A stretch of DNA of 64,000 nt from Beijerinckiaceae bacterium (GTDB taxonomy: Bacteria > Pseudomonadota > Alphaproteobacteria > Rhizobiales > Beijerinckiaceae). The translations under genes were made by a program, and so were the position numbers. The stretch is from NCBI GenBank assembly GCA_027533425.1, contig JAPZUD010000001.1, forward strand, positions 124,001 to 188,000, given 5' to 3'. Shown here one piece after another: positions 1-64,000 of the stretch. Position 1 is the stretch's first letter; each line of letters opens with the position of its first letter. The notes under the pieces were generated by a model. The model saw only the letters and a program-made list of their open reading frames with translations. It was not told where the DNA came from and made no database searches.

Positions 1-272
1 AGCAGCGCCATACCGATAGACAGGGCCGTCGAAAGGATCGCGAAGATGATCGAAACCCGGACGGAGTTCCAGTAGACGGCATCGGCGAAGATCTGCTGGA
101 AATTCTGCCAGCCCACCCATTGATTGGTTCCGCCGAAGGGCGGCTGTGTCGAGAACGCCCAGTACAGCGCCTGCAGCGTCGGCCAGTAGAAGAACACGAC
201 AACCAGCAGGATCTGCGGCGCCACGAGCGCGCCGGCGAGCCAGAGATTGCTGAAGGTGGCGCGCCTGTCCAT
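1..272 (-). CDS. ugpA: sn-glycerol-3-phosphate ABC transporter permease UgpA (partial)
   Basis: The 90 visible codons start at the ATG complementary to 270-272 and run off the left edge of the window. The translation opens MDRRATFSNLWLAGALVAPQ and continues with a strongly hydrophobic first membrane segment, then a periplasmic stretch with QPPFGGTNQWVGWQNF, which is typical of the UgpA/MalF-type permease of the glycerol-3-phosphate importer. In this family UgpA pairs with UgpE in the inner membrane and is driven by UgpC. It lies 66 bp downstream of ugpB on the same strand, the usual ugpBA order, so co-transcription is likely. The EAA loop and most of the protein are outside the window; ugpE and ugpC are presumably further left. 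Confidence 0.85.
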   Translation of the reverse strand, partial: MDRRATFSNLWLAGALVAPQILLVVVFFYWPTLQALYWAFSTQPPFGGTNQWVGWQNFQQIFADAVYWNSVRVSIIFAILSTALSIGMAL

Positions 273-338
273 GTGGCTTCCCCGAAACGAGATGTCCCGG
301 GCCGGCCGGCCCGGGACGATGATGGATGTGTATGGCGA

Positions 339-1679
339 TCAGGGCAGCTGCTTGCCCTTGAAGGTCTGCTCGAACCGGCGGAGGATCTGGTTCGACCGCT
401 GGGCGGCATCATCCAGCGCGGTCTGCACATCCTTCTTGCCGGTAAAGGCAGCTTCGAGCTCCGAGCGGATCTCGGCGCGGATCTGGGTGAAGTTGCCCAG
501 GCGGATGCCTCGCGAGACGGCGGTCGGCGGCGTGAAGGTCAGGGATTCAATGGCGATCTCGCGGCCCTGGCGCTTCGGATCGGCATAGAAGCCAGCATCC
601 ACCATCGCCTTGTAGCCCGCCTGCGTGACCGGGATATAGCCGGTCACATCGGCAAACCACTGCTCTTCCTTCGGCTGGAGCAGGAACTGGATATAGGCGG
701 CCGCGGCTTCGTATTCCGGCTTCGACTTGCCCTGGAGCACCCAGAGCGAGGCCCCGCCGACAAGGCTGTTATGACGCTTGAAATCCTTGTAGACCGGCAG
801 CTTGGCAACGCCCCAGTTAAGGCCTGGCTTGGCGGTCGAACCAACGACGCCATGGTTGGCGACAGAGCTCAGCATCGAAGCGCACGAGCCGTCGGTGAAG
901 GCCTGGAGGATGGTCTTGCCGGTCTGCGCGGTCTGGATCCGCGCGACACCTTCGTCGAGCAGCTTCTTCCAGTCCTTCATGTAATCGGCGAACTTGGTCT
1001 TGTTGAACATGACTTCGGCGTCGAGGCCGTCATAGCCGTTGTTCTTGGTCGCGATCGGAAGGTTGTGGATCGCCGAGAACTGTTCCAGCGGCATCCAGGT
1101 GTCATAGTCGAAGGCGAAGCCGCACTCGATGCCGGCCTTCTTCATGGCGCGGATATCGTCCCACCATTCCTCGATCGTCTCCGGCGCCTTCGTCTTGCCG
1201 ATTTTCGCCCAGGCATCCTTGTTCCAGTAGAGCAGGGCGGTCGAGGAGTTGTACGGGAAGGACCACATCTGGCCCTTCGATGTGGCGTAATAGTTCGAGA
1301 TACCGGGAAAATAGCCCGACCAGTCGATCTTCATGTTGAAGTCGCGGGCAAGATCCGGCGCATTGTAGGTCGCGCCGGAGAGCATGAAATTCACGGTGCC
1401 GGCATCATAGATCTGGACGAGCGTCGGGTGCTGCTTCGAGCGGAAGGCGGCGATCGTGTTCTGCTCGGCCTTGTCATAGCCACCCTGGCCAACGCACTTG
1501 GCTTCGTACTTGGTCTGGCTGTCATTGAAGCGCTTGCAGTGCTCTTCCATGATTTCGCCGAGGCGACCGGTCAGACCATACCAGAACTCGAACTGGATGC
1601 GCTGCTGGGCCTGGGCCGGACCGGCGAGGCCTAGGGAGGTGACCGCAAGCGCTGCGGCGGCAAGAATGCGTCTGGACAT
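339..1679 (-). CDS. ugpB: sn-glycerol-3-phosphate-binding periplasmic protein UgpB
   Basis: A 446-residue solute-binding protein (family 1). The ATG at 1679 is preferred over an upstream in-frame start at 1727 because it opens directly into a Sec signal peptide (MSRRILAAAALAVTSLGLAG, cleavage after AQA). The mature N-terminus has IQFEFWYGLTGRLGEIME, followed by the family-typical FNDSQTKYE and the FPYNSSTALLYWNKDAW segment, as in UgpB. The family binds glycerol-3-phosphate and glycerophosphodiesters in the periplasm and delivers them to UgpAE. It lies between the phn genes and ugpA on one strand. A 150-bp gap separates it from phnE, so it could have its own promoter, but no clear PhoB box was found in that gap. 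Confidence 0.9.
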   Translation of the reverse strand: MSRRILAAAALAVTSLGLAGPAQAQQRIQFEFWYGLTGRLGEIMEEHCKRFNDSQTKYEAKCVGQGGYDKAEQNTIAAFRSKQHPTLVQIYDAGTVNFMLSGATYNAPDLARDFNMKIDWSGYFPGISNYYATSKGQMWSFPYNSSTALLYWNKDAWAKIGKTKAPETIEEWWDDIRAMKKAGIECGFAFDYDTWMPLEQFSAIHNLPIATKNNGYDGLDAEVMFNKTKFADYMKDWKKLLDEGVARIQTAQTGKTILQAFTDGSCASMLSSVANHGVVGSTAKPGLNWGVAKLPVYKDFKRHNSLVGGASLWVLQGKSKPEYEAAAAYIQFLLQPKEEQWFADVTGYIPVTQAGYKAMVDAGFYADPKRQGREIAIESLTFTPPTAVSRGIRLGNFTQIRAEIRSELEAAFTGKKDVQTALDDAAQRSNQILRRFEQTFKGKQLP

Positions 1680-1829
1680 CGGCTTCCCCGTGATGTGACC
1701 GCGTCGGGCGCGGCTGCTGCCGGTCATCGCCTTGATGCCGGCTCGGGAACCCCCTATCGGGTTGCGATGACATGCCGGTGATGGCCTGATGTCACTTTGT
1801 CGTCGTGCCGGCTAAGGCCCGATGCGCGG

Positions 1830-2627
1830 TCAGAGCAGTCGCTTGCGGATGCGGTTCGAGACCTGCTCGACCAGTACGACCAGCAGGAACACCGCGATGA
1901 TGATCGTTGCAGCGGTGTCATAGTCGAAGAGGTCGAACGCCACCTTCAGCTCGACGCCGATGCCGCCGGCCCCGACGAGCCCGAGGATCACCGAGCCTCG
2001 GACCGCCTTTTAGAGGCTGAACAGCGACGTGGCGATGAAGGAAGGCAGCGCCTGCGGCACAACAGCGGAGAAGATCAGCCCGGAGCGGGTGGCACCGATC
2101 GCCGCAAGAGCCTCCTGCGGTCCCTTGTCGACCTCCTCCATTGCCTCGGCGAAGAATCGCCCGGCAAAGCCGATCTTGTCGACCATGATCGCCATGACTC
2201 CGGCTGCCGGCCCGAGCCCGACCGCGATCACGAAAAGCAACGCCCAGACGAGGTCCGGGACGGTGCGGAAAAAGGCGATCAGCCCGCGCGCCATTTGCTT
2301 GATGACGGGATGGGGCGAAAGCCCGTCCGCAGCAAGGATGGCCAGCGGGAAGGCGAGGATCAGGCCGAGGACGCAGCCGACAAGTGCCATCTGGAAGGTC
2401 ACGAGCAGGGAACGCAAAATCTGCGGCAGCCGTTCGAGATCGGGCGGGAACATCCGGTCGAGGATCGAACCCAGCGCCGGAAATCCGCGCTGCATCCGCT
2501 CCCAGGAAAGGCCGACATTCGAGAAGGACCAGACAAGGAAGGCCAGGGCAACGACAGTGAGAATGAAGGTGAGGGCATTGGGCCGGTCCCAGCGGGGCAC
2601 GGCGACAGCCGGAGCATGCAGGCTCAT
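1830..2627 (-). pseudogene. phnE: phosphonate ABC transporter permease PhnE, interrupted by an in-frame TAA
   Basis: The frame opens at ATG 2627 and reads as a PhnE permease with several membrane segments and the EAA-loop sequence QEALAAIGATRSGLIFSAVV, but a TAA at 2010-2012 stops it after 205 residues. The same frame continues without shift for 59 more codons to a TGA at 1830-1832. That tail (KAVRGSVILGLVGAGGIG then a hydrophobic end ...VSNRIRKRLL) is the conserved C-terminus of PhnE, so the lesion is one nonsense codon, not a frameshift. From alignment to the family motif, the expected codon is GAA (glutamate). The ATGA overlap with phnC is intact. Without the tail the permease loses its last membrane segment(s). 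The lesion could be a true loss of phosphonate uptake, a recent mutation or a sequencing error. Confidence 0.85.
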
Positions 2628-3427
2628 CCCTCGTGGTCCCTTCCGGTGAAGAATTGCCGGAGATGGCGCGGATCGGCCTGTCGCGAGGGGCGGTCCAGCG
2701 TGATGCGCCCGTCTGCAAGCCCGACGATCCGGTCCGAGTAGCGCAGGGTATGTTCGAGACGATGCGAAATGACGATCAGGGTCAGGCCTTTGTCTTTGGC
2801 CAGCCGGTAGAGCAGATCCATGATCTCCTCGCCGGAGCGCGGGTCGAGGCTGGCATCCGGTTCGTCAGCGAGGATGAATTCAGGTCGCTGCATCAGCATG
2901 CGGGCGATGGCTACGCGTTGGGATTGGCCACCCGAGAGCGAGTCTGCCCGCTGGAGCGCCCGGTCGGCCAGTCCAACCTCGGCCAGGCAGGCGAGGGCCT
3001 CGGCCCTGTCCGCCGCCGGGGCGAGCGCATGTAGCCATGTCCGCGGACCGCTTTTCCGCGCCTGCACGCCGTGGAGCACGTTGCTCAACGCCGAAAGCCG
3101 CCCGACAAGGTTGTGGCGCTGGAAAACGATGCCGACCCGACGCCGGAACGCGCGGAGCGGGCCGGGAGCCAGATCCGTCACGGCCTCGCCGAGCAACGTC
3201 ATGTGCCCGCCATCCGGCTCGATCAGCCGGACCAGCATCCGCAACAAGGTGGATTTGCCCGCTCCGTTGGCCCCGATCAGGGCCACAGCTGTGCCCGGCT
3301 CGACCTGGAGATCAAGCCCGTCCAGAATGGTCCGGACACCGAATGCCTTGCGGAGCCCCTGGATCCGGAGCGCCGGAGCAGGCGCTTCGATCAGGGACTC
3401 GTCCGGCAAGGCAAGAGCGAGCGCCAT
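2624..3427 (-). CDS. phnC: phosphonate ABC transporter ATP-binding protein PhnC
   Basis: A 267-residue ABC ATPase with Walker A GANGAGKST, Q-loop FQRHNL, signature LSGGQSQRVAIARML and Walker B ILADEPDASLD, then the switch histidine in VISHRLEH. The ADEPDASLDP wording and the order with phnD and phnE identify it as the PhnC component, which powers import of phosphonates or phosphate esters. It starts 3 bp after the end of phnD and overlaps phnE by ATGA, so phnDCE is one operon. The long N-terminal extension before the first beta strand (about 20 residues) is mildly unusual. The ATPase itself appears intact even though its permease partner carries a stop codon. Confidence 0.9.
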   Translation of the reverse strand: MALALALPDESLIEAPAPALRIQGLRKAFGVRTILDGLDLQVEPGTAVALIGANGAGKSTLLRMLVRLIEPDGGHMTLLGEAVTDLAPGPLRAFRRRVGIVFQRHNLVGRLSALSNVLHGVQARKSGPRTWLHALAPAADRAEALACLAEVGLADRALQRADSLSGGQSQRVAIARMLMQRPEFILADEPDASLDPRSGEEIMDLLYRLAKDKGLTLIVISHRLEHTLRYSDRIVGLADGRITLDRPSRQADPRHLRQFFTGRDHEG

Positions 3428-3430
3428 GGT

Positions 3431-4297
3431 TCAGCCGCCGATGAACTTGGTGAATTCGCGCACGCCGACATTCACGAACATCTTGCGAACCGGGTCATAG
3501 TCCTTGTCCTGCACGTCCCAGAGGAACTTGCCGCCGACAAACTTGGCATTCTCCTTCGTTGTCGTGATTGCGCCGAGCAGCATCGGGCCATGATCACGGA
3601 AGGCGGCGCGGAACTTCGCGACGGTTTCCGGCTTCACCTTCGACGAGACGACGATCAAGTCGTTCGGCAGGTTCGCGCCATCCCCGAGGGTACGAAACTT
3701 CTGGTTGGGGAAAGCCTTGGTGATGCGCTCAAGATGCGTCTGGTTCATCCCGATCGCCGCAACGTCATTCCGCAGCATCGCTTCCGCTGCGACATTGAGC
3801 TTCAGGAAAACAGGCTCGTAGTCCTTGCCATAGGCAAGGCCGCCATCGGCGAGGATGGTCGCCGGCGCCAGATGCTGTGAGGTCGAGCCGATCTCGCCGA
3901 ACGAAACTTTCTTGCCTTTGAGGTCAGCGAGCGTCTTGATCGGGCTGTTGTCAGGAACGACGATCGACGAGCGATAGTTCGGCCGTTCCCAGACAACAAC
4001 CGGCTGCGCCTTCATGCGGGCATTGAACACGACATATTCCGCCGGGCCAGTCAGCACGAAATCGACCTGATCGGCCGCCATGGCTTCAACGGCGGCGGTC
4101 CGGCCCGAGACGGCGAAAAAATCGACCTTGAGGCCCGAAACCTTCTCGAACGCCTCCTTGAAAGGCCCGAATTCGCGCTGGAGGCTTTCAAGGCCATCGA
4201 CATCGGTCACCGCGAAGCGGATCTTCTCCTGAGCGAGGGCAGGAAGGCCAGCGGTCAGGGCAATGGCGGTGGCAAGGAAAAGGCGGCGCGGGATCAT
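3431..4297 (-). CDS. phnD: phosphonate ABC transporter substrate-binding protein PhnD
   Basis: The 288-residue protein starts at ATG 4297. This start is chosen because an AGAGGG ribosome site precedes it and because it begins the signal peptide MIPRRLFLATAIALTAGLPA (cleavage after LAQ). The body is a PhnD/SsuA-like periplasmic binding protein: TGPAEYVVFNAR, the GSTSQHLAPATIL ligand-pocket region and GMNQTHLERI are typical of PhnD. It captures phosphonates or related phosphorus compounds for PhnCE. It is the first gene of the minus-strand phn operon and has a good PhoB box 54 bp upstream of its start. Confidence 0.9.
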   Translation of the reverse strand: MIPRRLFLATAIALTAGLPALAQEKIRFAVTDVDGLESLQREFGPFKEAFEKVSGLKVDFFAVSGRTAAVEAMAADQVDFVLTGPAEYVVFNARMKAQPVVVWERPNYRSSIVVPDNSPIKTLADLKGKKVSFGEIGSTSQHLAPATILADGGLAYGKDYEPVFLKLNVAAEAMLRNDVAAIGMNQTHLERITKAFPNQKFRTLGDGANLPNDLIVVSSKVKPETVAKFRAAFRDHGPMLLGAITTTKENAKFVGGKFLWDVQDKDYDPVRKMFVNVGVREFTKFIGG

Positions 4298-4350
4298 GGA
4301 AGCCCTCTTGGCGGGTTGGAAAGCACTTCCGCGACCGCTAGCGCAGCGCC

Positions 4351-4368
4351 ACGACAGTCTTATGACAC
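4351..4368 (-). promoter_or_regulatory. PhoB box upstream of phnD
   Basis: Read on the minus strand, these 18 bases are GTGTCATAAGACTGTCGT. They match 15 of 18 positions of the classical Pho box (two CTGTCAY heptamers with an 11-bp period). The site lies 54 bp upstream of the phnD start on the correct strand. PhoB control of phosphonate transport is established in proteobacteria; control here is inferred from the match. The remaining intergenic sequence (4298-4501) between the divergent phnD and isomerase genes holds no other feature that could be defended. Confidence 0.65.
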
Positions 4369-4501
4369 GCGTACACAAGGCCCCTGGATGTCCGCTTCTC
4401 CTTGTCCGGAACGGAAAGCGGCCAATGTCAGTCTGTCGCCATCATCAGCCTGTCATGGAGAGGAGTCACCGAGGCGGCGGAAACCTGACCGGAGAATCAC
4501 A

Positions 4502-5338
4502 ATGACCATTCCTGTTCCGTCCTCGTCGGACCTGCCGCTCCTCGGGGCAGCCCTCAACCGACGCACGCTGCCGCTTCACCGGCAATGGCTGCTTGATCAT
4601 CAGCGCGATCTCGAGATTCAGGATTTCATCGAGCACACCCTTCTCGATGGCGATGCCGAGGCAGTTGCAGATGAGATCGCCGGTCTGCTGGACGGGTATC
4701 GCGGCCGCCTTGGGCTGCATGGTCCGTTCTGGGGGTTCCGGATCTCGACCGAGGATCCGCTGGTCCGGGCAGTCGTCCAGAAGCGCTTCCTGCAGGCGCT
4801 GGGCGTTGCGGAGCGGCTGGGTGCCACGCAGATGGTAATCCATTCGCCGTTCACGACATGGGATTACAACAATCTCGATGCCTTTCCGGGGTCCGAAGAG
4901 AAACTGGTCGAGCGGGTTGCGGATTGCCTCGCTCCCGTGATTGTCCGGGCGCGGGAGATCGGCTGCGAACTGGTGATCGAGAACATCGAGGACAAGGATC
5001 CTTCGGCGCGCGTGCGCCTGGCGGAGGCCCTTGGTGATCCGGTCCGTGTGTCCATCGATACCGGCCATGCCCATTACGCCCATGTCTCGACAGGCGCACC
5101 GCCGGTCGATGTCTATGTCCACAAGGCCGGGCCGGCGCTGGCCCATGTCCACCTCCAGGACATGGATGGCTATGCCGACCGGCACTGGCATCCGGGGGAG
5201 GGCAGCGTGAACTGGCCAGCCGTGTTTCGGGCCTTGAATTCCTTGACCCAGTCCCCCCGCCTCATTCTCGAGGTCAAAGACCAGCCCAACCTGCGCCGGG
5301 GCGCCGACCATCTCATTGGCCTGGGACTGGCCCGCTAG
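4502..5338 (+). CDS. sugar phosphate isomerase/epimerase-like TIM-barrel protein
   Basis: A 278-residue protein of the AP-endonuclease-2/xylose-isomerase-like TIM-barrel family. ATG 4502 is chosen because GGAGA precedes it; the open frame extends further upstream without a family match. Metal-binding positions typical of the fold can be seen: GLHGPFWG early, VIHSPFTTW mid-protein, the glutamate in LVIENIEDKD, SIDTGHAHYA, then HVHLQDMDG with RHWHPGEG and a terminal LILEVKD. This pattern fits a divalent-metal sugar isomerase or epimerase. It is divergent from phnD and 103 bp before the second Ugp-like ABC operon, so it probably processes a polyol or sugar (phosphate) taken up by that transporter. 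Substrate unknown. Confidence 0.75.
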   Translation: MTIPVPSSSDLPLLGAALNRRTLPLHRQWLLDHQRDLEIQDFIEHTLLDGDAEAVADEIAGLLDGYRGRLGLHGPFWGFRISTEDPLVRAVVQKRFLQALGVAERLGATQMVIHSPFTTWDYNNLDAFPGSEEKLVERVADCLAPVIVRAREIGCELVIENIEDKDPSARVRLAEALGDPVRVSIDTGHAHYAHVSTGAPPVDVYVHKAGPALAHVHLQDMDGYADRHWHPGEGSVNWPAVFRALNSLTQSPRLILEVKDQPNLRRGADHLIGLGLAR

Positions 5339-5358
5339 CCGGGCTCCCTGACGGATGA

Positions 5359-5384
5359 CCGGCTCCGCTGAAAAACCGAGCCGG
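5359..5384 (+). terminator. short hairpin after the isomerase gene
   Basis: CCGGCTC (5359-5365) and GAGCCGG (5378-5384) form a perfect 7-bp stem around a 12-base loop, 20 bp after the isomerase stop. There is no T-run, so it could be an RNA-stabilising or attenuating hairpin and not a terminator. It lies just before the candidate Pho box and the next operon. Confidence 0.3.
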
Positions 5385-5386
5385 CT

Positions 5387-5404
5387 ACGTCATATCAGCG
5401 TCAA
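5387..5404 (+). promoter_or_regulatory. weak PhoB-box-like site before the second Ugp-type transporter
   Basis: Two GTCA cores at 5389-5392 and 5400-5403 are exactly 11 bp apart, the period of a Pho box, with CATAT between them; about 12 of 18 positions fit the consensus. It lies 37 bp upstream of the GTG start of the ATPase gene. The match alone is weak. It is reported because of the phosphate theme of the flanking genes and the strong box upstream of phnD. Confidence 0.35.
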
Positions 5405-5440
5405 GTCTGGACCCTAAGCCGCCGCTGCGGAGGGCGCGGC

Positions 5441-6607
5441 GTGGAACATAGTCTGGAACTGACAAGGATTTCGAAGGCATTCGGGAAGGCCGGCGTGCTC
5501 TCCGAGATCGATCTGACGGTCGAGCCGGGCGAATTCCTTTCGCTGGTTGGCCCTTCAGGCTGTGGAAAGTCGACCCTGCTCCGCATCATAGCAGGGCTGG
5601 AACGGCAGGATGCCGGGCAGGTCCGCATCGGTGGCCGCCCTGTCGACGACCTGTCACCGCGGGCGCGCAACATCGCCATGGTTTTCCAGAATTATGCGCT
5701 GTATCCCCATATGAGCGCAGCGGAAAACATCGCTCTTCCGCTGATGGTGGACCGGCTCTCGCTGCCTGAAAGGCTGCCGCTGATCCGGCATCTCTCCCTG
5801 CGGCGAAAGCGGATCGAGGCCGCCATCTCCAGCGAGATCGGCAAGGTGGCCGAGGCGTTGCAGATCGAACCCCTGCTGGCCCGAAAGCCCGGTCAGCTTT
5901 CAGGCGGCCAGCGCCAGCGTGTGGCTCTGGCGCGCGCGATGGTCCGTCAGCCGAGCCTGTTCCTGATGGACGAACCGCTTTCCAATCTCGACGCCCAGTT
6001 GCGCGTCCATATGCGCGACGAGTTGACCGAACTGCACCGTCGCCTCGGCGCAACCTTCATTTATGTCACGCATGACCAGATCGAAGCGATGACGATGTCC
6101 ACCCGCATCGCCATGCTCGATGGTGGCCGGCTCGCGCAGATCGGCAGCCCGGCCGATCTCTACGAGCGTCCGGCCTCGTTGACGGTGGCTCGGTTCATCG
6201 GGTCGCCCGCCATCAACATCCTGCCCGCACGCGTTGATCCGCAGGGCCATGTCATTCTCGGCACCCTGCCGACAGGGCTTGCAGCGCCCGAGGGCATGGC
6301 AGGGCCGGTCTCGCTCGGCTTGCGGCCGGAGCATATCCGGCTCCATTCGTCCTGTGACCGTGCCATGCCCATGGCGACGCTTCGTCGTAGCGAACATCAC
6401 GGCGCGGATCGCCTTCTGCATCTCGACCTTGCGGAGGACCGGCAGACCGGACTGATCGTGCGGATCCCGCAGGACGAGACGGGCCATTTCCAGCCTGGCG
6501 AGACGTATGGCATCGGCTTTGCGCCCGAAAAGGCGCATCTCTTCAACTCGTCCGGCCAACGTCTGGGCACCCGGCCCCTTCCGGCCCGGATCGGTGCTGC
6601 GGCATGA
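5441..6607 (+). CDS. UgpC/MalK-type ABC transporter ATP-binding protein
   Basis: A 388-residue sugar-importer ATPase starting with GTG behind GGAGGGCGCGGC. Walker A is GPSGCGKST, the signature LSGGQRQRVALARAMV, Walker B LFLMDEPLSNLDA, and the H-loop YVTHDQIEAMTM. The C-terminal third (from about residue 240) is the OB-fold regulatory domain of the MalK/UgpC group, with LGLRPEHIRL. Between LPLMVDRL and the signature there is an insertion rich in Leu/Arg (about residues 107-125) relative to MalK. It is first in a tight operon with two permeases and a binding protein. With the GpdQ-like esterase downstream, glycerol-3-phosphate or a glycerophosphodiester is the likely cargo, but the exact substrate is inferred. 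Confidence 0.85.
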   Translation: MEHSLELTRISKAFGKAGVLSEIDLTVEPGEFLSLVGPSGCGKSTLLRIIAGLERQDAGQVRIGGRPVDDLSPRARNIAMVFQNYALYPHMSAAENIALPLMVDRLSLPERLPLIRHLSLRRKRIEAAISSEIGKVAEALQIEPLLARKPGQLSGGQRQRVALARAMVRQPSLFLMDEPLSNLDAQLRVHMRDELTELHRRLGATFIYVTHDQIEAMTMSTRIAMLDGGRLAQIGSPADLYERPASLTVARFIGSPAINILPARVDPQGHVILGTLPTGLAAPEGMAGPVSLGLRPEHIRLHSSCDRAMPMATLRRSEHHGADRLLHLDLAEDRQTGLIVRIPQDETGHFQPGETYGIGFAPEKAHLFNSSGQRLGTRPLPARIGAAA

Positions 6608-7521
6608 CGACCCTTGCCCTTGCACCGGCCATCGACCGCGTGCCGCAGCGTTCCCGCCCGGTCCGGGAGTGGCTGGCCGGAACACTTTTCGTTGTGCCCG
6701 CCACAATGCTGCTTCTGGCGATCATTATCGCGCCGCTGCTTTGCCTCCTGATCCTCAGCATGACCGATTACGAAATCGGCGCGATGCAGATCCGCTGGCT
6801 CGGGCTGGGGAATTTCGAGAAGGCGCTGTCTGACCCGGTCTTCCGCAGGGCCATGGGCAATACCCTGCTCTATGTGGCGCTCGTCCTGCCCGGCGGCGTC
6901 ATCCTCGGCCTGCTGGTGGCTCTGCTTGTTCACGGGCGGACGCGTTCCCGGGCCTTCTACGAAGTGGCCTATTTCCTCCCCGTGACGGCCACATTGATCG
7001 CGATGGCGGCTGTCTGGCAATTCCTGCTCCATCCGAAACTCGGGCCGGTCAATGGCCTGCTCAAGGCCGCTGGCTTCCCTGAAATGGGCTTCATTTCGGA
7101 GCCATCGCTGCTGATCCCGACCCTTGCTGTGATCGGGCTCTGGAACCTGATCGGGTTCAACATGATCCTGTTTCTGGCCGGGCTGACGGCGATCCCGCGC
7201 GATCTCTACGATGCCGCCGAGATCGACGGCGCCGGTGGGCCGATCGACCGCTTCCTGACGGTGACCTGGCCCCAGCTGGCGCCCACGACGATGTTCGTTG
7301 CCGTAACCACCTCGATCACCGCGTTCAAGGTGTTCGACACCGTTGCCGTGCTGACCCGCGGCCGCGACGGCTCGGAGGTGCTGCTCTACGCGATCTATCT
7401 GGAAGGGTTCCAGTATTTCAAGATCGGCTATTCCGCTGCCCTCACGGTCATTTTCCTCGCCTTCATGCTGGCCTTCTCGGTTTTCCAGGCCTTCCAGCTC
7501 GACCGCAGGGTGCATTACTGA
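6604..7521 (+). CDS. sugar/glycerol-3-phosphate ABC transporter permease (MalF/UgpA type)
   Basis: A 305-residue inner-membrane permease with six predicted membrane segments. The first follows a short cytoplasmic arm (VREWLAGTLFVVPATM). The EAA loop is visible as IPRDLYDAAEIDGAGGPIDR, where family-1 sugar permeases have EAAxxDGA. The start overlaps the ATPase stop by ATGA, indicating translational coupling. It pairs with the next gene to form the transmembrane pore. It is distinct from the partial UgpA at the left edge, so the window carries two permease systems of this class. Confidence 0.88.
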   Translation: MTTLALAPAIDRVPQRSRPVREWLAGTLFVVPATMLLLAIIIAPLLCLLILSMTDYEIGAMQIRWLGLGNFEKALSDPVFRRAMGNTLLYVALVLPGGVILGLLVALLVHGRTRSRAFYEVAYFLPVTATLIAMAAVWQFLLHPKLGPVNGLLKAAGFPEMGFISEPSLLIPTLAVIGLWNLIGFNMILFLAGLTAIPRDLYDAAEIDGAGGPIDRFLTVTWPQLAPTTMFVAVTTSITAFKVFDTVAVLTRGRDGSEVLLYAIYLEGFQYFKIGYSAALTVIFLAFMLAFSVFQAFQLDRRVHY

Positions 7522-8372
7522 TGAAGCCCGCCCATTTCCCGATGCCGGCCGGGCGTTTGCTGCGCTTTGCGGGTGCCCATGCCGTCCTGCTCCTCGGCGC
7601 GGCCTTCATGCTGCTGCCCTTCCTGTGGATGCTGCTCACGGCGGTCCGTGCCCCGGACGAAATTCTCCTCGGCGGGCTGAACCCGATCCCGCGCAGCTTC
7701 CATGCCGTCGAGAATTTCAGCGCAGCCCTGCAACAGGCGCCCCTTCTTCGCTTCATGGTCAACGGCGTGATCATCTGCGGCGGGATCCTGATCATCCAGC
7801 TTATCGTTGCCATCCCTGCGGCCTATGCCCTTGCGAAGCTCCGGTTTCCCGGCCGGGGACTCCTGTTCGCGGCAGTAATCGGCGGGCTCTGTATCCCGAT
7901 CCAGGTGCCGGCTTTGCCGATCTACCTCGCATTGGCCGAGTTCGGGCTGCTCGACAGCTACTTCGCGATGATGGTGCCGTTTTTCCTCTCGGTTTTCGCT
8001 ATTTTCCTGTTCCGCCAGACTTTCCGCGGCTTTCCGGACGAGATCCTTCAGGCTGCGCGTGTCGATGGTCTCGGCGAGTTCGAGATCCTCTGGCGCATTG
8101 TTGTGCCGAGCGCGCTTCCGGCCATCGCCGCCTTCTCGATCTTCTCGATCGTTGCCCACTGGAACGATCTCTACTGGCCCATGATCGTGATCCAGCGGAT
8201 GGATTATGCCCCGCCGCCGCTCGGCATGCTGTTCTTTGCCAATTCCGAGACCGGCGCCTCGTATGGCGTGCTGATGGCGGGCGCCACGATCATCACTGCC
8301 CCGCTCGTCCTCGTGTTCCTGCTCGCACGCCGCCGTTTCGTGCAGGGCATCACCATGACCGGCATCAAGTAG
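7521..8372 (+). CDS. sugar/glycerol-3-phosphate ABC transporter permease (MalG/UgpE type)
   Basis: A 283-residue permease of the MalG/UgpE family. Its ATG shares one base with the preceding TGA (TGATG), so the two permeases are coupled. The N-terminus has a membrane segment ending PFLWMLLTAVRAPDEI, as in MalG. The EAA loop reads FPDEILQAARVDGLGEFEIL, and the C-terminus ends with the typical FVQGITMTGIK. It should heterodimerise with the preceding permease. An 86-bp spacer separates it from the binding-protein gene. Confidence 0.88.
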   Translation: MKPAHFPMPAGRLLRFAGAHAVLLLGAAFMLLPFLWMLLTAVRAPDEILLGGLNPIPRSFHAVENFSAALQQAPLLRFMVNGVIICGGILIIQLIVAIPAAYALAKLRFPGRGLLFAAVIGGLCIPIQVPALPIYLALAEFGLLDSYFAMMVPFFLSVFAIFLFRQTFRGFPDEILQAARVDGLGEFEILWRIVVPSALPAIAAFSIFSIVAHWNDLYWPMIVIQRMDYAPPPLGMLFFANSETGASYGVLMAGATIITAPLVLVFLLARRRFVQGITMTGIK

Positions 8373-8458
8373 CCCTTCCGGCGCCGGCCGGCAGGGTGCG
8401 CCGGACGGAGCCGTCTCCCCGAATGCACCCGAAGCCGACACCAACAGGAGGCGTCTCC

Positions 8459-9742
8459 ATGTTCCTCACCAAACGAAACCTGCTGGCCGCTGCCCTCTCG
8501 GCAGCCGCTATCCTGCCCGCCCATGCGCAGCAGATCACGCTCGACGTGCTCTACTGCTTCCCGAGCTTCGCGCGCTTCCATGAGCCGGTTGCCGCCGAAT
8601 TCATGAAGAAGAACCCCAACATCAAGATCAATTTCCGTGCGCCGGCCCCGACCTATGATGACGGGCATCAGGTGATCCTGCGTTCGGCGCTGACGCGCCA
8701 GCTGCCCGATCTCTTCTATTCCGGCTTCCACCTCCTCCCGGAACTGGTCCGCACGCTCGATGCCCGTGGCCAGGTGACGGTGCTTGACGGCATGCTTGCG
8801 GCCGAAGGTCCCGAGTTTGCCAAGGCGAACTATCCGCAGAGCCTGATGTCGCTCGCGGTCTTCAACAAGAAGACCTACGGCATTGCCTTCAATGCCTCGA
8901 ACCCGATCGTCTATTTCAATGCCGATCTTGTGAAGAAGGCCGGGGGCGATCCGAACAATTTCCCGAAGACGTTCGATGGCATCATCCAGCTTGCCGCGAA
9001 GATCAACGATCCGGCCAATGGCATCAACGGCATGGCCTATGATGTCCATGGCTGGCCGGACAGCTGGCTCTTCGAGGCTGCGATCGGCCAGGCTGGCGGC
9101 CGACTGCTCAATGCCGAGGGCACCGATATCGCCTTTGACGGCCCTGCCGGGCTGAACGCCTTGAAGACCTTCCGCCGCTTCGTGACCGAAGGCGGGATGC
9201 AGCTGATCGACTGGGACCAGAGCCGCCAGCAGTTCGGCGCCGGCAAGATCGGCATCCTCTTCACCACGCCGGCCCATCTGACGCAGGTGACGGGCCTTGT
9301 CGGCAACAAGTTCGACCTGAAAACCTCGACTTTCCCGATGGACGACGTGAAGAACGGCTATATCCCGACCGGCGGCAACGCTGTCGTGATGCTCACCCAG
9401 GATGCCGCGAAGCAGAAGGCCGCCTGGGAATTCATCAAGTTCGTGACGGGCCCGGAAGCCCAGAAGATCGTGGTCGAGATGACCGGCTATCTTCCGACCA
9501 ATGCCCGTGCTTCCGGCCCGGATTTCCTTGGTCCGTTCTATGAGAAGAACCCGAACTACAAGACGCCGGTGCTCCAGATCGACCGTGCCGGCCCGTGGGG
9601 CGCCTATCCCGGCGGCAACACCGTCCGGATCTGGCGTGCCCAGCGCGACATTATCGGCCAGGTGATGCGCGGCGAGAAGACGCCGGAGCAGGGCCTCGGC
9701 GAGATCGTCAAGACCACGCGCGACATGATGAAGGGTGCCTGA
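8459..9742 (+). CDS. ABC transporter extracellular solute-binding protein (family 1)
   Basis: A 427-residue periplasmic binding protein. ATG 8459 sits 9 bp after AGGAGG and starts the signal peptide MFLTKRNLLAAALSAAAILP (cleavage after AHA). The frame is open far upstream, but that part shadows the permease gene. Family traits are FNASNPIVYFNADLVKKAGG, the central WPDSWLFEAAI region and a C-terminal GPEAQKIVVEMTGYLPTN. It is a more distant relative of the UgpB encoded at 339-1679 and lacks its FWYGLTG opening, so the ligand may differ. It is the fourth gene of the operon and is followed by a hairpin that may set its expression above that of downstream genes. Confidence 0.88.
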   Translation: MFLTKRNLLAAALSAAAILPAHAQQITLDVLYCFPSFARFHEPVAAEFMKKNPNIKINFRAPAPTYDDGHQVILRSALTRQLPDLFYSGFHLLPELVRTLDARGQVTVLDGMLAAEGPEFAKANYPQSLMSLAVFNKKTYGIAFNASNPIVYFNADLVKKAGGDPNNFPKTFDGIIQLAAKINDPANGINGMAYDVHGWPDSWLFEAAIGQAGGRLLNAEGTDIAFDGPAGLNALKTFRRFVTEGGMQLIDWDQSRQQFGAGKIGILFTTPAHLTQVTGLVGNKFDLKTSTFPMDDVKNGYIPTGGNAVVMLTQDAAKQKAAWEFIKFVTGPEAQKIVVEMTGYLPTNARASGPDFLGPFYEKNPNYKTPVLQIDRAGPWGAYPGGNTVRIWRAQRDIIGQVMRGEKTPEQGLGEIVKTTRDMMKGA

Positions 9743-9752
9743 GCACCGTGGC

Positions 9753-9781
9753 GGGCAGGCAATGCGCCCCATTGCCTGCCC
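9753..9781 (+). terminator. intrinsic terminator or attenuator after the binding-protein gene
   Basis: GGGCAGGCAATG (9753-9764) pairs perfectly with CATTGCCTGCCC (9770-9781) around a 5-base loop. This is a 12-bp stem starting 10 bp after the stop codon, followed a few bases later by TTTT (9790-9793). It sits between the binding protein and the phosphodiesterase gene, so it probably ends most transcripts and lets some read through. Confidence 0.7.
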
Positions 9782-9808
9782 ATCTCCTGTTTTCCAAGGA
9801 CCGAGCCC

Positions 9809-10618
9809 ATGAAGATCATCCAGATCACAGACACCCATCTCGTCCGACCGGGCGAGACGATCTACGGACTTGACCCGGCCGCCCGGCTGCGGGCAGTGGT
9901 CGATGACATTCTGCTCTGCCATGCCGATGCCGATCTGGTCGTGGTGACCGGCGACATGACGGATCGCGGCGAGCGGGAAGCCTTCCGCCTGTTCCGGGAC
10001 GAGATTGCGCGCCTGCCCATGCCGGTGCGGCTTCTGCTCGGCAACCATGACGACCGCCGGGCCTTCCGCGATGTCTTCATTGATCACCCGGTTGATCCGA
10101 ACGGCTTTGTCCAGTCGGTGATGGACCTCCCTGGCGGGATCGGGCGCCTCGTCTTCCTCGACACGAACGAGGCGGGATGGAGCGGCGGCAGGCTATGCCC
10201 GGCCCGTCTGGCCTGGCTGGAAGCACGCCTCGAGGAGGTATCGGATGAGCCGGTGACGGTTTTCATGCATCATCCGCCGGCGGATCTCGGCGTGACCCAT
10301 TTCGAGAAGATCAATCTCGAAGACCCGGCGCCGCTCATGGCTATGCTTTCAGCCCATCCCGGCGGCATACGGATGATCGTGGTCGGCCACGTGCATCTTC
10401 CGATTTCCGGCACGCTGCCGGGCGGCCTGCCCTTCCATGCCGGGCGTGGTTCCAATCACCACATGCGCTTCGATGCAGCCACCCGCGACTGCGCTTGGAA
10501 ATCGGGCGGGCCGAATTACAGCGTGATGCTGATTGATGCCCACCGCCTTCTCGTCTTCGGGGTCGACCTGATCGACCAGCCGATCATCGCCACGGGAGCC
10601 TATCCTCCGGGCCCGTAA
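9809..10618 (+). CDS. GpdQ-like metallophosphodiesterase
   Basis: A 269-residue calcineurin-like phosphoesterase with a complete binuclear metal site. D8 and H10 are in TDTH, D49 in GDMTDRG, N79-H80 in GNHDDR, H154-H155 in MHHPP, and H194 and H196 in GHVH. The spacing is nearly that of the glycerophosphodiesterase GpdQ (D8, H10, D50, N80, H156, H195, H197) and also fits class III cyclic-nucleotide phosphodiesterases of the CpdA type. There is no signal peptide, so it acts in the cytoplasm. Placed after a Ugp-like transporter, its likely job is hydrolysis of imported glycerophosphodiesters to glycerol-3-phosphate and an alcohol. A cAMP role cannot be excluded. Confidence 0.82.
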   Translation: MKIIQITDTHLVRPGETIYGLDPAARLRAVVDDILLCHADADLVVVTGDMTDRGEREAFRLFRDEIARLPMPVRLLLGNHDDRRAFRDVFIDHPVDPNGFVQSVMDLPGGIGRLVFLDTNEAGWSGGRLCPARLAWLEARLEEVSDEPVTVFMHHPPADLGVTHFEKINLEDPAPLMAMLSAHPGGIRMIVVGHVHLPISGTLPGGLPFHAGRGSNHHMRFDAATRDCAWKSGGPNYSVMLIDAHRLLVFGVDLIDQPIIATGAYPPGP

Positions 10619-10692
10619 GGGGGTGAACCGGCGCTATCCGGTATGGACAGCTCTTCCAGAACAAAATCGCGTTGCCGCCGGCGCGGGTGCGG

Positions 10693-10886
10693 CAACCCTC
10701 GATGGCATGAGCCACGCGCGGGTTTTTCGCTCCTTCAAGACCAGCTCCGAGACCAGCCACCGGGCGGCATTGATGGGTACCTGCCACCCGCGCCGCCGTA
10801 CGCTCCGAGTGGCATCAGCTTTGCGCAGCCTCATCCTTGCCGGGGCAGGGGACATTCCGGGATTCTTCTGGTTAGTCTGGCGGCGC
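10693..10886. repeat. dispersed intergenic repeat, copy A (both modules)
   Basis: The 370-bp stretch 10619-10988 has no credible gene. It carries two short modules that recur elsewhere in the window. Module 1 (10693-10745) contains GCAACCCTCGATGGCATGAG and then CCACGCGCGGGTTTTTCGCT; it resembles 30289-30330 and 58024-58060. Module 2 (10843-10886) contains GGGACATTCCGGGATTCTTC and TGGTTAGTCTGGC; it resembles 27609-27655 and 30529-30575. About 100 bp separate the modules here. The copies diverge, so this may be a decayed mobile sequence, a structured RNA or a conserved short peptide; none could be established. Confidence 0.5.
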
Positions 10887-10921
10887 CCTGACAGCACCCG
10901 CCGGGCTGCCCAATGGCAGGG

Positions 10922-10950
10922 TGTAACGAACCGATCTCCTGGGCCGAAAT
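10922..10950 (+). promoter_or_regulatory. ECF promoter upstream of the radical SAM gene
   Basis: TGTAACGA at 10922-10929, 15 bp, then CGAAAT at 10945-10950. The same two boxes with exactly the same spacing occur upstream of the ECF sigma gene (24045-24073, minus) and the flavoprotein operon (14130-14158). The -10 box ends 38 bp before the rSAM start codon. Confidence 0.75.
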
Positions 10951-10988
10951 GAACCACATAGCCCTCTCTGCATTCTGGAAGTGATGCC

Positions 10989-11936
10989 ATGGACCTTGGA
11001 ACGCTCGCCCGAACCAAATTTGTTGATCCCGTTCTGACAGCAAAGGGCGAGCGCCGGGCAAAGGTCGGCCTGAAAGCGTTGGAAACCCTTTGGTTCAACA
11101 CCGGCACCTTGTGCAACATTACCTGCCAGAATTGCTATATCGAGAGTTCGCCGAAAAACGACCGGCTGGTCTATCTGACCCTTGCGGATGTGCGGAGCTA
11201 CCTGGACGAGATCCGCACCGGGAACCTGCCGGTCAAGATGATCGGTTTCACAGGCGGCGAGCCTTTCATGAACCGCGAGATGATCGCGATCCTCGAGGAG
11301 ACCCTTGATCGCGGCTTCGAGGTTCTCGTCCTCACCAACGCGATGCGGCCGATGATGCGCTATCAGAAGGCTTTGAAGCAGATCCGCGAAGCGCATGGCG
11401 GGTTGATCCGGTTTCGGGTGTCTCTGGATGATCACCGGGCTGAAATTCATGATCTCGAGCGGGGCAGGGGCTCGTTCCGGAAAGCGATGGAGGGACTTCG
11501 GTTCCTTTCCCGCGAAGGGTTTCAGATCGAGGTTGCCGGACGGCGTCTCGGTGCTGAACCGGACGAAATCGCCCGTGCCGGCTATCGCACCCTCTTCGCG
11601 GAAGAAGGGATCGGCATTGATTGTGATGATCCGGTACAGCTCGTCATCTTTCCCGAAATGCTCCCGGATGCCGATCCGCCCGAAATCACCGAGGCCTGCT
11701 GGAGCATTCTGCACAAGAGCCCGGAGGATGTGATGTGTGCAACCTCGCGGATGGTCGTGCGCCGGAAGGGGGCGGATCGCCCCTCGGTCCTGGCCTGCAC
11801 GCTGATTGCCTATGACCCCCGATTTGAGCTGGGGCATACCCTTGGCGAGGCGAGCGCGCCCGTCGCCCTGAACCACCGGTATTGCGCAACCTTCTGTGTC
11901 CTCGGCGGGGCGGCCTGTGGTGCCACCAAGGGCTGA
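10989..11936 (+). CDS. radical SAM protein of the rSAM/selenodomain-type island
   Basis: A 315-residue radical SAM enzyme with the iron-sulfur motif CNITCQNC (C42, C46, C49) and the SAM-binding GGEPF, so the AdoMet radical core is intact. A second cysteine group near the C-terminus (C299, C303, C310) suggests an auxiliary cluster or substrate binding. The opening LWFNTGTLCNITCQNCYIES recalls the Cys-rich rSAM proteins linked to the TIGR04282/TIGR04283 transferases (the group containing ArsS), but no clear ArsS C-terminal domain is recognised, so the reaction is unknown. It is monocistronic, behind its own ECF promoter, and convergent with the TIGR04283-like gene. Confidence 0.8.
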   Translation: MDLGTLARTKFVDPVLTAKGERRAKVGLKALETLWFNTGTLCNITCQNCYIESSPKNDRLVYLTLADVRSYLDEIRTGNLPVKMIGFTGGEPFMNREMIAILEETLDRGFEVLVLTNAMRPMMRYQKALKQIREAHGGLIRFRVSLDDHRAEIHDLERGRGSFRKAMEGLRFLSREGFQIEVAGRRLGAEPDEIARAGYRTLFAEEGIGIDCDDPVQLVIFPEMLPDADPPEITEACWSILHKSPEDVMCATSRMVVRRKGADRPSVLACTLIAYDPRFELGHTLGEASAPVALNHRYCATFCVLGGAACGATKG

Positions 11937-11992
11937 TTTCTGCCCGGTTGGCGATCACCCCTTCGCGGAGCACGACGCGTCAGGCACGGCGA

Positions 11993-12026
11993 GCCGGCCG
12001 GAATGCATCAGCAGAATGCGGCCGGC
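11993..12026. terminator. possible hairpin between convergent rSAM and glycosyltransferase genes
   Basis: GCCGGCC (11993-11999) and GGCCGGC (12020-12026) can pair around a 20-base loop that itself repeats GAATGC. It lies in the 240-bp gap between two convergent genes, where a bidirectional terminator is expected, but there is no T-run. Confidence 0.3.
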
Positions 12027-12176
12027 AGGTCCGGCCGCAGGAAACGCATGGCCATCCAAGACTTGGCGAATTCCATCAATGCATCCGTCTGCTCGGGTCC
12101 CCCGGAACGGGACAAGCGGGCCAGCCTCCGGGAAAGACCATGTCTCGCAGGTTGAAGCCGCGACCTGATCGCACTT

Positions 12177-12830
12177 TCATCGATGAAGGAGCGCCTGGCT
12201 GACCGTCAGGCGGAGGTGGTGCCATGTCGTCCGGAACCAGCCGTTCTGCGCGTATTTCCGGGCGCTGGTCTGGATCGTCGCGCCGACCGGGCGAACTGGC
12301 AGACCCAGGCGGTGCGCCTTCCGGACCAGGAGATGATCCTCGCCCGTTGGTGTCCGCTCATCATAGCCTCCGAGGCGGGTAAAAGCCTGACGCGAAAGGC
12401 AGAGCGCCTGATCACCGAACGGGATGCCGAGGCAGCGGGACCGGAAATGCACACCGAGTTCGGTCAGGCGCATGAGGAAGCCACCATCGAAACGGAGGTC
12501 AAAATAGGAGAGGGCCTCCCCATTTTTCAGGCAGGCCTGAAGCGCCTCGACCGCATCGGATGACAGGATCGTATCCGCGTGAACGAACCAGAAATGCCGG
12601 CCGGAGGCCATTTCCGCCGCACGATTCATGCTGGAGGCGCGTGTTCCGCCGCGAGCCAGGATGATCTCGAAGTCTTGCGGCAGACTTTCCAGCAGCCAGA
12701 CAGGACGCACTTCTCCAGTGGCGAGCGGGATGATCACGCTTACGGCGGGCTCCTTCCGCGCGCTCGGCTGGCATCGTTCGAGTTCGACCGGATGCTCCAT
12801 CCTGGCAGGCGCATTGATCACATCGATCAT
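12177..12830 (-). CDS. rSAM/selenodomain-associated transferase 2 (TIGR04283-like glycosyltransferase)
   Basis: A 217-residue GT2-fold transferase starting at ATG 12830, chosen because GAGG lies 6 bp upstream and because the N-terminal beta strand AVSVIIPLATGE follows shortly. The longer open frame upstream has no family match. ARGGTRASSMNRAAEMASG and FVHADTIL (the acidic nucleotide-sugar site) are typical of the TIGR04283 family. FGDQALCLSRQAF followed by GEDHLLVRKAHRLG is the acceptor end. This family is known by its genomic association with radical SAM, a nucleoside phosphorylase and SelD-like domains, now tied to arsenosugar-type pathways. The start is 116 bp downstream of a weaker ECF promoter. 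Confidence 0.8.
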   Translation of the reverse strand: MIDVINAPARMEHPVELERCQPSARKEPAVSVIIPLATGEVRPVWLLESLPQDFEIILARGGTRASSMNRAAEMASGRHFWFVHADTILSSDAVEALQACLKNGEALSYFDLRFDGGFLMRLTELGVHFRSRCLGIPFGDQALCLSRQAFTRLGGYDERTPTGEDHLLVRKAHRLGLPVRPVGATIQTSARKYAQNGWFRTTWHHLRLTVSQALLHR

Positions 12831-12945
12831 CCTTGCCTCTATCCGTGAGCCACTCGGGCCGGTGAACCCGCGATGCCCCAAGCCTGAGCCGTCTGACGCA
12901 GATGCGGTGACGGTTGGACCTTCCGTTGATCTGGCTCCGTTCCCC

Positions 12946-12974
12946 AATACGCAATGCTCAGACGTTTTGTAACA
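12946..12974 (-). promoter_or_regulatory. weaker ECF promoter upstream of the TIGR04283-like gene
   Basis: On the minus strand TGTTACAA (12967-12974), 15 bp, CGTATT (12946-12951). Spacing is identical to the other three sites. The -35 box differs from TGTAACGG at three positions and the -10 from CGAATA at two, so this is a candidate only. The gap 12831-13055 has no gene. Confidence 0.4.
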
Positions 12975-13055
12975 GACACCGTGCAACCAGCAGGAAGGAT
13001 CGACACGCTGCACCAGAATCTCGCTGGCCCTGGACAATGATTGGCCAACGCAAGA

Positions 13056-13982
13056 TCAGATCAACAATTCGGCCCAGCCCTTTAACCTGCGCCTGCCGGA
13101 ACCATCCGATCGTCGAACCTCGCCCTCGATCACCGACATGGCGAAGCCGCCCTTTGTCCAATCCGCCACAGCCTCGAGATGCACCGTCGAGGCTTCCAGT
13201 TGCCATTGTCCGCCGGCATGCGTGAATCCGACCTCCCAGCGGGTCGGCCAACGATAGTCGCGATCCACCAAGGCCTGCATCTCCTTGATGGAAAAACGGA
13301 TCGCGGAGAGAACGCCAGCACCTTCGAAGGTGGCCATCCCGCTTTCACGAGGCGTACCGGGCTGGATCCGTTCGTGGTAGCGGATGTAAAGGTCCTGGTG
13401 ATCGTCCGTCATCAGGTAGAGACCATTGAAATTGGACCAGTTGGCGCCGAAATCACTGGTGAAGCGGTTATATCCTGTCTGCGCAATGAACTCGAAGAGA
13501 ACACGCCCCTTCAAGGTTCTCCCACGCCAACGCATAGTGGCCGGCGCCGCGCCGATCCAGTAATCGCGATCCTCGGTCTGCCGGCGCAAGACCGGAACGA
13601 GCCTGTCGACTGACAACTCGATTCCGTTGGTAGCGCTGGACATGTGGAGGCCGCTCTCGATCGTCCCGCGAAACCGGAAATGCTCGGAATCGGGAATGAC
13701 CAGAAGTTCGCGCCCGAGATTGGGATAATGCGCGCTACCGACAATCGGCACGATCCCGGTGCCTTCGGCATACATCATGATCCAGTGATCGGCGAAAAAC
13801 TGGTCGCCGGTCTGTCCGCGATTATTGTCATGGGCAAGATAGACCGAGCCCTCCGCATCCGATCCCACAAAGGAAAAATAGTCGGAATGGTAGCGCTTCG
13901 TGACCTCGGCCCAAGCCGGATGGCTGGCGCAGACAACGAATCCGGTGCCCAAGCCAAAAAGGTCGCGGCGATTGAATGACAT
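13056..13982 (-). CDS. secreted protein with Tat-like signal, possibly lipocalin-type (CrtC/AttH-like)
   Basis: A 308-residue protein with GGGAGAGG 9 bp before ATG 13982. The N-terminus MSFNRRDLFGLGTGFVVCAS has twin arginines followed by a hydrophobic stretch and AWA, compatible with a Tat signal. The remainder is rich in beta-strand-like aromatic segments such as DHWIMMYAEGTG and YHSDYFSFVG, and in WEVGFTHAGGQW, which recalls two-domain lipocalin proteins of the CrtC/AttH group. The family assignment is uncertain and no catalytic residues are claimed. It is divergent from the eight-gene flavoprotein operon. No convincing ECF promoter was found on its own strand. Confidence 0.55.
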   Translation of the reverse strand: MSFNRRDLFGLGTGFVVCASHPAWAEVTKRYHSDYFSFVGSDAEGSVYLAHDNNRGQTGDQFFADHWIMMYAEGTGIVPIVGSAHYPNLGRELLVIPDSEHFRFRGTIESGLHMSSATNGIELSVDRLVPVLRRQTEDRDYWIGAAPATMRWRGRTLKGRVLFEFIAQTGYNRFTSDFGANWSNFNGLYLMTDDHQDLYIRYHERIQPGTPRESGMATFEGAGVLSAIRFSIKEMQALVDRDYRWPTRWEVGFTHAGGQWQLEASTVHLEAVADWTKGGFAMSVIEGEVRRSDGSGRRRLKGWAELLI

Positions 13983-14129
13983 GAATTGACCTCTCCCTGC
14001 CTGGACAGCAACGATGCCGGCTCATGGGTGTCGCGCAATTCACGTTCTCTCGATCACGGGTTCGCAATAGCGGCGGGGCCAGGTCCAGCGCGTTCACGAT
14101 TGTCTGACGAAGGCGTGAAGCGCTTTGGC

Positions 14130-14158
14130 TGTAACGGGAATTCCGCCAGGCACGAATA
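14130..14158 (+). promoter_or_regulatory. ECF promoter of the eight-gene flavoprotein/glycosyltransferase operon
   Basis: TGTAACGG (14130-14137), 15 bp, CGAATA (14153-14158). It matches the promoter of the ECF sigma gene in every base of both boxes and in spacing. The flavoprotein ATG is 35 bp downstream. Confidence 0.8.
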
Positions 14159-14192
14159 TACTCGCAAGAAACACGAGTTCACAGGAAACCTG

Positions 14193-15671
14193 ATGGCCGG
14201 TGCAACCACTCCATCGCTGCCGCCCAAGCGCCCCGAAATCCGCGGCAACACCCTGCATGCAGATCTTTGCATTCTCGGTGCAGGTTCCGGAGGGCTTTCC
14301 GTCGCAGCGGGTGCCGTCCAGATGGGTGCATCTGTTGTCCTGATCGAAAAAGGCGAGATGGGCGGCGATTGCCTCAATACCGGGTGCGTGCCGTCAAAGG
14401 CCCTGATTGCAGCAGCCCATGTGGCCCACACGCATCGGATCGGCGGCCGGTTCGGCATCCATGGGGCAGAACCGGAAATCCGGTTTCACGAGGTGCATGA
14501 CCATGTCCACGGCGTCATCGGCGCGATTGCCCCGCATGACAGTGTCGAGCGGTTCGAAGGCCTGGGCGTCATGGTCATCAAGGCCGCCGGTCAGTTTGTT
14601 GACGGAGAAACGGTCGAGGCCGGTGGCCGCCGGATCAAGGCTCGCCGCTTCGTGGTGGCGACGGGCTCGCGGGCGGCCGTACCACCGATTCCAGGCCTCG
14701 CAGAAGCTGGTTATCTTACCAATGAAACGGTTTTCGAACTGAAGGAACGTCCCGCGCATCTGATTGTGATCGGTGGTGGACCGATCGGGATCGAGATGGC
14801 GCAGTCCTTTCGCCGTCTTGGATCGGAAGTGACCGTCATCGAGAAGTTCGGGATCCTCGCGAGGGACGAGCCGGAGGCTGTCGAGGTCGTGCGGGCATCG
14901 CTTTCAGGCGACGGAGTGCGTCTTGTCGAAGGCCTTGGCGTCAGCGAGGTCCGACAGGACGATGGCGCGGTTACCGTGACCCTTGATGCCGACAGCCCAT
15001 TTGGCCGGACACTCTCCGGCACACATATCCTTGTTGCGGCTGGGCGGCGTCCGAATATCGAGAGCCTTGGGCTCGACAAGGCCGGCATTGCCGCGACGGC
15101 GAAGGGGATCACCGTCGATGCGCGGCTGATCACCAGCAACCGCAAGGTCTTCGCGATCGGCGATGTCGCCGGTGGCCCGCAATTCACGCATATCGCCGGC
15201 TATCATGCAGGGATCGTCATCCGGAACGCCCTGTTCGGGCTGCCGGCCAAGGTGGATTATCGCGCCTTGCCCTGGGTCACCTATACGGATCCCGAACTCG
15301 CCCATGCCGGGCTCACCGAAGCCGAGGCGCGCAAGGCGGGCCGCACGGTCGAGGTTCTGAACTGGACTTTTGCCCTGAATGACCGGGCGCAGGCGGAACG
15401 GGCAACCGAAGGGCTCGCCAAAGTCATCCTCGGGCCAAAAGGCACGATCCTTGGCGCGACCATTGTTGGCCCACGGGCCGGCGAACTGATTGGCACCTGG
15501 GCATTGGCCATCAGCGCGAGGCTGAAAATCGGAGCGATCGCGGGGGCTGTGCTCCCCTATCCAACCCTCTCCGAAATCTCGAAACGGGCCGCGGGCAGCT
15601 ACTACACCCCGAAGCTCTTTGGCGCCTTCACCCGCCGCGTCGTCGGCCTTGTCCAACGCATCCTGCCCTGA
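14193..15671 (+). CDS. MerA/dihydrolipoamide-dehydrogenase-like FAD-dependent oxidoreductase
   Basis: A 492-residue flavoprotein of the pyridine-nucleotide-disulfide oxidoreductase class I. ATG 14193 follows AGGAAA. It has the FAD-binding LGAGSGG, the redox pair C60/C65 in GGDCLNTGCVPSK, NAD(P) binding IGGGPIGIEMAQ and the second FAD motif FAIGDVAGG. It lacks an N-terminal HMA domain and ends ...VQRILP without the C-terminal cysteine pair of mercuric reductase. At the position of the HxHPTxxE catalytic dyad it reads LPYPTLSE, so the usual histidine is tyrosine. It therefore resembles the uncharacterised MerA-like group that accompanies TVP38 proteins. It is first in an operon driven by the ECF promoter. 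Confidence 0.82.
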   Translation: MAGATTPSLPPKRPEIRGNTLHADLCILGAGSGGLSVAAGAVQMGASVVLIEKGEMGGDCLNTGCVPSKALIAAAHVAHTHRIGGRFGIHGAEPEIRFHEVHDHVHGVIGAIAPHDSVERFEGLGVMVIKAAGQFVDGETVEAGGRRIKARRFVVATGSRAAVPPIPGLAEAGYLTNETVFELKERPAHLIVIGGGPIGIEMAQSFRRLGSEVTVIEKFGILARDEPEAVEVVRASLSGDGVRLVEGLGVSEVRQDDGAVTVTLDADSPFGRTLSGTHILVAAGRRPNIESLGLDKAGIAATAKGITVDARLITSNRKVFAIGDVAGGPQFTHIAGYHAGIVIRNALFGLPAKVDYRALPWVTYTDPELAHAGLTEAEARKAGRTVEVLNWTFALNDRAQAERATEGLAKVILGPKGTILGATIVGPRAGELIGTWALAISARLKIGAIAGAVLPYPTLSEISKRAAGSYYTPKLFGAFTRRVVGLVQRILP

Positions 15672-15682
15672 ACGAGGCCATC

Positions 15683-16408
15683 ATGTCGCTCTCATCCCTT
15701 CTGAAGGATCGCCGGCTCTGGCTGGGGCTCGTTGCTCTTGTGGCCTTCCTTCTGCTCCGCTGGTCGGGCCTCGCCTCCTATCTGTCGCTCGACACGCTGA
15801 AGACGCATCGGGAAGCGCTCACAGCCTGGGTCCAGGGGAGCCTCCTCGTCGCGGGTCTCTCCTATGTCGCGGTCTATGTCGTTGCCGTCGCCTTTTCTTT
15901 CCCGGGCGCGGTGTTCCTGACCCTGTCCGGCGGTTTTCTCTTCGGCGCGGCGTTGGGCACGCTGTTGACGGTGACAGGTGCGACGATCGGCGCAACGGTG
16001 ATCTTCATCTTCGCCAAGGCCATTTTTGGTGAGAACGCACTGGATCGCTTCGGGGCTCCGGCTGCGAGGCTGGCTGAAGGAATCCGGCGCAATGCCGGGG
16101 CTTATCTGCTCGTTCTGCGCCTTGTCCCGCTGTTTCCCTTCTTCCTCGTCAATCTCGTACCAGCCTTTGTCGGCGTGAAGATCCCGACCTATGTGGCGAC
16201 CACCTTTTTCGGCATCATTCCCGGAACAGCTGTTTTCTCGCTTGCAGGAGCCGGCCTTGGCTCTGTCCTTGATCAGGGCGGTGCCATCACGCCGGGATCG
16301 ATCCTGACGCCCGAGATCATTGCCGGGCTTGTCGGGCTGGCAGCCCTTTCACTCGCGGCAATCCCCCTGCGCAAACGGTTCGAAGCTCGAAGCGGGCAAG
16401 CAACCTGA
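15683..16408 (+). CDS. TVP38/TMEM64 family membrane protein
   Basis: A 241-residue integral membrane protein of the VTT (SNARE-associated/DedA-like) family. Several membrane segments are visible. The core FSFPGAVFLTLSGGFLFGA and the RNAGAYLLVLRLVPLFPFFL stretch with VPAF are the family's diagnostic re-entrant region. Members act in lipid or solute movement across the inner membrane; the precise role is unknown. It is 11 bp after the MerA-like gene, a pairing seen in many proteobacteria and cyanobacteria, and precedes the DUF547 gene by 38 bp. Confidence 0.88.
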   Translation: MSLSSLLKDRRLWLGLVALVAFLLLRWSGLASYLSLDTLKTHREALTAWVQGSLLVAGLSYVAVYVVAVAFSFPGAVFLTLSGGFLFGAALGTLLTVTGATIGATVIFIFAKAIFGENALDRFGAPAARLAEGIRRNAGAYLLVLRLVPLFPFFLVNLVPAFVGVKIPTYVATTFFGIIPGTAVFSLAGAGLGSVLDQGGAITPGSILTPEIIAGLVGLAALSLAAIPLRKRFEARSGQAT

Positions 16409-16446
16409 CGATGCTCTTGCCGACACCTGTTCCGGAGGCATTCCTG

Positions 16447-17268
16447 ATGACCACCCTGTCTTTCCCGCTTGATCGCCGCCGCATCGTTGGCCTCGCCGTC
16501 GCACTTGTTTGTTCACCGGGATCCTTTGCAAGGGCCCAGACCGATCCCGACGCGCCTTATGACGGTCTGCTGAAGCGCTATGTGAAACCGAGCCCGGATG
16601 GCATTGCGCGTGTCGACTATGCGGCCTGGCGCGCCAATGCGGCTGATCGGGCTGCTCTGGAGAGCTACATCACCGAGATGGCGCAGCGCCGTCCTTCCGG
16701 GATGGCGCGTGGCGAAGCCATGGCCTACTGGGGTAATCTCTATAATGCCATCACACTCAAGGTCATCATCGACCGCTATCCCGTCGCCTCGATCCGCGAC
16801 ATCAAGAGCGATTCCTGGCTCGACCCCAAGGCCTATACCGGTCCGTGGCGCCAGCCGAGGGTGACCGTCGAAGGGCGCCGCCTGTCGCTCGATGATATCG
16901 AGCATGCCATCATGCGCCCTGCATTCAAGGATCCGCGCATCCACTACATCGTCAATTGCGCGTCCTATGGCTGTCCCAATCTGATGAACCGGGCATGGCG
17001 CGCCTCGACCCTCGAAGCAGACCTTGAAGCCGGAGCGCGCGCCTTCATCAACCATCCCCGTGGCGTAACCATCCTTCCTTCGGGAGCGCTGAAAGTGTCG
17101 TCGATCTACAAATGGTTCATCGAGGATTTCGGGGGCAATGATGCCGGCCTCATCGCCCATTTCCAGGCCTATGCCGAACCGGCGCTGAAACGGCACCTTT
17201 CGACATCGCCGCGGATCGCAGAAGACGATTACGACTGGTCGCTCAACAGCGTCCGCCCGATATCCTGA
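16447..17268 (+). CDS. DUF547 domain-containing secreted protein
   Basis: A 273-residue protein. ATG 16447 lies 8 bp after GGAGG; an in-frame ATG 12 codons earlier has no such site. A signal peptide runs to about residue 31 (cleavage after ARA). The DUF547 signature is present: AYWGNLYNAITLKVIIDRYP, then IHYIVNCASYGCPNL with two cysteines and a C-terminal SSIYKWFIEDFGG. The fold is thought to be papain-like: C, H and polar residues are present, but activity is undemonstrated. The location is periplasmic. It is the third gene of the ECF-driven operon. Confidence 0.85.
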   Translation: MTTLSFPLDRRRIVGLAVALVCSPGSFARAQTDPDAPYDGLLKRYVKPSPDGIARVDYAAWRANAADRAALESYITEMAQRRPSGMARGEAMAYWGNLYNAITLKVIIDRYPVASIRDIKSDSWLDPKAYTGPWRQPRVTVEGRRLSLDDIEHAIMRPAFKDPRIHYIVNCASYGCPNLMNRAWRASTLEADLEAGARAFINHPRGVTILPSGALKVSSIYKWFIEDFGGNDAGLIAHFQAYAEPALKRHLSTSPRIAEDDYDWSLNSVRPIS

Positions 17269-17316
17269 CCGGTCGGCGCGTAAAGGCGAGGCCGCAAGGA
17301 GTTGACGAGGCTCGGC

Positions 17317-17898
17317 ATGAAACCAGGAACACTGGCAATCGGATTGGGGGCGGGCACGCTCTTGATGGCTGCTGCTGCATTTGGCCTGCTGTTTGTCCTT
17401 GCGCCGAACCTCCGCCCATGGACATTGGATCCAACCGATCCCCGCATCACGCTGGAGGATGTCGAGCGCGAAGTCATCCAACGTTACCCCGTTGACGATG
17501 TGCTGCCTTCGACACTGGCGGCGATGGTCGCCAAAGGCGATGTCACCCTTCTTGATGTGCGCACGGAAGAAGAGTTCGCGTCGGGCCACCTTGCCGGCGC
17601 GATCCGGGTTGAGCCGGGGAGCTCAGCGGAAGAGATCCTGCGACAGCATCGGGCCCACCTGAAGGGCCGCCCTGTTGTGTTCTATTGTGCCGTCGGCGTG
17701 CGTTCATCGCAGGTCTTGATGCAGTCTTTACGGGAACTCACCCCCCATACCGACGGTCGCCTTTACAATCTTCGCGGCGGTGTCTTCCGTTGGGTTGCCG
17801 AGGGGCGCCCGCTGGTCAGTGGAAACAAGCCGGGAAAGGCTCATCCCTATAACGAGGATTGGGGACAGCTCCTTTCAAGGACCGTGCCTGGTCCATGA
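17317..17898 (+). CDS. membrane-anchored rhodanese-like protein
   Basis: A 193-residue protein. ATG 17317 follows GAGG by 6 bp; a TTG five codons earlier touches the ribosome site and is unlikely. Residues 5-30 form one membrane anchor. The rhodanese domain (about 60-180) has LLDVRTEEEFASGHLAGA and the active-site loop CAVGVR with C124. Single-domain rhodaneses move sulfur or selenium as persulfide or perselenide, which would fit a selenodomain pathway, but this is inference. It overlaps the GT-C gene by ATGA. Confidence 0.82.
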   Translation: MKPGTLAIGLGAGTLLMAAAAFGLLFVLAPNLRPWTLDPTDPRITLEDVEREVIQRYPVDDVLPSTLAAMVAKGDVTLLDVRTEEEFASGHLAGAIRVEPGSSAEEILRQHRAHLKGRPVVFYCAVGVRSSQVLMQSLRELTPHTDGRLYNLRGGVFRWVAEGRPLVSGNKPGKAHPYNEDWGQLLSRTVPGP

Positions 17899-19319
17899 GC
17901 ATGGAATTTCCAGCTGCCGCCGCTCGCGACCGCTCTTCGGGTGATTCTCGCTTCGTCCTTCTCTTGGCGGCGCTGGCCGGCGCTGTCATCGCGCAGATTG
18001 CCATCGCTCTCGTCTTCGGCTCGATGGCGGGCTCTGCGCGGGATTCATGGATTGTGTCCATGCCGCTGTTCGTGCTGCTGGCCAGCTCGGGTGGCTTTGT
18101 CCTCTGGACTGTCTGGCACGCTCGCGCGCTGGCCTTTTCGCCGCGGGTATGGATGGCGATTGTCCTTGCAGGGCTTCTGATGCGGCTGCCCTATTTCGGC
18201 ACCGGCCCCATGCTGGAGGATGATCATTTCCGCTATCTCCTCGACGGTGCGATGGTCGCAAACGGGTTCAGCCCCTACGCCCTGTCCCCGCAGGATCTTC
18301 TCAATGGGTCTCATGGTGCCAGTGCCGGACTGGTTGCTGCCGGGCGCCAGGTGATCGAGGCAATCAATTTTCCGGATCTGCGCTCGGTCTATCCCGGGAC
18401 GGCACAGCTTCTTTTTGCGATCGCCCATGCGGTGATGCCATGGGATGTGGATGGCATCAGGCTCATTGTTCTCTGCGCGGAAGGAATCACCGCGCTCCTG
18501 GTCTGGCATGTCCTGAAGATTTCGGGACGCCCGGCCCACGGCGTCATGCTTTACTGGTGCAATCCGTTGATGGCCTTCTCCCTTACAGGGCAGGGCCATA
18601 TCGATGCGGCTCTCGTGCCGGCGGTTTTCGTCGCGCTTCTTGCGGGTTGGTATGGCAGAAGCCTTGTTGCAGGTATGGCGCTGGGAATGGCTGTCGGGGT
18701 GAAGCTCTGGCCCATTCTGCTGGCACCGCTTCTGGCTCGGGTGCTCTGGCCGAACAGGCAGGCGCTTGTCGTGTTCGCGCTTGGGCTTGCGATCACGAGC
18801 GCGATCCTTTGCGCCCCTCTGGTTCTGGCGAGCCTGTCTCCGCATGCCGGGCTGGCTGCCTATGCCGGCGGCTGGAGTGTCAATAACGCCCCGTTCGCCT
18901 GGCTCTCCTACGGGGCCTTGCACCTGATCGGGCCGACCACCGGCGAGCAAGCCCTGCGCCTGACGCTGGCAGCCCTCGGCATCAGCCTGAGCTTGCTGGT
19001 CGCATTGAAGAGGCCGGAAGATCCCGGGAGGCTGTTCGGGTCGGCAGCGCTGCTGGCCGCTTCCGTGTTCTACCTCTCGCCCGCTCAATTCCCATGGTAC
19101 GCAGTCTGGTTCCTGCCCTTGGCTCTCGCTGGGGGCAGATGGGCGCTTGCCGCCGCGACCATCGGATTGCCGGTCTATTTCCTGTTCTTCCCCCTGGCAG
19201 CGGAGGGCCAACGTGACATTCACACCTATGGCCTCGCTGCCCTGCACGTGATGCCCGTTCTGATGGTCAGCGTTCTGGTGCACAGATCGTCACGGCAAGG
19301 TGGGGTGTCATGGGTTTGA
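17895..19319 (+). CDS. GT-C-type polyprenol-sugar-dependent glycosyltransferase (DUF2029/GT87-like)
   Basis: A 474-residue polytopic membrane protein with roughly a dozen hydrophobic segments. ATG 17895 overlaps the rhodanese stop. After the second or third segment it has MLEDDHFRYLLDGAMVANG, the acidic periplasmic loop typical of GT-C enzymes (catalytic D near DDxxRYxxDG), then FSPYA and YPGTAQLL. Such enzymes transfer mannose or similar sugars from a polyprenyl phosphate on the outer face of the inner membrane. The next gene is a polyprenol-phosphate-sugar synthase-like GT2, a natural donor-maker for it. The two genes overlap by 10 bp. Confidence 0.78.
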   Translation: MSMEFPAAAARDRSSGDSRFVLLLAALAGAVIAQIAIALVFGSMAGSARDSWIVSMPLFVLLASSGGFVLWTVWHARALAFSPRVWMAIVLAGLLMRLPYFGTGPMLEDDHFRYLLDGAMVANGFSPYALSPQDLLNGSHGASAGLVAAGRQVIEAINFPDLRSVYPGTAQLLFAIAHAVMPWDVDGIRLIVLCAEGITALLVWHVLKISGRPAHGVMLYWCNPLMAFSLTGQGHIDAALVPAVFVALLAGWYGRSLVAGMALGMAVGVKLWPILLAPLLARVLWPNRQALVVFALGLAITSAILCAPLVLASLSPHAGLAAYAGGWSVNNAPFAWLSYGALHLIGPTTGEQALRLTLAALGISLSLLVALKRPEDPGRLFGSAALLAASVFYLSPAQFPWYAVWFLPLALAGGRWALAAATIGLPVYFLFFPLAAEGQRDIHTYGLAALHVMPVLMVSVLVHRSSRQGGVSWV

Positions 19320-20026
19320 ACGGGATGAGGATCGGGGTTGTGATCCCGACACGGAATGAAGCCGGAGCCCTGCCGACGGTTCTGGGCGGCATGCCCGGTT
19401 TCGTTGATGCCGTTGCCATCGGCGACTTTCAGTCAAGCGATGGCACGCCGGAAATCGGGCGCCGGGCCGGAGCCATTGTGGTGGACGTGTCCGGGCCGGG
19501 TTATGGCCGGGCCTGCCTCGAGGCGATCCGGGCGCTGCCGCCCATCGATATCCTCGTTTTCGTCGATGGCGATGCTGCGGATGACCTTTCGGCCATGGCG
19601 CGTCTTGTGGAGCCGATTCTGAAGGGTGAAGCGGTCTTGACGCTCGGTTCGCGGGTGCTTGGCCAGCGGGAACGCGGTGCGCTGACTCCGCAACAGATTC
19701 TCGGGAACTGGCTGGCCTGCACCCTGATCAGGTGGATCTGGGGCAAACGCTTTACCGATCTGGGGCCCTTCCGGGCGATCACCCGAACAGCTTTCGACAG
19801 TCTTGCAATGGCCGATATGAACTATGGCTGGACCGTTGAAATGCAGGTCAAGGCGGCAAGGGAGGGGCTTCTCACGCGCGAGATCCCGGTCGATTACAGG
19901 CGGCGGATCGGGGTTTCAAAGGTCTCGGGCACCCTGAACGGCACCCTTCGCGCCGGCAGCAAGATCCTGTGGGTGATCGGCCGCGAAGCTATGGGTTCAG
20001 GCCGCTTCCGGAGGCGTCCTTCATGA
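19310..20026 (+). CDS. dolichyl/polyprenyl-phosphate mannose synthase-like GT2
   Basis: A 238-residue GT-A glycosyltransferase. The nucleotide-sugar region IGVVIPTRNEAGALP is followed by GDFQSSDGTPEI, and the metal-binding site is VFVDGDAADD. It lacks C-terminal membrane helices. The GSRVLGQRERGALTPQQ and RTAFDSLAMADMNYGWTVEM segments match the short DPM1-like subgroup. It probably charges a polyprenyl phosphate with a hexose on the cytoplasmic side. It overlaps genes on both sides (10 bp, and ATGA), so it is translated as part of the tightly coupled operon. An alternative start at 19325 (MRIGV) cannot be excluded. Confidence 0.8.
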   Translation: MGLNGMRIGVVIPTRNEAGALPTVLGGMPGFVDAVAIGDFQSSDGTPEIGRRAGAIVVDVSGPGYGRACLEAIRALPPIDILVFVDGDAADDLSAMARLVEPILKGEAVLTLGSRVLGQRERGALTPQQILGNWLACTLIRWIWGKRFTDLGPFRAITRTAFDSLAMADMNYGWTVEMQVKAAREGLLTREIPVDYRRRIGVSKVSGTLNGTLRAGSKILWVIGREAMGSGRFRRRPS

Positions 20027-20739
20027 GCGCGGCCCGGACAGGATCGGACTGGATCGGTCTCGGCTTGATGTGCAAGCCACCGAGACCAGGAACCAGCAAG
20101 ACCAGGCTGGCAAGAACGATCGGGGCTGATGCGGCAGCGCGCCTGTCACGGGCGTTTCTGGAGGATTGCGCACGGTCGGCGGCGGAGGCGGCCGCGATTG
20201 CCCGCCTGAAGCCCCGCGCCTTTTTCCGGCCCGAGGATGGCCGGCAGGAACTCGCCGACATTCTCGGTCCGGCCTGGCCCTTGACCTTTGCCGATGCCGG
20301 GGATCTCGGCGCCACCATGATCGAGGGGCTGGCACAGTTGCTCGAGGAATGTCCCGCCGGCGCCATGATCATGGGAGCGGATCTGCCACTCATGGGCAAG
20401 GCCGTGATTGCGGAAGCGGCAGAGGCCCTGCGCGCCAGCGACCCCGATGGCGTGGTCATCGTTCCGAGTGCAGATGGCGGTTATTGCCTGCTCGGTGTTC
20501 GTTCGCTCGCCGCTGCAAGGGCCCTCTGCGCGCCCATGGCCTGGAGCACGCCAACCGTTCTCGCGGAGACATGCCGCCGTGCCGATAGCGCCGACCTCGT
20601 TGTCCAGAGCCTTGCCGAACAGCGGGACATTGACGAGCAGGCCGATCTTGACTGGTTGAAAGCCGAACTGGCTCGCGATGAAGCTGCGGCGCCTGCCACA
20701 CGGCGCGCTGTCACTGCGCTCGAAGCAAGGGCACCGTGA
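20023..20739 (+). CDS. rSAM/selenodomain-associated transferase 1 (TIGR04282-like, CofC/MobA fold)
   Basis: A 238-residue nucleotidyl/glycosyl-transferase-like protein starting at ATG 20023, which overlaps the previous stop (ATGA) and has GGAGG upstream. CKPPRPGTSKTRLARTIG is the NTP-binding loop of the family (usually KxPxPGxxKTRL). MIMGADLPLMG holds the acidic metal site, and VIVPSADGGYCLLGV is the hallmark DGGYxLLG. TIGR04282 was defined by genomic partnership with a radical SAM enzyme, TIGR04283, a phosphorylase and a selenodomain protein, all of which are present within 12 kb here. The reaction is not established. Confidence 0.82.
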   Translation: MSAARTGSDWIGLGLMCKPPRPGTSKTRLARTIGADAAARLSRAFLEDCARSAAEAAAIARLKPRAFFRPEDGRQELADILGPAWPLTFADAGDLGATMIEGLAQLLEECPAGAMIMGADLPLMGKAVIAEAAEALRASDPDGVVIVPSADGGYCLLGVRSLAAARALCAPMAWSTPTVLAETCRRADSADLVVQSLAEQRDIDEQADLDWLKAELARDEAAAPATRRAVTALEARAP

Positions 20740-21869
20740 TGGACCGTCACCTCGTCCTCGTCGGTGGCGGGCATGCGCATGTCCAGGTTATCCGTGCCCT
20801 AGCAGAACGCCCCGAGCCCGGCTTGCGGGTGACCTTGGTGACTGATCGGCTGCTCACGCCCTATTCGGGCATGCTGCCCGGGCATGTCGCGGGTTTCTAC
20901 AGCCACGACGACATGCATATCGACCTCGAAAGGCTGGCCCGGGTATCCGGCATGGCGTTGGTCCGCTCGGCTGCTTGCCGCATTGACCGCCAGAGCCGGT
21001 CGGTGATGACGGAAGAGGGCACCGTTGTTCCCTTCGACCTCCTGTCGCTCAATGTCGGCATTACGCCGGATCTTTCAGGGATTGCAGGCGCGGACAGGCA
21101 TGGCATCGCCGTCAAGCCGATCAGCAGCTTCCTCGGAAGGCTGGAGAGGGTGCTGGACGACGCGTCCCGCCCGGATGGGCCACGCCGGATCATTCTGGTA
21201 GGTGGAGGGGCAGCCGGAATTGAACTCGCGCTTGCGCTGAAGGCACGGCTCCGTTCGATGGATGCCGCCGGGCGGCCCTTCTGGATCGCGATTGCGACAG
21301 GCAACGGCCTCGTGCCGAGCTTGAATGGCGGCGTTCAGCGCCGGACGGGCGCGGCGCTGGCTCGCCATGGTGTCACGGTGCTGGATGGTTTCCGCGTCGC
21401 CGAGATCAACTTTGATGGGATCCGGTCGCAGGATGGCCGCTTTGTCGCCGCCGATGCGGTGCTCCTGTCAACGGCTGCTCGGGCGCCGACCTGGCTTCGG
21501 GAAACCGGCCTGCCGACCGATTCCAGTGGCTTTGTGAAGATCGCCCAAACCCTGACGGTCGTGGATGATCCTGCGATCTTTGCGGTCGGCGATTGCGCCA
21601 CGGTCATTGACAACCCGATGCCGAAAGCAGGGGTATTCGCGGTCCGGCAAGGTGCAGCTCTTACGGAGAACATCCGTCGGACATGCCGGAGCATGCCGCT
21701 TCTTCCGCACCATCCGGATCGGAACTTTCTCGCGATCCTGATGACCGGTGATGGATCCGCAATCGCAGGCCGCGGTGGTTGGTTCGCGCTTGAGGGGGCC
21801 TGGGTCTGGCGCTGGAAGGACTGGATTGACCGCCGCTTCATGCGGCTTTTCTCCGATTTCCGGCGTTGA
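20739..21869 (+). CDS. SelD-associated FAD/NAD(P)-binding oxidoreductase (Nterm_to_SelD type)
   Basis: A 376-residue flavoprotein starting at ATG 20739, one base inside the previous TGA (TGATG). LVLVGGGHAHVQVIRALAE and TPYSGMLPGHVAGFY, then ILVGGGAAGIELALAL and IFAVGDCATV, are the signature of the TIGR03169 family. That family is named because it is often fused to the N-terminus of selenide, water dikinase. Here no SelD domain is fused and none is seen in the window. It is related to sulfide:quinone/NADH-II-type oxidoreductases, so a chalcogen or quinone substrate is plausible. It is last in the ECF-driven operon and convergent with mtnP. Confidence 0.82.
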   Translation: MDRHLVLVGGGHAHVQVIRALAERPEPGLRVTLVTDRLLTPYSGMLPGHVAGFYSHDDMHIDLERLARVSGMALVRSAACRIDRQSRSVMTEEGTVVPFDLLSLNVGITPDLSGIAGADRHGIAVKPISSFLGRLERVLDDASRPDGPRRIILVGGGAAGIELALALKARLRSMDAAGRPFWIAIATGNGLVPSLNGGVQRRTGAALARHGVTVLDGFRVAEINFDGIRSQDGRFVAADAVLLSTAARAPTWLRETGLPTDSSGFVKIAQTLTVVDDPAIFAVGDCATVIDNPMPKAGVFAVRQGAALTENIRRTCRSMPLLPHHPDRNFLAILMTGDGSAIAGRGGWFALEGAWVWRWKDWIDRRFMRLFSDFRR

Positions 21870-21908
21870 TCGGGTGGCACGTCCCTGACCGGGATTCAGG
21901 TCCTTCGG

Positions 21909-22778
21909 TTATCGCAGGACACGCCCGGCAACGGCATCCAGTTTTGCGACCAGGGCCGGATCGCGCGCATCCGGTGCGGTGATAATGGCATAATCGAGCG
22001 CCCTGTGCGAGCCAGCCGGGCATTCTTCCCGCTCTGCCGGGAAATCTGCCGCCAGTTCAGCCAGAACACGCCGCGCTGCCAGCGTGTTTTCATGCACCTG
22101 ATGGATGACCAGTTCGACGCTGACATGCGCATGATCGGGGTGCCAGCAGTCAAAATCAGTGACCATGGCGCACATGGCATAGGTGATCTCGGCTTCCCGG
22201 GCGAGCTTGGCTTCGGGCATCGATGTCATGCCGATGATGTCGTAGCCGAGGCCCTTGTAGAAGAGGCTCTCGGCACGGGTCGAGAATTGCGGACCTTCCA
22301 TGCAGACGGCGGTTCCCCCCTCGCGAATGGTGATCCCGGCCCTTCGTGCAGCCTCGGCTACACGGTGGCGGAGTCTGGGCCCGAAAGGATCCCCGAAAGC
22401 GACATGCGCGACGCAGCCATTGCCGAAAAAGCTGCTCTCGCGGGAAAATGTGCGGTCAACCAGTTGATCGGGCACAACAAACATGCCCGGTGCCAGATCT
22501 TCCCTGTACGAGCCAACCGCCGAAAAGCTGACAATATCCGTGACGCCAACCCGCTTGAGCGCATCGATATTCGCACGATAGTTGATCCCGCCGGGGGAAA
22601 GGCGGTGCCCGTCGCCATGGCGGGGCAGGAAGACCAATTCGGTCGAGCCGATCCGCCCGAACCGCAATGGAGCCGAGGGGTTCCCCCACGGCGTCTGGAC
22701 CATCTCCTCCCGTCGATCTTCCAGTCCCGGCAGGTCATAGAGACCTGAACCACCGATCACGCCAAGCCGAGCCGTCAT
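21909..22778 (-). CDS. mtnP: S-methyl-5'-thioadenosine phosphorylase-like nucleoside phosphorylase
   Basis: A 289-residue PNP/MTAP-family phosphorylase starting at ATG 22778; the upstream open frame shadows another gene. It has the N-terminal IGGSGLYDLPGL, phosphate-binding LPRHGDGHRLSPGGINYRAN, FSAVGSYREDLAPG, the VCMEGPQFSTRAES substrate loop and the D-x-D of TDFDCWH (an aspartate favours adenine nucleosides). In general it releases adenine and 5-methylthioribose-1-phosphate from MTA. In rSAM/selenodomain islands a phosphorylase of this family is a core partner and may act on a SAM-derived 5'-modified nucleoside. No other methionine-salvage gene is nearby, which supports that second role. 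Confidence 0.85.
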   Translation of the reverse strand: MTARLGVIGGSGLYDLPGLEDRREEMVQTPWGNPSAPLRFGRIGSTELVFLPRHGDGHRLSPGGINYRANIDALKRVGVTDIVSFSAVGSYREDLAPGMFVVPDQLVDRTFSRESSFFGNGCVAHVAFGDPFGPRLRHRVAEAARRAGITIREGGTAVCMEGPQFSTRAESLFYKGLGYDIIGMTSMPEAKLAREAEITYAMCAMVTDFDCWHPDHAHVSVELVIHQVHENTLAARRVLAELAADFPAEREECPAGSHRALDYAIITAPDARDPALVAKLDAVAGRVLR

Positions 22779-22840
22779 GGGATTGTCCTTGTATTTCCGG
22801 GTGTAAACGGCGTGGTCGAAGCCGTTGCTGGATCCGAGTT

Positions 22841-23476
22841 CTACCAGCGAAGCCAACGGTGGCCCGCCAAGGAGCCGCCAAGAGCCACGATGATGGCGGC
22901 AAGCGAGTACCAGACGGCAACGAAGCTCGTGCTGTCTTCCGTGCAATACAGGCCATAGGCCATGATGGCCAATCCACCGGAGGCAAGACCGGCGAGCGCT
23001 CCGGTTACCGCCGGATGGGATGGTGCACCCGCTCGCAAGATCCACAGGGATGTGACCAGCGGGATGGCTGCCAGAAGCGGAATGACGGTCAGGCATGAAA
23101 GGATGCTCTTGCCCAGCAGTCGCATGAAGAACCCGTTCTGCCCCCATGATGCAAGATCAAGCGCCACGAGTAGAAACAGGGGCAGAAGAACAGCAAAAAT
23201 GGCAACAAGCCCCTGATCGATCGAAGCCTCCGGGCGGAGCAGCGTGCGGGCGCAACGAACCGCAGAAACCGCGATGACGAGGCCAAGCCCGGTCTTGACG
23301 AGTGTCGGCATGGCGCCTGTCGATGTCAGATCGGTCCTGATCCCCACCAGGCCGAGAAACATGATCCCTGTGACAAGGGCTGCGACAGGCAGCCAGATCA
23401 GGATGTGTGTGCGGGCCTTCGGGGGCTTGACGGCAAGATCCTCGGCCAGCCAGTCGATCAGTTTCTCAGTCTGCAT
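22841..23476 (-). CDS. NrsF/DUF1109 family anti-sigma factor
   Basis: A 211-residue membrane protein with six predicted helices. ATG 23476 overlaps the sigma gene by 11 bp, the usual sigma/anti-sigma coupling. The cytoplasmic N-terminus (LIDWLAEDLAVKP) is the expected sigma-binding arm. C128 and C178 are 50 residues apart, matching what is recalled of the conserved cysteine pair in the Caulobacter NrsF protein that senses heavy-metal stress; C75 is an extra cysteine. It is inferred to hold the ECF factor at the membrane until metal or oxidative stress. The gene for the phosphorylase follows on the same strand after 62 bp. Confidence 0.82.
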   Translation of the reverse strand: MQTEKLIDWLAEDLAVKPPKARTHILIWLPVAALVTGIMFLGLVGIRTDLTSTGAMPTLVKTGLGLVIAVSAVRCARTLLRPEASIDQGLVAIFAVLLPLFLLVALDLASWGQNGFFMRLLGKSILSCLTVIPLLAAIPLVTSLWILRAGAPSHPAVTGALAGLASGGLAIMAYGLYCTEDSTSFVAVWYSLAAIIVALGGSLAGHRWLRW

Positions 23477-23987
23477 GTCGGCTCTTCCCGAACATTTTCC
23501 CAAGCCGTTTCAGGGAACGGTGAAGTGCAACCCGCACGGCACCATCCGTCATGCCCAGTTCGGCACCGACTTCGGCAGAAGAACGGCCGACCATGATGAT
23601 CTGTTCGACAAGTTTACGCTGCTTTGCATCCAGCGCATTGAGGATCGTCACGCTGTCGAGTGTGCTGTCAGGCCTCTCATCCGGGGCGGCCAGCGATTCA
23701 CTCATCGTGTCGATATCAACGTCTACCCTGAAGCCGGACCTGCGAAGGGCGTCGATCGCCTTGTAACGCGCGACGGCATTGAGCCAGGGCAGGAAGGGAA
23801 GGGCAGGGTCCCACGTCGCACGCTTGAGATGAACGGCCAGCATCGTTTCCTGCACGATGTCTTCAAGGTCCGCCAGGCCCCGCCCGGAACGCATGAGCAG
23901 GGGGCGCACGATGCCCCGAAGATGCGGCGCAACTGCAGCAAGAAGCGTCTTGTAGGCGCCCATATCACCTTCAAGGGCCAGACGCAT
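23466..23987 (-). CDS. RNA polymerase ECF sigma factor
   Basis: A 173-residue sigma-70 family protein. Region 2 is seen in DLEDIVQETMLAVHL and the -10 recognition stretch LPFLPWLNAVARYKAIDALR. Region 4 is seen in EVGAELGMTDGAVRVALHR. ATG 23987 is chosen: GGAG lies 7 bp upstream, while the longest in-frame ATG (24065) falls inside the spacer of the gene's own promoter and cannot be in the transcript. A GTG at 24032 would give 188 residues with only a few bases of leader and remains possible. Autoregulation is indicated by the promoter at 24045-24073. It is co-transcribed with its NrsF anti-sigma. Confidence 0.88.
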   Translation of the reverse strand: MRLALEGDMGAYKTLLAAVAPHLRGIVRPLLMRSGRGLADLEDIVQETMLAVHLKRATWDPALPFLPWLNAVARYKAIDALRRSGFRVDVDIDTMSESLAAPDERPDSTLDSVTILNALDAKQRKLVEQIIMVGRSSAEVGAELGMTDGAVRVALHRSLKRLGKMFGKSRHAD

Positions 23988-24044
23988 CAGGGTGCTCCAT
24001 TCCTCTTCTTTTCCTGTCGGTCGTTTCTGCACGCGACTTCCTGA

Positions 24045-24073
24045 TATTCGGACCCAGACCCTCATCCGTTACA
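24045..24073 (-). promoter_or_regulatory. autoregulatory ECF promoter of the sigma/anti-sigma operon
   Basis: On the minus strand TGTAACGG (24066-24073), 15 bp, CGAATA (24045-24050). Both boxes are identical to those before the flavoprotein operon at 14130. It is 57 bp upstream of the chosen sigma start. The motif is close to the GTAAC...CGAA promoters recalled for NrsF-partnered sigma factors. Confidence 0.8.
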
Positions 24074-24259
24074 GGATAGCGGGACAACCCAACAAATTGC
24101 TTTTTTGTGATCCGACAGGGTTGCCTTCCATCACGGTAAAGTGCGCTTTGGGGCAGGACAGTTGATTGGGAATTGGAGCCCATTGCCTCGTATGAGTGAC
24201 GGCGGCTCTCTTTGAGCCATCAGTCGTCCGGTTCCAATCGACATCAAAAGGCCCTTGCC

Positions 24260-24817
24260 ATGTCCGATATCATCCCCGTCATGCCGCGACTGCCGGCACC
24301 GGATCTCGAGGTTGTCCTGTCCGGAGCCGGCGGGGCGCATTTCTCGCTGGCCGATGAGGCGCCCGAAACCTTCACCCTGGTTGTCTTCTATCGGGGCTAT
24401 CACTGCCCGATCTGCCGCACCCAGCTGAGAGAGCTCGAGGCCAACCTTCCGGAGTTCGAGAAGCGTGGCGTTTCTGTCGTGGCGGTTTCCTCCGATTCCG
24501 GAGAGAGGGCTGCCAAGGCAAAGACAGAATGGAACTTGCCGCACTTGCGCCTTGGCTATGGCCTTGACCTGAACATGGCCCGGCGCTGGGGCCTCTATGT
24601 CTCGGCGGGACGGGGCGCAACCTCGATTGGTGTCGAGGAGCCGGCCCTGTTCTCGGAACCGGGCCTTTTCCTCATCCGCCCGGATCACACGGTCTATTTC
24701 GCCTCCGTCCAGTCGATGCCCTTCGCTCGCCCCCATTTTACCGACATTCTCGGGGCGATCGATTTCGTGGTCGCGAAATCATACCCGGCGCGGGGCGAGG
24801 TCGCGTCCCTTGTCTGA
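24260..24817 (+). CDS. peroxiredoxin-like (AhpC/TSA) protein
   Basis: A 185-residue thioredoxin-fold protein starting at ATG 24260. VVFYRGYHCPICRTQLRELE has the peroxidatic position as CPIC, so a CxxC pair replaces the usual TxxC of peroxiredoxins. Beyond it are VSVVAVSSDSGE and the PGLFLIRPDHTVYF strand. It resembles the 'peroxiredoxin-like family' proteins of alphaproteobacteria, with a probable peroxide or disulfide reductase role. It is divergent from the sigma gene. No ECF-type promoter was found upstream, so membership in that regulon is not claimed. Confidence 0.8.
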   Translation: MSDIIPVMPRLPAPDLEVVLSGAGGAHFSLADEAPETFTLVVFYRGYHCPICRTQLRELEANLPEFEKRGVSVVAVSSDSGERAAKAKTEWNLPHLRLGYGLDLNMARRWGLYVSAGRGATSIGVEEPALFSEPGLFLIRPDHTVYFASVQSMPFARPHFTDILGAIDFVVAKSYPARGEVASLV

Positions 24818-25700
24818 CCGGTCTTCCGGATTGTCTCCGGCTCGATCGTGCCGGCGCGTTCGAACCTTGAGCCTCTGTCTGGCGTGGTTGGTGGCGGTGA
24901 TCGCCGCCTGGGCCCAGCAAGGAGAGACGCAGGCGCAATCCCGGCGCGGGGAGGCCCATCCCCCGTTGCCGGATACCGAGATCAGCGTTTCCGGCCCATT
25001 CAAGGCATGGCTGATCCAGCCGACGACCCGATACAATCATGCGGTGCTCGGTGACAGCGTGGAGGCTGGCGGCTTCGTGGTCGAGCAAAGTCGAAAACGC
25101 CTGGTCTTCACACTTCCACCGGATGCGGTGTTCGAGGACCGGCGGGTCCGGCTTGCTGATCTTGATGGCGATGGCGTCCCGGAGGCGATCATCGTCAAGG
25201 CCTATCTGGAGCGAGGTGCTGCAATCGCGGTCTATCGCATCCTCGAGGATCGTATCGAGCCGCTTGCGGAAAGCCCGGCGATCGGCATTCGCAATCGCTG
25301 GCTCAATCCGGTTGGCATTGCCGACTTCACCGGCTCGGGCGAACCGATGATTGCCGCGGTGATTACCCCGCATCTTGCCGGATCACTGCGGCTGTACCGC
25401 CTGAAGGCAGGCGCACTTGAGGAAGTGGCACGGATTGATGGATATACCAACCATATCCTTGGCAGCCGCGACCTTGATCTCGGGCGCATTGTCCGGCTGT
25501 CGCGCCGCAAATCTCCGCTGGTCCTGCTTCCGACACGCGATCGGCATGCGCTCGCCTTGGTCAGCTTTGACGATGCGAATCCACGCATCGTCAGACAATG
25601 GACAATCAACGCCCGGATCGATGGCTTGCGGATCGAACAGGGTTTCCGCGCGAGGCTGACGACATTGTCCGGCGTTCTGTTGATCGACCTTGTCGAGTGA
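24810..25700 (+). CDS. secreted FG-GAP/VCBS-repeat-like protein
   Basis: A 296-residue protein. There is no ATG near the expected N-terminus. A TTG at 24810, overlapping the previous stop and preceded by GAGG at 9 bp, gives MSDRSSGL... followed by a signal peptide (h-region LSLCLAWLVAVIAAWA). The mature part contains VRLADLDGDGVPEAIIVKAY, a calcium-binding FG-GAP-type DxDGDG repeat, and further beta-propeller-like strands with PVGIADFTGSGEPMIAAVI. Many homologues are annotated only as VCBS-repeat proteins. Its function is unknown; it is likely periplasmic. Confidence 0.65.
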   Translation: MSDRSSGLSPARSCRRVRTLSLCLAWLVAVIAAWAQQGETQAQSRRGEAHPPLPDTEISVSGPFKAWLIQPTTRYNHAVLGDSVEAGGFVVEQSRKRLVFTLPPDAVFEDRRVRLADLDGDGVPEAIIVKAYLERGAAIAVYRILEDRIEPLAESPAIGIRNRWLNPVGIADFTGSGEPMIAAVITPHLAGSLRLYRLKAGALEEVARIDGYTNHILGSRDLDLGRIVRLSRRKSPLVLLPTRDRHALALVSFDDANPRIVRQWTINARIDGLRIEQGFRARLTTLSGVLLIDLVE

Positions 25701-25891
25701 ACCAATGCACGTGCCGTGAGCCGGCCTTCGCTGCTTTGGGGTGAGCAACGTCGTAGACAGATCGAACCTTGATACCCTCGTGATCTCGAACTGTCTGGAG
25801 CCGAAGAATTGATCCGCCGAGCCTGTCGGGGTCGCGGGAAACATTCCGATCCGGCCTCGTAACCGCTCACGGACCTTCGGAACAAACCCGG

Positions 25892-27361
25892 TCAAGCCGC
25901 CGCAACTGCCCGGTCCTGCGCCTGATCTGCAAAGCTGGTCGCGATGCGTTCGAATTCTGGCTCGACGACGAGGAAGGCCGCGACGACCAGCGGATCAAAC
26001 TGTGTTCCGGCGCCGTTGACCAGGATCTGCCGTGCTTCCGCATGTGGCATGGCGGCCTTGTAGACGCGCTCCGTGCGCAGGGCATCATAAACATCGGCCA
26101 GTGCCATGACACGCCCGGCGAGCGGGATCTCCGCCCCCTTCAGGCCGAACGGATAACCCGCGCCGTTCCAGTGTTCATGATGGCCTGCGATGACATCCCT
26201 TGCCGCAGCGAGATACGGCGTAATGCCCACATCGGCGATCACCTTGTCGATGACCGCAAGGCCATGGCTGACATGGGTCTTCATCACTTCGAACTCATCG
26301 CTGGTCAGGCGGCCGGGCTTGCGCAGGATCGCGTCGGGCACCGCTACCTTGCCGATGTCATGGAGCGGCGCGGCGCTGACAATATCCGCAATGGCGGCTT
26401 GTGTAAGCACGTCTGCATAATCCGGATGCAACGCCAATTGCTTGCAAAGTACCCAAGTATAATGCTGGGTGCGCTGAAGGTGGCCCCCCGTTTCATTGTC
26501 TCGGGTGCCGGCAAGCCCGATCAGAGCCTTCATGATGGCGTCGTTGGTCCGCGTTGTCGTCGCGCGCGCCCGATCGAGCTCATCGAGCAGGTGATTGATC
26601 TCTGCCGAGACGAAGCCAATCTCGTCGTGTGTGCCAATCACAGCACGCCGCTGCACCCGGCCTTCCCGTGCTTCACCGAGAGTCTGGACCTGTTCAGACA
26701 CGGCCTTCGCGAGCAGCTTCTCGGCGCCACGGGCAGCATTGGCCACATAGCAAAGGATTACCGCGAAAACGAAGGCAAACTCGATGGCCAGCTGAGAGAA
26801 GCTCCGGGGGTCGCGAATTGTGCCATCTTCGATCCCGCGCAAGAGCAGCAATGAGATGATGCCGATCACCAGGGCGGTCACGAGGCCAAAGCTCAATCCA
26901 AGCCGGACCGCAAAGGGCGAGCGCGGCTTGGTTGGAAAGGCGTGCATCCCGCCTTCCTCGAAGCGGATACGGGTCTGCACGAAAGCCTGGTCGACCCCGG
27001 CAAAAACGCCGATTGTCACGAAGCCCAGCATCGCCTTAAGGCCGCTCGCGGCGGGAAACCCGTGAAACATCGTATTCACGATGCCGATCACCGCACCGCC
27101 GACAATGAAAGCACTCAATTCACCCCAGAAGGCGAGACGCGGCCGTCTTGCTGAGGGTAGGGTCGAGATATGTCTGGCAACCACGCTGCGCAGCATCCAT
27201 TGCGCGACGAGCACAGGCAAAAGGGTCGCAGCCCAGACCGAAACCTCGAGGCCATTGATGAAGTTGCAGACGCTGTAGCCGTAGATGGAGACGAAAACCG
27301 AGGACAGGACGTGGTGCCCCGCCGATCGCGCCGCCCCTGGGTCGTTCTGAAATGCAGCCAT
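25892..27361 (-). CDS. membrane HD-GYP domain protein, probable c-di-GMP phosphodiesterase
   Basis: A 489-residue protein. AGGAGG lies 7 bp before ATG 27361 and only 1 bp from another ATG two codons earlier, so 27361 is chosen. Residues 20-210 hold five or six membrane helices, then a linker (about 211-270) and the HD-GYP domain from about 280. The catalytic residues are present: H334-D335 in LHDIGK, HHEHWNGAGYP at 394-404, then DVYDALRTERVYK. It should hydrolyse c-di-GMP to pGpG/GMP. Its closeness to an autotransporter and an exopolysaccharide locus fits a role in the motile/sessile switch. It is convergent with the FG-GAP gene; the 191 bp between holds nothing recognised. Confidence 0.85.
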   Translation of the reverse strand: MAAFQNDPGAARSAGHHVLSSVFVSIYGYSVCNFINGLEVSVWAATLLPVLVAQWMLRSVVARHISTLPSARRPRLAFWGELSAFIVGGAVIGIVNTMFHGFPAASGLKAMLGFVTIGVFAGVDQAFVQTRIRFEEGGMHAFPTKPRSPFAVRLGLSFGLVTALVIGIISLLLLRGIEDGTIRDPRSFSQLAIEFAFVFAVILCYVANAARGAEKLLAKAVSEQVQTLGEAREGRVQRRAVIGTHDEIGFVSAEINHLLDELDRARATTTRTNDAIMKALIGLAGTRDNETGGHLQRTQHYTWVLCKQLALHPDYADVLTQAAIADIVSAAPLHDIGKVAVPDAILRKPGRLTSDEFEVMKTHVSHGLAVIDKVIADVGITPYLAAARDVIAGHHEHWNGAGYPFGLKGAEIPLAGRVMALADVYDALRTERVYKAAMPHAEARQILVNGAGTQFDPLVVAAFLVVEPEFERIATSFADQAQDRAVAAA

Positions 27362-27498
27362 CCACATTCCTCCTGACCGGAAGCTACAAGCATCACGTTG
27401 AAGGCGCATTAATGAGCGCTGCCAGAGGTGGATCGGCTTTCCGCTGGCGGGGCGGGCGGTGAACCCGCCAGAACAGGCAATGCCGGCCTTGTCCGTTG

Positions 27499-27655
27499 CT
27501 GCATGACCGGTGCGGAATTTGCCCATCTGGCGGCGCGGATGCACAGTCGTGACCCGCGCCGTCGCTCTCAAGGAATGGCCTCGGTTTTCCGCCGACCGAT
27601 CCAAGTCCAGGCAGGGCACATTCCGGGACTGTGCTGGTTGGCCTGCACGACCCGC
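27499..27655. repeat. dispersed intergenic repeat, copy B
   Basis: The 304-bp gap 27362-27665, upstream of the HD-GYP gene and at the end of the autotransporter gene, has no gene. It contains CCGTTGCTGCATGACCGGTG (27499-27518, like 30311-30330) and the second module GGGCACATTCCGGGACTGTG (27613-27632) followed by CTGGTTGGCCTGC (like 10849-10880). The distance between modules is about 95 bp, as in copy A. Confidence 0.45.
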
Positions 27656-27665
27656 TGGACTGCGT

Positions 27666-30014
27666 TCAGAACTGCCAGCGCATGCCGGCATTGATCCCGA
27701 ACCCATGGATCTGCTGGCCGAGACGCGCATCGCCGCGAAGAAAGCCGGCAAGTCCGGTTTTCGCCGATTGGGCCTCGAGGCCAAGGCTCGCCTGCCCGTA
27801 GAGCCCGGGCCGTAATGTCGCTCCGGTATAACCAGCCGTAAGCGAGCGGATCTTCGGGCCGAGATCCTGCGAGACCCGCAGGCTGGCAAAGGGACGGAGC
27901 CGGGTGCCATCCGCCAGGACATGCGTCTTCGACAGGTCAAGGCCGAACCGGGCCGTCGTGGTCTGGATCGCCGACCAGCTGGTCGTCGTGCCGGCAAAGG
28001 ACAGCGAATCGAGCTCGGTCCGCGCGAAAACCAGGCCTGCCGAGGGCGCCACGGTCATGCCATTTGCCAGCTGCCAGCGATACTGGGCGTTGACCAGGCC
28101 GGTCCAGCCCGCACCGGCGAGGCGGGTATTCTGGAAGCCGAGCGAAGTAGAACCCAGCTTCAGGGTATGCGTATCGCGCCGGACGAGCGCATCGAAGGTG
28201 AAACGGTCATTGCGCAGAACGAGATAGGCCCCGCCGAAGGGCGCATCCAGCGTGCCCCGGGCATCGCCGTTGCCGGCCGAGCCAAAGACCTGCCCGCCCA
28301 TGGCACCGAGAACGGCATCCCAGCCGGTCCCGCCGAGATTGTAGAGCCCGGCATCGAGCGCGGTCTCGAAACCGCCCAGACGTGTCTGCATGAGCGTTGT
28401 GCTGGTCCCGCCAGGAAACTCGGTCGGCACACGATAGCTGTAGGTTGCGCCGAGCGCGCGGGACCAGCTGCCGATCGAGAAGGTATTCGGCGCCGGCCTT
28501 TTCGGGCCGGTCACATAGGGGCTGGCCGGCTCGGTGAGCGATTGCCGCAGGTCGATCAGGCTCCCCACCGCGCCCAGCACGCCGCCGACATTCGGCACGT
28601 TGATGCCCGAAACCAGTTGAAGCGAGCCACCGATGTTTTCCGCGGTCTGCTGATAGAGGCCGACGCTGTCCACCACGACAGCCCCGCCCTGCGCGATCGT
28701 GATGCCATTGATGGTATAGGTCGCCGTTCCGGTGCCCTGGACAACGTTGACATTGCCGCCATGGACGGCCGCTCCCCCGATGCGGTTGAGCGTGACCGTT
28801 GTTCGGCCGCTTGTCCCTGCCGAAACGACCACGCGATCCGCCGTCCGGGCGGCGAGATCGATATCGACCGCCAATGTCCCGCCGCCACCAAAGCCGCCTG
28901 AGATGTTCACGATATTGTTCGTCGCCCCGTTCTGGAGATTGAGCTGGCCGGTATTGGCCAGCGTGCCCTGCACGTTGAGCGTGCCGGCCGACAGGGTGAT
29001 GGTCCCGGCATTGTTGATCGCGCCAGTCCCGCTCGACAGCGTGCCGCCATTCGAGAACGTGATCTGCCCGGCCGCGAGATTGTTGATGGCGCCGGCATCG
29101 ACGATCGAGCCGCCGGCCCCGATCGTGACTGCGGCCGAGTTGTTGAGCGTGTTGCCGGTGCCCTGAAGGGTGGCGCCGTTGCCCAGCGTGATCGACCCGC
29201 CCTGGTTGCTGATCGTGCCGGCCGAGAGGGTCAGCCCTGCACCGATGGTGATCGTGCCCTGGTTCGTCAGCGCGGTCAGCCCGGTGAAATTGCCGCCGGT
29301 CACCGCCAGCGTCCCGGTCGTGTTGTTGAGGAAGGAGCTGGTCGCCGTGGAGGTGCCGGTGACGTTGAACTGGGCGCCATTGGTGATGGTGCCCTGCGCG
29401 ATGCTGCCGGCCTGATGCGTGAACGTACCGCCGGTTATCGTGATGGCCCCGGTGACCGTTCCCGAATTGGTCACAGTGCCGGTGGTCAGGTTCAGCCCGC
29501 CGAGCGTGCCGAGATTGGTGAAGGTCCCGCCCGAAAAGCTGAGCGTTCCGGTGATGGATCCGCCGATCTGGTTGGTGACGGTCCCGGCATTCATGCTGAT
29601 CCCGCCGTCGATCGTGCCGGAATTCGACACCGAGCCTCCGGTCAGGTCGATCTGGCCGGTCACACCGCCGATGCTGTCGACAAGCAGGCTGCCGGTTCCC
29701 GAGAGATAGATCGGCGAGGTCAGGATGGCCTGCAGGGTCAGCGTGCCGGCGCTGATCAGCGTCTCGAAGACCGGGTAGTCGACGGTCAGGAGTGGCTGCC
29801 GCGGATTGGCGCCATCATTGATGATGACGGTCGACGTGTTTTTGGGGAGCCGGTTTTCCACCCAGTTGTTGCCCGCCGCCCAGAGATTGCTGACCGATCC
29901 GTCCCATGTATTCGCCGCGGACTCGCGTCCGGATGCCGCGAGGCAAATCGCAATCGCGAGGGACGATACGACAGGGTGACGGATTATCCGGCGATCAACC
30001 GATTGCGTGACCAT
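27666..30014 (-). CDS. autotransporter (type Va) with repeat-rich passenger
   Basis: A 782-residue protein. An N-terminal signal (VVSSLAIAICLAASG) is followed by a passenger of about 450 residues made of imperfect glycine/threonine/asparagine-rich repeats, for example GTITIGAGLTLSAGTISNQG, typical of right-handed beta-helices. The C-terminal 270 or so residues are an autotransporter beta-barrel, beginning near SIGSWSRALGATY and ending in the outer-membrane signature GMRWQF with terminal Phe. It is secreted to the cell surface; adhesion is the usual guess. It lies next to the c-di-GMP phosphodiesterase and the exopolysaccharide region. No catalytic motif was found in the passenger. Confidence 0.85.
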   Translation of the reverse strand: MVTQSVDRRIIRHPVVSSLAIAICLAASGRESAANTWDGSVSNLWAAGNNWVENRLPKNTSTVIINDGANPRQPLLTVDYPVFETLISAGTLTLQAILTSPIYLSGTGSLLVDSIGGVTGQIDLTGGSVSNSGTIDGGISMNAGTVTNQIGGSITGTLSFSGGTFTNLGTLGGLNLTTGTVTNSGTVTGAITITGGTFTHQAGSIAQGTITNGAQFNVTGTSTATSSFLNNTTGTLAVTGGNFTGLTALTNQGTITIGAGLTLSAGTISNQGGSITLGNGATLQGTGNTLNNSAAVTIGAGGSIVDAGAINNLAAGQITFSNGGTLSSGTGAINNAGTITLSAGTLNVQGTLANTGQLNLQNGATNNIVNISGGFGGGGTLAVDIDLAARTADRVVVSAGTSGRTTVTLNRIGGAAVHGGNVNVVQGTGTATYTINGITIAQGGAVVVDSVGLYQQTAENIGGSLQLVSGINVPNVGGVLGAVGSLIDLRQSLTEPASPYVTGPKRPAPNTFSIGSWSRALGATYSYRVPTEFPGGTSTTLMQTRLGGFETALDAGLYNLGGTGWDAVLGAMGGQVFGSAGNGDARGTLDAPFGGAYLVLRNDRFTFDALVRRDTHTLKLGSTSLGFQNTRLAGAGWTGLVNAQYRWQLANGMTVAPSAGLVFARTELDSLSFAGTTTSWSAIQTTTARFGLDLSKTHVLADGTRLRPFASLRVSQDLGPKIRSLTAGYTGATLRPGLYGQASLGLEAQSAKTGLAGFLRGDARLGQQIHGFGINAGMRWQF

Positions 30015-30288
30015 GGCCTACCCTTGAAATCTTTCATCTCGACGCCGGGTTCCGGGCGGGCTGCAGGGCCCTGAACGGAAATGCACAAACGCACGATTGA
30101 AACGGGAGGGCCGTCACCAGAATCACGCCACGAAGCGCAGCACCTGTCCCGGTCGCATGAAGACCACGTGCGAATTGATATAGAAAATCATCATTAAAAT
30201 GCTGTTAAACAGCAGTGTCAGAGGGAGGGCGATGCTTTCGGGGAAAACTCGGCTTGGCACGGACAGGGGAGGACGTCTGGCTGGGCCG

Positions 30289-30575
30289 GATGAACCACGC
30301 GCGCATTTTCCGTTGCTTCATGACCGGCCCCCAAGATGATCCGCGTGGCATGCGTGATTTTGGTCCGTTCCCGCGCTTGCTGCGGAACGTCGAGGACATG
30401 CGGTGCGCCGGCATCGCTGCGGGTCCGTCAACGGGCGTCTCGTAAGGATCGACGGGGTCAAACGCGGGCCCTCGTGCGCGGCCGCCGTCGCAGAGTGGTG
30501 TCAGCCTTGTTCCGCCCGATCCACATCGGAATCCACGATATTCCGGAGCGTCTTTGCTTGGTCTGGCAGCACGCA
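30289..30575. repeat. dispersed intergenic repeat, copy C (both modules)
   Basis: Module 1 (30289-30330) reads GATGAACCACGCGCGCATTT then TCCGTTGCTTCATGACCGGC, close to 10705-10745. Module 2 (30529-30575) contains CACGATATTCCGGAGCGTCT and TTGCTTGGTCTGGC, close to 10849-10880. The modules are about 200 bp apart, wider than in copies A and B. On the opposite strand module 1 can be read as an MKxRKxRAW-like peptide in both A and C; whether it is translated is unknown. Confidence 0.45.
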
Positions 30576-30598
30576 CCGGATTGTCCGCCAGCGGCGCA

Positions 30599-30662
30599 GG
30601 ATTGCAAAAAGCATGATCCGGCGTCGCGAATTGCAATCGCCTTCGTTGCAATTTGCAAATCG
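30599..30662. promoter_or_regulatory. cluster of TTGCAA sites, candidate enhancer for the NtrC-type regulator
   Basis: GGATTGCAAAAAGC (30599-30612), CGAATTGCAATCG (30627-30639) and GTTGCAATTTGCAAATCG (30645-30662) lie 100-160 bp upstream of the oxidoreductase start. The same kind of site is found near the exopolysaccharide promoters at 38.3, 42.2, 46.8 and 53.3 kb. No sigma-54 promoter with correct spacing was found between this cluster and 30760; the closest (CGGCAT...CTTGC near 30704) is one base too long. Confidence 0.4.
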
Positions 30663-30759
30663 AGACGGGTTTGGCGGCGTTTTCTCGCGCATAACACGGC
30701 ATCCGGCCTTGCCCGGTTCTTGCAAAGAGATCGGGGCATTGTGACGCAGGAGGTAGAAG

Positions 30760-31266
30760 ATGCGCATTCTGAAGGCCCTGATCGTGATGGGAATGATGGT
30801 GACGGGCCTCGGGATGGCTCAGGCCCAGAGCCTGGCTGCGCCGAAGGGCGAGGTGATCCTGTCGGTGACCGGCAAGGTGAAGACGACCAACCAGGCCGGA
30901 CGCGCCGATTTCGACCGCGACATGCTCGTCGCGCTCGGTGTCCGGCAGACAAAGACCCGGCATTCCTGGGCGGATGGCGTCACGACCTTCGAGGGTGTTT
31001 CGCTGGCCGCTATCCTTGACGCCGTTGGCGCGCAGGGCACGAAGATCCGCGCTGTCGCCATCAATAACTACGCCGTCGAGCTCGACGTGGCGGAAGTCCG
31101 GAAATATCCGGTCATTCTCGCCATGAAGGCCGATGGCCAGGAGCTGCGTCGCCGGGACCGTGGGCCGCTCTGGGTCGTCTATCCACGCGACAGCTTCCCG
31201 GAACTGGCTGACGAGAAGCACAATTTCAAGTGGATCTGGCAGCTCAGGAGCCTCGAGATCCAGTAA
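30760..31266 (+). CDS. small secreted oxidoreductase-fold (molybdopterin-oxidoreductase-like) protein
   Basis: A 168-residue protein with AGGAGG 7 bp upstream and a signal peptide (MRILKALIVMGMMVTGLGMA, cleavage after QAQ). The mature part resembles the short sulfite-oxidase-like fold proteins: LSVTGKVKTTN, TTFEGVSLAAILDAVG, AINNYAVELDVAEVRKYPVI and GPLWVVYPRDSFPEL, ending WIWQLRSLEIQ. There is no cysteine to bind molybdopterin, so it is probably a non-catalytic relative. It sits immediately before the hybrid kinase gene, and in many proteobacteria this pair is adjacent, suggesting a periplasmic sensor partner (inference). Confidence 0.7.
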   Translation: MRILKALIVMGMMVTGLGMAQAQSLAAPKGEVILSVTGKVKTTNQAGRADFDRDMLVALGVRQTKTRHSWADGVTTFEGVSLAAILDAVGAQGTKIRAVAINNYAVELDVAEVRKYPVILAMKADGQELRRRDRGPLWVVYPRDSFPELADEKHNFKWIWQLRSLEIQ

Positions 31267-31300
31267 GGCTTCCTTTTCGCCTTCCGGCTAGACTTCCGGC

Positions 31301-34300
31301 ATGGCCCTCGATCCCCCCCGTTCGAACCGCAGGGTTCGCGTGCTGGTCGCCGCGCTCGTGGCGGCCTTCATCGTCATGACGGGCCTTGCCGTGTCGCGCT
31401 ATCACAGCATCGAGCGGCGGCTTGATTATGCCATTTCGGAAAACGTGCTCTGGGCTGCAGCCCAGACGGAGATCGAGCTGCTCCAGTTCCTCAACGCGTT
31501 GACAGAAATGGCCGACCAGCCCGACCCCGCCGCGAAGGCGAAGTTGGACGAGCGGTTTGACCTGCTCTGGAGCCGCGTTGACCTCTACCAGGCCGGCGTG
31601 CTGGCCAGAACGCTCGACAAGCGACCAAGCCTGCGGGACACGGTAGCCCGGCTCAAGGCCGATCTGGTCCGGACAGATCCCGAATTGCAGCAGCCGCTGA
31701 CGTCGGAGGCGATCCGCGCCATCCGTAGCCGGATGCAGCAGCATATCGCGCCGATCCGCGACATCACGACCTCTGCACTGGATTCGGACCGGCTCGAGCG
31801 GCAGGAAATCGTTGCTTCGCAGGCTTCCATCAAGGGGGAACTGGGCCTGCTGGTTGCGGGTTTTCTGATGACCATTTGCGGTGTCGTCATCTATCTCATG
31901 CGCGCGGAGCGCCGCGCCAACCATTTGCTGCGGCAGGCCGTGGCCGCCCGCAAGGAGGCCGATGCCGCATGGTGGCAGCTTGACGAGGCGATCGAGAGCA
32001 TCAACGAGGGGTTCGTCCTGTTCGATTCCGAGGACCGGCTTGTCCGCTGCAACCGGAAATATCGCGAGCTCTATGCCCTTTCCGCCGAGAAGCTTCGTCC
32101 GGGCGCCTCCTTCGTAGAGATCCTGCGCTTTGGTGTGGAAAGAGGACAGATTCCGTCGGCCAAGGACGATCCGGAAGGCTGGATCGCGGACCGCCTGGAC
32201 CGGCATCGCAATCCCTCGGCGCCGTTCGAGCAGGCGCTCGGTGACGGGCGCTGGCTGATGGTTTCCGACCGTATTACCAGCAATGGTGCGCGGGTCGGCA
32301 TCCGGACTGACATTACCGATCTCAAGAAGCACCTTGCCGATCTCGAGACGGCGCGCGAGAGCATGCGCCAGCAAGCCGAGCGGATGGCTGATCTCGCCAA
32401 CGAGAACAAGCGGGCCCGCGAAGTTCTGCGGGATGCGATCGAGAGCATCGGGGAGGGCTTTGTCCTTTACGATTCCGATGACCGGCTGGTCCTGTGCAAT
32501 TCCCGCTACCGTTCCTTCTTCAGCGATGTCGCGCCCGCTATCCGAAAGGGGCTTCTCTTTGACGATTTCCTGCGCAAGGCCTTCGAGACCGGCGCTCTTC
32601 CGGTCGAGGGCGATGTCGACGAGGCGATCAACCTCCGCAAGAAGCGGCGGCGCCAGCGTAAGGAGGCCACTTTCGTCGAGCAGCTCGGTGATGGGCGCTG
32701 GCTTCAGGTCTCGAACCGCCTGACCGCCTCGCTGGGCGTCGTGACCGTCTTCAACGACATCACCGAACTGAAATCGCGCGAGCTGGCGCTGATGGCGGCC
32801 CGGGCCGACCTCCAGGCGCAGGCTGAGCGCATGCGCTCGCTGATAGAGGTTGCCGAGGCGGCCAACCGGGCGAAATCGGACTTTCTGGCCATGATCAGCC
32901 ACGAGATCCGGACGCCGATGAATGCCATTCTCGGGCTGTCGAGCCTGCTCGAGGACACCCGCCTCGATTCCGAGCAATCCCGCTTTGTTTCCGGGATCGG
33001 CGAATCCGGCGCTCATCTGCTCGACCTGATCAACAATATCCTCGATTTCTCGCGGCTGGAGGCGGGCAAGGTCGAGATGGCCCCGGTGCCGTGCGAGATC
33101 CGCGGCGTGGTCGGCGCCGTCGAGCAGATGCTGGGCGTGCTGGCCCGCAACAAGGGGCTGGCTCTTGCCGCGACCTTGGCAGAGGACGTGCCGCAGCATG
33201 TCCAGCTCGATCCGGGCCATCTGCGTCAGGTTCTGATCAACCTGATGGGCAACGCCATCAAGTTCACCCCGTCCGGCTCCGTCCGCCTGGGGGTCGAGGC
33301 CCGGCCATCCGGGCAGGCCGGCATGGTAACGCTGCATTTTCGCGTTTCCGATACAGGGATCGGCATCCCCGCGGCGCTGCGTCCGACCATCTTCGAACCC
33401 TTTGAACGGGCCAGTCTGCCCGAGAGCCAGAAGGCGGCCGGCACGGGCCTCGGCCTTGCCATCACCCAGCGGCTCGTCGCGGAAATGGGGGGCGAGATCC
33501 GTCTCCTGCCACAGGATGAAGGCGGAACGACGTTTGCTTTCAGTCTCACGGTCCCGGTTGTCGATGCTCCGGCCCGCAGCGAGACACGCCGGAACGAACG
33601 GGGCACCTCTGCCACGTCCCAGCGCCGGATGCGGATCCTTGTCGCCGAGGATACCCCCGCGAGCCGCCTCGTGATCCAGACCATGCTCGAGAAACGCGGC
33701 CATGAGGTCATCGCCACCGAGGATGGCTGCATGGCTCTGGTCGAGGCCGAAAAGGGTGGGTTCGACCTCGCCCTGTTCGATATCCAGATGCCGGGCATGA
33801 CCGGCTACGAAACCGTCGCCCGTCTCCGCGGGATGTCCGGGTCGGCGGGCCGTATTCCGGCTGTCGCCCTTTCCGCCCAGGCTTTCCAGACCGACAGGCA
33901 GAAGGCGTTCGAATCGGGATTCGACGATCACCTGGCCAAGCCGATCCGGCCGGCCGAACTGAACGACCTGCTGGAGCGCGTTGCGCAGGGCCTTGTCGGC
34001 CGCCCGCCGCGCGAGGCTGAAGCCGAGGAGGTGCCCATGGCTGTGAACCCGCTGCAGGAATCGTTGCCGGCCGATTGGCACGAGAACGACCATGATCCGC
34101 TCGCCGAGCTGGAATCACTCTGCACCCCGGATGTCTTCCGTCCGTTGCTGGAAACTGCCATCGACAATATCCGCGAGGAAACAGAGCGCCTCGCCGCCGC
34201 GCGGGCTTCGGGAGATGATGTTCTGCTGCGCCGCGCGGCGCACAAGTTGGCTGGTATTCTGGGCCAGTATCACAGCTTCCGCGCCGGTCAGATTGCCACT

Positions 34301-34414
34301 ACCGTGGAAATTGCGGGGACCGCCGAACTGGACGAGAGGCTTGCTACGCTCGAACCGGTTATCCGCGCGGTCCTGGCGGAGCTGAAGGCCCGCCTGGATC
34401 GCCTCGCCGCCTGA
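31301..34414 (+). CDS. hybrid sensor histidine kinase with two PAS domains, receiver and Hpt domain
   Basis: A 1037-residue membrane kinase. Helices near 11-32 and 186-205 flank a periplasmic sensor of about 150 residues. Two PAS-7-like domains follow (ESINEGFVLFDSEDRLVRCN and its near copy ESIGEGFVLYDSDDRLVLCN), separated by coiled coil. The HisKA box has H534 in SHEIRTPMN. The HATPase has LINLMGNAIKFT, DTGIGIP and GTGLGLAI. The receiver has D827 in LFDIQMPG and the C-terminal Hpt has H981 in RRAAHKLAGI. All phosphorelay residues are present. It is 112 bp upstream of the NtrC-type regulator, its likely target, giving a four-step relay into exopolysaccharide control. Confidence 0.9.
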   Translation: MALDPPRSNRRVRVLVAALVAAFIVMTGLAVSRYHSIERRLDYAISENVLWAAAQTEIELLQFLNALTEMADQPDPAAKAKLDERFDLLWSRVDLYQAGVLARTLDKRPSLRDTVARLKADLVRTDPELQQPLTSEAIRAIRSRMQQHIAPIRDITTSALDSDRLERQEIVASQASIKGELGLLVAGFLMTICGVVIYLMRAERRANHLLRQAVAARKEADAAWWQLDEAIESINEGFVLFDSEDRLVRCNRKYRELYALSAEKLRPGASFVEILRFGVERGQIPSAKDDPEGWIADRLDRHRNPSAPFEQALGDGRWLMVSDRITSNGARVGIRTDITDLKKHLADLETARESMRQQAERMADLANENKRAREVLRDAIESIGEGFVLYDSDDRLVLCNSRYRSFFSDVAPAIRKGLLFDDFLRKAFETGALPVEGDVDEAINLRKKRRRQRKEATFVEQLGDGRWLQVSNRLTASLGVVTVFNDITELKSRELALMAARADLQAQAERMRSLIEVAEAANRAKSDFLAMISHEIRTPMNAILGLSSLLEDTRLDSEQSRFVSGIGESGAHLLDLINNILDFSRLEAGKVEMAPVPCEIRGVVGAVEQMLGVLARNKGLALAATLAEDVPQHVQLDPGHLRQVLINLMGNAIKFTPSGSVRLGVEARPSGQAGMVTLHFRVSDTGIGIPAALRPTIFEPFERASLPESQKAAGTGLGLAITQRLVAEMGGEIRLLPQDEGGTTFAFSLTVPVVDAPARSETRRNERGTSATSQRRMRILVAEDTPASRLVIQTMLEKRGHEVIATEDGCMALVEAEKGGFDLALFDIQMPGMTGYETVARLRGMSGSAGRIPAVALSAQAFQTDRQKAFESGFDDHLAKPIRPAELNDLLERVAQGLVGRPPREAEAEEVPMAVNPLQESLPADWHENDHDPLAELESLCTPDVFRPLLETAIDNIREETERLAAARASGDDVLLRRAAHKLAGILGQYHSFRAGQIATTVEIAGTAELDERLATLEPVIRAVLAELKARLDRLAA

Positions 34415-34526
34415 CGCTGGTGCCAACGGACTCTCACCCGACAGCACCGAATTGCCCGGGCCGGGACAACGGAATCACAAGCTTTTTGTCCTAGACAAGG
34501 CTCCGGTTGCGAGGAGAGGGCGGGTT

Positions 34527-35960
34527 TTGTCAAAGAATGCGAAGGTCCTGATCGTCGAGGATTCAACCTCCCTTGGCGAGGCCTACAAGGCCATGCTGCT
34601 GGGCGATGACCATCAGGTCGAGCTCGTGACCCGTGTCGACGAGGCTCTGGCCCGGCTCGAGGTTTTCCTCCCGACCGTGCTGCTGGTCGATGTGAACCTG
34701 CCGGACCGCAATGGCCTCGAGATCCTCCAGCATGTCCGGCAGAAGCAGATGCCGGTCGAGGTGGTGATGATGACGGCGCAGGGCTCCGTCCAGCTCGCCG
34801 TCGAGGCGATGCGGCAGGGTGCCTTCGATTTCGTCATGAAGCCCTTTTCGTCCGATCGCCTCCGCGTGACGGTGCGGAATGCGCATGAGCGGCGCAGCCT
34901 CGCCAATACCATTGCCGCCATTTCGGAGTCCTTCGATCGCGAGCGTTTCGCCAGCTTCATCGGCCGTTCGCTGCCGATGCAGGCCACCTATCGCATCATC
35001 CAGAGCGCGGCCTCGTCCAACGCCACCGTCTTCGTCACCGGCGAGAGCGGCACCGGCAAGGAACTTTGCGCCGATGCCCTGCACCGGCTGAGCCGCCGTG
35101 CCAAGGCACCCTTCGTGGCGATCAATTGTGCCGCCATCCCGCGGGACATGCTGGAGAGCGAGATTTTCGGCCATGCCAAGGGCGCCTTTACCGGCGCTGT
35201 CGCGGATCGCAAGGGTGCGGTCCTGCAGGCCAATGGCGGCACGCTCTTTCTCGACGAAATCTGCGAGATGGACCTCTCGCTGCAGGCCAAGATGCTGCGG
35301 TTCCTGCAGACCATGACCGTCCAGCGTGTCGGCGAGGACCAGGTGCGACCGGTCGATATCCGCATCGTTTGCGCCACCAACCGCGACCCGCAGGCCGAAG
35401 TGGCCGCCGGACGCTTCCGCGAGGACCTGTTCTACCGCCTCCATGTCGTGCCGGTCGAATTGCCGCCTCTGCGTGAGCGCGAGGATGACGTCCTGCTCAT
35501 CGCGCGGGATTTTCTCGCCCGCTTCGCCAAGGAGGACGGAAAGGTTTTCACCGGGTTCAGCCCGGATGTGGAACTGGCGTTCCGGAACTATTCGTGGCCG
35601 GGCAATGTCCGTCAGCTCCAGAACGTGATCCGCAACATCGTGGTGCTGAGCCAGGGGCCGATGGTCGAGCTGCCGGACCTGCCGCGCGAGGTCCTGCCCT
35701 CGTGGTCGACGCCGCGACCCATGGCCAGCCTCGCGCCGCAGCCAGCGGTCACGCCGGCCATGACGGCGCCTGTCATGGCGGCTGCGGTCGCCGAGGTTGC
35801 GCCGGGGGTGATCGAGCCGCTGGAAACCACCATCCGCCGTGCCATCGAGGCCGCGATCGCCCAATGCGGCGGCTCGGTGCCCCGCGCAGCCGCGGCATTG
35901 GATGTCGCCCCTTCGACGCTGTACCGCCGGCTGCAGGCCTGGGAAAACGGCGAAGCTTGA
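34527..35960 (+). CDS. sigma-54-dependent NtrC-family response regulator
   Basis: A 477-residue regulator. No ATG fits; a TTG at 34527 (LSKNAKVLIVEDS) follows GAGAGGGCGGG and is preferred to the distant ATG at 34452. The receiver has D55 in LLVDVNLPD and K in FVMKPF. The AAA+ domain has GESGTGKE, the sigma-54 contact loop GAFTGA, GGTLFLDEI, and the R-finger region FREDLFYRL. A Pro/Ala-rich linker leads to a Fis-type helix-turn-helix (VPRAAAALDVAPSTLYRRLQ). It should activate sigma-54 promoters in response to the upstream hybrid kinase. The six -24/-12 promoters in the adjoining exopolysaccharide locus are the obvious targets. It is convergent with the Wzz-like gene (3-bp gap). Confidence 0.9.
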   Translation: MSKNAKVLIVEDSTSLGEAYKAMLLGDDHQVELVTRVDEALARLEVFLPTVLLVDVNLPDRNGLEILQHVRQKQMPVEVVMMTAQGSVQLAVEAMRQGAFDFVMKPFSSDRLRVTVRNAHERRSLANTIAAISESFDRERFASFIGRSLPMQATYRIIQSAASSNATVFVTGESGTGKELCADALHRLSRRAKAPFVAINCAAIPRDMLESEIFGHAKGAFTGAVADRKGAVLQANGGTLFLDEICEMDLSLQAKMLRFLQTMTVQRVGEDQVRPVDIRIVCATNRDPQAEVAAGRFREDLFYRLHVVPVELPPLREREDDVLLIARDFLARFAKEDGKVFTGFSPDVELAFRNYSWPGNVRQLQNVIRNIVVLSQGPMVELPDLPREVLPSWSTPRPMASLAPQPAVTPAMTAPVMAAAVAEVAPGVIEPLETTIRRAIEAAIAQCGGSVPRAAAALDVAPSTLYRRLQAWENGEA

Positions 35961-35963
35961 GCC

Positions 35964-37412
35964 CTACCAGATGGCCGCCGTCTTCGGCGGTACCCGGCCC
36001 AGCACCGGCAGGCCCGATTCCCGCGTGAAATCCTCTTCTGAACGAAGGCGCTGGTCGGCGAATTCGGTGATCGCCGCGAGTCCGAGCCCGAGCACGATCC
36101 CGCCGACAAACCCCGCCAGCAGGAAGATCAGCAAACCGGGCCCCACCGGAATGGTCGGGGCGGAAGGCGGATCGATGATCTTGATCCGCTCCGGCGCCTC
36201 GTAGCGCCCCAGCGCACCGGTCACGCGGGCCATCTCGCTGCGCTTGAGCAGCGTGTCATACATGTCGCGGGCGGCGGTAATCTCGCGCTCGAGCTGCTGC
36301 TGCTCCTGCTCGATGGGGGCGAAGGTGCCGATGGTCCGCTGCAGGTCGGCAATCATCCGCCGCAATTCCTGAACATCATTTTCGATGGTGACGCGACGGG
36401 CCTGCGCATCCTGCAGACGTTGCAGCTGCGACATCAGCAGGGTGGTCGGGGGCTTGCCCTCCTCGCCGGTCGCCATGTTGGCGGCAATATGCCAGAGCCG
36501 GTCCAGATCCATCGATTTCAGCGCCGCACTGGCCTCAAGCAGGGCGACACGCTCGGCCTGCGTGCGCCGCAGCCGGCGTTCGGCCCCCTGTACCTCGCTG
36601 TGCTCGTCGGTATAGCGGGAGCGAAGCGAGGTCAGCTCGCTCGTCAGCCGGACAATCTCGTCCTCGAGCTTGCCGATCACCGGATTGGCCCCGGCGATCC
36701 GGCCGCGGATATCCTCGAATCCGGCCTGCGCCGTGGCCAGTTCCATCTCGCGCTCCTGCAGCTTCTGCTGCAATTGCCCGAGGCGTGTCACGTTGGCGGC
36801 ATAGAGCGCCGGCAGCTTGTCGGCATTGCGCACCTTGAAGGCCGCGAAATTCTGCTCGGCCCGGGCCAAAGCCTCGCGCCGTTGGCCCAACTGGATCTCG
36901 AGAAAGTTCTGGCTGGCGACGATTGCGCCCTGCTCGGGCGAGACAAGCCGCTCGATGAAGCGGTTGGTGACGGCTGTAAGGCTCTGCAGCAGGCCGGCCG
37001 GGCGGCGACCGCTGATCTTGATCTCGATCAGGTCCGAACCGGTCAGCTTGACCGAAATCGCCGCGGAAAGCGTTGCGATCATGTGCTGGCGCTCGCCCGG
37101 CGACGTCGCGTCGGTGATCTGCCCGGTATCGGTCAGCACCTTGTCAAGCACGTGCTGCGAATGGAGCAGGGCGGACAGGGCCGGCATGCGATCCTTCACA
37201 TTGGTCCCGACGGCGAGATCATTGAGGAACGGATTGAGCTTGGCCGGCTCCTGCACAAGCAAGGTCGTGCGGGCCTCGTAGCGCTTCGGCGCGATCATCC
37301 CGCCCGCCAGCGCGAGGAAGGGCATGGCGGCGATCGGCACGCAGATCAGATAGCGCCGGCGCCACGCCGCCGCCAGAAGCAGCGCCAGGACCTCGAAAGG
37401 GGTGCGGATCAC
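35964..37412 (-). CDS. Wzz/GumC-type polysaccharide chain-length determinant
   Basis: A 482-residue polysaccharide co-polymerase. One membrane helix near 20-40 leads into the Wzz domain (RYEARTTLLVQEPAKLNPFL). Long coiled coils follow (about 170-400, rich in REALARAEQNF and QEREMELATAQAGF). The second helix has the proline-rich PSAPTIPVGPGLLIFLLAGF. No C-terminal tyrosine kinase is attached; the degenerate ATPase encoded at 49719-50429 may be its separate partner. It spans the inner membrane and sets polymer length. It overlaps the lipoprotein gene by ATGA, so the two form one unit starting at 38188. Confidence 0.88.
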   Translation of the reverse strand: MIRTPFEVLALLLAAAWRRRYLICVPIAAMPFLALAGGMIAPKRYEARTTLLVQEPAKLNPFLNDLAVGTNVKDRMPALSALLHSQHVLDKVLTDTGQITDATSPGERQHMIATLSAAISVKLTGSDLIEIKISGRRPAGLLQSLTAVTNRFIERLVSPEQGAIVASQNFLEIQLGQRREALARAEQNFAAFKVRNADKLPALYAANVTRLGQLQQKLQEREMELATAQAGFEDIRGRIAGANPVIGKLEDEIVRLTSELTSLRSRYTDEHSEVQGAERRLRRTQAERVALLEASAALKSMDLDRLWHIAANMATGEEGKPPTTLLMSQLQRLQDAQARRVTIENDVQELRRMIADLQRTIGTFAPIEQEQQQLEREITAARDMYDTLLKRSEMARVTGALGRYEAPERIKIIDPPSAPTIPVGPGLLIFLLAGFVGGIVLGLGLAAITEFADQRLRSEEDFTRESGLPVLGRVPPKTAAIW

Positions 37413-38188
37413 GAGCCGGCTCCCGCAACCGTCACGAGAATGACATTGCCATCAAGCGCCGGGTCGAAGCGCCGGTCCACCGCCAGCGGCGGCGGCACAT
37501 GGCGCGCCACGGTCTCGAGCCGCCGGCTGGCCAGCTGCAGCCGCTCCCAGGCAGGCGCCGAGCCGGACAGGCCGGCGGTCAGGATCAGGGTCCGGCCGGT
37601 TTCGAGGCCGGTCCGGCGCGAGAGATCGGCAAGATGGCGGTTGCCCTCGCTATCGAGCTCGTCGGCGCCGGCCGAAAAGCGGATCGTCACCTTCTGCCCG
37701 GAAGGAGCCGGCGGCGGATCGGACAGGCGCGCCTCGACCTTGGCCGGCGGCGCTTCCGCCTGCACCGGCTTGGCTTTCGCCGGTGCCGGTGCCGGCGCGG
37801 GGGCGCTCTGGCGGGCCCGGGCCAGCATCGCGGCCACGGCATCGGGGCGGGAGGATCCGGCTGCTCCGCCCGGCGGGGCGACAGCAGGGGTTCTGGGCCC
37901 TGCGGGAGGAGCAGCCGGCAAAGTCCCGGCGGAGGAGGGGGGAGCCGTCGCCGGGGTTGCGGGAGGAATGGCGGGGCCCGACTCGCGCCGGGCAAGCATG
38001 GCGGCAGCCTTGGCCTGGAGCGCCCGTTCCAGCGCCTCGTCCTGCGGCATTGTCGCCTTCGTGCGTGCGGTCAGCTGGCCCAGAGGTTCGGCAAGGGCCG
38101 GGAATTCAACCGACGGCCGCAACAGGGTCGAACAGCCTGCCATCATCGGCAGCAGGGCGAGGCCAAGGGCGAGGCGATGGATCTTCAT
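37409..38188 (-). CDS. proline/alanine-rich lipoprotein with OmpA-like C-terminal part
   Basis: A 259-residue protein. ATG 38188 lies behind AGGAG; the lipobox LMMAGC gives a lipidated cysteine at residue 19. Residues 70-165 are a low-complexity Pro/Ala linker long enough to cross much of the periplasm. The C-terminal 90 residues (VTIRFSAGADELDSEGNRHL onward) resemble an OmpA/MotB peptidoglycan-binding fold but are divergent. It is probably an outer-membrane-anchored spacer or scaffold for the export machine. It is first in the operon with the Wzz-like gene and has a candidate sigma-54 promoter 33 bp upstream. Confidence 0.7.
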   Translation of the reverse strand: MKIHRLALGLALLPMMAGCSTLLRPSVEFPALAEPLGQLTARTKATMPQDEALERALQAKAAAMLARRESGPAIPPATPATAPPSSAGTLPAAPPAGPRTPAVAPPGGAAGSSRPDAVAAMLARARQSAPAPAPAPAKAKPVQAEAPPAKVEARLSDPPPAPSGQKVTIRFSAGADELDSEGNRHLADLSRRTGLETGRTLILTAGLSGSAPAWERLQLASRRLETVARHVPPPLAVDRRFDPALDGNVILVTVAGAGS

Positions 38189-38220
38189 GGGGCACTCCTG
38201 ACGAGGTCTGCTGTCGAACC

Positions 38221-38236
38221 ACCAAGTTTCATGCCA
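38221..38236 (-). promoter_or_regulatory. candidate sigma-54 promoter of the lipoprotein-wzz operon
   Basis: On the minus strand TGGCAT, 5 bp, TTGGT. The -24 element fits fully, while the -12 element has GG where GC is expected, so it is the weakest of the six sites. It is 33 bp upstream of ATG 38188. Confidence 0.4.
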
Positions 38237-38310
38237 TGGCTCCGGCAGGAGGTTTTGTGTTCTAACGCTTTGAAATTGTTTGAATTGGAGAGGGGGAGTG
38301 ATCGGCGCTT

Positions 38311-38369
38311 TCGCGAATTGCAAGGCTGCATCGCGAGGCCGCGGCGAAACGGCCTCGCGATTTGCAATG
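38311..38369. promoter_or_regulatory. TTGCAA sites upstream of the lipoprotein operon (candidate enhancer)
   Basis: TCGCGAATTGCAAGG (38311-38325) and GCGATTTGCAATG (38357-38369) lie about 75-130 bp upstream of the -24 element at 38231-38236. This is the distance typical of NtrC-type activators. The sites flank the terminator hairpin of the neighbouring operon. Confidence 0.45.
38330..38361 (-). terminator. terminator hairpin after the glmS-acyltransferase-glycosyltransferase operon
   Basis: ATCGCGAGGCCG (38330-38341) and CGGCCTCGCGAT (38350-38361) are a perfect 12-bp inverted repeat with an 8-base loop, 8 bp beyond the stop codon at 38370. It lacks a long T-run but is the strongest hairpin in the gap. 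Confidence 0.6.
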
Positions 38370-39506
38370 TCAGAGCAGGTCGATCACCGCGGCCAGATCC
38401 TCGGCCCGCCGCTGCCAGGTCTCGTTCGCGACGGCGCGCTGGCGGAGGGACTTCCGCCCATGATCCTTCAGGGCCTGCCGCAGCGCCTCGACGAAGGAGG
38501 CCGGTGTCGTCCCGACATGGATGAGACTGCGATAGGGGTCCAGCGCCGGGAACTCCGTCGAGGCGATTGCCACACCCGACGCAAGGTATTCGCGCAGCTT
38601 GAGCGGGTTGCAGGCCCGGATCTGCGGCGTGTCGCGGAAGGGCAGCATGGCCACGCGGAAATGCTGGACATAGGCCGGAAGTTGCTCGTGCGGTTTCGGC
38701 CCGAGCATGAAGACATTCGGCAAGGCGTCCAGTCCTTGGGTATCGGTGTTGACCGGGCCGATAAACACGAAATTCACCGCCGGCAGGGCTTTGGCGGCCT
38801 TGATCAGCAGTTCGATATCGATCCAGCCCGACAACGAGCCATAGAAGCCGACAATCGCGCGGCCATCCGGCAGGTCGGCAGGCCGGGGCTGGGGCCGGGC
38901 GAACAGGTCGATATCGACGCCATGCGGCACGATCATCGTCTTGCTTTCCGGGAACCGGCCGGCGATTTCCGGGCTGGCGGCCAGCACGAGCTGGGCCTTC
39001 TCGACGAGCCGCTGTTCGAGCGCCACCACCGGCTCGTGATCGACCCCGTCCAGTGCGCTGAAATCATCGCCCGCATAGAAGACCACGGCCCGCTCGTCGA
39101 AGGCGCCGAGCAGCGGTTCCGAGGTCGGCAGTGACGACCAGACGACTGGCCGGCGCACACCCAGCGCGGACATGGCCCGGCGAACCTGCCGGGCGACCAT
39201 GCGCCGCGTCACTGCGGCGGCGGCCGGATTGCCGGGCAGGGGAATGGCGGCAGGCGAGATGATGATGTCCGGCTTGCGCAGGCCATCCTCGGGGGAGGGA
39301 TCGGAAAGGCCGAACGTCGAGGAGACGAGGCTGCCGAATTTCCGGAGCAGCCGGGCCCCGTCCTTGCCGGTCAGGCGCGGCGCCCGGAGGCCGAGCGAAT
39401 TCACCCAGATGATGCGCCGCTCGGGCAGCATGGCGCGGATGAGATGTTGCGTCGAACTGGGATGCGCACCCCAATCCTCGCCGAAGACAATCAGGTCATG
39501 GGCCAT
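38370..39506 (-). CDS. glycosyltransferase (TuaH/GT4-like)
   Basis: A 378-residue GT-B glycosyltransferase. ATG 39506 follows AGGAGG by 6 bp and overlaps the acyltransferase gene by 11 bp. The N-terminus HDLIVFGEDWGAHPSSTQHL is typical of the TuaH-like group. The donor-binding half has FYGSLSGWIDIELLIKAA, then VAMLPFRDTPQIRACNPLKL where GT4 enzymes have the E/P-rich loop, and KLREYLASGVAIASTEFPAL. It probably adds one sugar of the exopolysaccharide repeat unit in the cytoplasm. It is last in the glmS operon. Confidence 0.82.
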   Translation of the reverse strand: MAHDLIVFGEDWGAHPSSTQHLIRAMLPERRIIWVNSLGLRAPRLTGKDGARLLRKFGSLVSSTFGLSDPSPEDGLRKPDIIISPAAIPLPGNPAAAAVTRRMVARQVRRAMSALGVRRPVVWSSLPTSEPLLGAFDERAVVFYAGDDFSALDGVDHEPVVALEQRLVEKAQLVLAASPEIAGRFPESKTMIVPHGVDIDLFARPQPRPADLPDGRAIVGFYGSLSGWIDIELLIKAAKALPAVNFVFIGPVNTDTQGLDALPNVFMLGPKPHEQLPAYVQHFRVAMLPFRDTPQIRACNPLKLREYLASGVAIASTEFPALDPYRSLIHVGTTPASFVEALRQALKDHGRKSLRQRAVANETWQRRAEDLAAVIDLL

Positions 39507-40224
39507 AGTCAGCCTCCTGGGCTGCAAGGGAACGGATCACCCGGGCCGGCACACCGCCGGCCAGGACGAGAGGGGGAAGGTCCTGCGTCACCACCGATCC
39601 GGCGGCGACGATTGTTCCACGCCCGATCCGGACGCCGGCGCTGACGGTCACGCCCGTCGCCAGCCACACATCCGGTTCGAGGATGATGTCGCCGCATTGC
39701 GCATCCTGGTCAGGCAGGCCGAGGGCCCGGGCTTCCGGATCGAGCGGATGGCCGGGATAGCCTGCGAGAAAGGCGCGGCCGGCAATGCGGACATTGTCGC
39801 CCAGCACCACCCGGGTGCCGACGGCGATCGTCGTCTGCCAGCCGATATCGCAATTCCGGCCGACAACCAGCATCGGCGCGGCCGAGGAGGGCCGGGCCGT
39901 GAGCGTCACCTGGCCGGAAATCCGGCAATCCTCGCCAATGCGGAGCCGCAGGGGGCCAAGGATCAGCGGGATCCCGCCATAGAGAAAGAGGCGGGCCGGC
40001 GGCGTTTCCGTCTGCGACAGGAAGAGCGGCGTATCCCACAGCACGCGGCGCAGATGATGCCAGAGGCCGAGGCAGCCCTGCCGCGCCCGGTAGAGCGCGG
40101 CATGCAGCCCTGGCACCACCGGAAGGCGGCTGGTCCGCAGGGTATGGAAGCCGGCATGGAGGACCCGCGCGACGGGATGCCGCCGCGCCTTCACCCATTG
40201 GCGGAGCGAGAGGGTCGTGCTCAT
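39496..40224 (-). CDS. hexapeptide-repeat (left-handed beta-helix) acyltransferase
   Basis: A 242-residue transferase of the LbetaH family. Hexapeptide turns are visible in LRIGEDCRISGQVTLTA, VVGRNCDIGWQTTIAVG and VWLATGVTVSAGVRIGRGTI, with the family ending VVTQDLPPLVLAGGVPARVI. It likely acetylates a sugar of the polymer or its precursor. Its start overlaps the glmS stop by ATGA, so it is translationally coupled. The N-terminal 75 residues are an extension without clear relatives. Confidence 0.8.
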   Translation of the reverse strand: MSTTLSLRQWVKARRHPVARVLHAGFHTLRTSRLPVVPGLHAALYRARQGCLGLWHHLRRVLWDTPLFLSQTETPPARLFLYGGIPLILGPLRLRIGEDCRISGQVTLTARPSSAAPMLVVGRNCDIGWQTTIAVGTRVVLGDNVRIAGRAFLAGYPGHPLDPEARALGLPDQDAQCGDIILEPDVWLATGVTVSAGVRIGRGTIVAAGSVVTQDLPPLVLAGGVPARVIRSLAAQEADYGP

Positions 40225-42029
40225 TCCACGGTCACCGACTTGGCGAGATTGCGCGGCCGGTCCACATCGAGGCCGCGCAGCCGGGCCACATGATAGGCAA
40301 GCAGCTGCAGCGGCACCGTCGAGACGATCGGCTGGAGCAGGTCGCAGCCCTGCGGCACGGTCAGCGAATGGGTCGAGACATCCGACAGCGAGAGCAGGGA
40401 TGCCCGGTCGCCAACCAGCACGATCCGGCCGTTCCGGGCCGCGATCTCGCGGATATTCGACGCGCTCTTCTCGAAAAGCGGGCCGGAGGCGACCAGCGCG
40501 ATGATCGGCGTCTGCGGATCGACAAGCGCGATCGGGCCATGTTTCAGCTCGCCGGCGGCAAAGCCTTCGGCATGGATATAGCTGATTTCCTTGAGCTTCA
40601 GCGCTCCTTCCATGGCAACGGGGAAGAGCGGGCCGCGGCCGACATAGATCATGCTATGCGCCGAATGGATGCGCTCCGCCACGGCAATGACCGCGGGCTC
40701 GTTATGCAGCGCCGCCGTCACCATATCGCCGAGCTTCTGCAGGCGGGCATGGAACTGGGCGATGCCCGGCTGGTTGCGGCGCTGGCCAGCCGCCAGGGCA
40801 AGCAGGGCGAGAACGGTCAGCTGGGCCGAGAAGGCCTTGGTCGAGGCAACGCCGATTTCCGGTCCGGCCAGCAGCGGGATCGTGCCATCGGCCTCGCGGG
40901 CAATGGTGCTGCCGGTCTGGTTGACCAGCGCGATGACCGGGATGCCCCGGGCGCGCATCACTTCCATCGCCCCGATCGTATCGGCGGTTTCGCCCGATTG
41001 CGAGATGACAATCGCCAGCTCGCCCGGCAGCGGCGGGGCGAAAGATTCATAGCGGAATTCCGAGGCAATCGCGACTTCCGCCGGCACGCGGGCGAATTCC
41101 TGGAACCAGCGCCGGGCCAGTGCCGCCGCATAATAGGAGGTGCCGCAGGCCACGAGCGTGATCCGCGAGACCCGGCGGAAATCAACCGGCACCATGGCCA
41201 GCACATCGGCCGGCACCCGGTATCGAGAGAGGATCCGGGCAATCACCTCCGGCTGCTCGTGGATCTCGCGCAACATGTGATGCGCGTAGGGATTGTCCTC
41301 GCGGGCGAAGATTGACGGATCGACTGCGATCGTCTGGCGATGGACACGCTCGCCGGCGCGGTTGAACAGGGCGACGCCGTCGCGCGTGATTTCGGCGCTG
41401 TCGCCATCCTCGAGGATCATCGCCTCGCGGGCATAGCCGGCCAGCGCGTGGGGATCGGAAGCCAGCACGCCACCCCCTTCGCCGAACCCGACCGCCAGCG
41501 GCGATCCCCGGCGATAGGCGCGAAGGATATCCGGTTCGCGCTCGGAAATCGCCGCGATCGCAAAGGCGCCGTGCAATTCCTCGCCGACGCGGTGCATCGC
41601 ATCCTTGGCGCTCGCGCCAGCTGCCATATGCTGGTGCATCAGCCAGGGGATGACCTCGCTGTCGGTCTCGGACCGGAACCGCGCGCCACGATCGCTCAGC
41701 GCATGGCGGAGTTCGCGATGGTTCTCGATGATGCCGTTATGGGCGATGGCCAGACCCGGCGCGACATGCGGATGGGCGTTGCGTTCGCTGGGCGAACCAT
41801 GGGTCGCCCAGCGGGTATGGGCGATGCCCACGGTGCCGGCTGGCGGGCCGGACCGGACGACGGCCTCAAGCGCATCGACCTTGCCGACGGCACAGCGGCG
41901 CTCGATGCCGCTTTCCTCGATCGTGGCGATCCCGGCGGAATCATATCCGCGATATTCGAGGCGACGCAGCCCTTCGATCAGGGCCGGGGCAACCGGTTCA
42001 TTGGCAATTCGAGCAAAAATCCCGCACAT
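40221..42029 (-). CDS. glmS: glutamine--fructose-6-phosphate aminotransferase GlmS
   Basis: A 602-residue amidotransferase. After Met1 the catalytic Cys2 begins CGIFARIANEP, with YRGYDSAGIA and HTRWATHGSPSERNAHPH of the glutaminase domain. Two SIS isomerase domains follow (CGTSYYAAALARRWF; ISQSGETADTIGAMEVMRA; ASTKAFSAQLTVLALLALA) and the conserved end LRGLDVDRPRNLAKSVTVE. It makes glucosamine-6-phosphate, the first step to UDP-GlcNAc. Its location here suggests a second, polymer-dedicated copy. It is first in its operon and has a sigma-54-type promoter 48 bp upstream. Confidence 0.95.
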   Translation of the reverse strand: MCGIFARIANEPVAPALIEGLRRLEYRGYDSAGIATIEESGIERRCAVGKVDALEAVVRSGPPAGTVGIAHTRWATHGSPSERNAHPHVAPGLAIAHNGIIENHRELRHALSDRGARFRSETDSEVIPWLMHQHMAAGASAKDAMHRVGEELHGAFAIAAISEREPDILRAYRRGSPLAVGFGEGGGVLASDPHALAGYAREAMILEDGDSAEITRDGVALFNRAGERVHRQTIAVDPSIFAREDNPYAHHMLREIHEQPEVIARILSRYRVPADVLAMVPVDFRRVSRITLVACGTSYYAAALARRWFQEFARVPAEVAIASEFRYESFAPPLPGELAIVISQSGETADTIGAMEVMRARGIPVIALVNQTGSTIAREADGTIPLLAGPEIGVASTKAFSAQLTVLALLALAAGQRRNQPGIAQFHARLQKLGDMVTAALHNEPAVIAVAERIHSAHSMIYVGRGPLFPVAMEGALKLKEISYIHAEGFAAGELKHGPIALVDPQTPIIALVASGPLFEKSASNIREIAARNGRIVLVGDRASLLSLSDVSTHSLTVPQGCDLLQPIVSTVPLQLLAYHVARLRGLDVDRPRNLAKSVTVE

Positions 42030-42076
42030 GGCTTTCTCCAGCTTTGGCGACCCCTCGAGGGTCCTGCGGGAGAACC

Positions 42077-42092
42077 TGCATGGCGCTTGCCA
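42077..42092 (-). promoter_or_regulatory. sigma-54 promoter of the glmS operon
   Basis: On the minus strand TGGCAA (42087-42092), 5 bp, ATGCA (42077-42081). The GG and GC dinucleotides are exactly 10 bp apart. It is 48 bp from the glmS ATG and lies in the 77-bp gap after the ligase gene. Confidence 0.6.
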
Positions 42093-42106
42093 GATGGCGG
42101 GATTGA

Positions 42107-43543
42107 CTAAGTGTCAGATTTTTCAGGATTTTTTATAGGAGTTGCGAGGATGCGGATTTGCAAATCCCGAACCGGATTCGCAGAACGCGACAGCGCTGCG
42201 CTCAATGCGACAAGCACATAGACCGGCCACGTGAACCCCTGCGTCAGGAAGGTGCCGGACAGGCAGAACCCCGCCGCACCCGAGAGCAGGCCAAGCCCTG
42301 CCGCCCGCACCGGGGCTGTTTCCGGGCCGGGGGCGATGCGGGGCAGCGCCCGCAGCAGGCTCCGAACCGTGACGGCAATCATCGTGATAAAGACGATCAG
42401 GCCCGGCAGGCCCGTCTCGCCGAGCACGCCGAACCAGGTCGAGTGCACGGCGTGGTTCATGCCGTCCCAATGATCGGAATAGAAGAAGTAATTGGGCACG
42501 AAATTGTCGAGCCCCACGCCGGTCAGCGGCCTCCGGGTTGCCATCCGGATAGCCGCCTCCCAGGCATAGATCCGGCCCATCGCGCTTTCGTCGATGCCCT
42601 CTTCATGGGCGCCACCCGATGCGCGCGAGGAAATACCGGCCACGGCGAACAGGATCGCGAGGCCGATCAGTCCGGCCATGACAAGCAGCATCTTGTTCTT
42701 GACCATCCGCCACCCGACCGTGCCGAAGACAGCGACCATGCCCAGAAGCCCGCCACGGCTCTGCGTGGCGATGATCGCGGCAATGATCGTCAGCGAACCC
42801 ACCGCGCCGATCAGGCGGTCCAGCCGCCCCGTCGGCGAGACGGCAAGCCCAACCGCGAAGCTGAGCGGGAAGAGCAGCACGAGAGAGAGATCATTCGGAT
42901 CGCCCAGCACCGAGCCGATATCGCGCCCGATCGTGACGCGCGTCCCCTCGACCAGCCCGATCCCCTGGGCCTTGTTCTGCAGGGCCACGATCGCGACCGC
43001 CATGCCCGCCATGACCATCACGCGCATGAAGAGCAGGAAATCGCCCGGCTTGCGGACAAGCCACGCAATGGCCAGCGTCATGATGCCGATCTTCACATAG
43101 GTGGCGGTCCAATAGGCAATGGCGGTCGGCCGATCGGTGGCAAAGGGCACGCCGATCGTCACCAGCAGGAAGAAGGCGCCGAACCAGACCAGCTCGCGCG
43201 AGAGGAAGGGCTTGAGCGCCTTCGAGCCGAGGGCATGCCAGGCGATGACGCCAAGCGTCGGGATCGCCAGCAATTGCGGGATCCGCAGCGGCAGCAGCAC
43301 GGGAAAGACCTCGTGCAGCCGGAAGAAGGAGAACGCGACGAAGCCGAGGCAGAGCAGGAACGGATGGTTCATGCAGAACCGGATCGCAAAAGGCGCCAGC
43401 CCGACCGCCAGCGCCACCAGGGCCACGCCGAGCGGGAACCCGCTCGCCGTGCCGATGACAAAGACCAGCAGGCAGATGACCAGCGCGAAGACCGAGCTGT
43501 CCTGCCGTCCCTCGACCGGGATGCGATGCGAGACCGGGCGCAT
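42107..43543 (-). CDS. O-antigen ligase/polymerase-like membrane protein (Wzy-type)
   Basis: A 478-residue polytopic protein with about 12 hydrophobic segments. The large periplasmic loop typical of the O-antigen polymerase/ligase family is seen near residues 315-370, with RIYAWEAAIRMATRRPLTGVG and HAVHSTWFGVLGETGLPGLI (the H...G...E region). It probably polymerises or transfers lipid-linked repeat units at the outer face of the inner membrane. Start 43543 is separated by one base from the flippase stop; a longer frame begins at 43564. The last 20 codons carry AT-rich codons and contain the palindrome at 42154. Confidence 0.85.
   Translation of the reverse strand: MRPVSHRIPVEGRQDSSVFALVICLLVFVIGTASGFPLGVALVALAVGLAPFAIRFCMNHPFLLCLGFVAFSFFRLHEVFPVLLPLRIPQLLAIPTLGVIAWHALGSKALKPFLSRELVWFGAFFLLVTIGVPFATDRPTAIAYWTATYVKIGIMTLAIAWLVRKPGDFLLFMRVMVMAGMAVAIVALQNKAQGIGLVEGTRVTIGRDIGSVLGDPNDLSLVLLFPLSFAVGLAVSPTGRLDRLIGAVGSLTIIAAIIATQSRGGLLGMVAVFGTVGWRMVKNKMLLVMAGLIGLAILFAVAGISSRASGGAHEEGIDESAMGRIYAWEAAIRMATRRPLTGVGLDNFVPNYFFYSDHWDGMNHAVHSTWFGVLGETGLPGLIVFITMIAVTVRSLLRALPRIAPGPETAPVRAAGLGLLSGAAGFCLSGTFLTQGFTWPVYVLVALSAALSRSANPVRDLQIRILATPIKNPEKSDT
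42154..42167. promoter_or_regulatory. palindromic enhancer-like site GGATTTGCAAATCC inside the ligase gene
   Basis: A perfect 14-bp palindrome, 62 bp upstream of the glmS -24 element, within the last codons of the preceding gene. There it forces TTG and CAA codons, unusual for this GC-rich genome. GGATTCGCAG at 42174-42183 may be a second, imperfect copy. Confidence 0.5.
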
Positions 43544-43544
43544 C

Positions 43545-44945
43545 CTAGCCCTGCCCGGGAACAAGGGCCTGCCGGCCCTTTGGCGGCAGGAAGGCGCGGC
43601 CGAGAACGAGCAGGAGCATCGCGCCCGTCACGGCCGGCCAGGCCCAGCCGGCGTGCGGGCCGTCGGCCAGTGCCATCATGGCAACGAGTGTCGCGCCGAT
43701 CATGGCAATCCCGAGCGGCAGCGGATAGGGAATGCGTCCGCGCGCCTCGGTCTCGGCCCAGAACAGGACCAGCCGGCAGGTCTGCCCGGCGGCGGTGGCC
43801 ACGATGGCGCCGGCGAGCCCGAGGCGGGGGATCAGCAGCGCATAGAGCACGAGCGCGACCAGCGCGCCGGCGAGATTGACCGCGAGCACGCGCCATCCCG
43901 CGGCCCGCGCATAGGCCGGGCCATTCGAGAGCGACGCCAGTTCGTTGAGCAGGACCAGCAGGATGAGCCAGGGCAGATAGGCCAGCGCGCCATGATAGGC
44001 GATCGGGAAGAGGCCCAGCACGAAAAGCCGGGCCAGGCCGGTAACGGCCAAGGCGCCGAGGCAGAGCAGGGCCAGGCCCGCCAGCCAGAACCGGGCCGTT
44101 TCCGCGGGGCCATCGGGCCCGGCCAGCACCGCAAGACGGCGCGGATACCACCACAGGCCGAAAGGCTGGATGGCCAGCGCCAGCGCCATGGCCAGCTTCG
44201 CAGCCAGCGCATAATGGGCGAGGGCCGCCGGCGCCACGGCGCCCGCCAGGAACCAGCGATCCATCGCCCCGAGGGCAAACATGGCGAGTCCGCCGCCGAT
44301 GATTGGCCCGGCATAGCGCAGATGCGCGGGCAGAAGCGCCGGGTCGAGCCGGGGCAGCCCCCGGCCGGGCATCAGGCGCCAGAGCAGCAGGATGACCAGC
44401 GCATCGATGGCGGCATTCCCGATCAGCACGCCATCGACGCCGAACCCGGCATGGAGCCCGCCGATCAGCATCGCGGCTTGCGCGAGGGCGCGGCCGATGA
44501 CGAACGCCGTGAAGCGCAGCGGATGCCCCGTCAGCCGCCAATAGGCAAGGGGAAGTTCGATGAAGGCACCGAGACAGGCCGAGAGGAGCGCCAGCCGCAA
44601 CGCCGTTTCGCCCGGCATATTCGGCCAGCCCATGATCATGGGCACGAGCAGGACCTGGCACAGCAACGCCAGCGGCAGGCCGAGCCCTGCGGCAAGGCCG
44701 GCAAGGATCCGGGTCAGCCGGGCCTGGTCTTCCGCTCCGCCCTTGGCAAAGCGGAACAGCGTTTCGGCAATGGCGAGGCAGCCGATCAGGCCGATCGGCT
44801 CGATCAGGGCAGCGGCCATGTCGAGCCGGATGAAATCCTCCGGCGGCAGGGTCCGCGTCAGGAACGGCAGGGTAAACAGCACCAGCCCCTTCCCGAAGGC
44901 GACGCTGGCCGCATAGAGCAGGACGGCGGAGACCGGGCTTTTCAT
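43545..44945 (-). CDS. Wzx-like polysaccharide flippase (MOP family)
   Basis: A 466-residue protein with 12-14 predicted membrane helices. ATG 44945 overlaps the stop of the glycosyltransferase gene by ATGA. The opening AVLLYAASVAFGKGLVLFTL and LAIAETLFRFAKG resemble RfbX/Wzx transporters of the MOP superfamily. It moves undecaprenyl-linked repeat units to the periplasmic face. It lies between a GT and the polymerase gene, the expected Wzx/Wzy order. Confidence 0.83.
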   Translation of the reverse strand: MKSPVSAVLLYAASVAFGKGLVLFTLPFLTRTLPPEDFIRLDMAAALIEPIGLIGCLAIAETLFRFAKGGAEDQARLTRILAGLAAGLGLPLALLCQVLLVPMIMGWPNMPGETALRLALLSACLGAFIELPLAYWRLTGHPLRFTAFVIGRALAQAAMLIGGLHAGFGVDGVLIGNAAIDALVILLLWRLMPGRGLPRLDPALLPAHLRYAGPIIGGGLAMFALGAMDRWFLAGAVAPAALAHYALAAKLAMALALAIQPFGLWWYPRRLAVLAGPDGPAETARFWLAGLALLCLGALAVTGLARLFVLGLFPIAYHGALAYLPWLILLVLLNELASLSNGPAYARAAGWRVLAVNLAGALVALVLYALLIPRLGLAGAIVATAAGQTCRLVLFWAETEARGRIPYPLPLGIAMIGATLVAMMALADGPHAGWAWPAVTGAMLLLVLGRAFLPPKGRQALVPGQG

Positions 44946-46114
44946 GGCAGGTCCAGAGTCTCGAATGTGGCCGAGAGCCGGGCCGCGCATTGATCGAGCG
45001 AGAAGGCCCGCACCACATGCTGCCGCGCCGCTTCCAGCTGCGCGAGCCGCACAGCCTCCGGCAGGGCTCCGATCCGTGTGATGGCCAGGGCCAGCGCATC
45101 GACATCGCCCGGCGCGACCAGGGTTCCCATGTCCGGCAGGATCATTTCCTTGACGCCCATATAGGCGGTGGAGATGACCGGCAGGCCCATGGCCATGGCT
45201 TCCTTGACCACCAGCGGCCCGGTATCGCGCGCGCCGTCGGGCGCGGTCTTGAAAGGTGCGACAAGGGCGAGATAGTCCGGCCCGTTTCCGGCATACCAGC
45301 TCGCCGTCTGCGCACCGAGGAAGCGGATCGCCTCCGGCCCGCCACCCAGGCGGCTGGCCTCGGCCTCAAGAATCGGGCGGAGCGGCCCGTCACCGACAAG
45401 GTCGAGCCCGGGGCGTTGCCCGGCCGGCATCCGGCCCAAGGCGGCGAAGAGATCATCGAGCCCTTTCTGCGGCACAAGCCGGCCGATAAAGAGCAGCCGC
45501 CCGTTGGATTGCGCTTTCGGCCGGTAGGCATAGCGCTCCGGATCGATGCCACAGGGCACGATCCGGAGATTGCAACCCGGCTCCGTCCGGCGCAGATCCT
45601 CGGCGAGGTCGCCGCAGACCGCGATGACCCGGTCGGCCGCCGCGAGCTTCTCCGGCAGGTCCTCTGCCTCGGCATAGACATCATGGCCATGGCAGACGAA
45701 GGACACGCTGACCCCCGCCAGCCGCGCACCGAGAATGGCATGGGCCGCGCCGCCGCCGGCAAAATGGGCATGGACATGGTCGATCCGCTCGCGGCGCAGC
45801 CAGTTTGCGATGCGCCAGCCTTGGTAGACCAGCGAGGCGCGCGGCAACCGCGTCTGTCGGAAGGCAAAGCCAATCCCGCGTGCCAGGGCGCGGGCCGAGG
45901 GACGGAACGCCGCTTGCTGGCCGCGCGGCAGGTCGCGCAGGCAGGTCGATCGGTCCGCCAGCCCGACATCTTCCGGCTGGGCCATGCCCGCGCCGCGCCG
46001 CATGATCAGCGGCAGCACGGCATGCCCCTGCCGCTGCATCGCGCGGATCTCGTTTCCGACAAACGTTTCCGACAGCACGGGAAACTCGGCAAGGACATAG
46101 GCAAGGCGCTTCAT
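44942..46114 (-). CDS. GT4 family glycosyltransferase
   Basis: A 390-residue GT-B enzyme. ATG 46114 has GGAG 5 bp upstream. The N-terminus LAYVLAEFPVLSETFVGNEI is characteristic of the colanic-acid-type WcaL/EpsF group, with HVHAHFAGGGAAHA and HGHDVYAE. The C-terminal donor domain has LLFIGRLVPQKGLDDLFAAL and the EX7E-like TGPLVVKEAMAMGLPVISTA. It is probably a repeat-unit assembling transferase. It is first in a three-gene operon behind a consensus sigma-54 promoter. Confidence 0.87.
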   Translation of the reverse strand: MKRLAYVLAEFPVLSETFVGNEIRAMQRQGHAVLPLIMRRGAGMAQPEDVGLADRSTCLRDLPRGQQAAFRPSARALARGIGFAFRQTRLPRASLVYQGWRIANWLRRERIDHVHAHFAGGGAAHAILGARLAGVSVSFVCHGHDVYAEAEDLPEKLAAADRVIAVCGDLAEDLRRTEPGCNLRIVPCGIDPERYAYRPKAQSNGRLLFIGRLVPQKGLDDLFAALGRMPAGQRPGLDLVGDGPLRPILEAEASRLGGGPEAIRFLGAQTASWYAGNGPDYLALVAPFKTAPDGARDTGPLVVKEAMAMGLPVISTAYMGVKEMILPDMGTLVAPGDVDALALAITRIGALPEAVRLAQLEAARQHVVRAFSLDQCAARLSATFETLDLP

Positions 46115-46154
46115 GGCAACTCCGGACAGGCAAGGGCGGCTGGACCGCCGGTCT

Positions 46155-46170
46155 CGGCACGATTTCAGCA
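46155..46170 (+). promoter_or_regulatory. sigma-54-like promoter of the GT2-phosphatase unit
   Basis: CGGCAC (46155-46160), 5 bp, CAGCA (46166-46170), with GG-N10-GC kept. It is 50 bp upstream of ATG 46220. It overlaps the stronger divergent promoter at 46167-46182 by four bases. Confidence 0.45.
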
Positions 46171-46182
46171 AGGGAGATGCCA
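46167..46182 (-). promoter_or_regulatory. consensus sigma-54 promoter of the GT-flippase-polymerase operon
   Basis: On the minus strand TGGCAT, 5 bp, TTGCT, a full match to TGGCAY-N5-TTGCW. It is 53 bp upstream of ATG 46114. Confidence 0.75.
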
Positions 46183-46219
46183 TGCGGGCCGAGACCCGCC
46201 CCAAGCAGTGGAGTTTGTG

Positions 46220-47170
46220 ATGTCCCGCCCCCTTTTCGATGCGCGCGTCAGCGTCATCATGCCGAACCGCAACAACCTCGATACGCTCCCGGCCGCGATC
46301 CATTCGATCGGCCTGCAGCAGGTCGACGCCGTCGAGATCCTCGTCATCGATGACGGCTCCACCGACGGCTCCCGCGAATGGCTGTCGGCCATGGCCCGCG
46401 AGATGCCGCAGCTGCGGGTGCTGGAAACGGAATCCCTCGGTCCTGCCGGCGCAAGAAACGTCGGAATTTCAGAGGCTTCTGCCCCGATCATCGCCTTCCT
46501 CGATTCCGATGATCTCTGGCTGCGCGGCAAACTGCGCGTGCAGGTCGAGCATCTCGAGCGGAACCCGGCCATCGGCATGAGCTTCACCGATTACCGGCAT
46601 GTCGGCCCGGCGGGCGAGGATCGTGGCACCTGTTTCGACTATTGGCGCCCGGCCTTCCGGAACCAGCCGCCGACCCATTTCTTCGCGCTCGACGAGGCCG
46701 AGGCCCTGCTGCTCGGGCACAATCTTGTCGGCACCTCGACCGTCGCGGTTCGCAAATCGCTGTTGCAGAATGCAAATGGCTTCGCAACGGACCTCGCCTC
46801 GGCCGAGGACTGGGATCTCTGGCTTCGCCTGGCTGCGATGGCGCCGGTCGCGGCCAGCACGATGATCATGACCGATTATCTCATGCGGCCCGGCAGCTTG
46901 ACCTCGCGGCTGAATGACCGGCTCGCCGCCATCGAGACGATTGCCGGCCGCTACCGGACCCGGTCCGAGCGGCCGATCCGTCAGGCCCTGCGCAAGGTCG
47001 ATGCGCGCCTCGCCCGCGCCCGGGCCGAAATCGCCCGGAAGGATGCCCGGCATCTCACGGCGGCCATGGCGGAGCTGCGCGCCTGTTGTGCCGAGCCCTC
47101 GCGCCCGGGCCTCCGCGCGGCCGCGGCCGATCTCGTCCGTGGCTTGCAGCCCGCGCCGGCACAGATCTGA
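46220..47170 (+). CDS. GT2 family glycosyltransferase
   Basis: A 316-residue GT-A enzyme. ATG 46220 follows GGAG by 6 bp; the very long open frame upstream is antisense shadow. VSVIMPNRNNLDTLPAAIHS and ILVIDDGSTDGSREWL bind the nucleotide sugar, FLDSDDLWL is the DxD metal site, and SAEDWDLWLRLA holds the catalytic ED. It is followed after 14 bp by the SpoIIE-type gene. Within codons 177-190 it contains three TTCGCAA/TTGCA-like sites (46749-46788) with unusual codons such as GCA, AAT and TTG. Confidence 0.85.
   Translation: MSRPLFDARVSVIMPNRNNLDTLPAAIHSIGLQQVDAVEILVIDDGSTDGSREWLSAMAREMPQLRVLETESLGPAGARNVGISEASAPIIAFLDSDDLWLRGKLRVQVEHLERNPAIGMSFTDYRHVGPAGEDRGTCFDYWRPAFRNQPPTHFFALDEAEALLLGHNLVGTSTVAVRKSLLQNANGFATDLASAEDWDLWLRLAAMAPVAASTMIMTDYLMRPGSLTSRLNDRLAAIETIAGRYRTRSERPIRQALRKVDARLARARAEIARKDARHLTAAMAELRACCAEPSRPGLRAAAADLVRGLQPAPAQI
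46749..46788. promoter_or_regulatory. intragenic TTCGCAAAT/TTGCA sites
   Basis: TTCGCAAATC (46749-46758), TTGCAGAATGCAAAT (46763-46777) and TTCGCAAC (46781-46788) lie inside the GT2 gene, about 570-600 bp upstream of the minus-strand sigma-54 promoter at 46167. They match the sites seen near the other exopolysaccharide promoters, but the distance is long and coincidence is possible. Confidence 0.3.
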
Positions 47171-47184
47171 CATCCGGGGCGACC

Positions 47185-48690
47185 ATGATCCTGTTCGAGG
47201 CTTCCATCCCGCCCGACCTCCTGGCCCTGAGTGCCCTGCGCAAGGACCTCTCGGCCCGGCTGGACACGCTCTGCCCGGCCGATCCCGTCCGGCAGGCGAT
47301 CCTGCTGACCCTGTCCGAAATCGGCGCCAACACCATCCTTCATGCCGATCCGGCTCCGGAAACGGTGACAGTCCGTCTCAGCCTGCAGGGCGCCTCGCTG
47401 TCGATCGAGATCGAGGATGATGGCGGCGGCTTTCATGATTTCGACGGTGCCTGTGCGCGCTCGATCGTGAAGCAGGATCATCTCTTCGCGGAAAGCGGTC
47501 GCGGCCTCGCCATCATCCAGTCGATGGTCGACGGCCTCTCCTATGTGCCTGGCGCGCCTAACCGCCTCCGGGCGACCAAGCGCCTGGCCGGAGAGCGGCC
47601 GACACTGCTCATCGTCGAGGACAGCCCGATCCTGCTGGAAACCTATGCCGCCATGCTCAGCGGCAGCTACGACATCCTCCGCGCGCCGGGTTTCGATGCG
47701 GCGATCGGCATCGCCGGCAGCCATGCCATCGACGGGATCGTGACCGATCTCCATCTCGAGGGCCATGATGGCAGCGCCCTGATCGACGCGCTCGAATGGA
47801 AGGCGGATCGTCCGCCCGTGCCCGTGCTCGTCCTGACGGGCGAACGTGATCCGGACCGGCTTCGCGCGGTCTTCAATGCCGGCGTCGAGCAGGTTCTGAG
47901 CAAGCCGGTCAGCCCGGATGCGCTCCGCAATGCCGTGGCGGCGATGCTGACGCGCAATGCCCGCAACAATGCCCGCATGTTCCGCTTCTTCAGTGCCACC
48001 ATCGACCGCGAGGGCCAGGATGACCTGCCGGCCCGGATCGGGCCGGTCCTCGCCCAGTCCCGCCATGCCCGGGCCGGCTTCGGCCGGGGCGATTTCCTCT
48101 GCCTGTTCCGCCGTCCGGGCGGGCACCGGCTGGTCCTCGCGGATGTGATGGGCCATGGCCTTGCCGCGCAGCTCGCCGCGATGCGGTTCCGCGCCGCCAT
48201 GGCCGGCGTCCATGGCGCGATGCCGCACGTGCCCTGCCATCTCTTCCTTTCGGCCCTCTCGCGCGCCATGGCGAAGGACCTTCTCCTTCCGGAGGCGTTT
48301 TTCTCGCTCGTCGTGGCGGATATCGACGAGGACGGTCTGATCTCCCTTTCCGCCGCCGGCCATCCCCGGCCCTTCGTCAGCGATGCCCATGGCATCACGA
48401 TGGTGGAGGTGGATGGCCCGTTCCTCGGCCTGTTCGAGGAGGTCGAGTACCCGATGCTCCAGCTGCGGCTCAACCCGGGCCAGCGCCTCTACCTGCCGAC
48501 GGACGGGCTGGATGCCCGCTCCGAACAGGTCGGACGCGAGCTGCCGGACTGGCTTGCCGGGGCGGTGCTTGGCCAGCGCGAGGCGCCCTTCGCCGAAGCC
48601 GGCGACAGCCTGGATGCGGAGATCCGCGCGACCCTGTCCCGCGCGCCGGAAGATGACTGGACGCTGGTGATGCTGGAGCCGGCAGCCTGA
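47185..48690 (+). CDS. HATPase-receiver-SpoIIE (PP2C) partner-switch regulator
   Basis: A 501-residue cytoplasmic protein with three domains. The first is an RsbW-like HATPase (about 1-135, with LSEIGANTILHA and DDGGGFHDF). The second is a receiver domain (about 137-255) with phospho-acceptor D188 in VTDLHLEGHDG. The third is a SpoIIE/PP2C phosphatase (about 300-500, with ADVMGHGLAAQLAAM and SAAGHPRP). Such proteins phosphorylate and dephosphorylate a STAS antagonist. The STAS gene at 52887-53174 in the same locus is the probable substrate. Kinase and phosphatase in one chain with a receiver between them would let a phosphorelay tilt the switch. Confidence 0.85.
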   Translation: MILFEASIPPDLLALSALRKDLSARLDTLCPADPVRQAILLTLSEIGANTILHADPAPETVTVRLSLQGASLSIEIEDDGGGFHDFDGACARSIVKQDHLFAESGRGLAIIQSMVDGLSYVPGAPNRLRATKRLAGERPTLLIVEDSPILLETYAAMLSGSYDILRAPGFDAAIGIAGSHAIDGIVTDLHLEGHDGSALIDALEWKADRPPVPVLVLTGERDPDRLRAVFNAGVEQVLSKPVSPDALRNAVAAMLTRNARNNARMFRFFSATIDREGQDDLPARIGPVLAQSRHARAGFGRGDFLCLFRRPGGHRLVLADVMGHGLAAQLAAMRFRAAMAGVHGAMPHVPCHLFLSALSRAMAKDLLLPEAFFSLVVADIDEDGLISLSAAGHPRPFVSDAHGITMVEVDGPFLGLFEEVEYPMLQLRLNPGQRLYLPTDGLDARSEQVGRELPDWLAGAVLGQREAPFAEAGDSLDAEIRATLSRAPEDDWTLVMLEPAA

Positions 48691-48694
48691 ACGA

Positions 48695-49717
48695 TCAGGC
48701 GCCGGCGCGGCGATAGGCGTCGATGACGCGGCCAAGGCCGCGCTCCAGCCCGAATTGCGCCTTTCCGTGGCGATACGCGCTTTCACGCAGGGCGTCGCGC
48801 CCGGAGGCCGGAAGGGCAAGCCATTGCCGCGTTGCGCCGGCAAGCCCATCGATGATCCGGTCTTCCGGGCCCGTCTCGACCAGCCAGCCTGCATCCCCGC
48901 CGCCAATCACGCTGGCCATGGCGCCGACCGGCGTCGCGATCACCGGAATGCCCTGGGCCAGTGCTTCCAAAGCTGCCATGGGCAGGCCTTCAGCCCGGGA
49001 GGGGATCACCAGAAGGTCCAGTCCGGGCCAGATCGCGCCCGGATCGCGTACCATGCCGTGCCAGATCACGCTGGATCCGGCCCGGGCGGCAAGCTCGGCC
49101 CGCATCGGGCCATCCCCGAAGACATGGAAGGAGGCTTCACCCCGGAGACGTACCGCCAGCGCGATGAAGCGATCCGGGGCTTTTTCGGACGAGAGGCGGC
49201 CGACAAAGCCGATCTGCGGCTGGCGCCGTTTGGACAGGCCGAGCGGCGGGAAACGCAGGAAATTCGGGACAATCGCCGTGCGGAAGGGCAGGCGTTCGGC
49301 AATGGCCGCCGAGACAGACAATCCCTCCGCCATCCAGCCCGTCCAGGCATCGAGCGCTTGGTAGAGACTGACAGGAAACGGGCCGGTCTCGCCGGCATGA
49401 TAGGTCGAGACCACGGGAATGCGGCAGATCCTTGCAGCCAGCCGGCCGAGAATTCCCGCCTTGTAGCCATGGCTGTGCAACAGCAGGGGCTCTCGTTGCC
49501 GCAGGAGCTTCAGCAGACGGTCGATTCGCCCGCCGAGCACGCTGAAGGGCAGGCCCGCAGCGCGGAGCCGATCCTCGAAAGCATTGCCGGGATAATGTCG
49601 CCAGAACACGATTTCCGCCGGAAAGCCGGCCTCGGGCAGCGCCTCGGCGAGGGTCGCGACATGGGATTCGATGCCGCCGGGGCCGGAACTGTCGAGGAAA
49701 AGCAGGATGCGTGTCAT
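48695..49717 (-). CDS. GT4 family glycosyltransferase
   Basis: A 340-residue GT-B enzyme. ATG 49717 is one base after the previous stop. SSGPGGIESHVATLAEALPE is the N-terminal acceptor motif of GT4 enzymes. HSHGYKAGILGRLAA, the donor site GFVGRLSSEKAPDRFIALAV and the EX7E motif PSRAEGLPMAALEALAQGIP are present. It is last in the five-gene operon that begins with the STAS gene, and convergent with the SpoIIE gene (4-bp gap). Confidence 0.87.
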   Translation of the reverse strand: MTRILLFLDSSGPGGIESHVATLAEALPEAGFPAEIVFWRHYPGNAFEDRLRAAGLPFSVLGGRIDRLLKLLRQREPLLLHSHGYKAGILGRLAARICRIPVVSTYHAGETGPFPVSLYQALDAWTGWMAEGLSVSAAIAERLPFRTAIVPNFLRFPPLGLSKRRQPQIGFVGRLSSEKAPDRFIALAVRLRGEASFHVFGDGPMRAELAARAGSSVIWHGMVRDPGAIWPGLDLLVIPSRAEGLPMAALEALAQGIPVIATPVGAMASVIGGGDAGWLVETGPEDRIIDGLAGATRQWLALPASGRDALRESAYRHGKAQFGLERGLGRVIDAYRRAGA

Positions 49718-49718
49718 G

Positions 49719-50429
49719 TCAGGCCGGGAGGTTGAAAAGCGGGAGGGACTCGGCCCATCGGGCCAGCCGGTCAGCCCAGCGTGGATGGAACCGTCGGAAC
49801 CGCCGGACCTCGCGGGCGATTTCCGAGCCAAGGCTGGGGGCGATCGTGTCGTTGATCACGAAACCGGCCAGGGGGGCGCGGCATTCGGCCAGAAGCGCCA
49901 ACGCGGCATCCCGCTCGTGGCCGAAGGTCCGGTTGGCCTTGCCGATCACCAGCGTCGCCCCGGAAATCGCGGCGATGGTCATCGCCTCGATCGCCGCGCC
50001 GGACCCGATCCGCGCCGGAGCGCAATCGACGATTACGGCGTCATAGGCCGCGAGCTCCGTCTCGAACAGGATCCGCAGCCGCGCCGGATCGTTGAAGCGT
50101 CCGGCATCATCCGGGTGGATGGCGATCCAGAGCCGGTCCGGCCCGTCGGCCTCATGCGAGACAAGGGCGGGGCCGGTGCCATCGCCGGGGGCCCAGCGGC
50201 CCGGGGTCGTGCGCGGATCCGGCGGCAGCGAGGCATCGACCAGCAGCACATTCAGGCCCGTCTCGTGCAGCCGCCGCGCGAACAGGGCCGCGATCAGCGA
50301 ATTGCCGGCATTGGCATGCGGCGCGGTGAGGGCAATCACGCGCGCGCCCTGCGTGAAGGTGGCATGACGCATCCGCTCGAGCAGCGTGTGCAGATGGGCG
50401 GCAAGGCCGCCGGAAGTGGACTGGCCCAT
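49719..50429 (-). CDS. degenerate BY-kinase/ParA-like P-loop protein of the export operon
   Basis: A 236-residue protein whose ATG 50429 overlaps the previous stop (TGATG). It has the layout of the CpsD/Wzc kinase domain: VIALTAPHANAGNSLIAALF at the Walker A site, NVLLVDASLPPD at Walker A' and YDAVIVDCAPARIGSGA at Walker B. The Walker A lysine is asparagine (N43, codon AAT), and no C-terminal tyrosine cluster is seen. It is probably a non-phosphorylating scaffold or a regulator that binds nucleotide weakly. It would partner the kinase-less Wzz protein at 35964. The length is normal for a separate BY-kinase. Confidence 0.75.
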   Translation of the reverse strand: MGQSTSGGLAAHLHTLLERMRHATFTQGARVIALTAPHANAGNSLIAALFARRLHETGLNVLLVDASLPPDPRTTPGRWAPGDGTGPALVSHEADGPDRLWIAIHPDDAGRFNDPARLRILFETELAAYDAVIVDCAPARIGSGAAIEAMTIAAISGATLVIGKANRTFGHERDAALALLAECRAPLAGFVINDTIAPSLGSEIAREVRRFRRFHPRWADRLARWAESLPLFNLPA

Positions 50430-52567
50430 CACAGCGCTCCGATCAGGGCAACCAGCGAGATCAGCGGGATCACGTCGCGGACGCCATCCATGAAGATCTT
50501 CCAGTCGCTCTGTGCCATGTTCGGCACATAGACCGTGTCGCCCGCCCGCACGGCGGGGAGGCGCGAGATATCGCCCGATTTGGCAAAGCGGACGAGGTCG
50601 AACAGGCGGGCGCCTTCGGTCTGTGCCGTGATGTTGATCACGACGATCTTCGACTGGAGCGCGTCACTGGTCGGGCCGCCCGCCTCGGCGAGCAGGTCGA
50701 GCAGGGTCATGTCATCCGAAAAGCGGTAGCGCCCGGGCTTGCCGACGGCGCCGATCACGCGCACCGTGCGTTCCTTCGGGTCGTCGAGCCATTCCTTGTT
50801 TCGGTCCGGAATGAAGATGACATCGCCCGGCTTGACGCGCGGCAGCAGCTTGTCGTCGCCGGTCTCGAAATAGCGCGCTAGGTTGACCTTGCTGATCCGC
50901 GAGCCCTTGCCGTGGCGATGCGACACCCGGACATTGCGCAGATCCGCCGCGCCGGTCGGGCCGTTGGCGGCCGCGATGATGTCGAGAAAGTTCATCTGCG
51001 TGTTGAAGGCATAGCGGCCGGGCGAGCCGACCTGGCCCATCACATAGATCGAGGCTTCCGGCGCCTGCTGGACCCATTGCCCCTTCATGTCGACGGGGCT
51101 CGAGGGCAGGTCCGGCACCATGATCACCGCGCCGGCCCGCAGGCGGGGCAGGGCAGTGGCCTGGCCGTTGAGATAGGCCGTCATGTCGAACAGGACGGGC
51201 TTGCCCTTGTCATTCTCGCCGAGCCGGATCTGGATCCGCGCGAGATCGGCCTTGTGCGTCGGGCCGCCGGCCTGCGCCAGCAGGTCGAGCAGGGACATTT
51301 CGTCCGACCATTCGAAGCGGCCGGGGCGCGTCACGGCGCCCATCAGCTTGACGGCCCGGTCCGGCGCGATCTTGAGCCAGGAGGGTTCCTTGGTATCGGT
51401 CTTTTCCGGCACGAAGATCGCGTCGCCCGCGCCGACTGGCGGCAGGGCTCCGCCCTTGCCCTCGGTGAAGAGCGGCAGGTCGACCAAGGCCACGGTGCCA
51501 TCGGCCCGGATCAGGCGGATCTGGCGGGTATCGGCGAAGCGCGTTGGCCCGCCGGCATTGGCGAGAATGTCGATGAAGCCGGCCCCGGGCTTGGAATCGA
51601 AGGCGCCGGGCTTGGCCACCTCGCCCATGACATAGACCGTGTTCTTGCCGGCGCGGATCTCCTCGAGCTGCTTCGGCACGAAGATCGTTGCACCTTCGGC
51701 AAGATCGGGCAGGAGATGCGCCTTGCCGCTGTCGAGGAAGGTCTGCAGGTTGAAGATGGTCGGCTGGCCCTTCGCGATGATGCGGATCTGCTCGACCGAG
51801 GCATAGCGCGTCACGCCGCCGGCCCGCATGATCATGTCGATCGCGTTGGACCCGGCCTTGTAGGCGAAGATGCCGGGCTTGTTGACCTCGCCGAACACCT
51901 TGATGGAGGACCGGTCCTCGCCGCCATCCCCGGCTTCCGCCAGGGTCCGCCCGTCGAAATCGATCTGGACATTCCCGGTTCGCGGCGAGGCCGGCACGAA
52001 CAGCGTATCGAGCGGCTCCAGCGCCGGCAGCAGGCCGGGATCGCCGGTATCGAGATATTTCTTGTAGTCGAAGCTGATCTCGCGATCCTTCCGGCGCAGC
52101 TGGAACCGGTCGAGTTGCGCGCCCTGATTGAGGCCGCCGGCCGCGGCAATCGCCATCTGCACCGAGGCATCGCCGGGAATCTCCACCGGCCCGGGATTCT
52201 TCACATAGCCGAGCACGGTCACCAGCAGCCGGCGCTCCTTCAGCGCCAGAGTCAGCCGGTCGAGATCCCGATAGACGCGCGACAGGCTTGTCCGGATGGC
52301 AGCCTCCGCTTCCCGTGTCGTCAGTCCGGCGACGATCACCGCGCCAACCTCCGGCAGGATGATCTGCCCCTGCCGGTCGATCTTGAAATCCTGCGACAAA
52401 GCCGCTTCGCCCGGCACCCGCAGGGCGACCGTGTCGCCGATCCGCAGTGCGTCGCGCGCAGTCGCGGCGGAAGCCGCCGCCGTCAATGCGAAGAGCAGCG
52501 CCGCGAGCGCAAGCGCGAGGGCGGCAAGGCGGTGGAACGGGGGCAGGGCGGTCGCGGAGATCGTCAT
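50429..52567 (-). CDS. Wza/OtnA-type polysaccharide export protein with six SLBB repeats
   Basis: A 712-residue secreted protein, about twice the size of typical Wza. A signal peptide (about 1-35) is followed by the polysaccharide export domain (LRIGDTVALRVPGEAALSQD, RQGQIILPEVGAVIVAGLTT). Six SLBB-like repeats then start near residues 111, 223, 314, 408, 513 and 613, each with a VxGxVxxPGxF/Y motif such as VFGEVNKPGIFAY, VMGEVAKPGAF and VIGAVGKPGRY. A hydrophobic C-terminus (VIPLISLVALIGAL) ends the protein. It should form the periplasmic/outer-membrane channel. It overlaps the small lipoprotein gene by ATGA. Confidence 0.88.
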   Translation of the reverse strand: MTISATALPPFHRLAALALALAALLFALTAAASAATARDALRIGDTVALRVPGEAALSQDFKIDRQGQIILPEVGAVIVAGLTTREAEAAIRTSLSRVYRDLDRLTLALKERRLLVTVLGYVKNPGPVEIPGDASVQMAIAAAGGLNQGAQLDRFQLRRKDREISFDYKKYLDTGDPGLLPALEPLDTLFVPASPRTGNVQIDFDGRTLAEAGDGGEDRSSIKVFGEVNKPGIFAYKAGSNAIDMIMRAGGVTRYASVEQIRIIAKGQPTIFNLQTFLDSGKAHLLPDLAEGATIFVPKQLEEIRAGKNTVYVMGEVAKPGAFDSKPGAGFIDILANAGGPTRFADTRQIRLIRADGTVALVDLPLFTEGKGGALPPVGAGDAIFVPEKTDTKEPSWLKIAPDRAVKLMGAVTRPGRFEWSDEMSLLDLLAQAGGPTHKADLARIQIRLGENDKGKPVLFDMTAYLNGQATALPRLRAGAVIMVPDLPSSPVDMKGQWVQQAPEASIYVMGQVGSPGRYAFNTQMNFLDIIAAANGPTGAADLRNVRVSHRHGKGSRISKVNLARYFETGDDKLLPRVKPGDVIFIPDRNKEWLDDPKERTVRVIGAVGKPGRYRFSDDMTLLDLLAEAGGPTSDALQSKIVVINITAQTEGARLFDLVRFAKSGDISRLPAVRAGDTVYVPNMAQSDWKIFMDGVRDVIPLISLVALIGAL

Positions 52568-52887
52568 GGCTTCGGGCTCGGCAGGTGGGGCTCGATTGCA
52601 TCAAGCACGCGGGCAAGGCGGAGCCGGTCATCGGCGAGATCGTCGACAAGACCGGCCTGGTGGTTGCGCTGCGCGCGGATCAGCAGCAGCCGGGCCTCGT
52701 CGGCGAGGCCGGCCGCCCAGCGTTCCGCGCCGCGCTGGCGCAGGCTTTCGTAGCGCGTGGTCAGGCCCTGCAGGCCGGGATCCTCGACGGCGCGCCGTTC
52801 GGCAAAGCCGCCCGTGCCGGGTTCCGGCCAGGTAGCGCAGCCGCCGGCCAGGGCAGCGACGAGCACGAGGATGGCCAGCCGGGGCAT
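52564..52887 (-). CDS. small lipoprotein of the export operon
   Basis: A 107-residue protein with a short signal and lipobox LAGGC (lipidated C18). The rest is mainly charged, Arg/Leu/Ala-rich and probably alpha-helical (SLRQRGAERWAAGLADEAR). There is no recognised family. ATG 52887 overlaps the STAS stop (TGATG) and its own stop overlaps the Wza-like start by ATGA. It sits between a regulator and the export channel, so an assembly role for the channel is plausible. Confidence 0.7.
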   Translation of the reverse strand: MPRLAILVLVAALAGGCATWPEPGTGGFAERRAVEDPGLQGLTTRYESLRQRGAERWAAGLADEARLLLIRAQRNHQAGLVDDLADDRLRLARVLDAIEPHLPSPKP

Positions 52888-53174
52888 CACGCGCTCCGGG
52901 CCAGGTCCGGCGCCAGGATCGGCGTCAGCTTCAGATGGTCAAGCAACTGGCGCGGCTGGCCGCTCAGCCCGGCAATTTCCAGCCGGCGTCCGCGGGCATT
53001 GAGCCGCTTGTACAGGAAGACGAGGCCGCCCACGCCGCTGGAATCGATGAAGCTGACATTGGAGACATCAAGCGCGACGTCTTCCTCGGCGGCGGCCAGT
53101 TCCTCGAACAGCACCCGCACGGTGGTCATCGTGCCGGCATCGAGGTCGTCCTGAATGCGCAATCTACGGGTCAT
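52887..53174 (-). CDS. STAS-domain anti-sigma-factor antagonist
   Basis: A 95-residue SpoIIAA/RsbV-like protein. ATG 53174 has AAGGAG 6 bp upstream. DVSNVSFIDSSGVGGLVFL holds the DSSG motif whose serine is the usual phosphorylation site. It is first in an operon with the export genes and behind a perfect sigma-54 promoter. Its likely regulators are the HATPase and SpoIIE domains of the protein encoded at 47185-48690. The downstream target is unknown; STAS proteins in exopolysaccharide loci can act directly on synthesis or export. Confidence 0.88.
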   Translation of the reverse strand: MTRRLRIQDDLDAGTMTTVRVLFEELAAAEEDVALDVSNVSFIDSSGVGGLVFLYKRLNARGRRLEIAGLSGQPRQLLDHLKLTPILAPDLARSA

Positions 53175-53221
53175 GATAGGCTCCTTCTTCCGGCCAGAGC
53201 GGCCGATCCGGGATGGAAGGC

Positions 53222-53237
53222 AGCAAGGCCGGTGCCA
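53222..53237 (-). promoter_or_regulatory. consensus sigma-54 promoter of the STAS-export operon
   Basis: On the minus strand TGGCAC (53232-53237), 5 bp, TTGCT (53222-53226), a complete match. It is 48 bp upstream of ATG 53174. Confidence 0.8.
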
Positions 53238-53295
53238 GCCGCGTTCGGCCTGCAATCCGGCGATTTCCGCCGGTTTCCGGGGCGGACTCGCCCAG

Positions 53296-53354
53296 TTCGC
53301 AAATCCGGAATTGCAAAAAGCAACGCCCGCTGCCGCGATTTCCGTTGCGAATTC
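53296..53354. promoter_or_regulatory. shared TTCGCAAAT/TTGCAA cluster between two divergent sigma-54 promoters
   Basis: TTCGCAAATCC (53296-53306), GGAATTGCAAAAAGCAACG (53307-53325) and GTTGCGAATTC (53344-53354) lie midway in the 256-bp gap 53175-53430. They are about 60 bp from the minus-strand -24 element and 25-80 bp from the plus-strand one. They are AT-rich against GC-rich surroundings. Confidence 0.5.
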
Positions 53355-53377
53355 GAAAGAATCCCGGCCGCAGCGCC

Positions 53378-53393
53378 GGGCATGGGCCTTGCT
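53378..53393 (+). promoter_or_regulatory. sigma-54 promoter of the GT4/GT2-PGT operon
   Basis: GGGCAT (53378-53383), 5 bp, TTGCT (53389-53393), with one mismatch at the first base. It is 38 bp upstream of ATG 53431. Confidence 0.6.
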
Positions 53394-53430
53394 GGTCCGG
53401 GCCAGACCCTGACTCAAGAAAGGCCCCCCG

Positions 53431-54492
53431 ATGTCGACCCATTTCCATATCGTCCAGCGCATGGCCCCCGGCGGGATCGAGACTGTCGTGCTCGATCTCG
53501 CCCGGATGGACCCCGAACTGGTGATCGTCTCTCTCGAAGGTACGCGCGAGAGCCTTGTCGCGCATTGGCCGGCCCTTGCCGGGCTTGGCCGGCAGCTGGT
53601 CGGCCTCGGCAAACCGGCCGGCCAGGCCTGGCTGCTGGTGCCGGCCCTGGCTGCGCTCATGCGGAAGCGGCGTGCACAGGCTGTGGTCACCCACCATATC
53701 GGTCCGCTGCTTTATGGTGGTCTTGCCGCCCGGCTGGCGGGCATCAGCCGCCGCGTCCATGTCGAGCATGATGGCTGGCACTATGCCAATGGTCGCCGCC
53801 GCCGCCTGGCCCGGGCGCTCGAATGGCTGGTCGCGCCGAAGCGCGTGGCCGTCTCGCATGCCACGGCCAGCCAGGTCGCCGAGGCGATCGGCGTGGTGCA
53901 TCAGGTCATCATCGCCAATGGCGTCGATCTCGACCGCTTCCAGCCCGGCTCGGCCCGGTATGCGCGGCTCCGTTTCGGCTTGCCGCTGGAGGCCCGGCTG
54001 ATCGGCTGTATCGGTCGGCTTGAGACCGTGAAGGGCCAGGACGTCCTGATCGATGCGCTGGCCCATCTTCCGGGCGAATGGCATGCCGCGCTGGCAGGGC
54101 AGGGCAGCCAGGCCGAGGCCTTGCGCACCCGGGCCGAGGCGCTGGGCCTTGGCGGCCGCGTCCATTTCCTCGGCCATGTCGAGGCACCGGAAAGCCTCTT
54201 TCCGGCCTTCGAGATGCTCGTCCTGCCCTCGCGGGCCGAAGGCTTTCCCCGCGTGCTGATCGAAGCGCAGGCGGCCGGCCTGCCGGTCGTCGCCACGAAG
54301 GTCGGCGGCGTCGCCGAGGCCGTCTGCCCGCGCACCGGCTATCTCGTGCCGCCGGAACAGCCCGAAGCGCTTGCCGACTGCATCCGTTGCGTCGGCGAGA
54401 TGCCCCCGGTCACGAGCCCGCGTTCCTTTGTCGATCCCCGTTTTTCCCATCGCGAGATGGCCGCGCAATACCGCGCGCTGCTCGCCGCCTGA
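53431..54492 (+). CDS. GT4 family glycosyltransferase
   Basis: A 353-residue GT-B enzyme. HIVQRMAPGGIETVVLDLAR is the acceptor-side motif. Donor-side motifs are ANGVDLDRF, LIGCIGRLETVKGQDVLIDA and the EX7E motif PSRAEGFPRVLIEAQAAGLP. It is followed after 17 bp by the GT2-phosphoglycosyl transferase fusion gene, so the two probably act in sequence early in repeat-unit synthesis. Confidence 0.88.
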   Translation: MSTHFHIVQRMAPGGIETVVLDLARMDPELVIVSLEGTRESLVAHWPALAGLGRQLVGLGKPAGQAWLLVPALAALMRKRRAQAVVTHHIGPLLYGGLAARLAGISRRVHVEHDGWHYANGRRRRLARALEWLVAPKRVAVSHATASQVAEAIGVVHQVIIANGVDLDRFQPGSARYARLRFGLPLEARLIGCIGRLETVKGQDVLIDALAHLPGEWHAALAGQGSQAEALRTRAEALGLGGRVHFLGHVEAPESLFPAFEMLVLPSRAEGFPRVLIEAQAAGLPVVATKVGGVAEAVCPRTGYLVPPEQPEALADCIRCVGEMPPVTSPRSFVDPRFSHREMAAQYRALLAA

Positions 54493-54509
54493 CCGTTCCG
54501 GAGTTTCCG

Positions 54510-56312
54510 ATGTCTGTCTTCTGGTTCCTCTTCGCCGTCAGTCTCGCACTGCTGGCCTATCACCATCTCGTCTACCCGCTCTGGTTGCGGGCCGTGCCGC
54601 CGCGGCCCCCGCAGCCCGCCCCGGCGGAAGGGCCCTGGCCGAGCCTCGGCGTTGTCGTGCCGGCCTATCGCGAGGCCGGGCATATCGAGGCGATGATCCA
54701 CCAGCTCGCCGCCCTCGACTACCCGAAAGACCGGCTGGAAATCCTCGTCGTATGCGACGGGTCGCCGGATGACACGCCCGAACGGGCCCGGCAGGCGCTG
54801 GCCGGTCTGGCCGGGCAGGACCATGCGATCCGGCTGATCGACCACCCGGTCAATCGCGGCAAGGTCGCCGTCCTCAACGATGCCATCGCGGCCTTGCGGG
54901 CGGAGATCGTCGTCCTGTTCGACGCGTCGAGCATCGTGCCGGCGGATACCCTCCGGCGCCTGGCGCCGGAATTCCGTGACCCCGCAACCGGCGTGGTCTG
55001 CCCTGCCTATGGCCTCGCCGAAGGGTCGGCCCCCGGCGAAACCGCCTATTGGCGCTATCAGCAGGGCATCCGCCGCCGCGAGGCCGCCTTCGCGGCTCCG
55101 ATGGGTGCGCATGGCGCGGGCTATGCCTTCCGGAAGGCGGCCTGGGCGCCGCTGCCGGCCGAGACGATCAATGATGATTTCGTCCTGCCGATGCGCATCG
55201 TTGCGGCCGGGTTCCGGCTGGTCGATCGACCCGATATCGTCATCGGCGACCGTGAGATCGCCCGCGCGGGCATTGACCGGCGCCGTCGGCGCCGTCTCGG
55301 AGCCGGCAACCTCCAGCAGGTCCTGCTCTGCCATCAGCTGCTCTGGGCCTCGGGCTGGCGGATGGGCCTGCTTTTCGCCTCCGGCAAGGCCCTGCGTGCC
55401 GTCGCACCACTCCTCGTGCTGATGCTCTTGGCCAGCACGATCGGGCTGGCCCTCACCGCCACAGGCCCGCTGGATATCCTGCCGCTCGTCGCGGTGGAAG
55501 GCGTCGCCGTCCTAGCCCTGCTGGCAAATCGCCTGCCCCGGGGGCGCCTCCGGGCCCTCGGGCAGGCCCTCCGTTATGCCCTCGGCAGCTATCTGGCCAT
55601 GGCCCGCGGCATTCTCGACCTCGCGATGGGGCGCTTTGACGATGACCGCCGCCTGGCCGACCGGCGTGAACCCGGCGGCGCACTGGTGCTCAGCCCGCTC
55701 ACGCGCGGCTTGAAGCGCCTCTTCGATATCCTGATCGCGCTGTTGGCGTTTCTTGGCCTGCTGGTGATCGGCCCGCTGATCGCCCTGGCGATCCGCCTCG
55801 ATTCCCCGGGGCCGATCTTCTATCGGCAGTTGCGGGTCGGGCGCGCGCTGCCCGACCGGACCGACCTGTTCCACCTGATCAAGTTCCGCACCATGCGCGT
55901 CGATGCCGAGGCGGGAACCGGGGCGGTCTGGGCGGCCAAGGGCGATCCGCGCGTCACCCGGCTCGGGCGGTTCCTGCGCAAGACGCGGCTCGATGAGTTG
56001 CCGCAATGCCTCAATGTCCTGCGCGGCGAAATGTCGATTGTCGGCCCGCGTCCGGAACGGCCGGTCTTTTTCAGCAAGCTCGAGGCGGAAATCCCCTTCT
56101 ATGTCGAGCGGACCTTCGGCCTGAAACCGGGCGTGACCGGACTCGCGCAGGTCTCGACCGGCTATGATGCCACGATCGACGATGTCCGGCTCAAGATCCT
56201 GTTCGACCACAGCTATGCGCTCAAGGTGCAGTCGCCCTGGGCCTGGCTGCGCACGGATCTGGCGATCATCGCCAAGACCTTCCTCGTGATGGGGCTCGGC
56301 ATGGGGCGCTGA
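54510..56312 (+). CDS. fusion: GT2 glycosyltransferase plus monotopic phosphoglycosyl transferase (WcaJ-like)
   Basis: A 600-residue fusion. ATG 54510 is chosen because GGAG lies 6 bp upstream; the frame upstream shadows the previous gene. After an N-terminal helix, residues 45-280 are GT2: [33 protein letters not shown], then [10 protein letters not shown]. Two or three helices follow (about 290-355). From about 395 it is a bacterial sugar transferase: [20 protein letters not shown] re-entrant helix, [25 protein letters not shown] with the catalytic Asp-Glu, and [20 protein letters not shown] followed by GPRPERP. The second half should load undecaprenyl phosphate with the first sugar phosphate and the first half add a later sugar. 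Fusions of this kind are known but uncommon. Confidence 0.87.
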
Positions 56313-56328
56313 ACTGACATTCGAGACA

Positions 56329-56372
56329 GGCCGCGCAGGAGGACCGACCCGCAAGGTCAATCCTGCGCGGCC
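56329..56372 (+). terminator. terminator hairpin ending the exopolysaccharide locus
   Basis: GGCCGCGCAGGA (56329-56340) and TCCTGCGCGGCC (56361-56372) form a perfect 12-bp stem, extended inside by GACC/GGTC, 16 bp after the stop. The rest of the 303-bp gap to 56616 shows no gene; an AT-richer patch near 56495-56575 is the probable promoter region of the next gene. Confidence 0.7.
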
Positions 56373-56615
56373 GGATCGTTGCCGGGTTGGCGAGCGATCC
56401 GGAGATGTCCTGGCGGATCCCACATCGCCGTTCCGAAGCGGATCCATGTTCGACGGACTGCCACACTGATGCGACACATCGCGGCTATGGCTGCGAAAGT
56501 TTTTGTTCAGCTTGTCGGGGAAAAGGCAGCACCGTTTTGATGAATCAAACGTAACAGCAATCCGAATGGTTTTCCCTGATCGGGGGCGTGCCCTTGGCCC
56601 CGGAGAGTATTGTCG

Positions 56616-57443
56616 ATGCGCCTATCTCTTGTTCCTGCCACCATCGCCCTGGCGAGCCTCGCGGTTCCAGCCTTGCCTGCCGTTGCGCAGCAGATTGACC
56701 TCAGAAGCCCCGAAGCGAGGAATGCGCCGCGCACCTGGAATGTCTCGCTCGGCCTCGGCGTCGGTGTGGCTCCGGCCTTTCTGGGCTCGAAACGGGGGGC
56801 GGTCGCCTTCCGGCCGATCGTCTCGATCGGGCGTGGCCTTGGCAGTCGGTGGCTGTCGGTCGCCGATGACAATATCGGCATCGGCCTGATCGAGGGCGAC
56901 AACTGGCGCGCCGGCGTCGCGGGCAAGCTCCTCTGGGAACGGCGCGCTTCGGATCATTCCGAATTGCGCGGCCTCGGCAATGTGCGTTTCGGCGGGGAAA
57001 TCGGCGGCTTTGCCGAGTTCTACCCGTTGCCGTGGCTGCGGGCGCGCGGCGAGATCCGTCAGGGCCTCTTCGCGCATGATGCGCTGATGGGGGATATCAA
57101 GCTCGATGCCTTCACCCGGCTTGGCGAACGCTGGATCGTGTCGGCCGGTCCGCGCATGTCCTTTGCCGGTCGTGATTTCACCCAGACCTATCTCGGGGTC
57201 ACGGCGCAGCAATCCGCGGCATCGGGCCTGCCGGCCTTCAAGGCTGGCCATGGCCTGCTCTCCTATGGCGCGGCAGCACAGGTCACCTATCAATGGACGC
57301 CCCGCCTCGAAACCAGTGCCTTCGTCCAGGCCACGAGGCTCGCCGGCGATGCTGCGAATTCGCCGCTGGTGAAACAGAAGGGCTCGGCGAACCAGTTCAG
57401 CCTTGGTTCGAGCGTTCGCTGGACATTCGATACCGGTTATTGA
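56616..57443 (+). CDS. MipA/OmpV family outer-membrane protein
   Basis: A 275-residue protein with a signal peptide (MRLSLVPATIALASLAVPAL, cleavage after AVA). The mature chain is a beta-barrel of the MipA/OmpV family: WNVSLGLGVGVAPAFLGSKR near the start, RPIVSIGRGLGSRWLS, GPRMSFAGRDFTQTYLGVTA, and ending FSLGSSVRWTFDTGY with an aromatic terminal residue. ATG 56616 is 8 bp from GGAGAG; a TTG two codons before it is less likely. It is either a scaffold or a porin-like protein; the substrate is unknown. Confidence 0.85.
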   Translation: MRLSLVPATIALASLAVPALPAVAQQIDLRSPEARNAPRTWNVSLGLGVGVAPAFLGSKRGAVAFRPIVSIGRGLGSRWLSVADDNIGIGLIEGDNWRAGVAGKLLWERRASDHSELRGLGNVRFGGEIGGFAEFYPLPWLRARGEIRQGLFAHDALMGDIKLDAFTRLGERWIVSAGPRMSFAGRDFTQTYLGVTAQQSAASGLPAFKAGHGLLSYGAAAQVTYQWTPRLETSAFVQATRLAGDAANSPLVKQKGSANQFSLGSSVRWTFDTGY

Positions 57444-57650
57444 GGGTGCGCGCCGAGAGGCCTGACATGCGGTGGTTTCTGTTTTAACGTCTCGCTGCCG
57501 TATTTATAAACGGGCACGGTGCTTCTCGGGCTAGCATGCGTTCGTCTGAAAGTGCCTGATCGTCAAATCGACATGTCATATGATTGTTGCTTACGTTGAC
57601 GCAGCGTTCCTCAATGGCGTTACACTGTCGGGCGCAAGCGAAAGTTCGAG

Positions 57651-57995
57651 ATGACCAATGCAGAAAAATCGACGATACGGGCTCCTGTAATGATCAGAAA
57701 CAAATCAATCAATATAATTATTGGTCGATCACTCGAATTATATATTAGAAAATTCGCTGGAATAACGATATTTTTTGTTATATGCGGTGCGTTTGTCTCT
57801 ATATATAGATATTATATTGGGTTGCCGACGTATTTTTTGATATCAACATTATTTACATTGTTATCATTCCCGGCTGCGGCATTAGTAATAGTTTTTATTA
57901 TTTTTATATACTGCAAGAAATTCAAGGAGTATGATCTAGAAAAAATAGATCAGGTCTTGAGGGAGGCCGCGGAAACAGGGGCGTCAAATAAATAA
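57651..57995 (+). CDS. AT-rich orphan two-helix membrane protein
   Basis: A 114-residue open frame whose composition (long A/T runs, ATA and TTA codons) differs sharply from all its neighbours. It has two hydrophobic segments (about residues 36-56 and 60-90), a cytoplasmic basic/acidic tail (YCKKFKEYDLEKIDQVLREA) and no recognised family. A later start at ATG 57690 (codon 14) is possible. The composition suggests recent acquisition, though no integrase or repeat boundary is seen. The 207-bp gap upstream (57444-57650) is also unlike the genome average. Whether it is expressed is unknown. Confidence 0.5.
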   Translation: MTNAEKSTIRAPVMIRNKSINIIIGRSLELYIRKFAGITIFFVICGAFVSIYRYYIGLPTYFLISTLFTLLSFPAAALVIVFIIFIYCKKFKEYDLEKIDQVLREAAETGASNK

Positions 57996-58023
57996 AATGG
58001 CGTCCCGCCAATGGGGCAAGCGC

Positions 58024-58060
58024 CGCAACCCTCGATGACGTAGGGCGCGTTCCCGCGCTC
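58024..58060. repeat. dispersed intergenic repeat, copy D (module 1 only)
   Basis: CGCAACCCTCGATGACGTAG (58024-58043) followed by GGCGCGTTCCCGCGCTCC resembles 10692-10733. On the opposite strand both copies can be read as ...IEGC....GG..., but there is no start or stop arrangement that makes a gene. The second module was not found here. Confidence 0.35.
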
Positions 58061-58191
58061 CCCCTCTCGCCCCCGACCACGCAACGTCCGTGCGCATTTT
58101 GCGAAATCTTTATGGGTTTCCGTCACCGTTAGGTCCTCATCCGGCGAATCTCTTTCCCCGCCCGGCACCCGCACCCATACGGACTGATGTC

Positions 58192-60153
58192 ATGACTCCC
58201 GATCACAAGAAGACGGTTCCCTCCAGGAGCATCATGCGGCGCATCGTCCTGATGGCATCTCTGGCCGTTTTCGTGGTCTTCGCCCTGTTCGCCGCGATCA
58301 TCCGCGAACGCCTTGCCCAGTCGATGCAATCCGAAATCACCCGCAACATCCAGACTGTCGGGGCGCAATCGGCGGAAACGGTGGAGCGCTGGGTTGATGG
58401 ACGGCTGATCCTGCTCGGCAGCATGGTCGACATGCTCTCGAAAGGCGTCGTCGGCACGGAAGAAGTTCTCGCCAACAAGACGGTGATGAAGGAGTTCTTT
58501 CTCGCCTATTTCGGTACGGCCGAAGGGCAGTTCACCATTTCCCCGCCGCGCCAGATGCCGCCGGATTACGATCCGCGCAAGCGGCCCTGGTATGGCAAGG
58601 CTGTCGAGGCACAGGCGCCGGTCGTGACCGAGCCGTATCTCAGCGCCTCCACCGGCAAGCTGATCGTCACCCTGGCAGAGCCGGTCCGGAAGAATGACCG
58701 CATTGTCGGCGTCGCCGGCGGTGACCTCGAAGTGAGTGCGCTGGTCAAGATGATGGCCGATCTCGATTTCGGCGGCATGGGGCAGGGCTTCATCGTCAGC
58801 CGGGAGGGCAAGATCCTCGTCCATCCCGAAGCGGCGCGCATTGGCAAGCCGGTTTCCGATATCATTACCGGCGATGTGAATGTCACGGCTTCGGGCGTGA
58901 AGGAGGCGATGATCGGCAAGGACCGCATGTTCGTCTCCTATCTGCCGATCCGCCTGCGCGACCGGACGGATTGGTATGTCGCGGTGGCCATCGACGCCGA
59001 CAAGGCGCTTCGCAGCGTGCGCGAGCTGCAATACATCGCCATGGCGGCCTCGCTCGTGGCGGCACTCGTCATGGTCGCAGTGCTGCTGATGCTGTTGCGG
59101 CATACGGTGGCGCAGCCGATCCAGCGCATGACCGCCGCCATGGGCGATCTCGCCGCCGAGAAACTCGAGACCGCGGTGCCGGAACTCGGCCGCGCGGACG
59201 AGATCGGCGCGATGGCTGCGGCCGTCGAGGTCTTCAAGACCAATGCCTTGGAGCGCCGCGCTCTGGCGGAAGAGCGCAACCGCGAATTCGCGCAGCGCGA
59301 GCAGCGCCTCGACACCATGAACCGCCTGATCTCCGAATTCGAGCAGGGGCTGACACGGTCGATTTCAGCCGTATCCGGCTCGGCCGGAACGCTGGCGGAA
59401 ACGGCGCGGACGCTCAATGCCACGGCGGAGGAGAGCACGCTCAACGCAACGACAGTCGCTGCGGCTGCCGAGCAGGCGGCAGCCAATGTCCAGAGCGTGG
59501 CCCATGCTTCGGATACGCTGGCCGAGGCGATCGACCGCATCACGCAGATGGTCACCGCGTCTCGCCAAGTTACCGAACGCGCGACCACCGCTGCGGCGGA
59601 TACGGACGGGATGGTGCAGAGCCTTGCCGAGACAACCGGCAGCATCAGCCAGATCGTCGGCCTTATCAATTCGATCGCCGACCAGACCAATCTGCTGGCC
59701 CTTAACGCGACAATCGAGGCCGCCCGCGCCGGGGATGCCGGACGCGGCTTCGCCGTGGTCGCCACCGAGGTGAAATCCCTCGCCTCCCAGACTGCGAAGG
59801 CGACCGAGGAGATCGCCGCGCAGATCGCCGAGATGCGCACGGCATCGGATTCCGCTGTGGAAGCCATTCGCAGCATCGCGACCATCATCGGCGAACTCGG
59901 GTCGATTTCGACCCAGATCTCGACCGCCGTGGAACTTCAGGGCGGTTCGACACGGGAGATCGCGGTCAATGTGGCTGAAGCCGCCAAGGGCACCGACGAT
60001 GTCTCGGTCAATGTGATGAGCGTGATGCAGGGCGCCGCCACCACGCGCGACAATGCCGCCAAAGTGCGTGGCTCAGCCGACGGGCTGCTCGGGGAGGCTG
60101 CTGCCTTGCGCGAGAATGTCGAGAGTTTCATCCGCCAGCTTCGCGCCGCCTAG
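58192..60153 (+). CDS. methyl-accepting chemotaxis protein with dCache sensor domain
   Basis: A 653-residue chemoreceptor; ATG 58192 (MTPDHKK) precedes the first helix (about 18-38). The periplasmic dCache_1 domain (about 40-290) has [14 protein letters not shown] and [17 protein letters not shown], the ligand-pocket region used for small metabolites. A second helix is near 290-310. HAMP follows ([20 protein letters not shown]). The signalling domain hairpin has the conserved tip [20 protein letters not shown] and [20 protein letters not shown]. No C-terminal CheR-docking pentapeptide is present. The attractant is unknown. It ends immediately before the convergent ABM gene. Confidence 0.92.
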
Positions 60154-60540
60154 TCAATCGTCGGACCGTGAAATCCGGCCGGCGGGTTGGCTGGAGGCAT
60201 CATGTGCAAGACGACTGTCTTCCGGCGCCTCCGCGCGCTCGTTCAGCCCGTAATCGCGGATGACCTCGGCCACCCGCAGCCGGTAATCCCGGAATACACC
60301 GCCTCGACCTCTGGCTTGCGTGGCGCGATGGGCATGGCCGTTGCGCCAGGCCCTGACGGCCTCCTCGTCGCGCCAGAAGGACAGCGAGAGGAGCTTGCCG
60401 GGCTCGGCCAGCGACTGGAACCGCTCGATCGTGAGGAAGCCGTCGATCTCGAACAGCTCGTCGCGCAAGGCGGCGGCGAGATCGAGATAGGTCCGGCGTT
60501 CGCCCGTCGCGGGCCAGACTTCGAAAATCACGGCGATCAT
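60154..60540 (-). CDS. antibiotic biosynthesis monooxygenase (ABM) domain protein
   Basis: A 128-residue small alpha/beta dimeric-barrel protein. MIAVIFEVWPATGERRTYLD, DGFLTIERFQSLAEPGKLLS and SFWRDEEAVRAWRNGHAHR match the ABM/heme-degrading-like family of short cofactor-free oxygenases. Its start overlaps the stop of the NIPSNAP gene by ATGA. The C-terminal 30 residues are an unstructured tail. The substrate is unknown. It is probably under the same promoter as the gene before it. Confidence 0.78.
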   Translation of the reverse strand: MIAVIFEVWPATGERRTYLDLAAALRDELFEIDGFLTIERFQSLAEPGKLLSLSFWRDEEAVRAWRNGHAHRATQARGRGGVFRDYRLRVAEVIRDYGLNERAEAPEDSRLAHDASSQPAGRISRSDD

Positions 60541-60866
60541 GGCCGGATCAGCCGGGCATGGGGTTCAGAGACCTTCGCCAGGAAGATACGATCTTCCCGG
60601 CGGATGAACCCTTCCTTCCGCGCGAATTCAAAGGCTTCCCGGCCTGCCTCGCTGGCCTTCAGCCGGGCGCGATAAGCCTCGTAGGCCGCGAGGCTTTCCA
60701 GGGAATAGACGCCATAGGCGGTTGTGAGCGAACCCTCATGCGGGCCGAAATATCCGACGAGATCGGCCCCGCAGGCCGGGATCGCCTGTCCCCACATCCG
60801 GGCATAGGTGGCAAACTCAGCCTGCCGGAAGGGCTCGATATCATAGCGGATGAAGCAGGTTATCAT
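60537..60866 (-). CDS. NIPSNAP family protein
   Basis: A 109-residue ferredoxin-like barrel protein: MITCFIRYDIEPFRQAEFAT, CGADLVGYFGPHEG and VYSLESLAAYEAYRARL are the NIPSNAP signature. It is the first gene of a two-gene unit with the ABM protein, divergent from the ArsR-type regulator across a 98-bp gap. That arrangement makes the ArsR protein its likely regulator. The function of bacterial NIPSNAP proteins is undefined. Confidence 0.82.
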   Translation of the reverse strand: MITCFIRYDIEPFRQAEFATYARMWGQAIPACGADLVGYFGPHEGSLTTAYGVYSLESLAAYEAYRARLKASEAGREAFEFARKEGFIRREDRIFLAKVSEPHARLIRP

Positions 60867-60964
60867 CAGGGGCGCTCCGTGTTTCGGGAGCGCCTTGGTA
60901 GCGCTGTTCGCGACGTTGATGTTTTGGCGAAGAGTGAAGCATTGTTCCCCGCGAATGGGTTAGG

Positions 60965-61723
60965 ATGTCCGCCATGAAGAATGGTCCTGACATCGCTGCG
61001 CTCGCGTCGCTGATCGGCGATCCCGCGAGGGCCAACATTCTTGCCGCACTCATGGGCGGCAAGGCGCTGACGGCCGGCGAATGCGCCGCGGAGGCCGGCA
61101 TTTCAGCACCCGCCGCCTCCGGGCATCTGGCAAAGCTGCTCGATGCAGGGCTCCTGGTCGTCCTGGTGCAGGGCCGTCACCGCTACTACAACCTCGCCGG
61201 TCCCGATATTGCCGAGGCCGTTGAAACGCTGATGGGCCTCGCTGCGCGCGTTGGCCTCCGGCGGACACGTCCCGGCCCGCGGGAGGCCGCCATGCGGAAA
61301 GCGCGCTTCTGCTACGATCACCTCGCGGGGGATGCGGCAACGGCACTCTTCGCGCGGCTGGTCGATAACGGGATGCTCGTCGCGCAAGCCGATGGCCTCG
61401 GCCTCTCGCCCGGCGGGCGCTTGCGCTTTCTGGCGGAAGGGATCGACATCGCCGCGCTCGAGGCAAAGCCGCGTCCGCTTTGCCGTGCCTGCCTCGACTG
61501 GTCCGAACGCCGGCCGCATCTCGCCGGGAGCCTTGGCGCGGCCATCGCACGGCTGGCGATCGAACGCGGATGGTGCCGGCGCGAGGCGGCATCACGCGCC
61601 GTGCATGTCTCACCCGATGGTGAACGGGCGCTGCTGGCGCTGGCAGAGCCGGCAAGCGACAGAACACCCGATGCCGGCGGGCAGGACGCAGATCAGTCGA
61701 AACACCCGGCCAGGCGAGCATGA
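60965..61723 (+). CDS. ArsR-family transcriptional regulator
   Basis: A 252-residue protein, longer than typical ArsR factors. The N-terminal winged helix (about 10-90) is clear: ASLIGDPARANILAALMGGK, LTAGECAAEAGISAPAASGH and the wing VLVQGRHRYYNLAG. There is no CxC metal-binding motif in helix 3. The C-terminal part contains KARFCYDHLAGDAATAL, seen in a subgroup of long alphaproteobacterial ArsR regulators. Either ATG 60965 or ATG 60974 may be used. It is divergent from the NIPSNAP-ABM pair and probably binds the shared 98-bp gap. Confidence 0.85.
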   Translation: MSAMKNGPDIAALASLIGDPARANILAALMGGKALTAGECAAEAGISAPAASGHLAKLLDAGLLVVLVQGRHRYYNLAGPDIAEAVETLMGLAARVGLRRTRPGPREAAMRKARFCYDHLAGDAATALFARLVDNGMLVAQADGLGLSPGGRLRFLAEGIDIAALEAKPRPLCRACLDWSERRPHLAGSLGAAIARLAIERGWCRREAASRAVHVSPDGERALLALAEPASDRTPDAGGQDADQSKHPARRA

Positions 61724-61919
61724 ATTCGCGTGGCAACGAAGCACAATGTTGCCCGCTCTGCCCTTTGGTTCAACCGGACCGGGCGCGGATTCCGACAGAG
61801 GCATGTCTCACCAAAGGGGGCGACGAAACGGTAGGATACCGGGTTACCGGCCTTTGAATGCATGCTTGAGCATGAACGAACAACCGCATCGGGGCCCTTT
61901 TCCTGATCCAGATCGAACA

Positions 61920-61958
61920 GGGCGCTTCCCGGGATGTTCACTGTCCCGGAAAGCGCCC
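61920..61958. terminator. bidirectional terminator between convergent arsR and ABC genes
   Basis: GGGCGCTTCCCGGGA (61920-61934) pairs with TCCCGGAAAGCGCCC (61944-61958) with one mismatch around a 9-base loop, a strong hairpin in the 290-bp gap 61724-62013. That gap otherwise shows no gene. Confidence 0.7.
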
Positions 61959-62013
61959 ATGCAAGTCCTGACGGAGTCGGACGCAACCGCTGGTCAGGGG
62001 AGGCTGGCGTCCC

Positions 62014-63039
62014 TCAATTGGCAGTATAGACGAGTTCGCGTTCGGCACGCGGCGGCAGGAAGGCGCGCGAGAAGATCTCGTCGGGCTTCGGGGTGCGCGT
62101 CAGGCCATAGCCTTCCACCACGATATCGATGGCGAGGGCCATGCGATCATCCTTGATGTCGCCAATGCCGATTTCCTTCATTTCCGGGGAAACGATGAGA
62201 GTGGTGAAGGAGTATTGCAGACGGCGCTTCTCGATCGCCTCGTTGACGAGGTTGTCGAAATTCATCACGGCTTTCATGGCGACATTCTGGTCCCTTGCGA
62301 TCTCGATCATCGCCTTGTTGGTGGCGCGGACGAGGCCGGCAACCGCCTTGGGGTTGTCCTTGAGCAGCTTCTGCGAAACCATCAGCCCGTTGGAATAGAG
62401 ATCGAGGCCGAAATCGCTGAAGGTCAGCCAGTTGAAGTCCTTGTCCGGGTCCTGGCGGTTCAGCAGCAGGTTGAAATAGCCGGTGATGTTGAAGACGAGC
62501 GCGCCGTCGATATCCCCCTTGATCAGCAACGGCTCCTGCAGATTGGGCGCCATGTTGGAGATCGAGATCTTGCTGACATCAACATTGTTCTTGCGGGCGA
62601 AAACCTGCAGCAGGCGCGTGGTCGGTGTGCCCTGCGCCCCGCCGAGCTTCTTGCCTTCAAGGTCCGATGGCTTGGTGATCCCTGCCGACTTCTTCGAGGA
62701 AATCGCGAAGGGCGGCCGGTTCCAGAGCATATAGACCATGACCGGCGCTTCGCCGGGCTTGGCGGCGGCGTTCTGGATGATGGCATTCACATCGCCGAAG
62801 CCGGCATCATAGGCGCCGCCCATGATGCGGGTGACCGTCGCGCCGGAGCCTTCGCCCTGGTCAATCACCACATTCAGCCCCTCGGCCTTGAAGTAGCCCT
62901 TGTCGCGGGCAACGAAGAAGGCAGCATCCGACCCTTGCGTCTTCCAGCCAAGGGTGAAGCGAATGGTGGTGTCCTGCGCGGTTGCGGGATGGGTCAGGGC
63001 CAGGCCGGCAACGAGCAGGGCGGACAACGTTTTCATCAT
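62014..63039 (-). CDS. NitT/TauT-type ABC transporter substrate-binding protein (NMT1/THI5-like)
   Basis: A 341-residue periplasmic binding protein. GGAGG lies 10 bp before ATG 63039 (a second ATG follows directly). Signal peptide MMKTLSALLVAGLALTHPAT, cleavage after TAQ. FTLGWKTQGSDAAFFVARDK, GYFKAEGLNVVIDQGEGSGA and LEGKKLGGAQGTPTTRLLQV are typical of the NMT1/SsuA family that binds sulfonates, nitrate or pyrimidine precursors. It is the first-described member of a minus-strand set with permease and ATPase upstream. The ligand is not predictable from sequence. Confidence 0.87.
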   Translation of the reverse strand: MMKTLSALLVAGLALTHPATAQDTTIRFTLGWKTQGSDAAFFVARDKGYFKAEGLNVVIDQGEGSGATVTRIMGGAYDAGFGDVNAIIQNAAAKPGEAPVMVYMLWNRPPFAISSKKSAGITKPSDLEGKKLGGAQGTPTTRLLQVFARKNNVDVSKISISNMAPNLQEPLLIKGDIDGALVFNITGYFNLLLNRQDPDKDFNWLTFSDFGLDLYSNGLMVSQKLLKDNPKAVAGLVRATNKAMIEIARDQNVAMKAVMNFDNLVNEAIEKRRLQYSFTTLIVSPEMKEIGIGDIKDDRMALAIDIVVEGYGLTRTPKPDEIFSRAFLPPRAERELVYTAN

Positions 63040-63068
63040 GGTCGGGGAACCTCCGGAGATGGGATGGA

Positions 63069-63845
63069 TCAGGCGGCGGCGAAATCATTCTTCCGGTTGG
63101 CCCAGCCGGTGACCCGGCTTTCGATCAACGAGAAGACGACATAGAGGGCGACGCCCATCCCCGCGAGGATGAACAGCCCGGCGAAAACCATCGGGACGTT
63201 GAAGTTGGACGATGCCGTCATCATCACGTTGCCGATGCCGCGGTTCGACGCGACTGTCTCTGAAAGGACAGTGCCGACAAAGGCATAGGTGACGGCGACT
63301 TTGAGCGACGCGAAGAAGAAGGGCATTGTCCGGGGCAGCCCGACATTCCAGAGGATGTCCAGCTTGCTGGCGCCCAGCGCCTTCAGGACATCCTCCAGTT
63401 CCGGCTCGGTCGTGGCGAGCCCGGTCGCGATGTTCACGACGATCGGGAAGAAACAGATCGACAAGGCCGTCAGCACGGCCGGCACCGTACCCGAGCCGAA
63501 CCAGAGCACGAAGATCGGTACCACCGCGACCTTGGGAATGGATGAAAAGCCGATCAGCAACGGATAGGCCGTTTCATAGGCGGTCCGCGACACCCCGATC
63601 ACGGCGCCCAGCACCACACCGAGAGCCACGCCGAGCGCGAAGCCGATCATCGTCGTCATCAAGGTCTGGAGAATATGCGGCCAGAGGATCGGCATCCGCT
63701 GGAACATGGTCGTGAAGACCTGGCTCGGTCGGGGCAAAATCAGATCCGACATGCCGGAGACGAGGCATGCCACTTCCCATCCGACGAAGAACAGCACGAT
63801 GAGCCCGAAGGACCGGGCTCTCTGGCGATTGAAGATCTTCCTCAT
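63069..63845 (-). CDS. NitT/TauT-type ABC transporter permease (SsuC/TauC-like)
   Basis: A 258-residue permease with about six membrane segments. SDLILPRPSQVFTTMFQRMP and the EAA-type loop LEDVLKALGASKLDILWNVG followed by LPRTMPFF are family signatures. ATG 63845 overlaps the stop of the upstream ATPase gene (ATGA). Its C-terminus ends in a short charged tail. It is 29 bp upstream of the binding-protein gene, giving the order ATPase-permease-binding protein. Confidence 0.88.
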   Translation of the reverse strand: MRKIFNRQRARSFGLIVLFFVGWEVACLVSGMSDLILPRPSQVFTTMFQRMPILWPHILQTLMTTMIGFALGVALGVVLGAVIGVSRTAYETAYPLLIGFSSIPKVAVVPIFVLWFGSGTVPAVLTALSICFFPIVVNIATGLATTEPELEDVLKALGASKLDILWNVGLPRTMPFFFASLKVAVTYAFVGTVLSETVASNRGIGNVMMTASSNFNVPMVFAGLFILAGMGVALYVVFSLIESRVTGWANRKNDFAAA

Positions 63846-64000
63846 GGGGGGTCTTCCGAAGCTGTGGCGCCGCCGCGGGCCTCGACGATCAGGCTGCGCA
63901 GGCGCTGGTTGAGCGCCACGAAATCCGGCTCGAAGGTCATGGCGATCGTGCGCGGTCGCGCGAAGGGGACAGGCGCATCGTCGACAATGCGGCCGGGCCG
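63842..64000 (-). CDS. NitT/TauT-type ABC transporter ATP-binding protein (C-terminal fragment)
   Basis: Only the last 52 codons are visible: RPGRIVDDAPVPFARPRTIA near the edge is the C-terminal end of an SsuB/TauB-type ATPase (the usual RPGRI-VxxxxxxLxRPR motif), ending at TGA 63842-63844. Its ATGA overlap with the permease shows one operon. The Walker and signature motifs lie beyond the right edge of the window. Confidence 0.8.
   Translation of the reverse strand, partial: RPGRIVDDAPVPFARPRTIAMTFEPDFVALNQRLRSLIVEARGGATASEDPP

Follow-up and report, generated by a model that had tools for sequence, protein, structure and literature searches.

Which pathway does this gene cluster encode, and what switches it on? 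We read positions 10922 to about 24070 of the window (i.e., the whole 64 kb stretch of DNA analysed) as a moving island whose own ECF/NrsF switch governs a variant arsenosugar-type pathway, and give this reading a probability of roughly 0.6. That is, the best reading is a σF/NrsF-controlled island of arsenosugar type with a radical SAM enzyme other than ArsS, a removable polyprenol-sugar cassette, and predicted induction, substrate and product. Among open PMC papers on TIGR04282/04283, arsenosugar, selenodomain, Rv1681 and NrsF topics, none deals with this island by title or abstract start.

Profile family searches of the window recovered all genes named in the earlier note. The radical SAM gene (10989..11936, + strand) is followed by a deletion scar (11937..12176) with what is left of two genes, one for a PhnC-type ATPase and one for a metallophosphoesterase, both of which are whole in the related genome G199. 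The scar pieces of 102, 97 and 40 bases are 81%, 78% and 85% identical to L201:681-782, 3637-3733 and 4093-4132, respectively. Beyond it lie a TIGR04283-like GT2 gene (12177..12830, -) and a gene (13056..13982, -) whose product has a signal-like N-terminus (by eye) and no family match in profile searches; the latter is present in G199 and was not found in the islands of G202 and G205. The proposed eight-gene overlapping operon (14193-21869, +) stands with respect to its eight genes on one strand, while its junctions are, with the chosen starts, four gaps (2-33 bp) and three overlaps. Its order is FAD, VTT, DUF547, rhodanese, GT-C, GT2, TIGR04282, TIGR03169, i.e., a MerA/lipoamide-dehydrogenase-like FAD oxidoreductase (14193..15671; below the MerA cut-off), a TVP38/TMEM64 (VTT) membrane protein (15683..16408) and a DUF547 protein (16411..17268), both by profile match, a rhodanese whose N-terminus looks hydrophobic by eye (17302..17898; 'rhoda_near_glyco' as a related family, 70.5 bits, cut-off 145), a GT-C (GT87-like) glycosyltransferase (17904..19319; Pfam 20.9 bits, below the cut-off of 25), an AglJ/DPM1-like GT2 and putative polyprenyl-phosphate hexosyltransferase (19310..20026; AglJ 114.9 bits, cut-off 325), a TIGR04282 CofC-like transferase (20023..20739; 136.5, cut-off 134) and a TIGR03169 (Nterm_to_SelD) flavoprotein (20736..21869; 414.3, cut-off 310). 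An S-methyl-5'-thioadenosine phosphorylase (MTAP) gene (21909..22781, -; 471.1, cut-off 437) lies 59 bp behind the NrsF gene on the same strand.

Block inheritance of the island is seen within the genus, and the stretch common to the window, G199 and G212 spans 10922-25701. G206, which is without the operon, carries the right end of this stretch (24260-25737) as well, and this part may therefore be ordinary chromosome. We are thus unsure whether the AhpC/TSA-type (SelL-related) redox gene (24212..24817, +) belongs to the island: it lies within the shared stretch, but most of it is also found in G206 without the operon. MTAP was detected by protein in 4/11 and by DNA in 7/17 genomes of the genus, other island genes being present in six of the latter and missing from G209; this distribution weakens the view of MTAP and ECF-NrsF as housekeeping neighbours.

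The linkage of the core families, which the earlier note gives as known, is supported by a profile of 199 genomes of the order. The radical SAM family is carried by 76 of them (G171 and G194 were dropped at 35% identity), 71 with TIGR04282 and 72 with TIGR04283. Here, the TIGR04283 set comprises 74 genomes over the cut-off plus seven below it with at least 118 bits (G000, G019, G086, G089, G090, G101, G184), and G140 (118.6 bits) was left out; the Fisher tests take genomes as independent. Five genomes have the radical SAM gene without TIGR04282 and ten show the reverse, several of these discordant genomes being incomplete assemblies. Two observations speak against the arsenosugar-type reading: in 12/20 radical SAM neighbourhoods we found no further island gene within about 10 kb, and among 80 TIGR04283 loci we found ECF/NrsF homologues in two, MTAP in four and the rhodanese in none. 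The PA0069 radical SAM and RNase HII genes beside TIGR04283 were taken to mark a chromosomal location and not the pathway. The window's own TIGR04283-like protein misses the family cut-off (141.5 vs 182) and belongs to a subfamily without the acidic motif [DE]GxSxD, which is absent from this protein and its six orthologues and present in 95/101 other TIGR04283 stretches (five of the remaining six have D[AS]GSxD). Judged from its sequence, it may not be a normal glycosyltransferase.

The 315 aa radical SAM protein forms a family of its own. We rejected its assignment to ArsS (TIGR04167; 62.6 bits, cut-off 300); the 28 ArsS proteins constitute a clade of their own (100/99), and ArsS exceeds the cut-off in 0/199 genomes of the order. 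The best named family is Rv1681, whose cut-off is also missed (90.9 vs 380). The radical SAM core is related to the Rv1681 type (tblastn E about 1e-13), with the window protein in a separate clade. By sequence, the protein is nearer to Rv1681 than to ArsS, which counts against the arsenosugar-type reading.

This leads to the rival that survives best, which we consider possible though on balance unlikely: the radical SAM/TIGR04282/TIGR04283 trio would make a product free of metalloids, namely a modified sugar derived from a nucleoside, and a metal-stress sigma factor would have been recruited because this compound gives protection from metals or oxidants. The earlier note's statement that the window has neither arsM nor selD extends to the whole genome, where selD has no match at E<=1e-20 and no ArsM comes near the cut-off (best match 57.8 bits vs 263; the ArsM of the Synechococcus cluster itself scores only 163.8). 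The missing ArsM is in line with this rival. Furthermore, one locus (L064) combines an Rv1681 protein over the cut-off with Rv1680-like and Rv1679-like proteins, GT-C, GT2, TIGR04282 and a phosphorylase of the PNP type, while a scan of six L064 proteins showed neither ArsS nor ArsM, and G199 has a PhnCDE-type importer. Against a non-metalloid product, ArsM is enriched among the carriers of the radical SAM family: matches at E<=1e-40 occur in 27/76 carriers vs 2/123 other genomes, leaving 49 carriers in which none was found at this threshold. Radical SAM/ArsM-like fusions exist as well, i.e., two other phyla, represented by a Geobacter MAG (L175) and an Elusimicrobia MAG (L183), have proteins in which a distantly related radical SAM domain (about 155 residues aligned at 27-33% identity) is joined to an ArsM-like one (192.5 and 230.8 bits, cut-off 263). 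TIGR04282, TIGR04283 and VTT adjoin both fusion genes; the FAD gene is present at L183 and without a match at L175. Finally, the island shares its partners with ArsS loci: those of Ramlibacter (L129), Hydrogenophaga (L156) and Synechococcus (L143) hold overlapping subsets, large sets being rare, and in L129 the FAD homologue is in one frame with VTT. The view of the families added by the operon as new partners is thus not supported, several of these families being present at ArsS loci of other phyla. One carrier of a radical SAM orthologue (G001) has, in a single locus, ECF, NrsF, ArsR/SmtB, Pst, GT2, GT-C, rhodanese and an ArsM-like methyltransferase that is 63% identical to that of the Synechococcus ArsS cluster.

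The control of the island was assessed via its ECF sigma factor (23466..24065, -; sigma70-ECF 58.8, cut-off 42.9) and the NrsF-type membrane anti-sigma factor (22841..23503, -; Pfam NrsF 144.7 bits, cut-off 26.8; NCBIfam NrsF equivalog missed with 77.6 vs 300), which show the gene order expected of a sigma-F/NrsF system. Of its two cysteines, Cys137 is present in 7/7 and Cys187 in 6/7 distinct NrsF genes, with His in L043. According to PMC3511200, sigma-F/NrsF mediates the heavy-metal response of Caulobacter with promoter boxes GTAACC-N16-CGAA. A search of the 64 kb window for the core of this promoter, GTAAC-N17-CGAA, yielded three sites vs 0.10 expected, and 0/100 shuffles reach three. The sites precede the radical SAM gene (10923..10948, +; 66 bp before its start), the eight-gene operon (14131..14156, +; 62 bp before the FAD gene) and the ECF gene (24047..24072, -; motif search). 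The annotated ECF start at 24065 falls inside its promoter site such that the true start is probably downstream of 24040; ATG 23987 is one option. Three motif patterns were tried, the two looser ones yielding 6 and 17 window sites. Spacers of 12-16 and 18-22 gave no site in the window, nor did the full six-base -35 box (GTAACC-N16-CGAA), and the window sites are within the two substitutions allowed in PMC3511200. The TIGR04283-like gene of the window lacks a site even when one mismatch is allowed; this and the missing six-base box count against the main reading.

In relatives, the radical SAM site is exact in L202, L203, L074, L075 and L076, and the FAD-gene site is exact in L201-L203 and has one mismatch in L032, L033 and L076. 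The suggested own ECF control is thus borne out at the level of promoter sites, three in number and recurring at the genes in relatives. This bears on a second rival, namely that the genes are neighbours by chance, the operon being a general sigma-F stress regulon together with sugar genes unrelated to it. Island parts do occur apart elsewhere, and the radical SAM gene has an exact site in front of it in only 3/20 other loci, all of family f20, and lacks it in the other 17, which also counts against the main reading. On the other hand, the radical SAM gene of G101 and G184 is not next to the FAD operon, yet each of the two has its site (one mismatch for FAD), TIGR04282 follows radical SAM as well as GT2, and conserved co-inheritance and co-regulation are largely seen for the genus and family f20, which makes chance highly improbable. 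The old name 'selenodomain' suggests a selenium or other chalcogen pathway, and TIGR03169 was named as the domain before SelD and is found together with SelD in 5/10 SelD genomes, but the chalcogen product that the earlier note had allowed is the least credible option and its selenium version was rejected, given that selD has no match in the genome at E<=1e-20 and shows no association among the radical SAM carriers (selD under the cut-off in 71/76; OR 1.7, p 0.5).

The rhodanese/GT-C/GT2 genes are missing from the island of G202, which otherwise matches, and in G101 and G184 they are found at a distance from the core; we therefore consider them a removable cassette. GT-C is found in 33/34 GT2 neighbourhoods, and a linkage between the core and the polyprenol-type GT2 is supported, with TIGR04282 in 32/34 GT2 genomes. 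As the earlier note proposed, a final product may be loaded onto a polyprenyl carrier and serve outside the membrane.

For the arsenosugar-type reading, a thiol-reactive metal or metalloid would disturb the two NrsF cysteines and release the sigma factor, which would, by analogy to Caulobacter, fire the three promoters. The radical SAM enzyme, like ArsS, would transfer a 5'-deoxyadenosyl group to an acceptor containing arsenic (or something similar); since the genome search yielded no ArsM, this acceptor would be imported already methylated or would not be methylated. MTAP would take off adenine to yield a substituted ribose-1-phosphate, from which TIGR04282 and the TIGR04283-like protein, which lacks the usual acidic motif, may form a glycoside. 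Redox or membrane steps might fall to the TIGR03169 flavoprotein and to FAD together with VTT, and the optional cassette, judged by family, might add a polyprenyl-phosphate-linked sugar step at the membrane. In its widest form, a tentative and rather doubtful proposal, this amounts to a second, ArsS-independent radical SAM family that forms carbon-metalloid bonds in this order (probably alphaproteobacterial) with no arsenic methylase resident, the product being linked to the cell surface via the polyprenyl-phosphate sugar step under a metal-sensing sigma factor. If true, the Rv1681 locus type would be a distant branch of the same carbon-metalloid chemistry. The island provides a testable function for a conserved radical SAM family of one order and links the TIGR04282/TIGR04283 'arsenosugar' transferases with a context that lacks ArsS. 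Its known promoter motif predicts a thiol-reactive metal or metalloid as inducer, and its layout suggests where the polyprenol-sugar step joins the pathway.

Among known systems, the Rv1679-Rv1680-Rv1681 type loci have a radical SAM core related to the island protein, while no Rv1679- or Rv1680-like match was found among the island proteins scanned. For Aromatoleum, PMC8801600 describes a 4.6 kb island, predicted to be mobile, that includes moaA and a TIGR04282 gene, and two arsenosugar glycosyltransferase genes are listed in PMC13077682. The ArsS/ArsM arsenosugar clusters of cyanobacteria and Burkholderiales contain subsets of the island's partners (TIGR04282, TIGR04283, DUF547, GT2, GT-C, TIGR03169, MTAP, ECF-NrsF) as well as VTT and FAD, there in one frame; the island differs by its other radical SAM family, the missing ArsM, a TIGR04283-like protein without the acidic motif and the extra rhodanese. 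From Caulobacter sigma-F/NrsF, as described in PMC3511200, it differs in the sixth -35 base (G, not C) and in targets that include a biosynthetic island, and shares with it the ECF + NrsF pair, promoter core, spacing, self-promoter and a distance of 50 residues between the NrsF cysteines (C131/C181 in Caulobacter).

The host genome comprises 3.75 Mb, and the window lies within its contig C11. Reading frames and family scans of the window bear out the gene list of the earlier note, i.e., a radical SAM and a TIGR04283-like gene precede an eight-gene operon (14193-21869; FAD oxidoreductase, VTT, DUF547, rhodanese, GT-C, GT2, TIGR04282 and TIGR03169) whose neighbouring genes overlap at three junctions and are 2-33 bp apart at the other four. 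Behind the operon, in opposite orientation, MTAP, the anti-sigma factor NrsF and ECF stand in line; the ECF and NrsF genes overlap, with MTAP 59 bp further on. The 308 aa protein of 13056-13982 has no match in Pfam and NCBIfam scans, shows 92% identity to its copy in the congeneric genome G199 and was not found in the islands of G202 and G205. The island is genuine and coherent.

Promoter-like sites suggest that its genes are probably co-regulated. For Caulobacter, the available text of PMC3511200 gives the sigma-F promoter as GTAACC-N16-CGAA with targets that respond to chromium and cadmium, and states that two NrsF cysteines are required to hold these targets at basal level. The window contains three GTAAC-N17-CGAA sites (0.10 expected; 0/100 shuffles reach three), one upstream of the operon and the others upstream of the radical SAM and ECF genes, and no site with any other spacer from 12 to 22. 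At all three the sixth base is G, whereas it is C in the Caulobacter box. In the extracted loci L201-L203, the FAD and ECF genes likewise have exact sites, and in L202 and L203 such sites also lie upstream of both the radical SAM gene (its start in L201 is outside the locus) and the TIGR04283-like gene; the window's own TIGR04283-like gene was searched and has none. In family f20, all three loci show an exact site before the radical SAM gene and a one-mismatch site before the FAD gene, and in two of its genomes (G101, G184) these genes lie apart, both with sites (FAD one mismatch). Among distinct NrsF genes, the first cysteine is kept in 7/7 and the second in 6/7. There is strong evidence for a single predicted regulon, within this genus as well as within f20. 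The exact site is missing before the radical SAM gene in the other 17/20 radical SAM loci, which, together with the site-less TIGR04283-like gene of the window, speak against a wider predicted regulon.

A DNA search of 17 genomes of the genus with a 19.9 kb stretch found that G199 and G212 contain 10922-25701 in its entirety and G205 a large part of it; G202, G201 and G210 have parts, with the G210 copy cut off at a contig end. G211 and G213 hold the FAD-VTT pair, and G213 also has 96 bases of the TIGR03169 gene; G209 has MTAP only and G206, apart from flanks, 24260-25737 only, while the remaining genomes are without operon DNA at the sensitivity of this search. Since the left flank (8001-10617) and the island are on separate contigs in G199 and G212, the island occupies different places. 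The island block moves as a unit. Among the genes tested from radical SAM through ECF, G202 is without rhodanese, GT-C, GT2 and 13056-13982 only, which marks rhodanese/GT-C/GT2 as a removable cassette. Just beyond the island's left edge, two stretches of about 100 bases (10651-10890) have many matches in genus genomes and two further ones in the window's own genome (identity about 69-85%), and are probably a dispersed repeat family.

In G199, the radical SAM gene is separated from the TIGR04283-like gene by a PhnC/PhnE/PhnD-type importer and a metallophosphoesterase. The corresponding 240 bp gap of the window retains three short remnants of this stretch (78-85% identity), and the window island reads as a shortened form. 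Both L078, whose radical SAM belongs to the window's family, and L172 (Rv1681-type) have a single open frame that encodes a metallophosphoesterase together with a radical SAM domain, thus the two probably belong together.

Of 199 genomes of the order, 76 have the radical SAM family; 71 of these carriers also have TIGR04282 and 72 have TIGR04283. TIGR04282 and TIGR04283 are found in 81 genomes each (77 in common), and 32 of the 34 genomes with GT2 orthologues have TIGR04282. In families f1, f2, f20 and f35, radical SAM and TIGR04282 are either both present or both absent in every genome sampled, i.e., this presence-absence switch recurs within families; the 15 discordant genomes fall outside these four. 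Twenty loci were picked for the pair TIGR04282/TIGR04283, and the two genes are within 2 kb of each other in each. In 12/20 radical SAM neighbourhoods no further island gene was found, which counts against strict clustering. The 34 GT2 neighbourhoods, some on short contigs, contain GT-C in 33, rhodanese in 15, TIGR04282 in 4 and FAD and VTT in 2 cases. No genome of the 199 has ArsS over cut-off; selD is over cut-off in 10, with no linkage to radical SAM.

That the island is a member of the ArsS pathway was rejected by test. In the radical SAM tree, 28 ArsS proteins form one clade (100/99) and the window's family a separate one (91/92). The latter joins Rv1681-type proteins and two radical SAM/ArsM-like fusions with weak support (95/66); some branches are very long, such that deep joins may be false according to the tool's warning. 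Both fusions (L183:1565-4219, 885 aa; L175:6981-9995, 1005 aa) carry a related radical SAM domain ahead of the ArsM-like one and adjoin TIGR04282, TIGR04283 and VTT, at L183 FAD as well. The C-terminal region of the L175 fusion (Geobacter) matches the selenoprotein MbdU family with 135 bits, under cut-off. The stretch L064:9724-17979, where Rv1681, Rv1680-like and Rv1679-like genes have TIGR04282, GT-C, GT2, a PNP-type phosphorylase and a SPASM radical SAM as neighbours, may offer a context for loci of the Rv1679-1681 type.

Of the 76 radical SAM carriers, 27 have an ArsM match at E<=1e-40, vs 2 of the 123 other genomes; with at most 12 candidates scored per genome, 14 genomes have ArsM over cut-off, 13 of them carriers. 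A search of the window's own genome found no ArsM. In the carrier G001, L043:805-13173 combines ECF, NrsF, an ArsM-like methyltransferase (63% identity to that of the Synechococcus locus L143), ArsR/SmtB, thioredoxins, DsbD-like, a Pst-type transporter, GT2, GT-C and rhodanese, by its predicted genes an arsenic-type island, about 30 kb from the radical SAM orthologue.

Oxo-arsenosugar synthesis includes the adenosylation of arsenic by a radical SAM enzyme (PMC12159101, which cites Cheng's 2021 work on ArsS), and in Synechocystis ArsS and ArsM act jointly in the initial steps (PMC8552651). By analogy with ArsS, the island's radical SAM enzyme would yield an adenosyl-metalloid, MTAP would then strip adenine, and TIGR04282 and the TIGR04283-like protein would complete a sugar. 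The latter is without the acidic motif in the window and in 6/6 orthologues, so its role may have changed. The best explanation, with a probability of somewhat under 0.6, is a moving island that encodes a variant of an arsenosugar-type pathway under its own ECF/NrsF switch.

The earlier note presents the added families as new to the core. Subsets of them occur at ArsS loci (L129, L156, L143), but large sets are rare: among the best 80 of 576 TIGR04283-related places, ArsS is in 28 (plus one weak match), MTAP in 4, ECF-NrsF homologues and GT2 in 2 each, GT-C in 1 and rhodanese in none. The Ramlibacter ArsS locus (L129) has NrsF, ECF, ArsS, VTT-FAD in one frame, TIGR04283, TIGR04282, TIGR03169 and MTAP, and the Hydrogenophaga locus (L156) the same families. 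Synechococcus (L143) combines TIGR04283, GT2, GT-C, DUF547, VTT-FAD, ArsS and an ArsM-like methyltransferase under cut-off with an ECF/anti-sigma pair of a different kind. In L129, L143 and L117, VTT and FAD oxidoreductase are encoded together in a single open frame (717-721 aa), whereas they are two adjoining genes in the window. Judged by family assignments, the island's partner genes are those of arsenosugar clusters, and its predicted gene content ties it to them.
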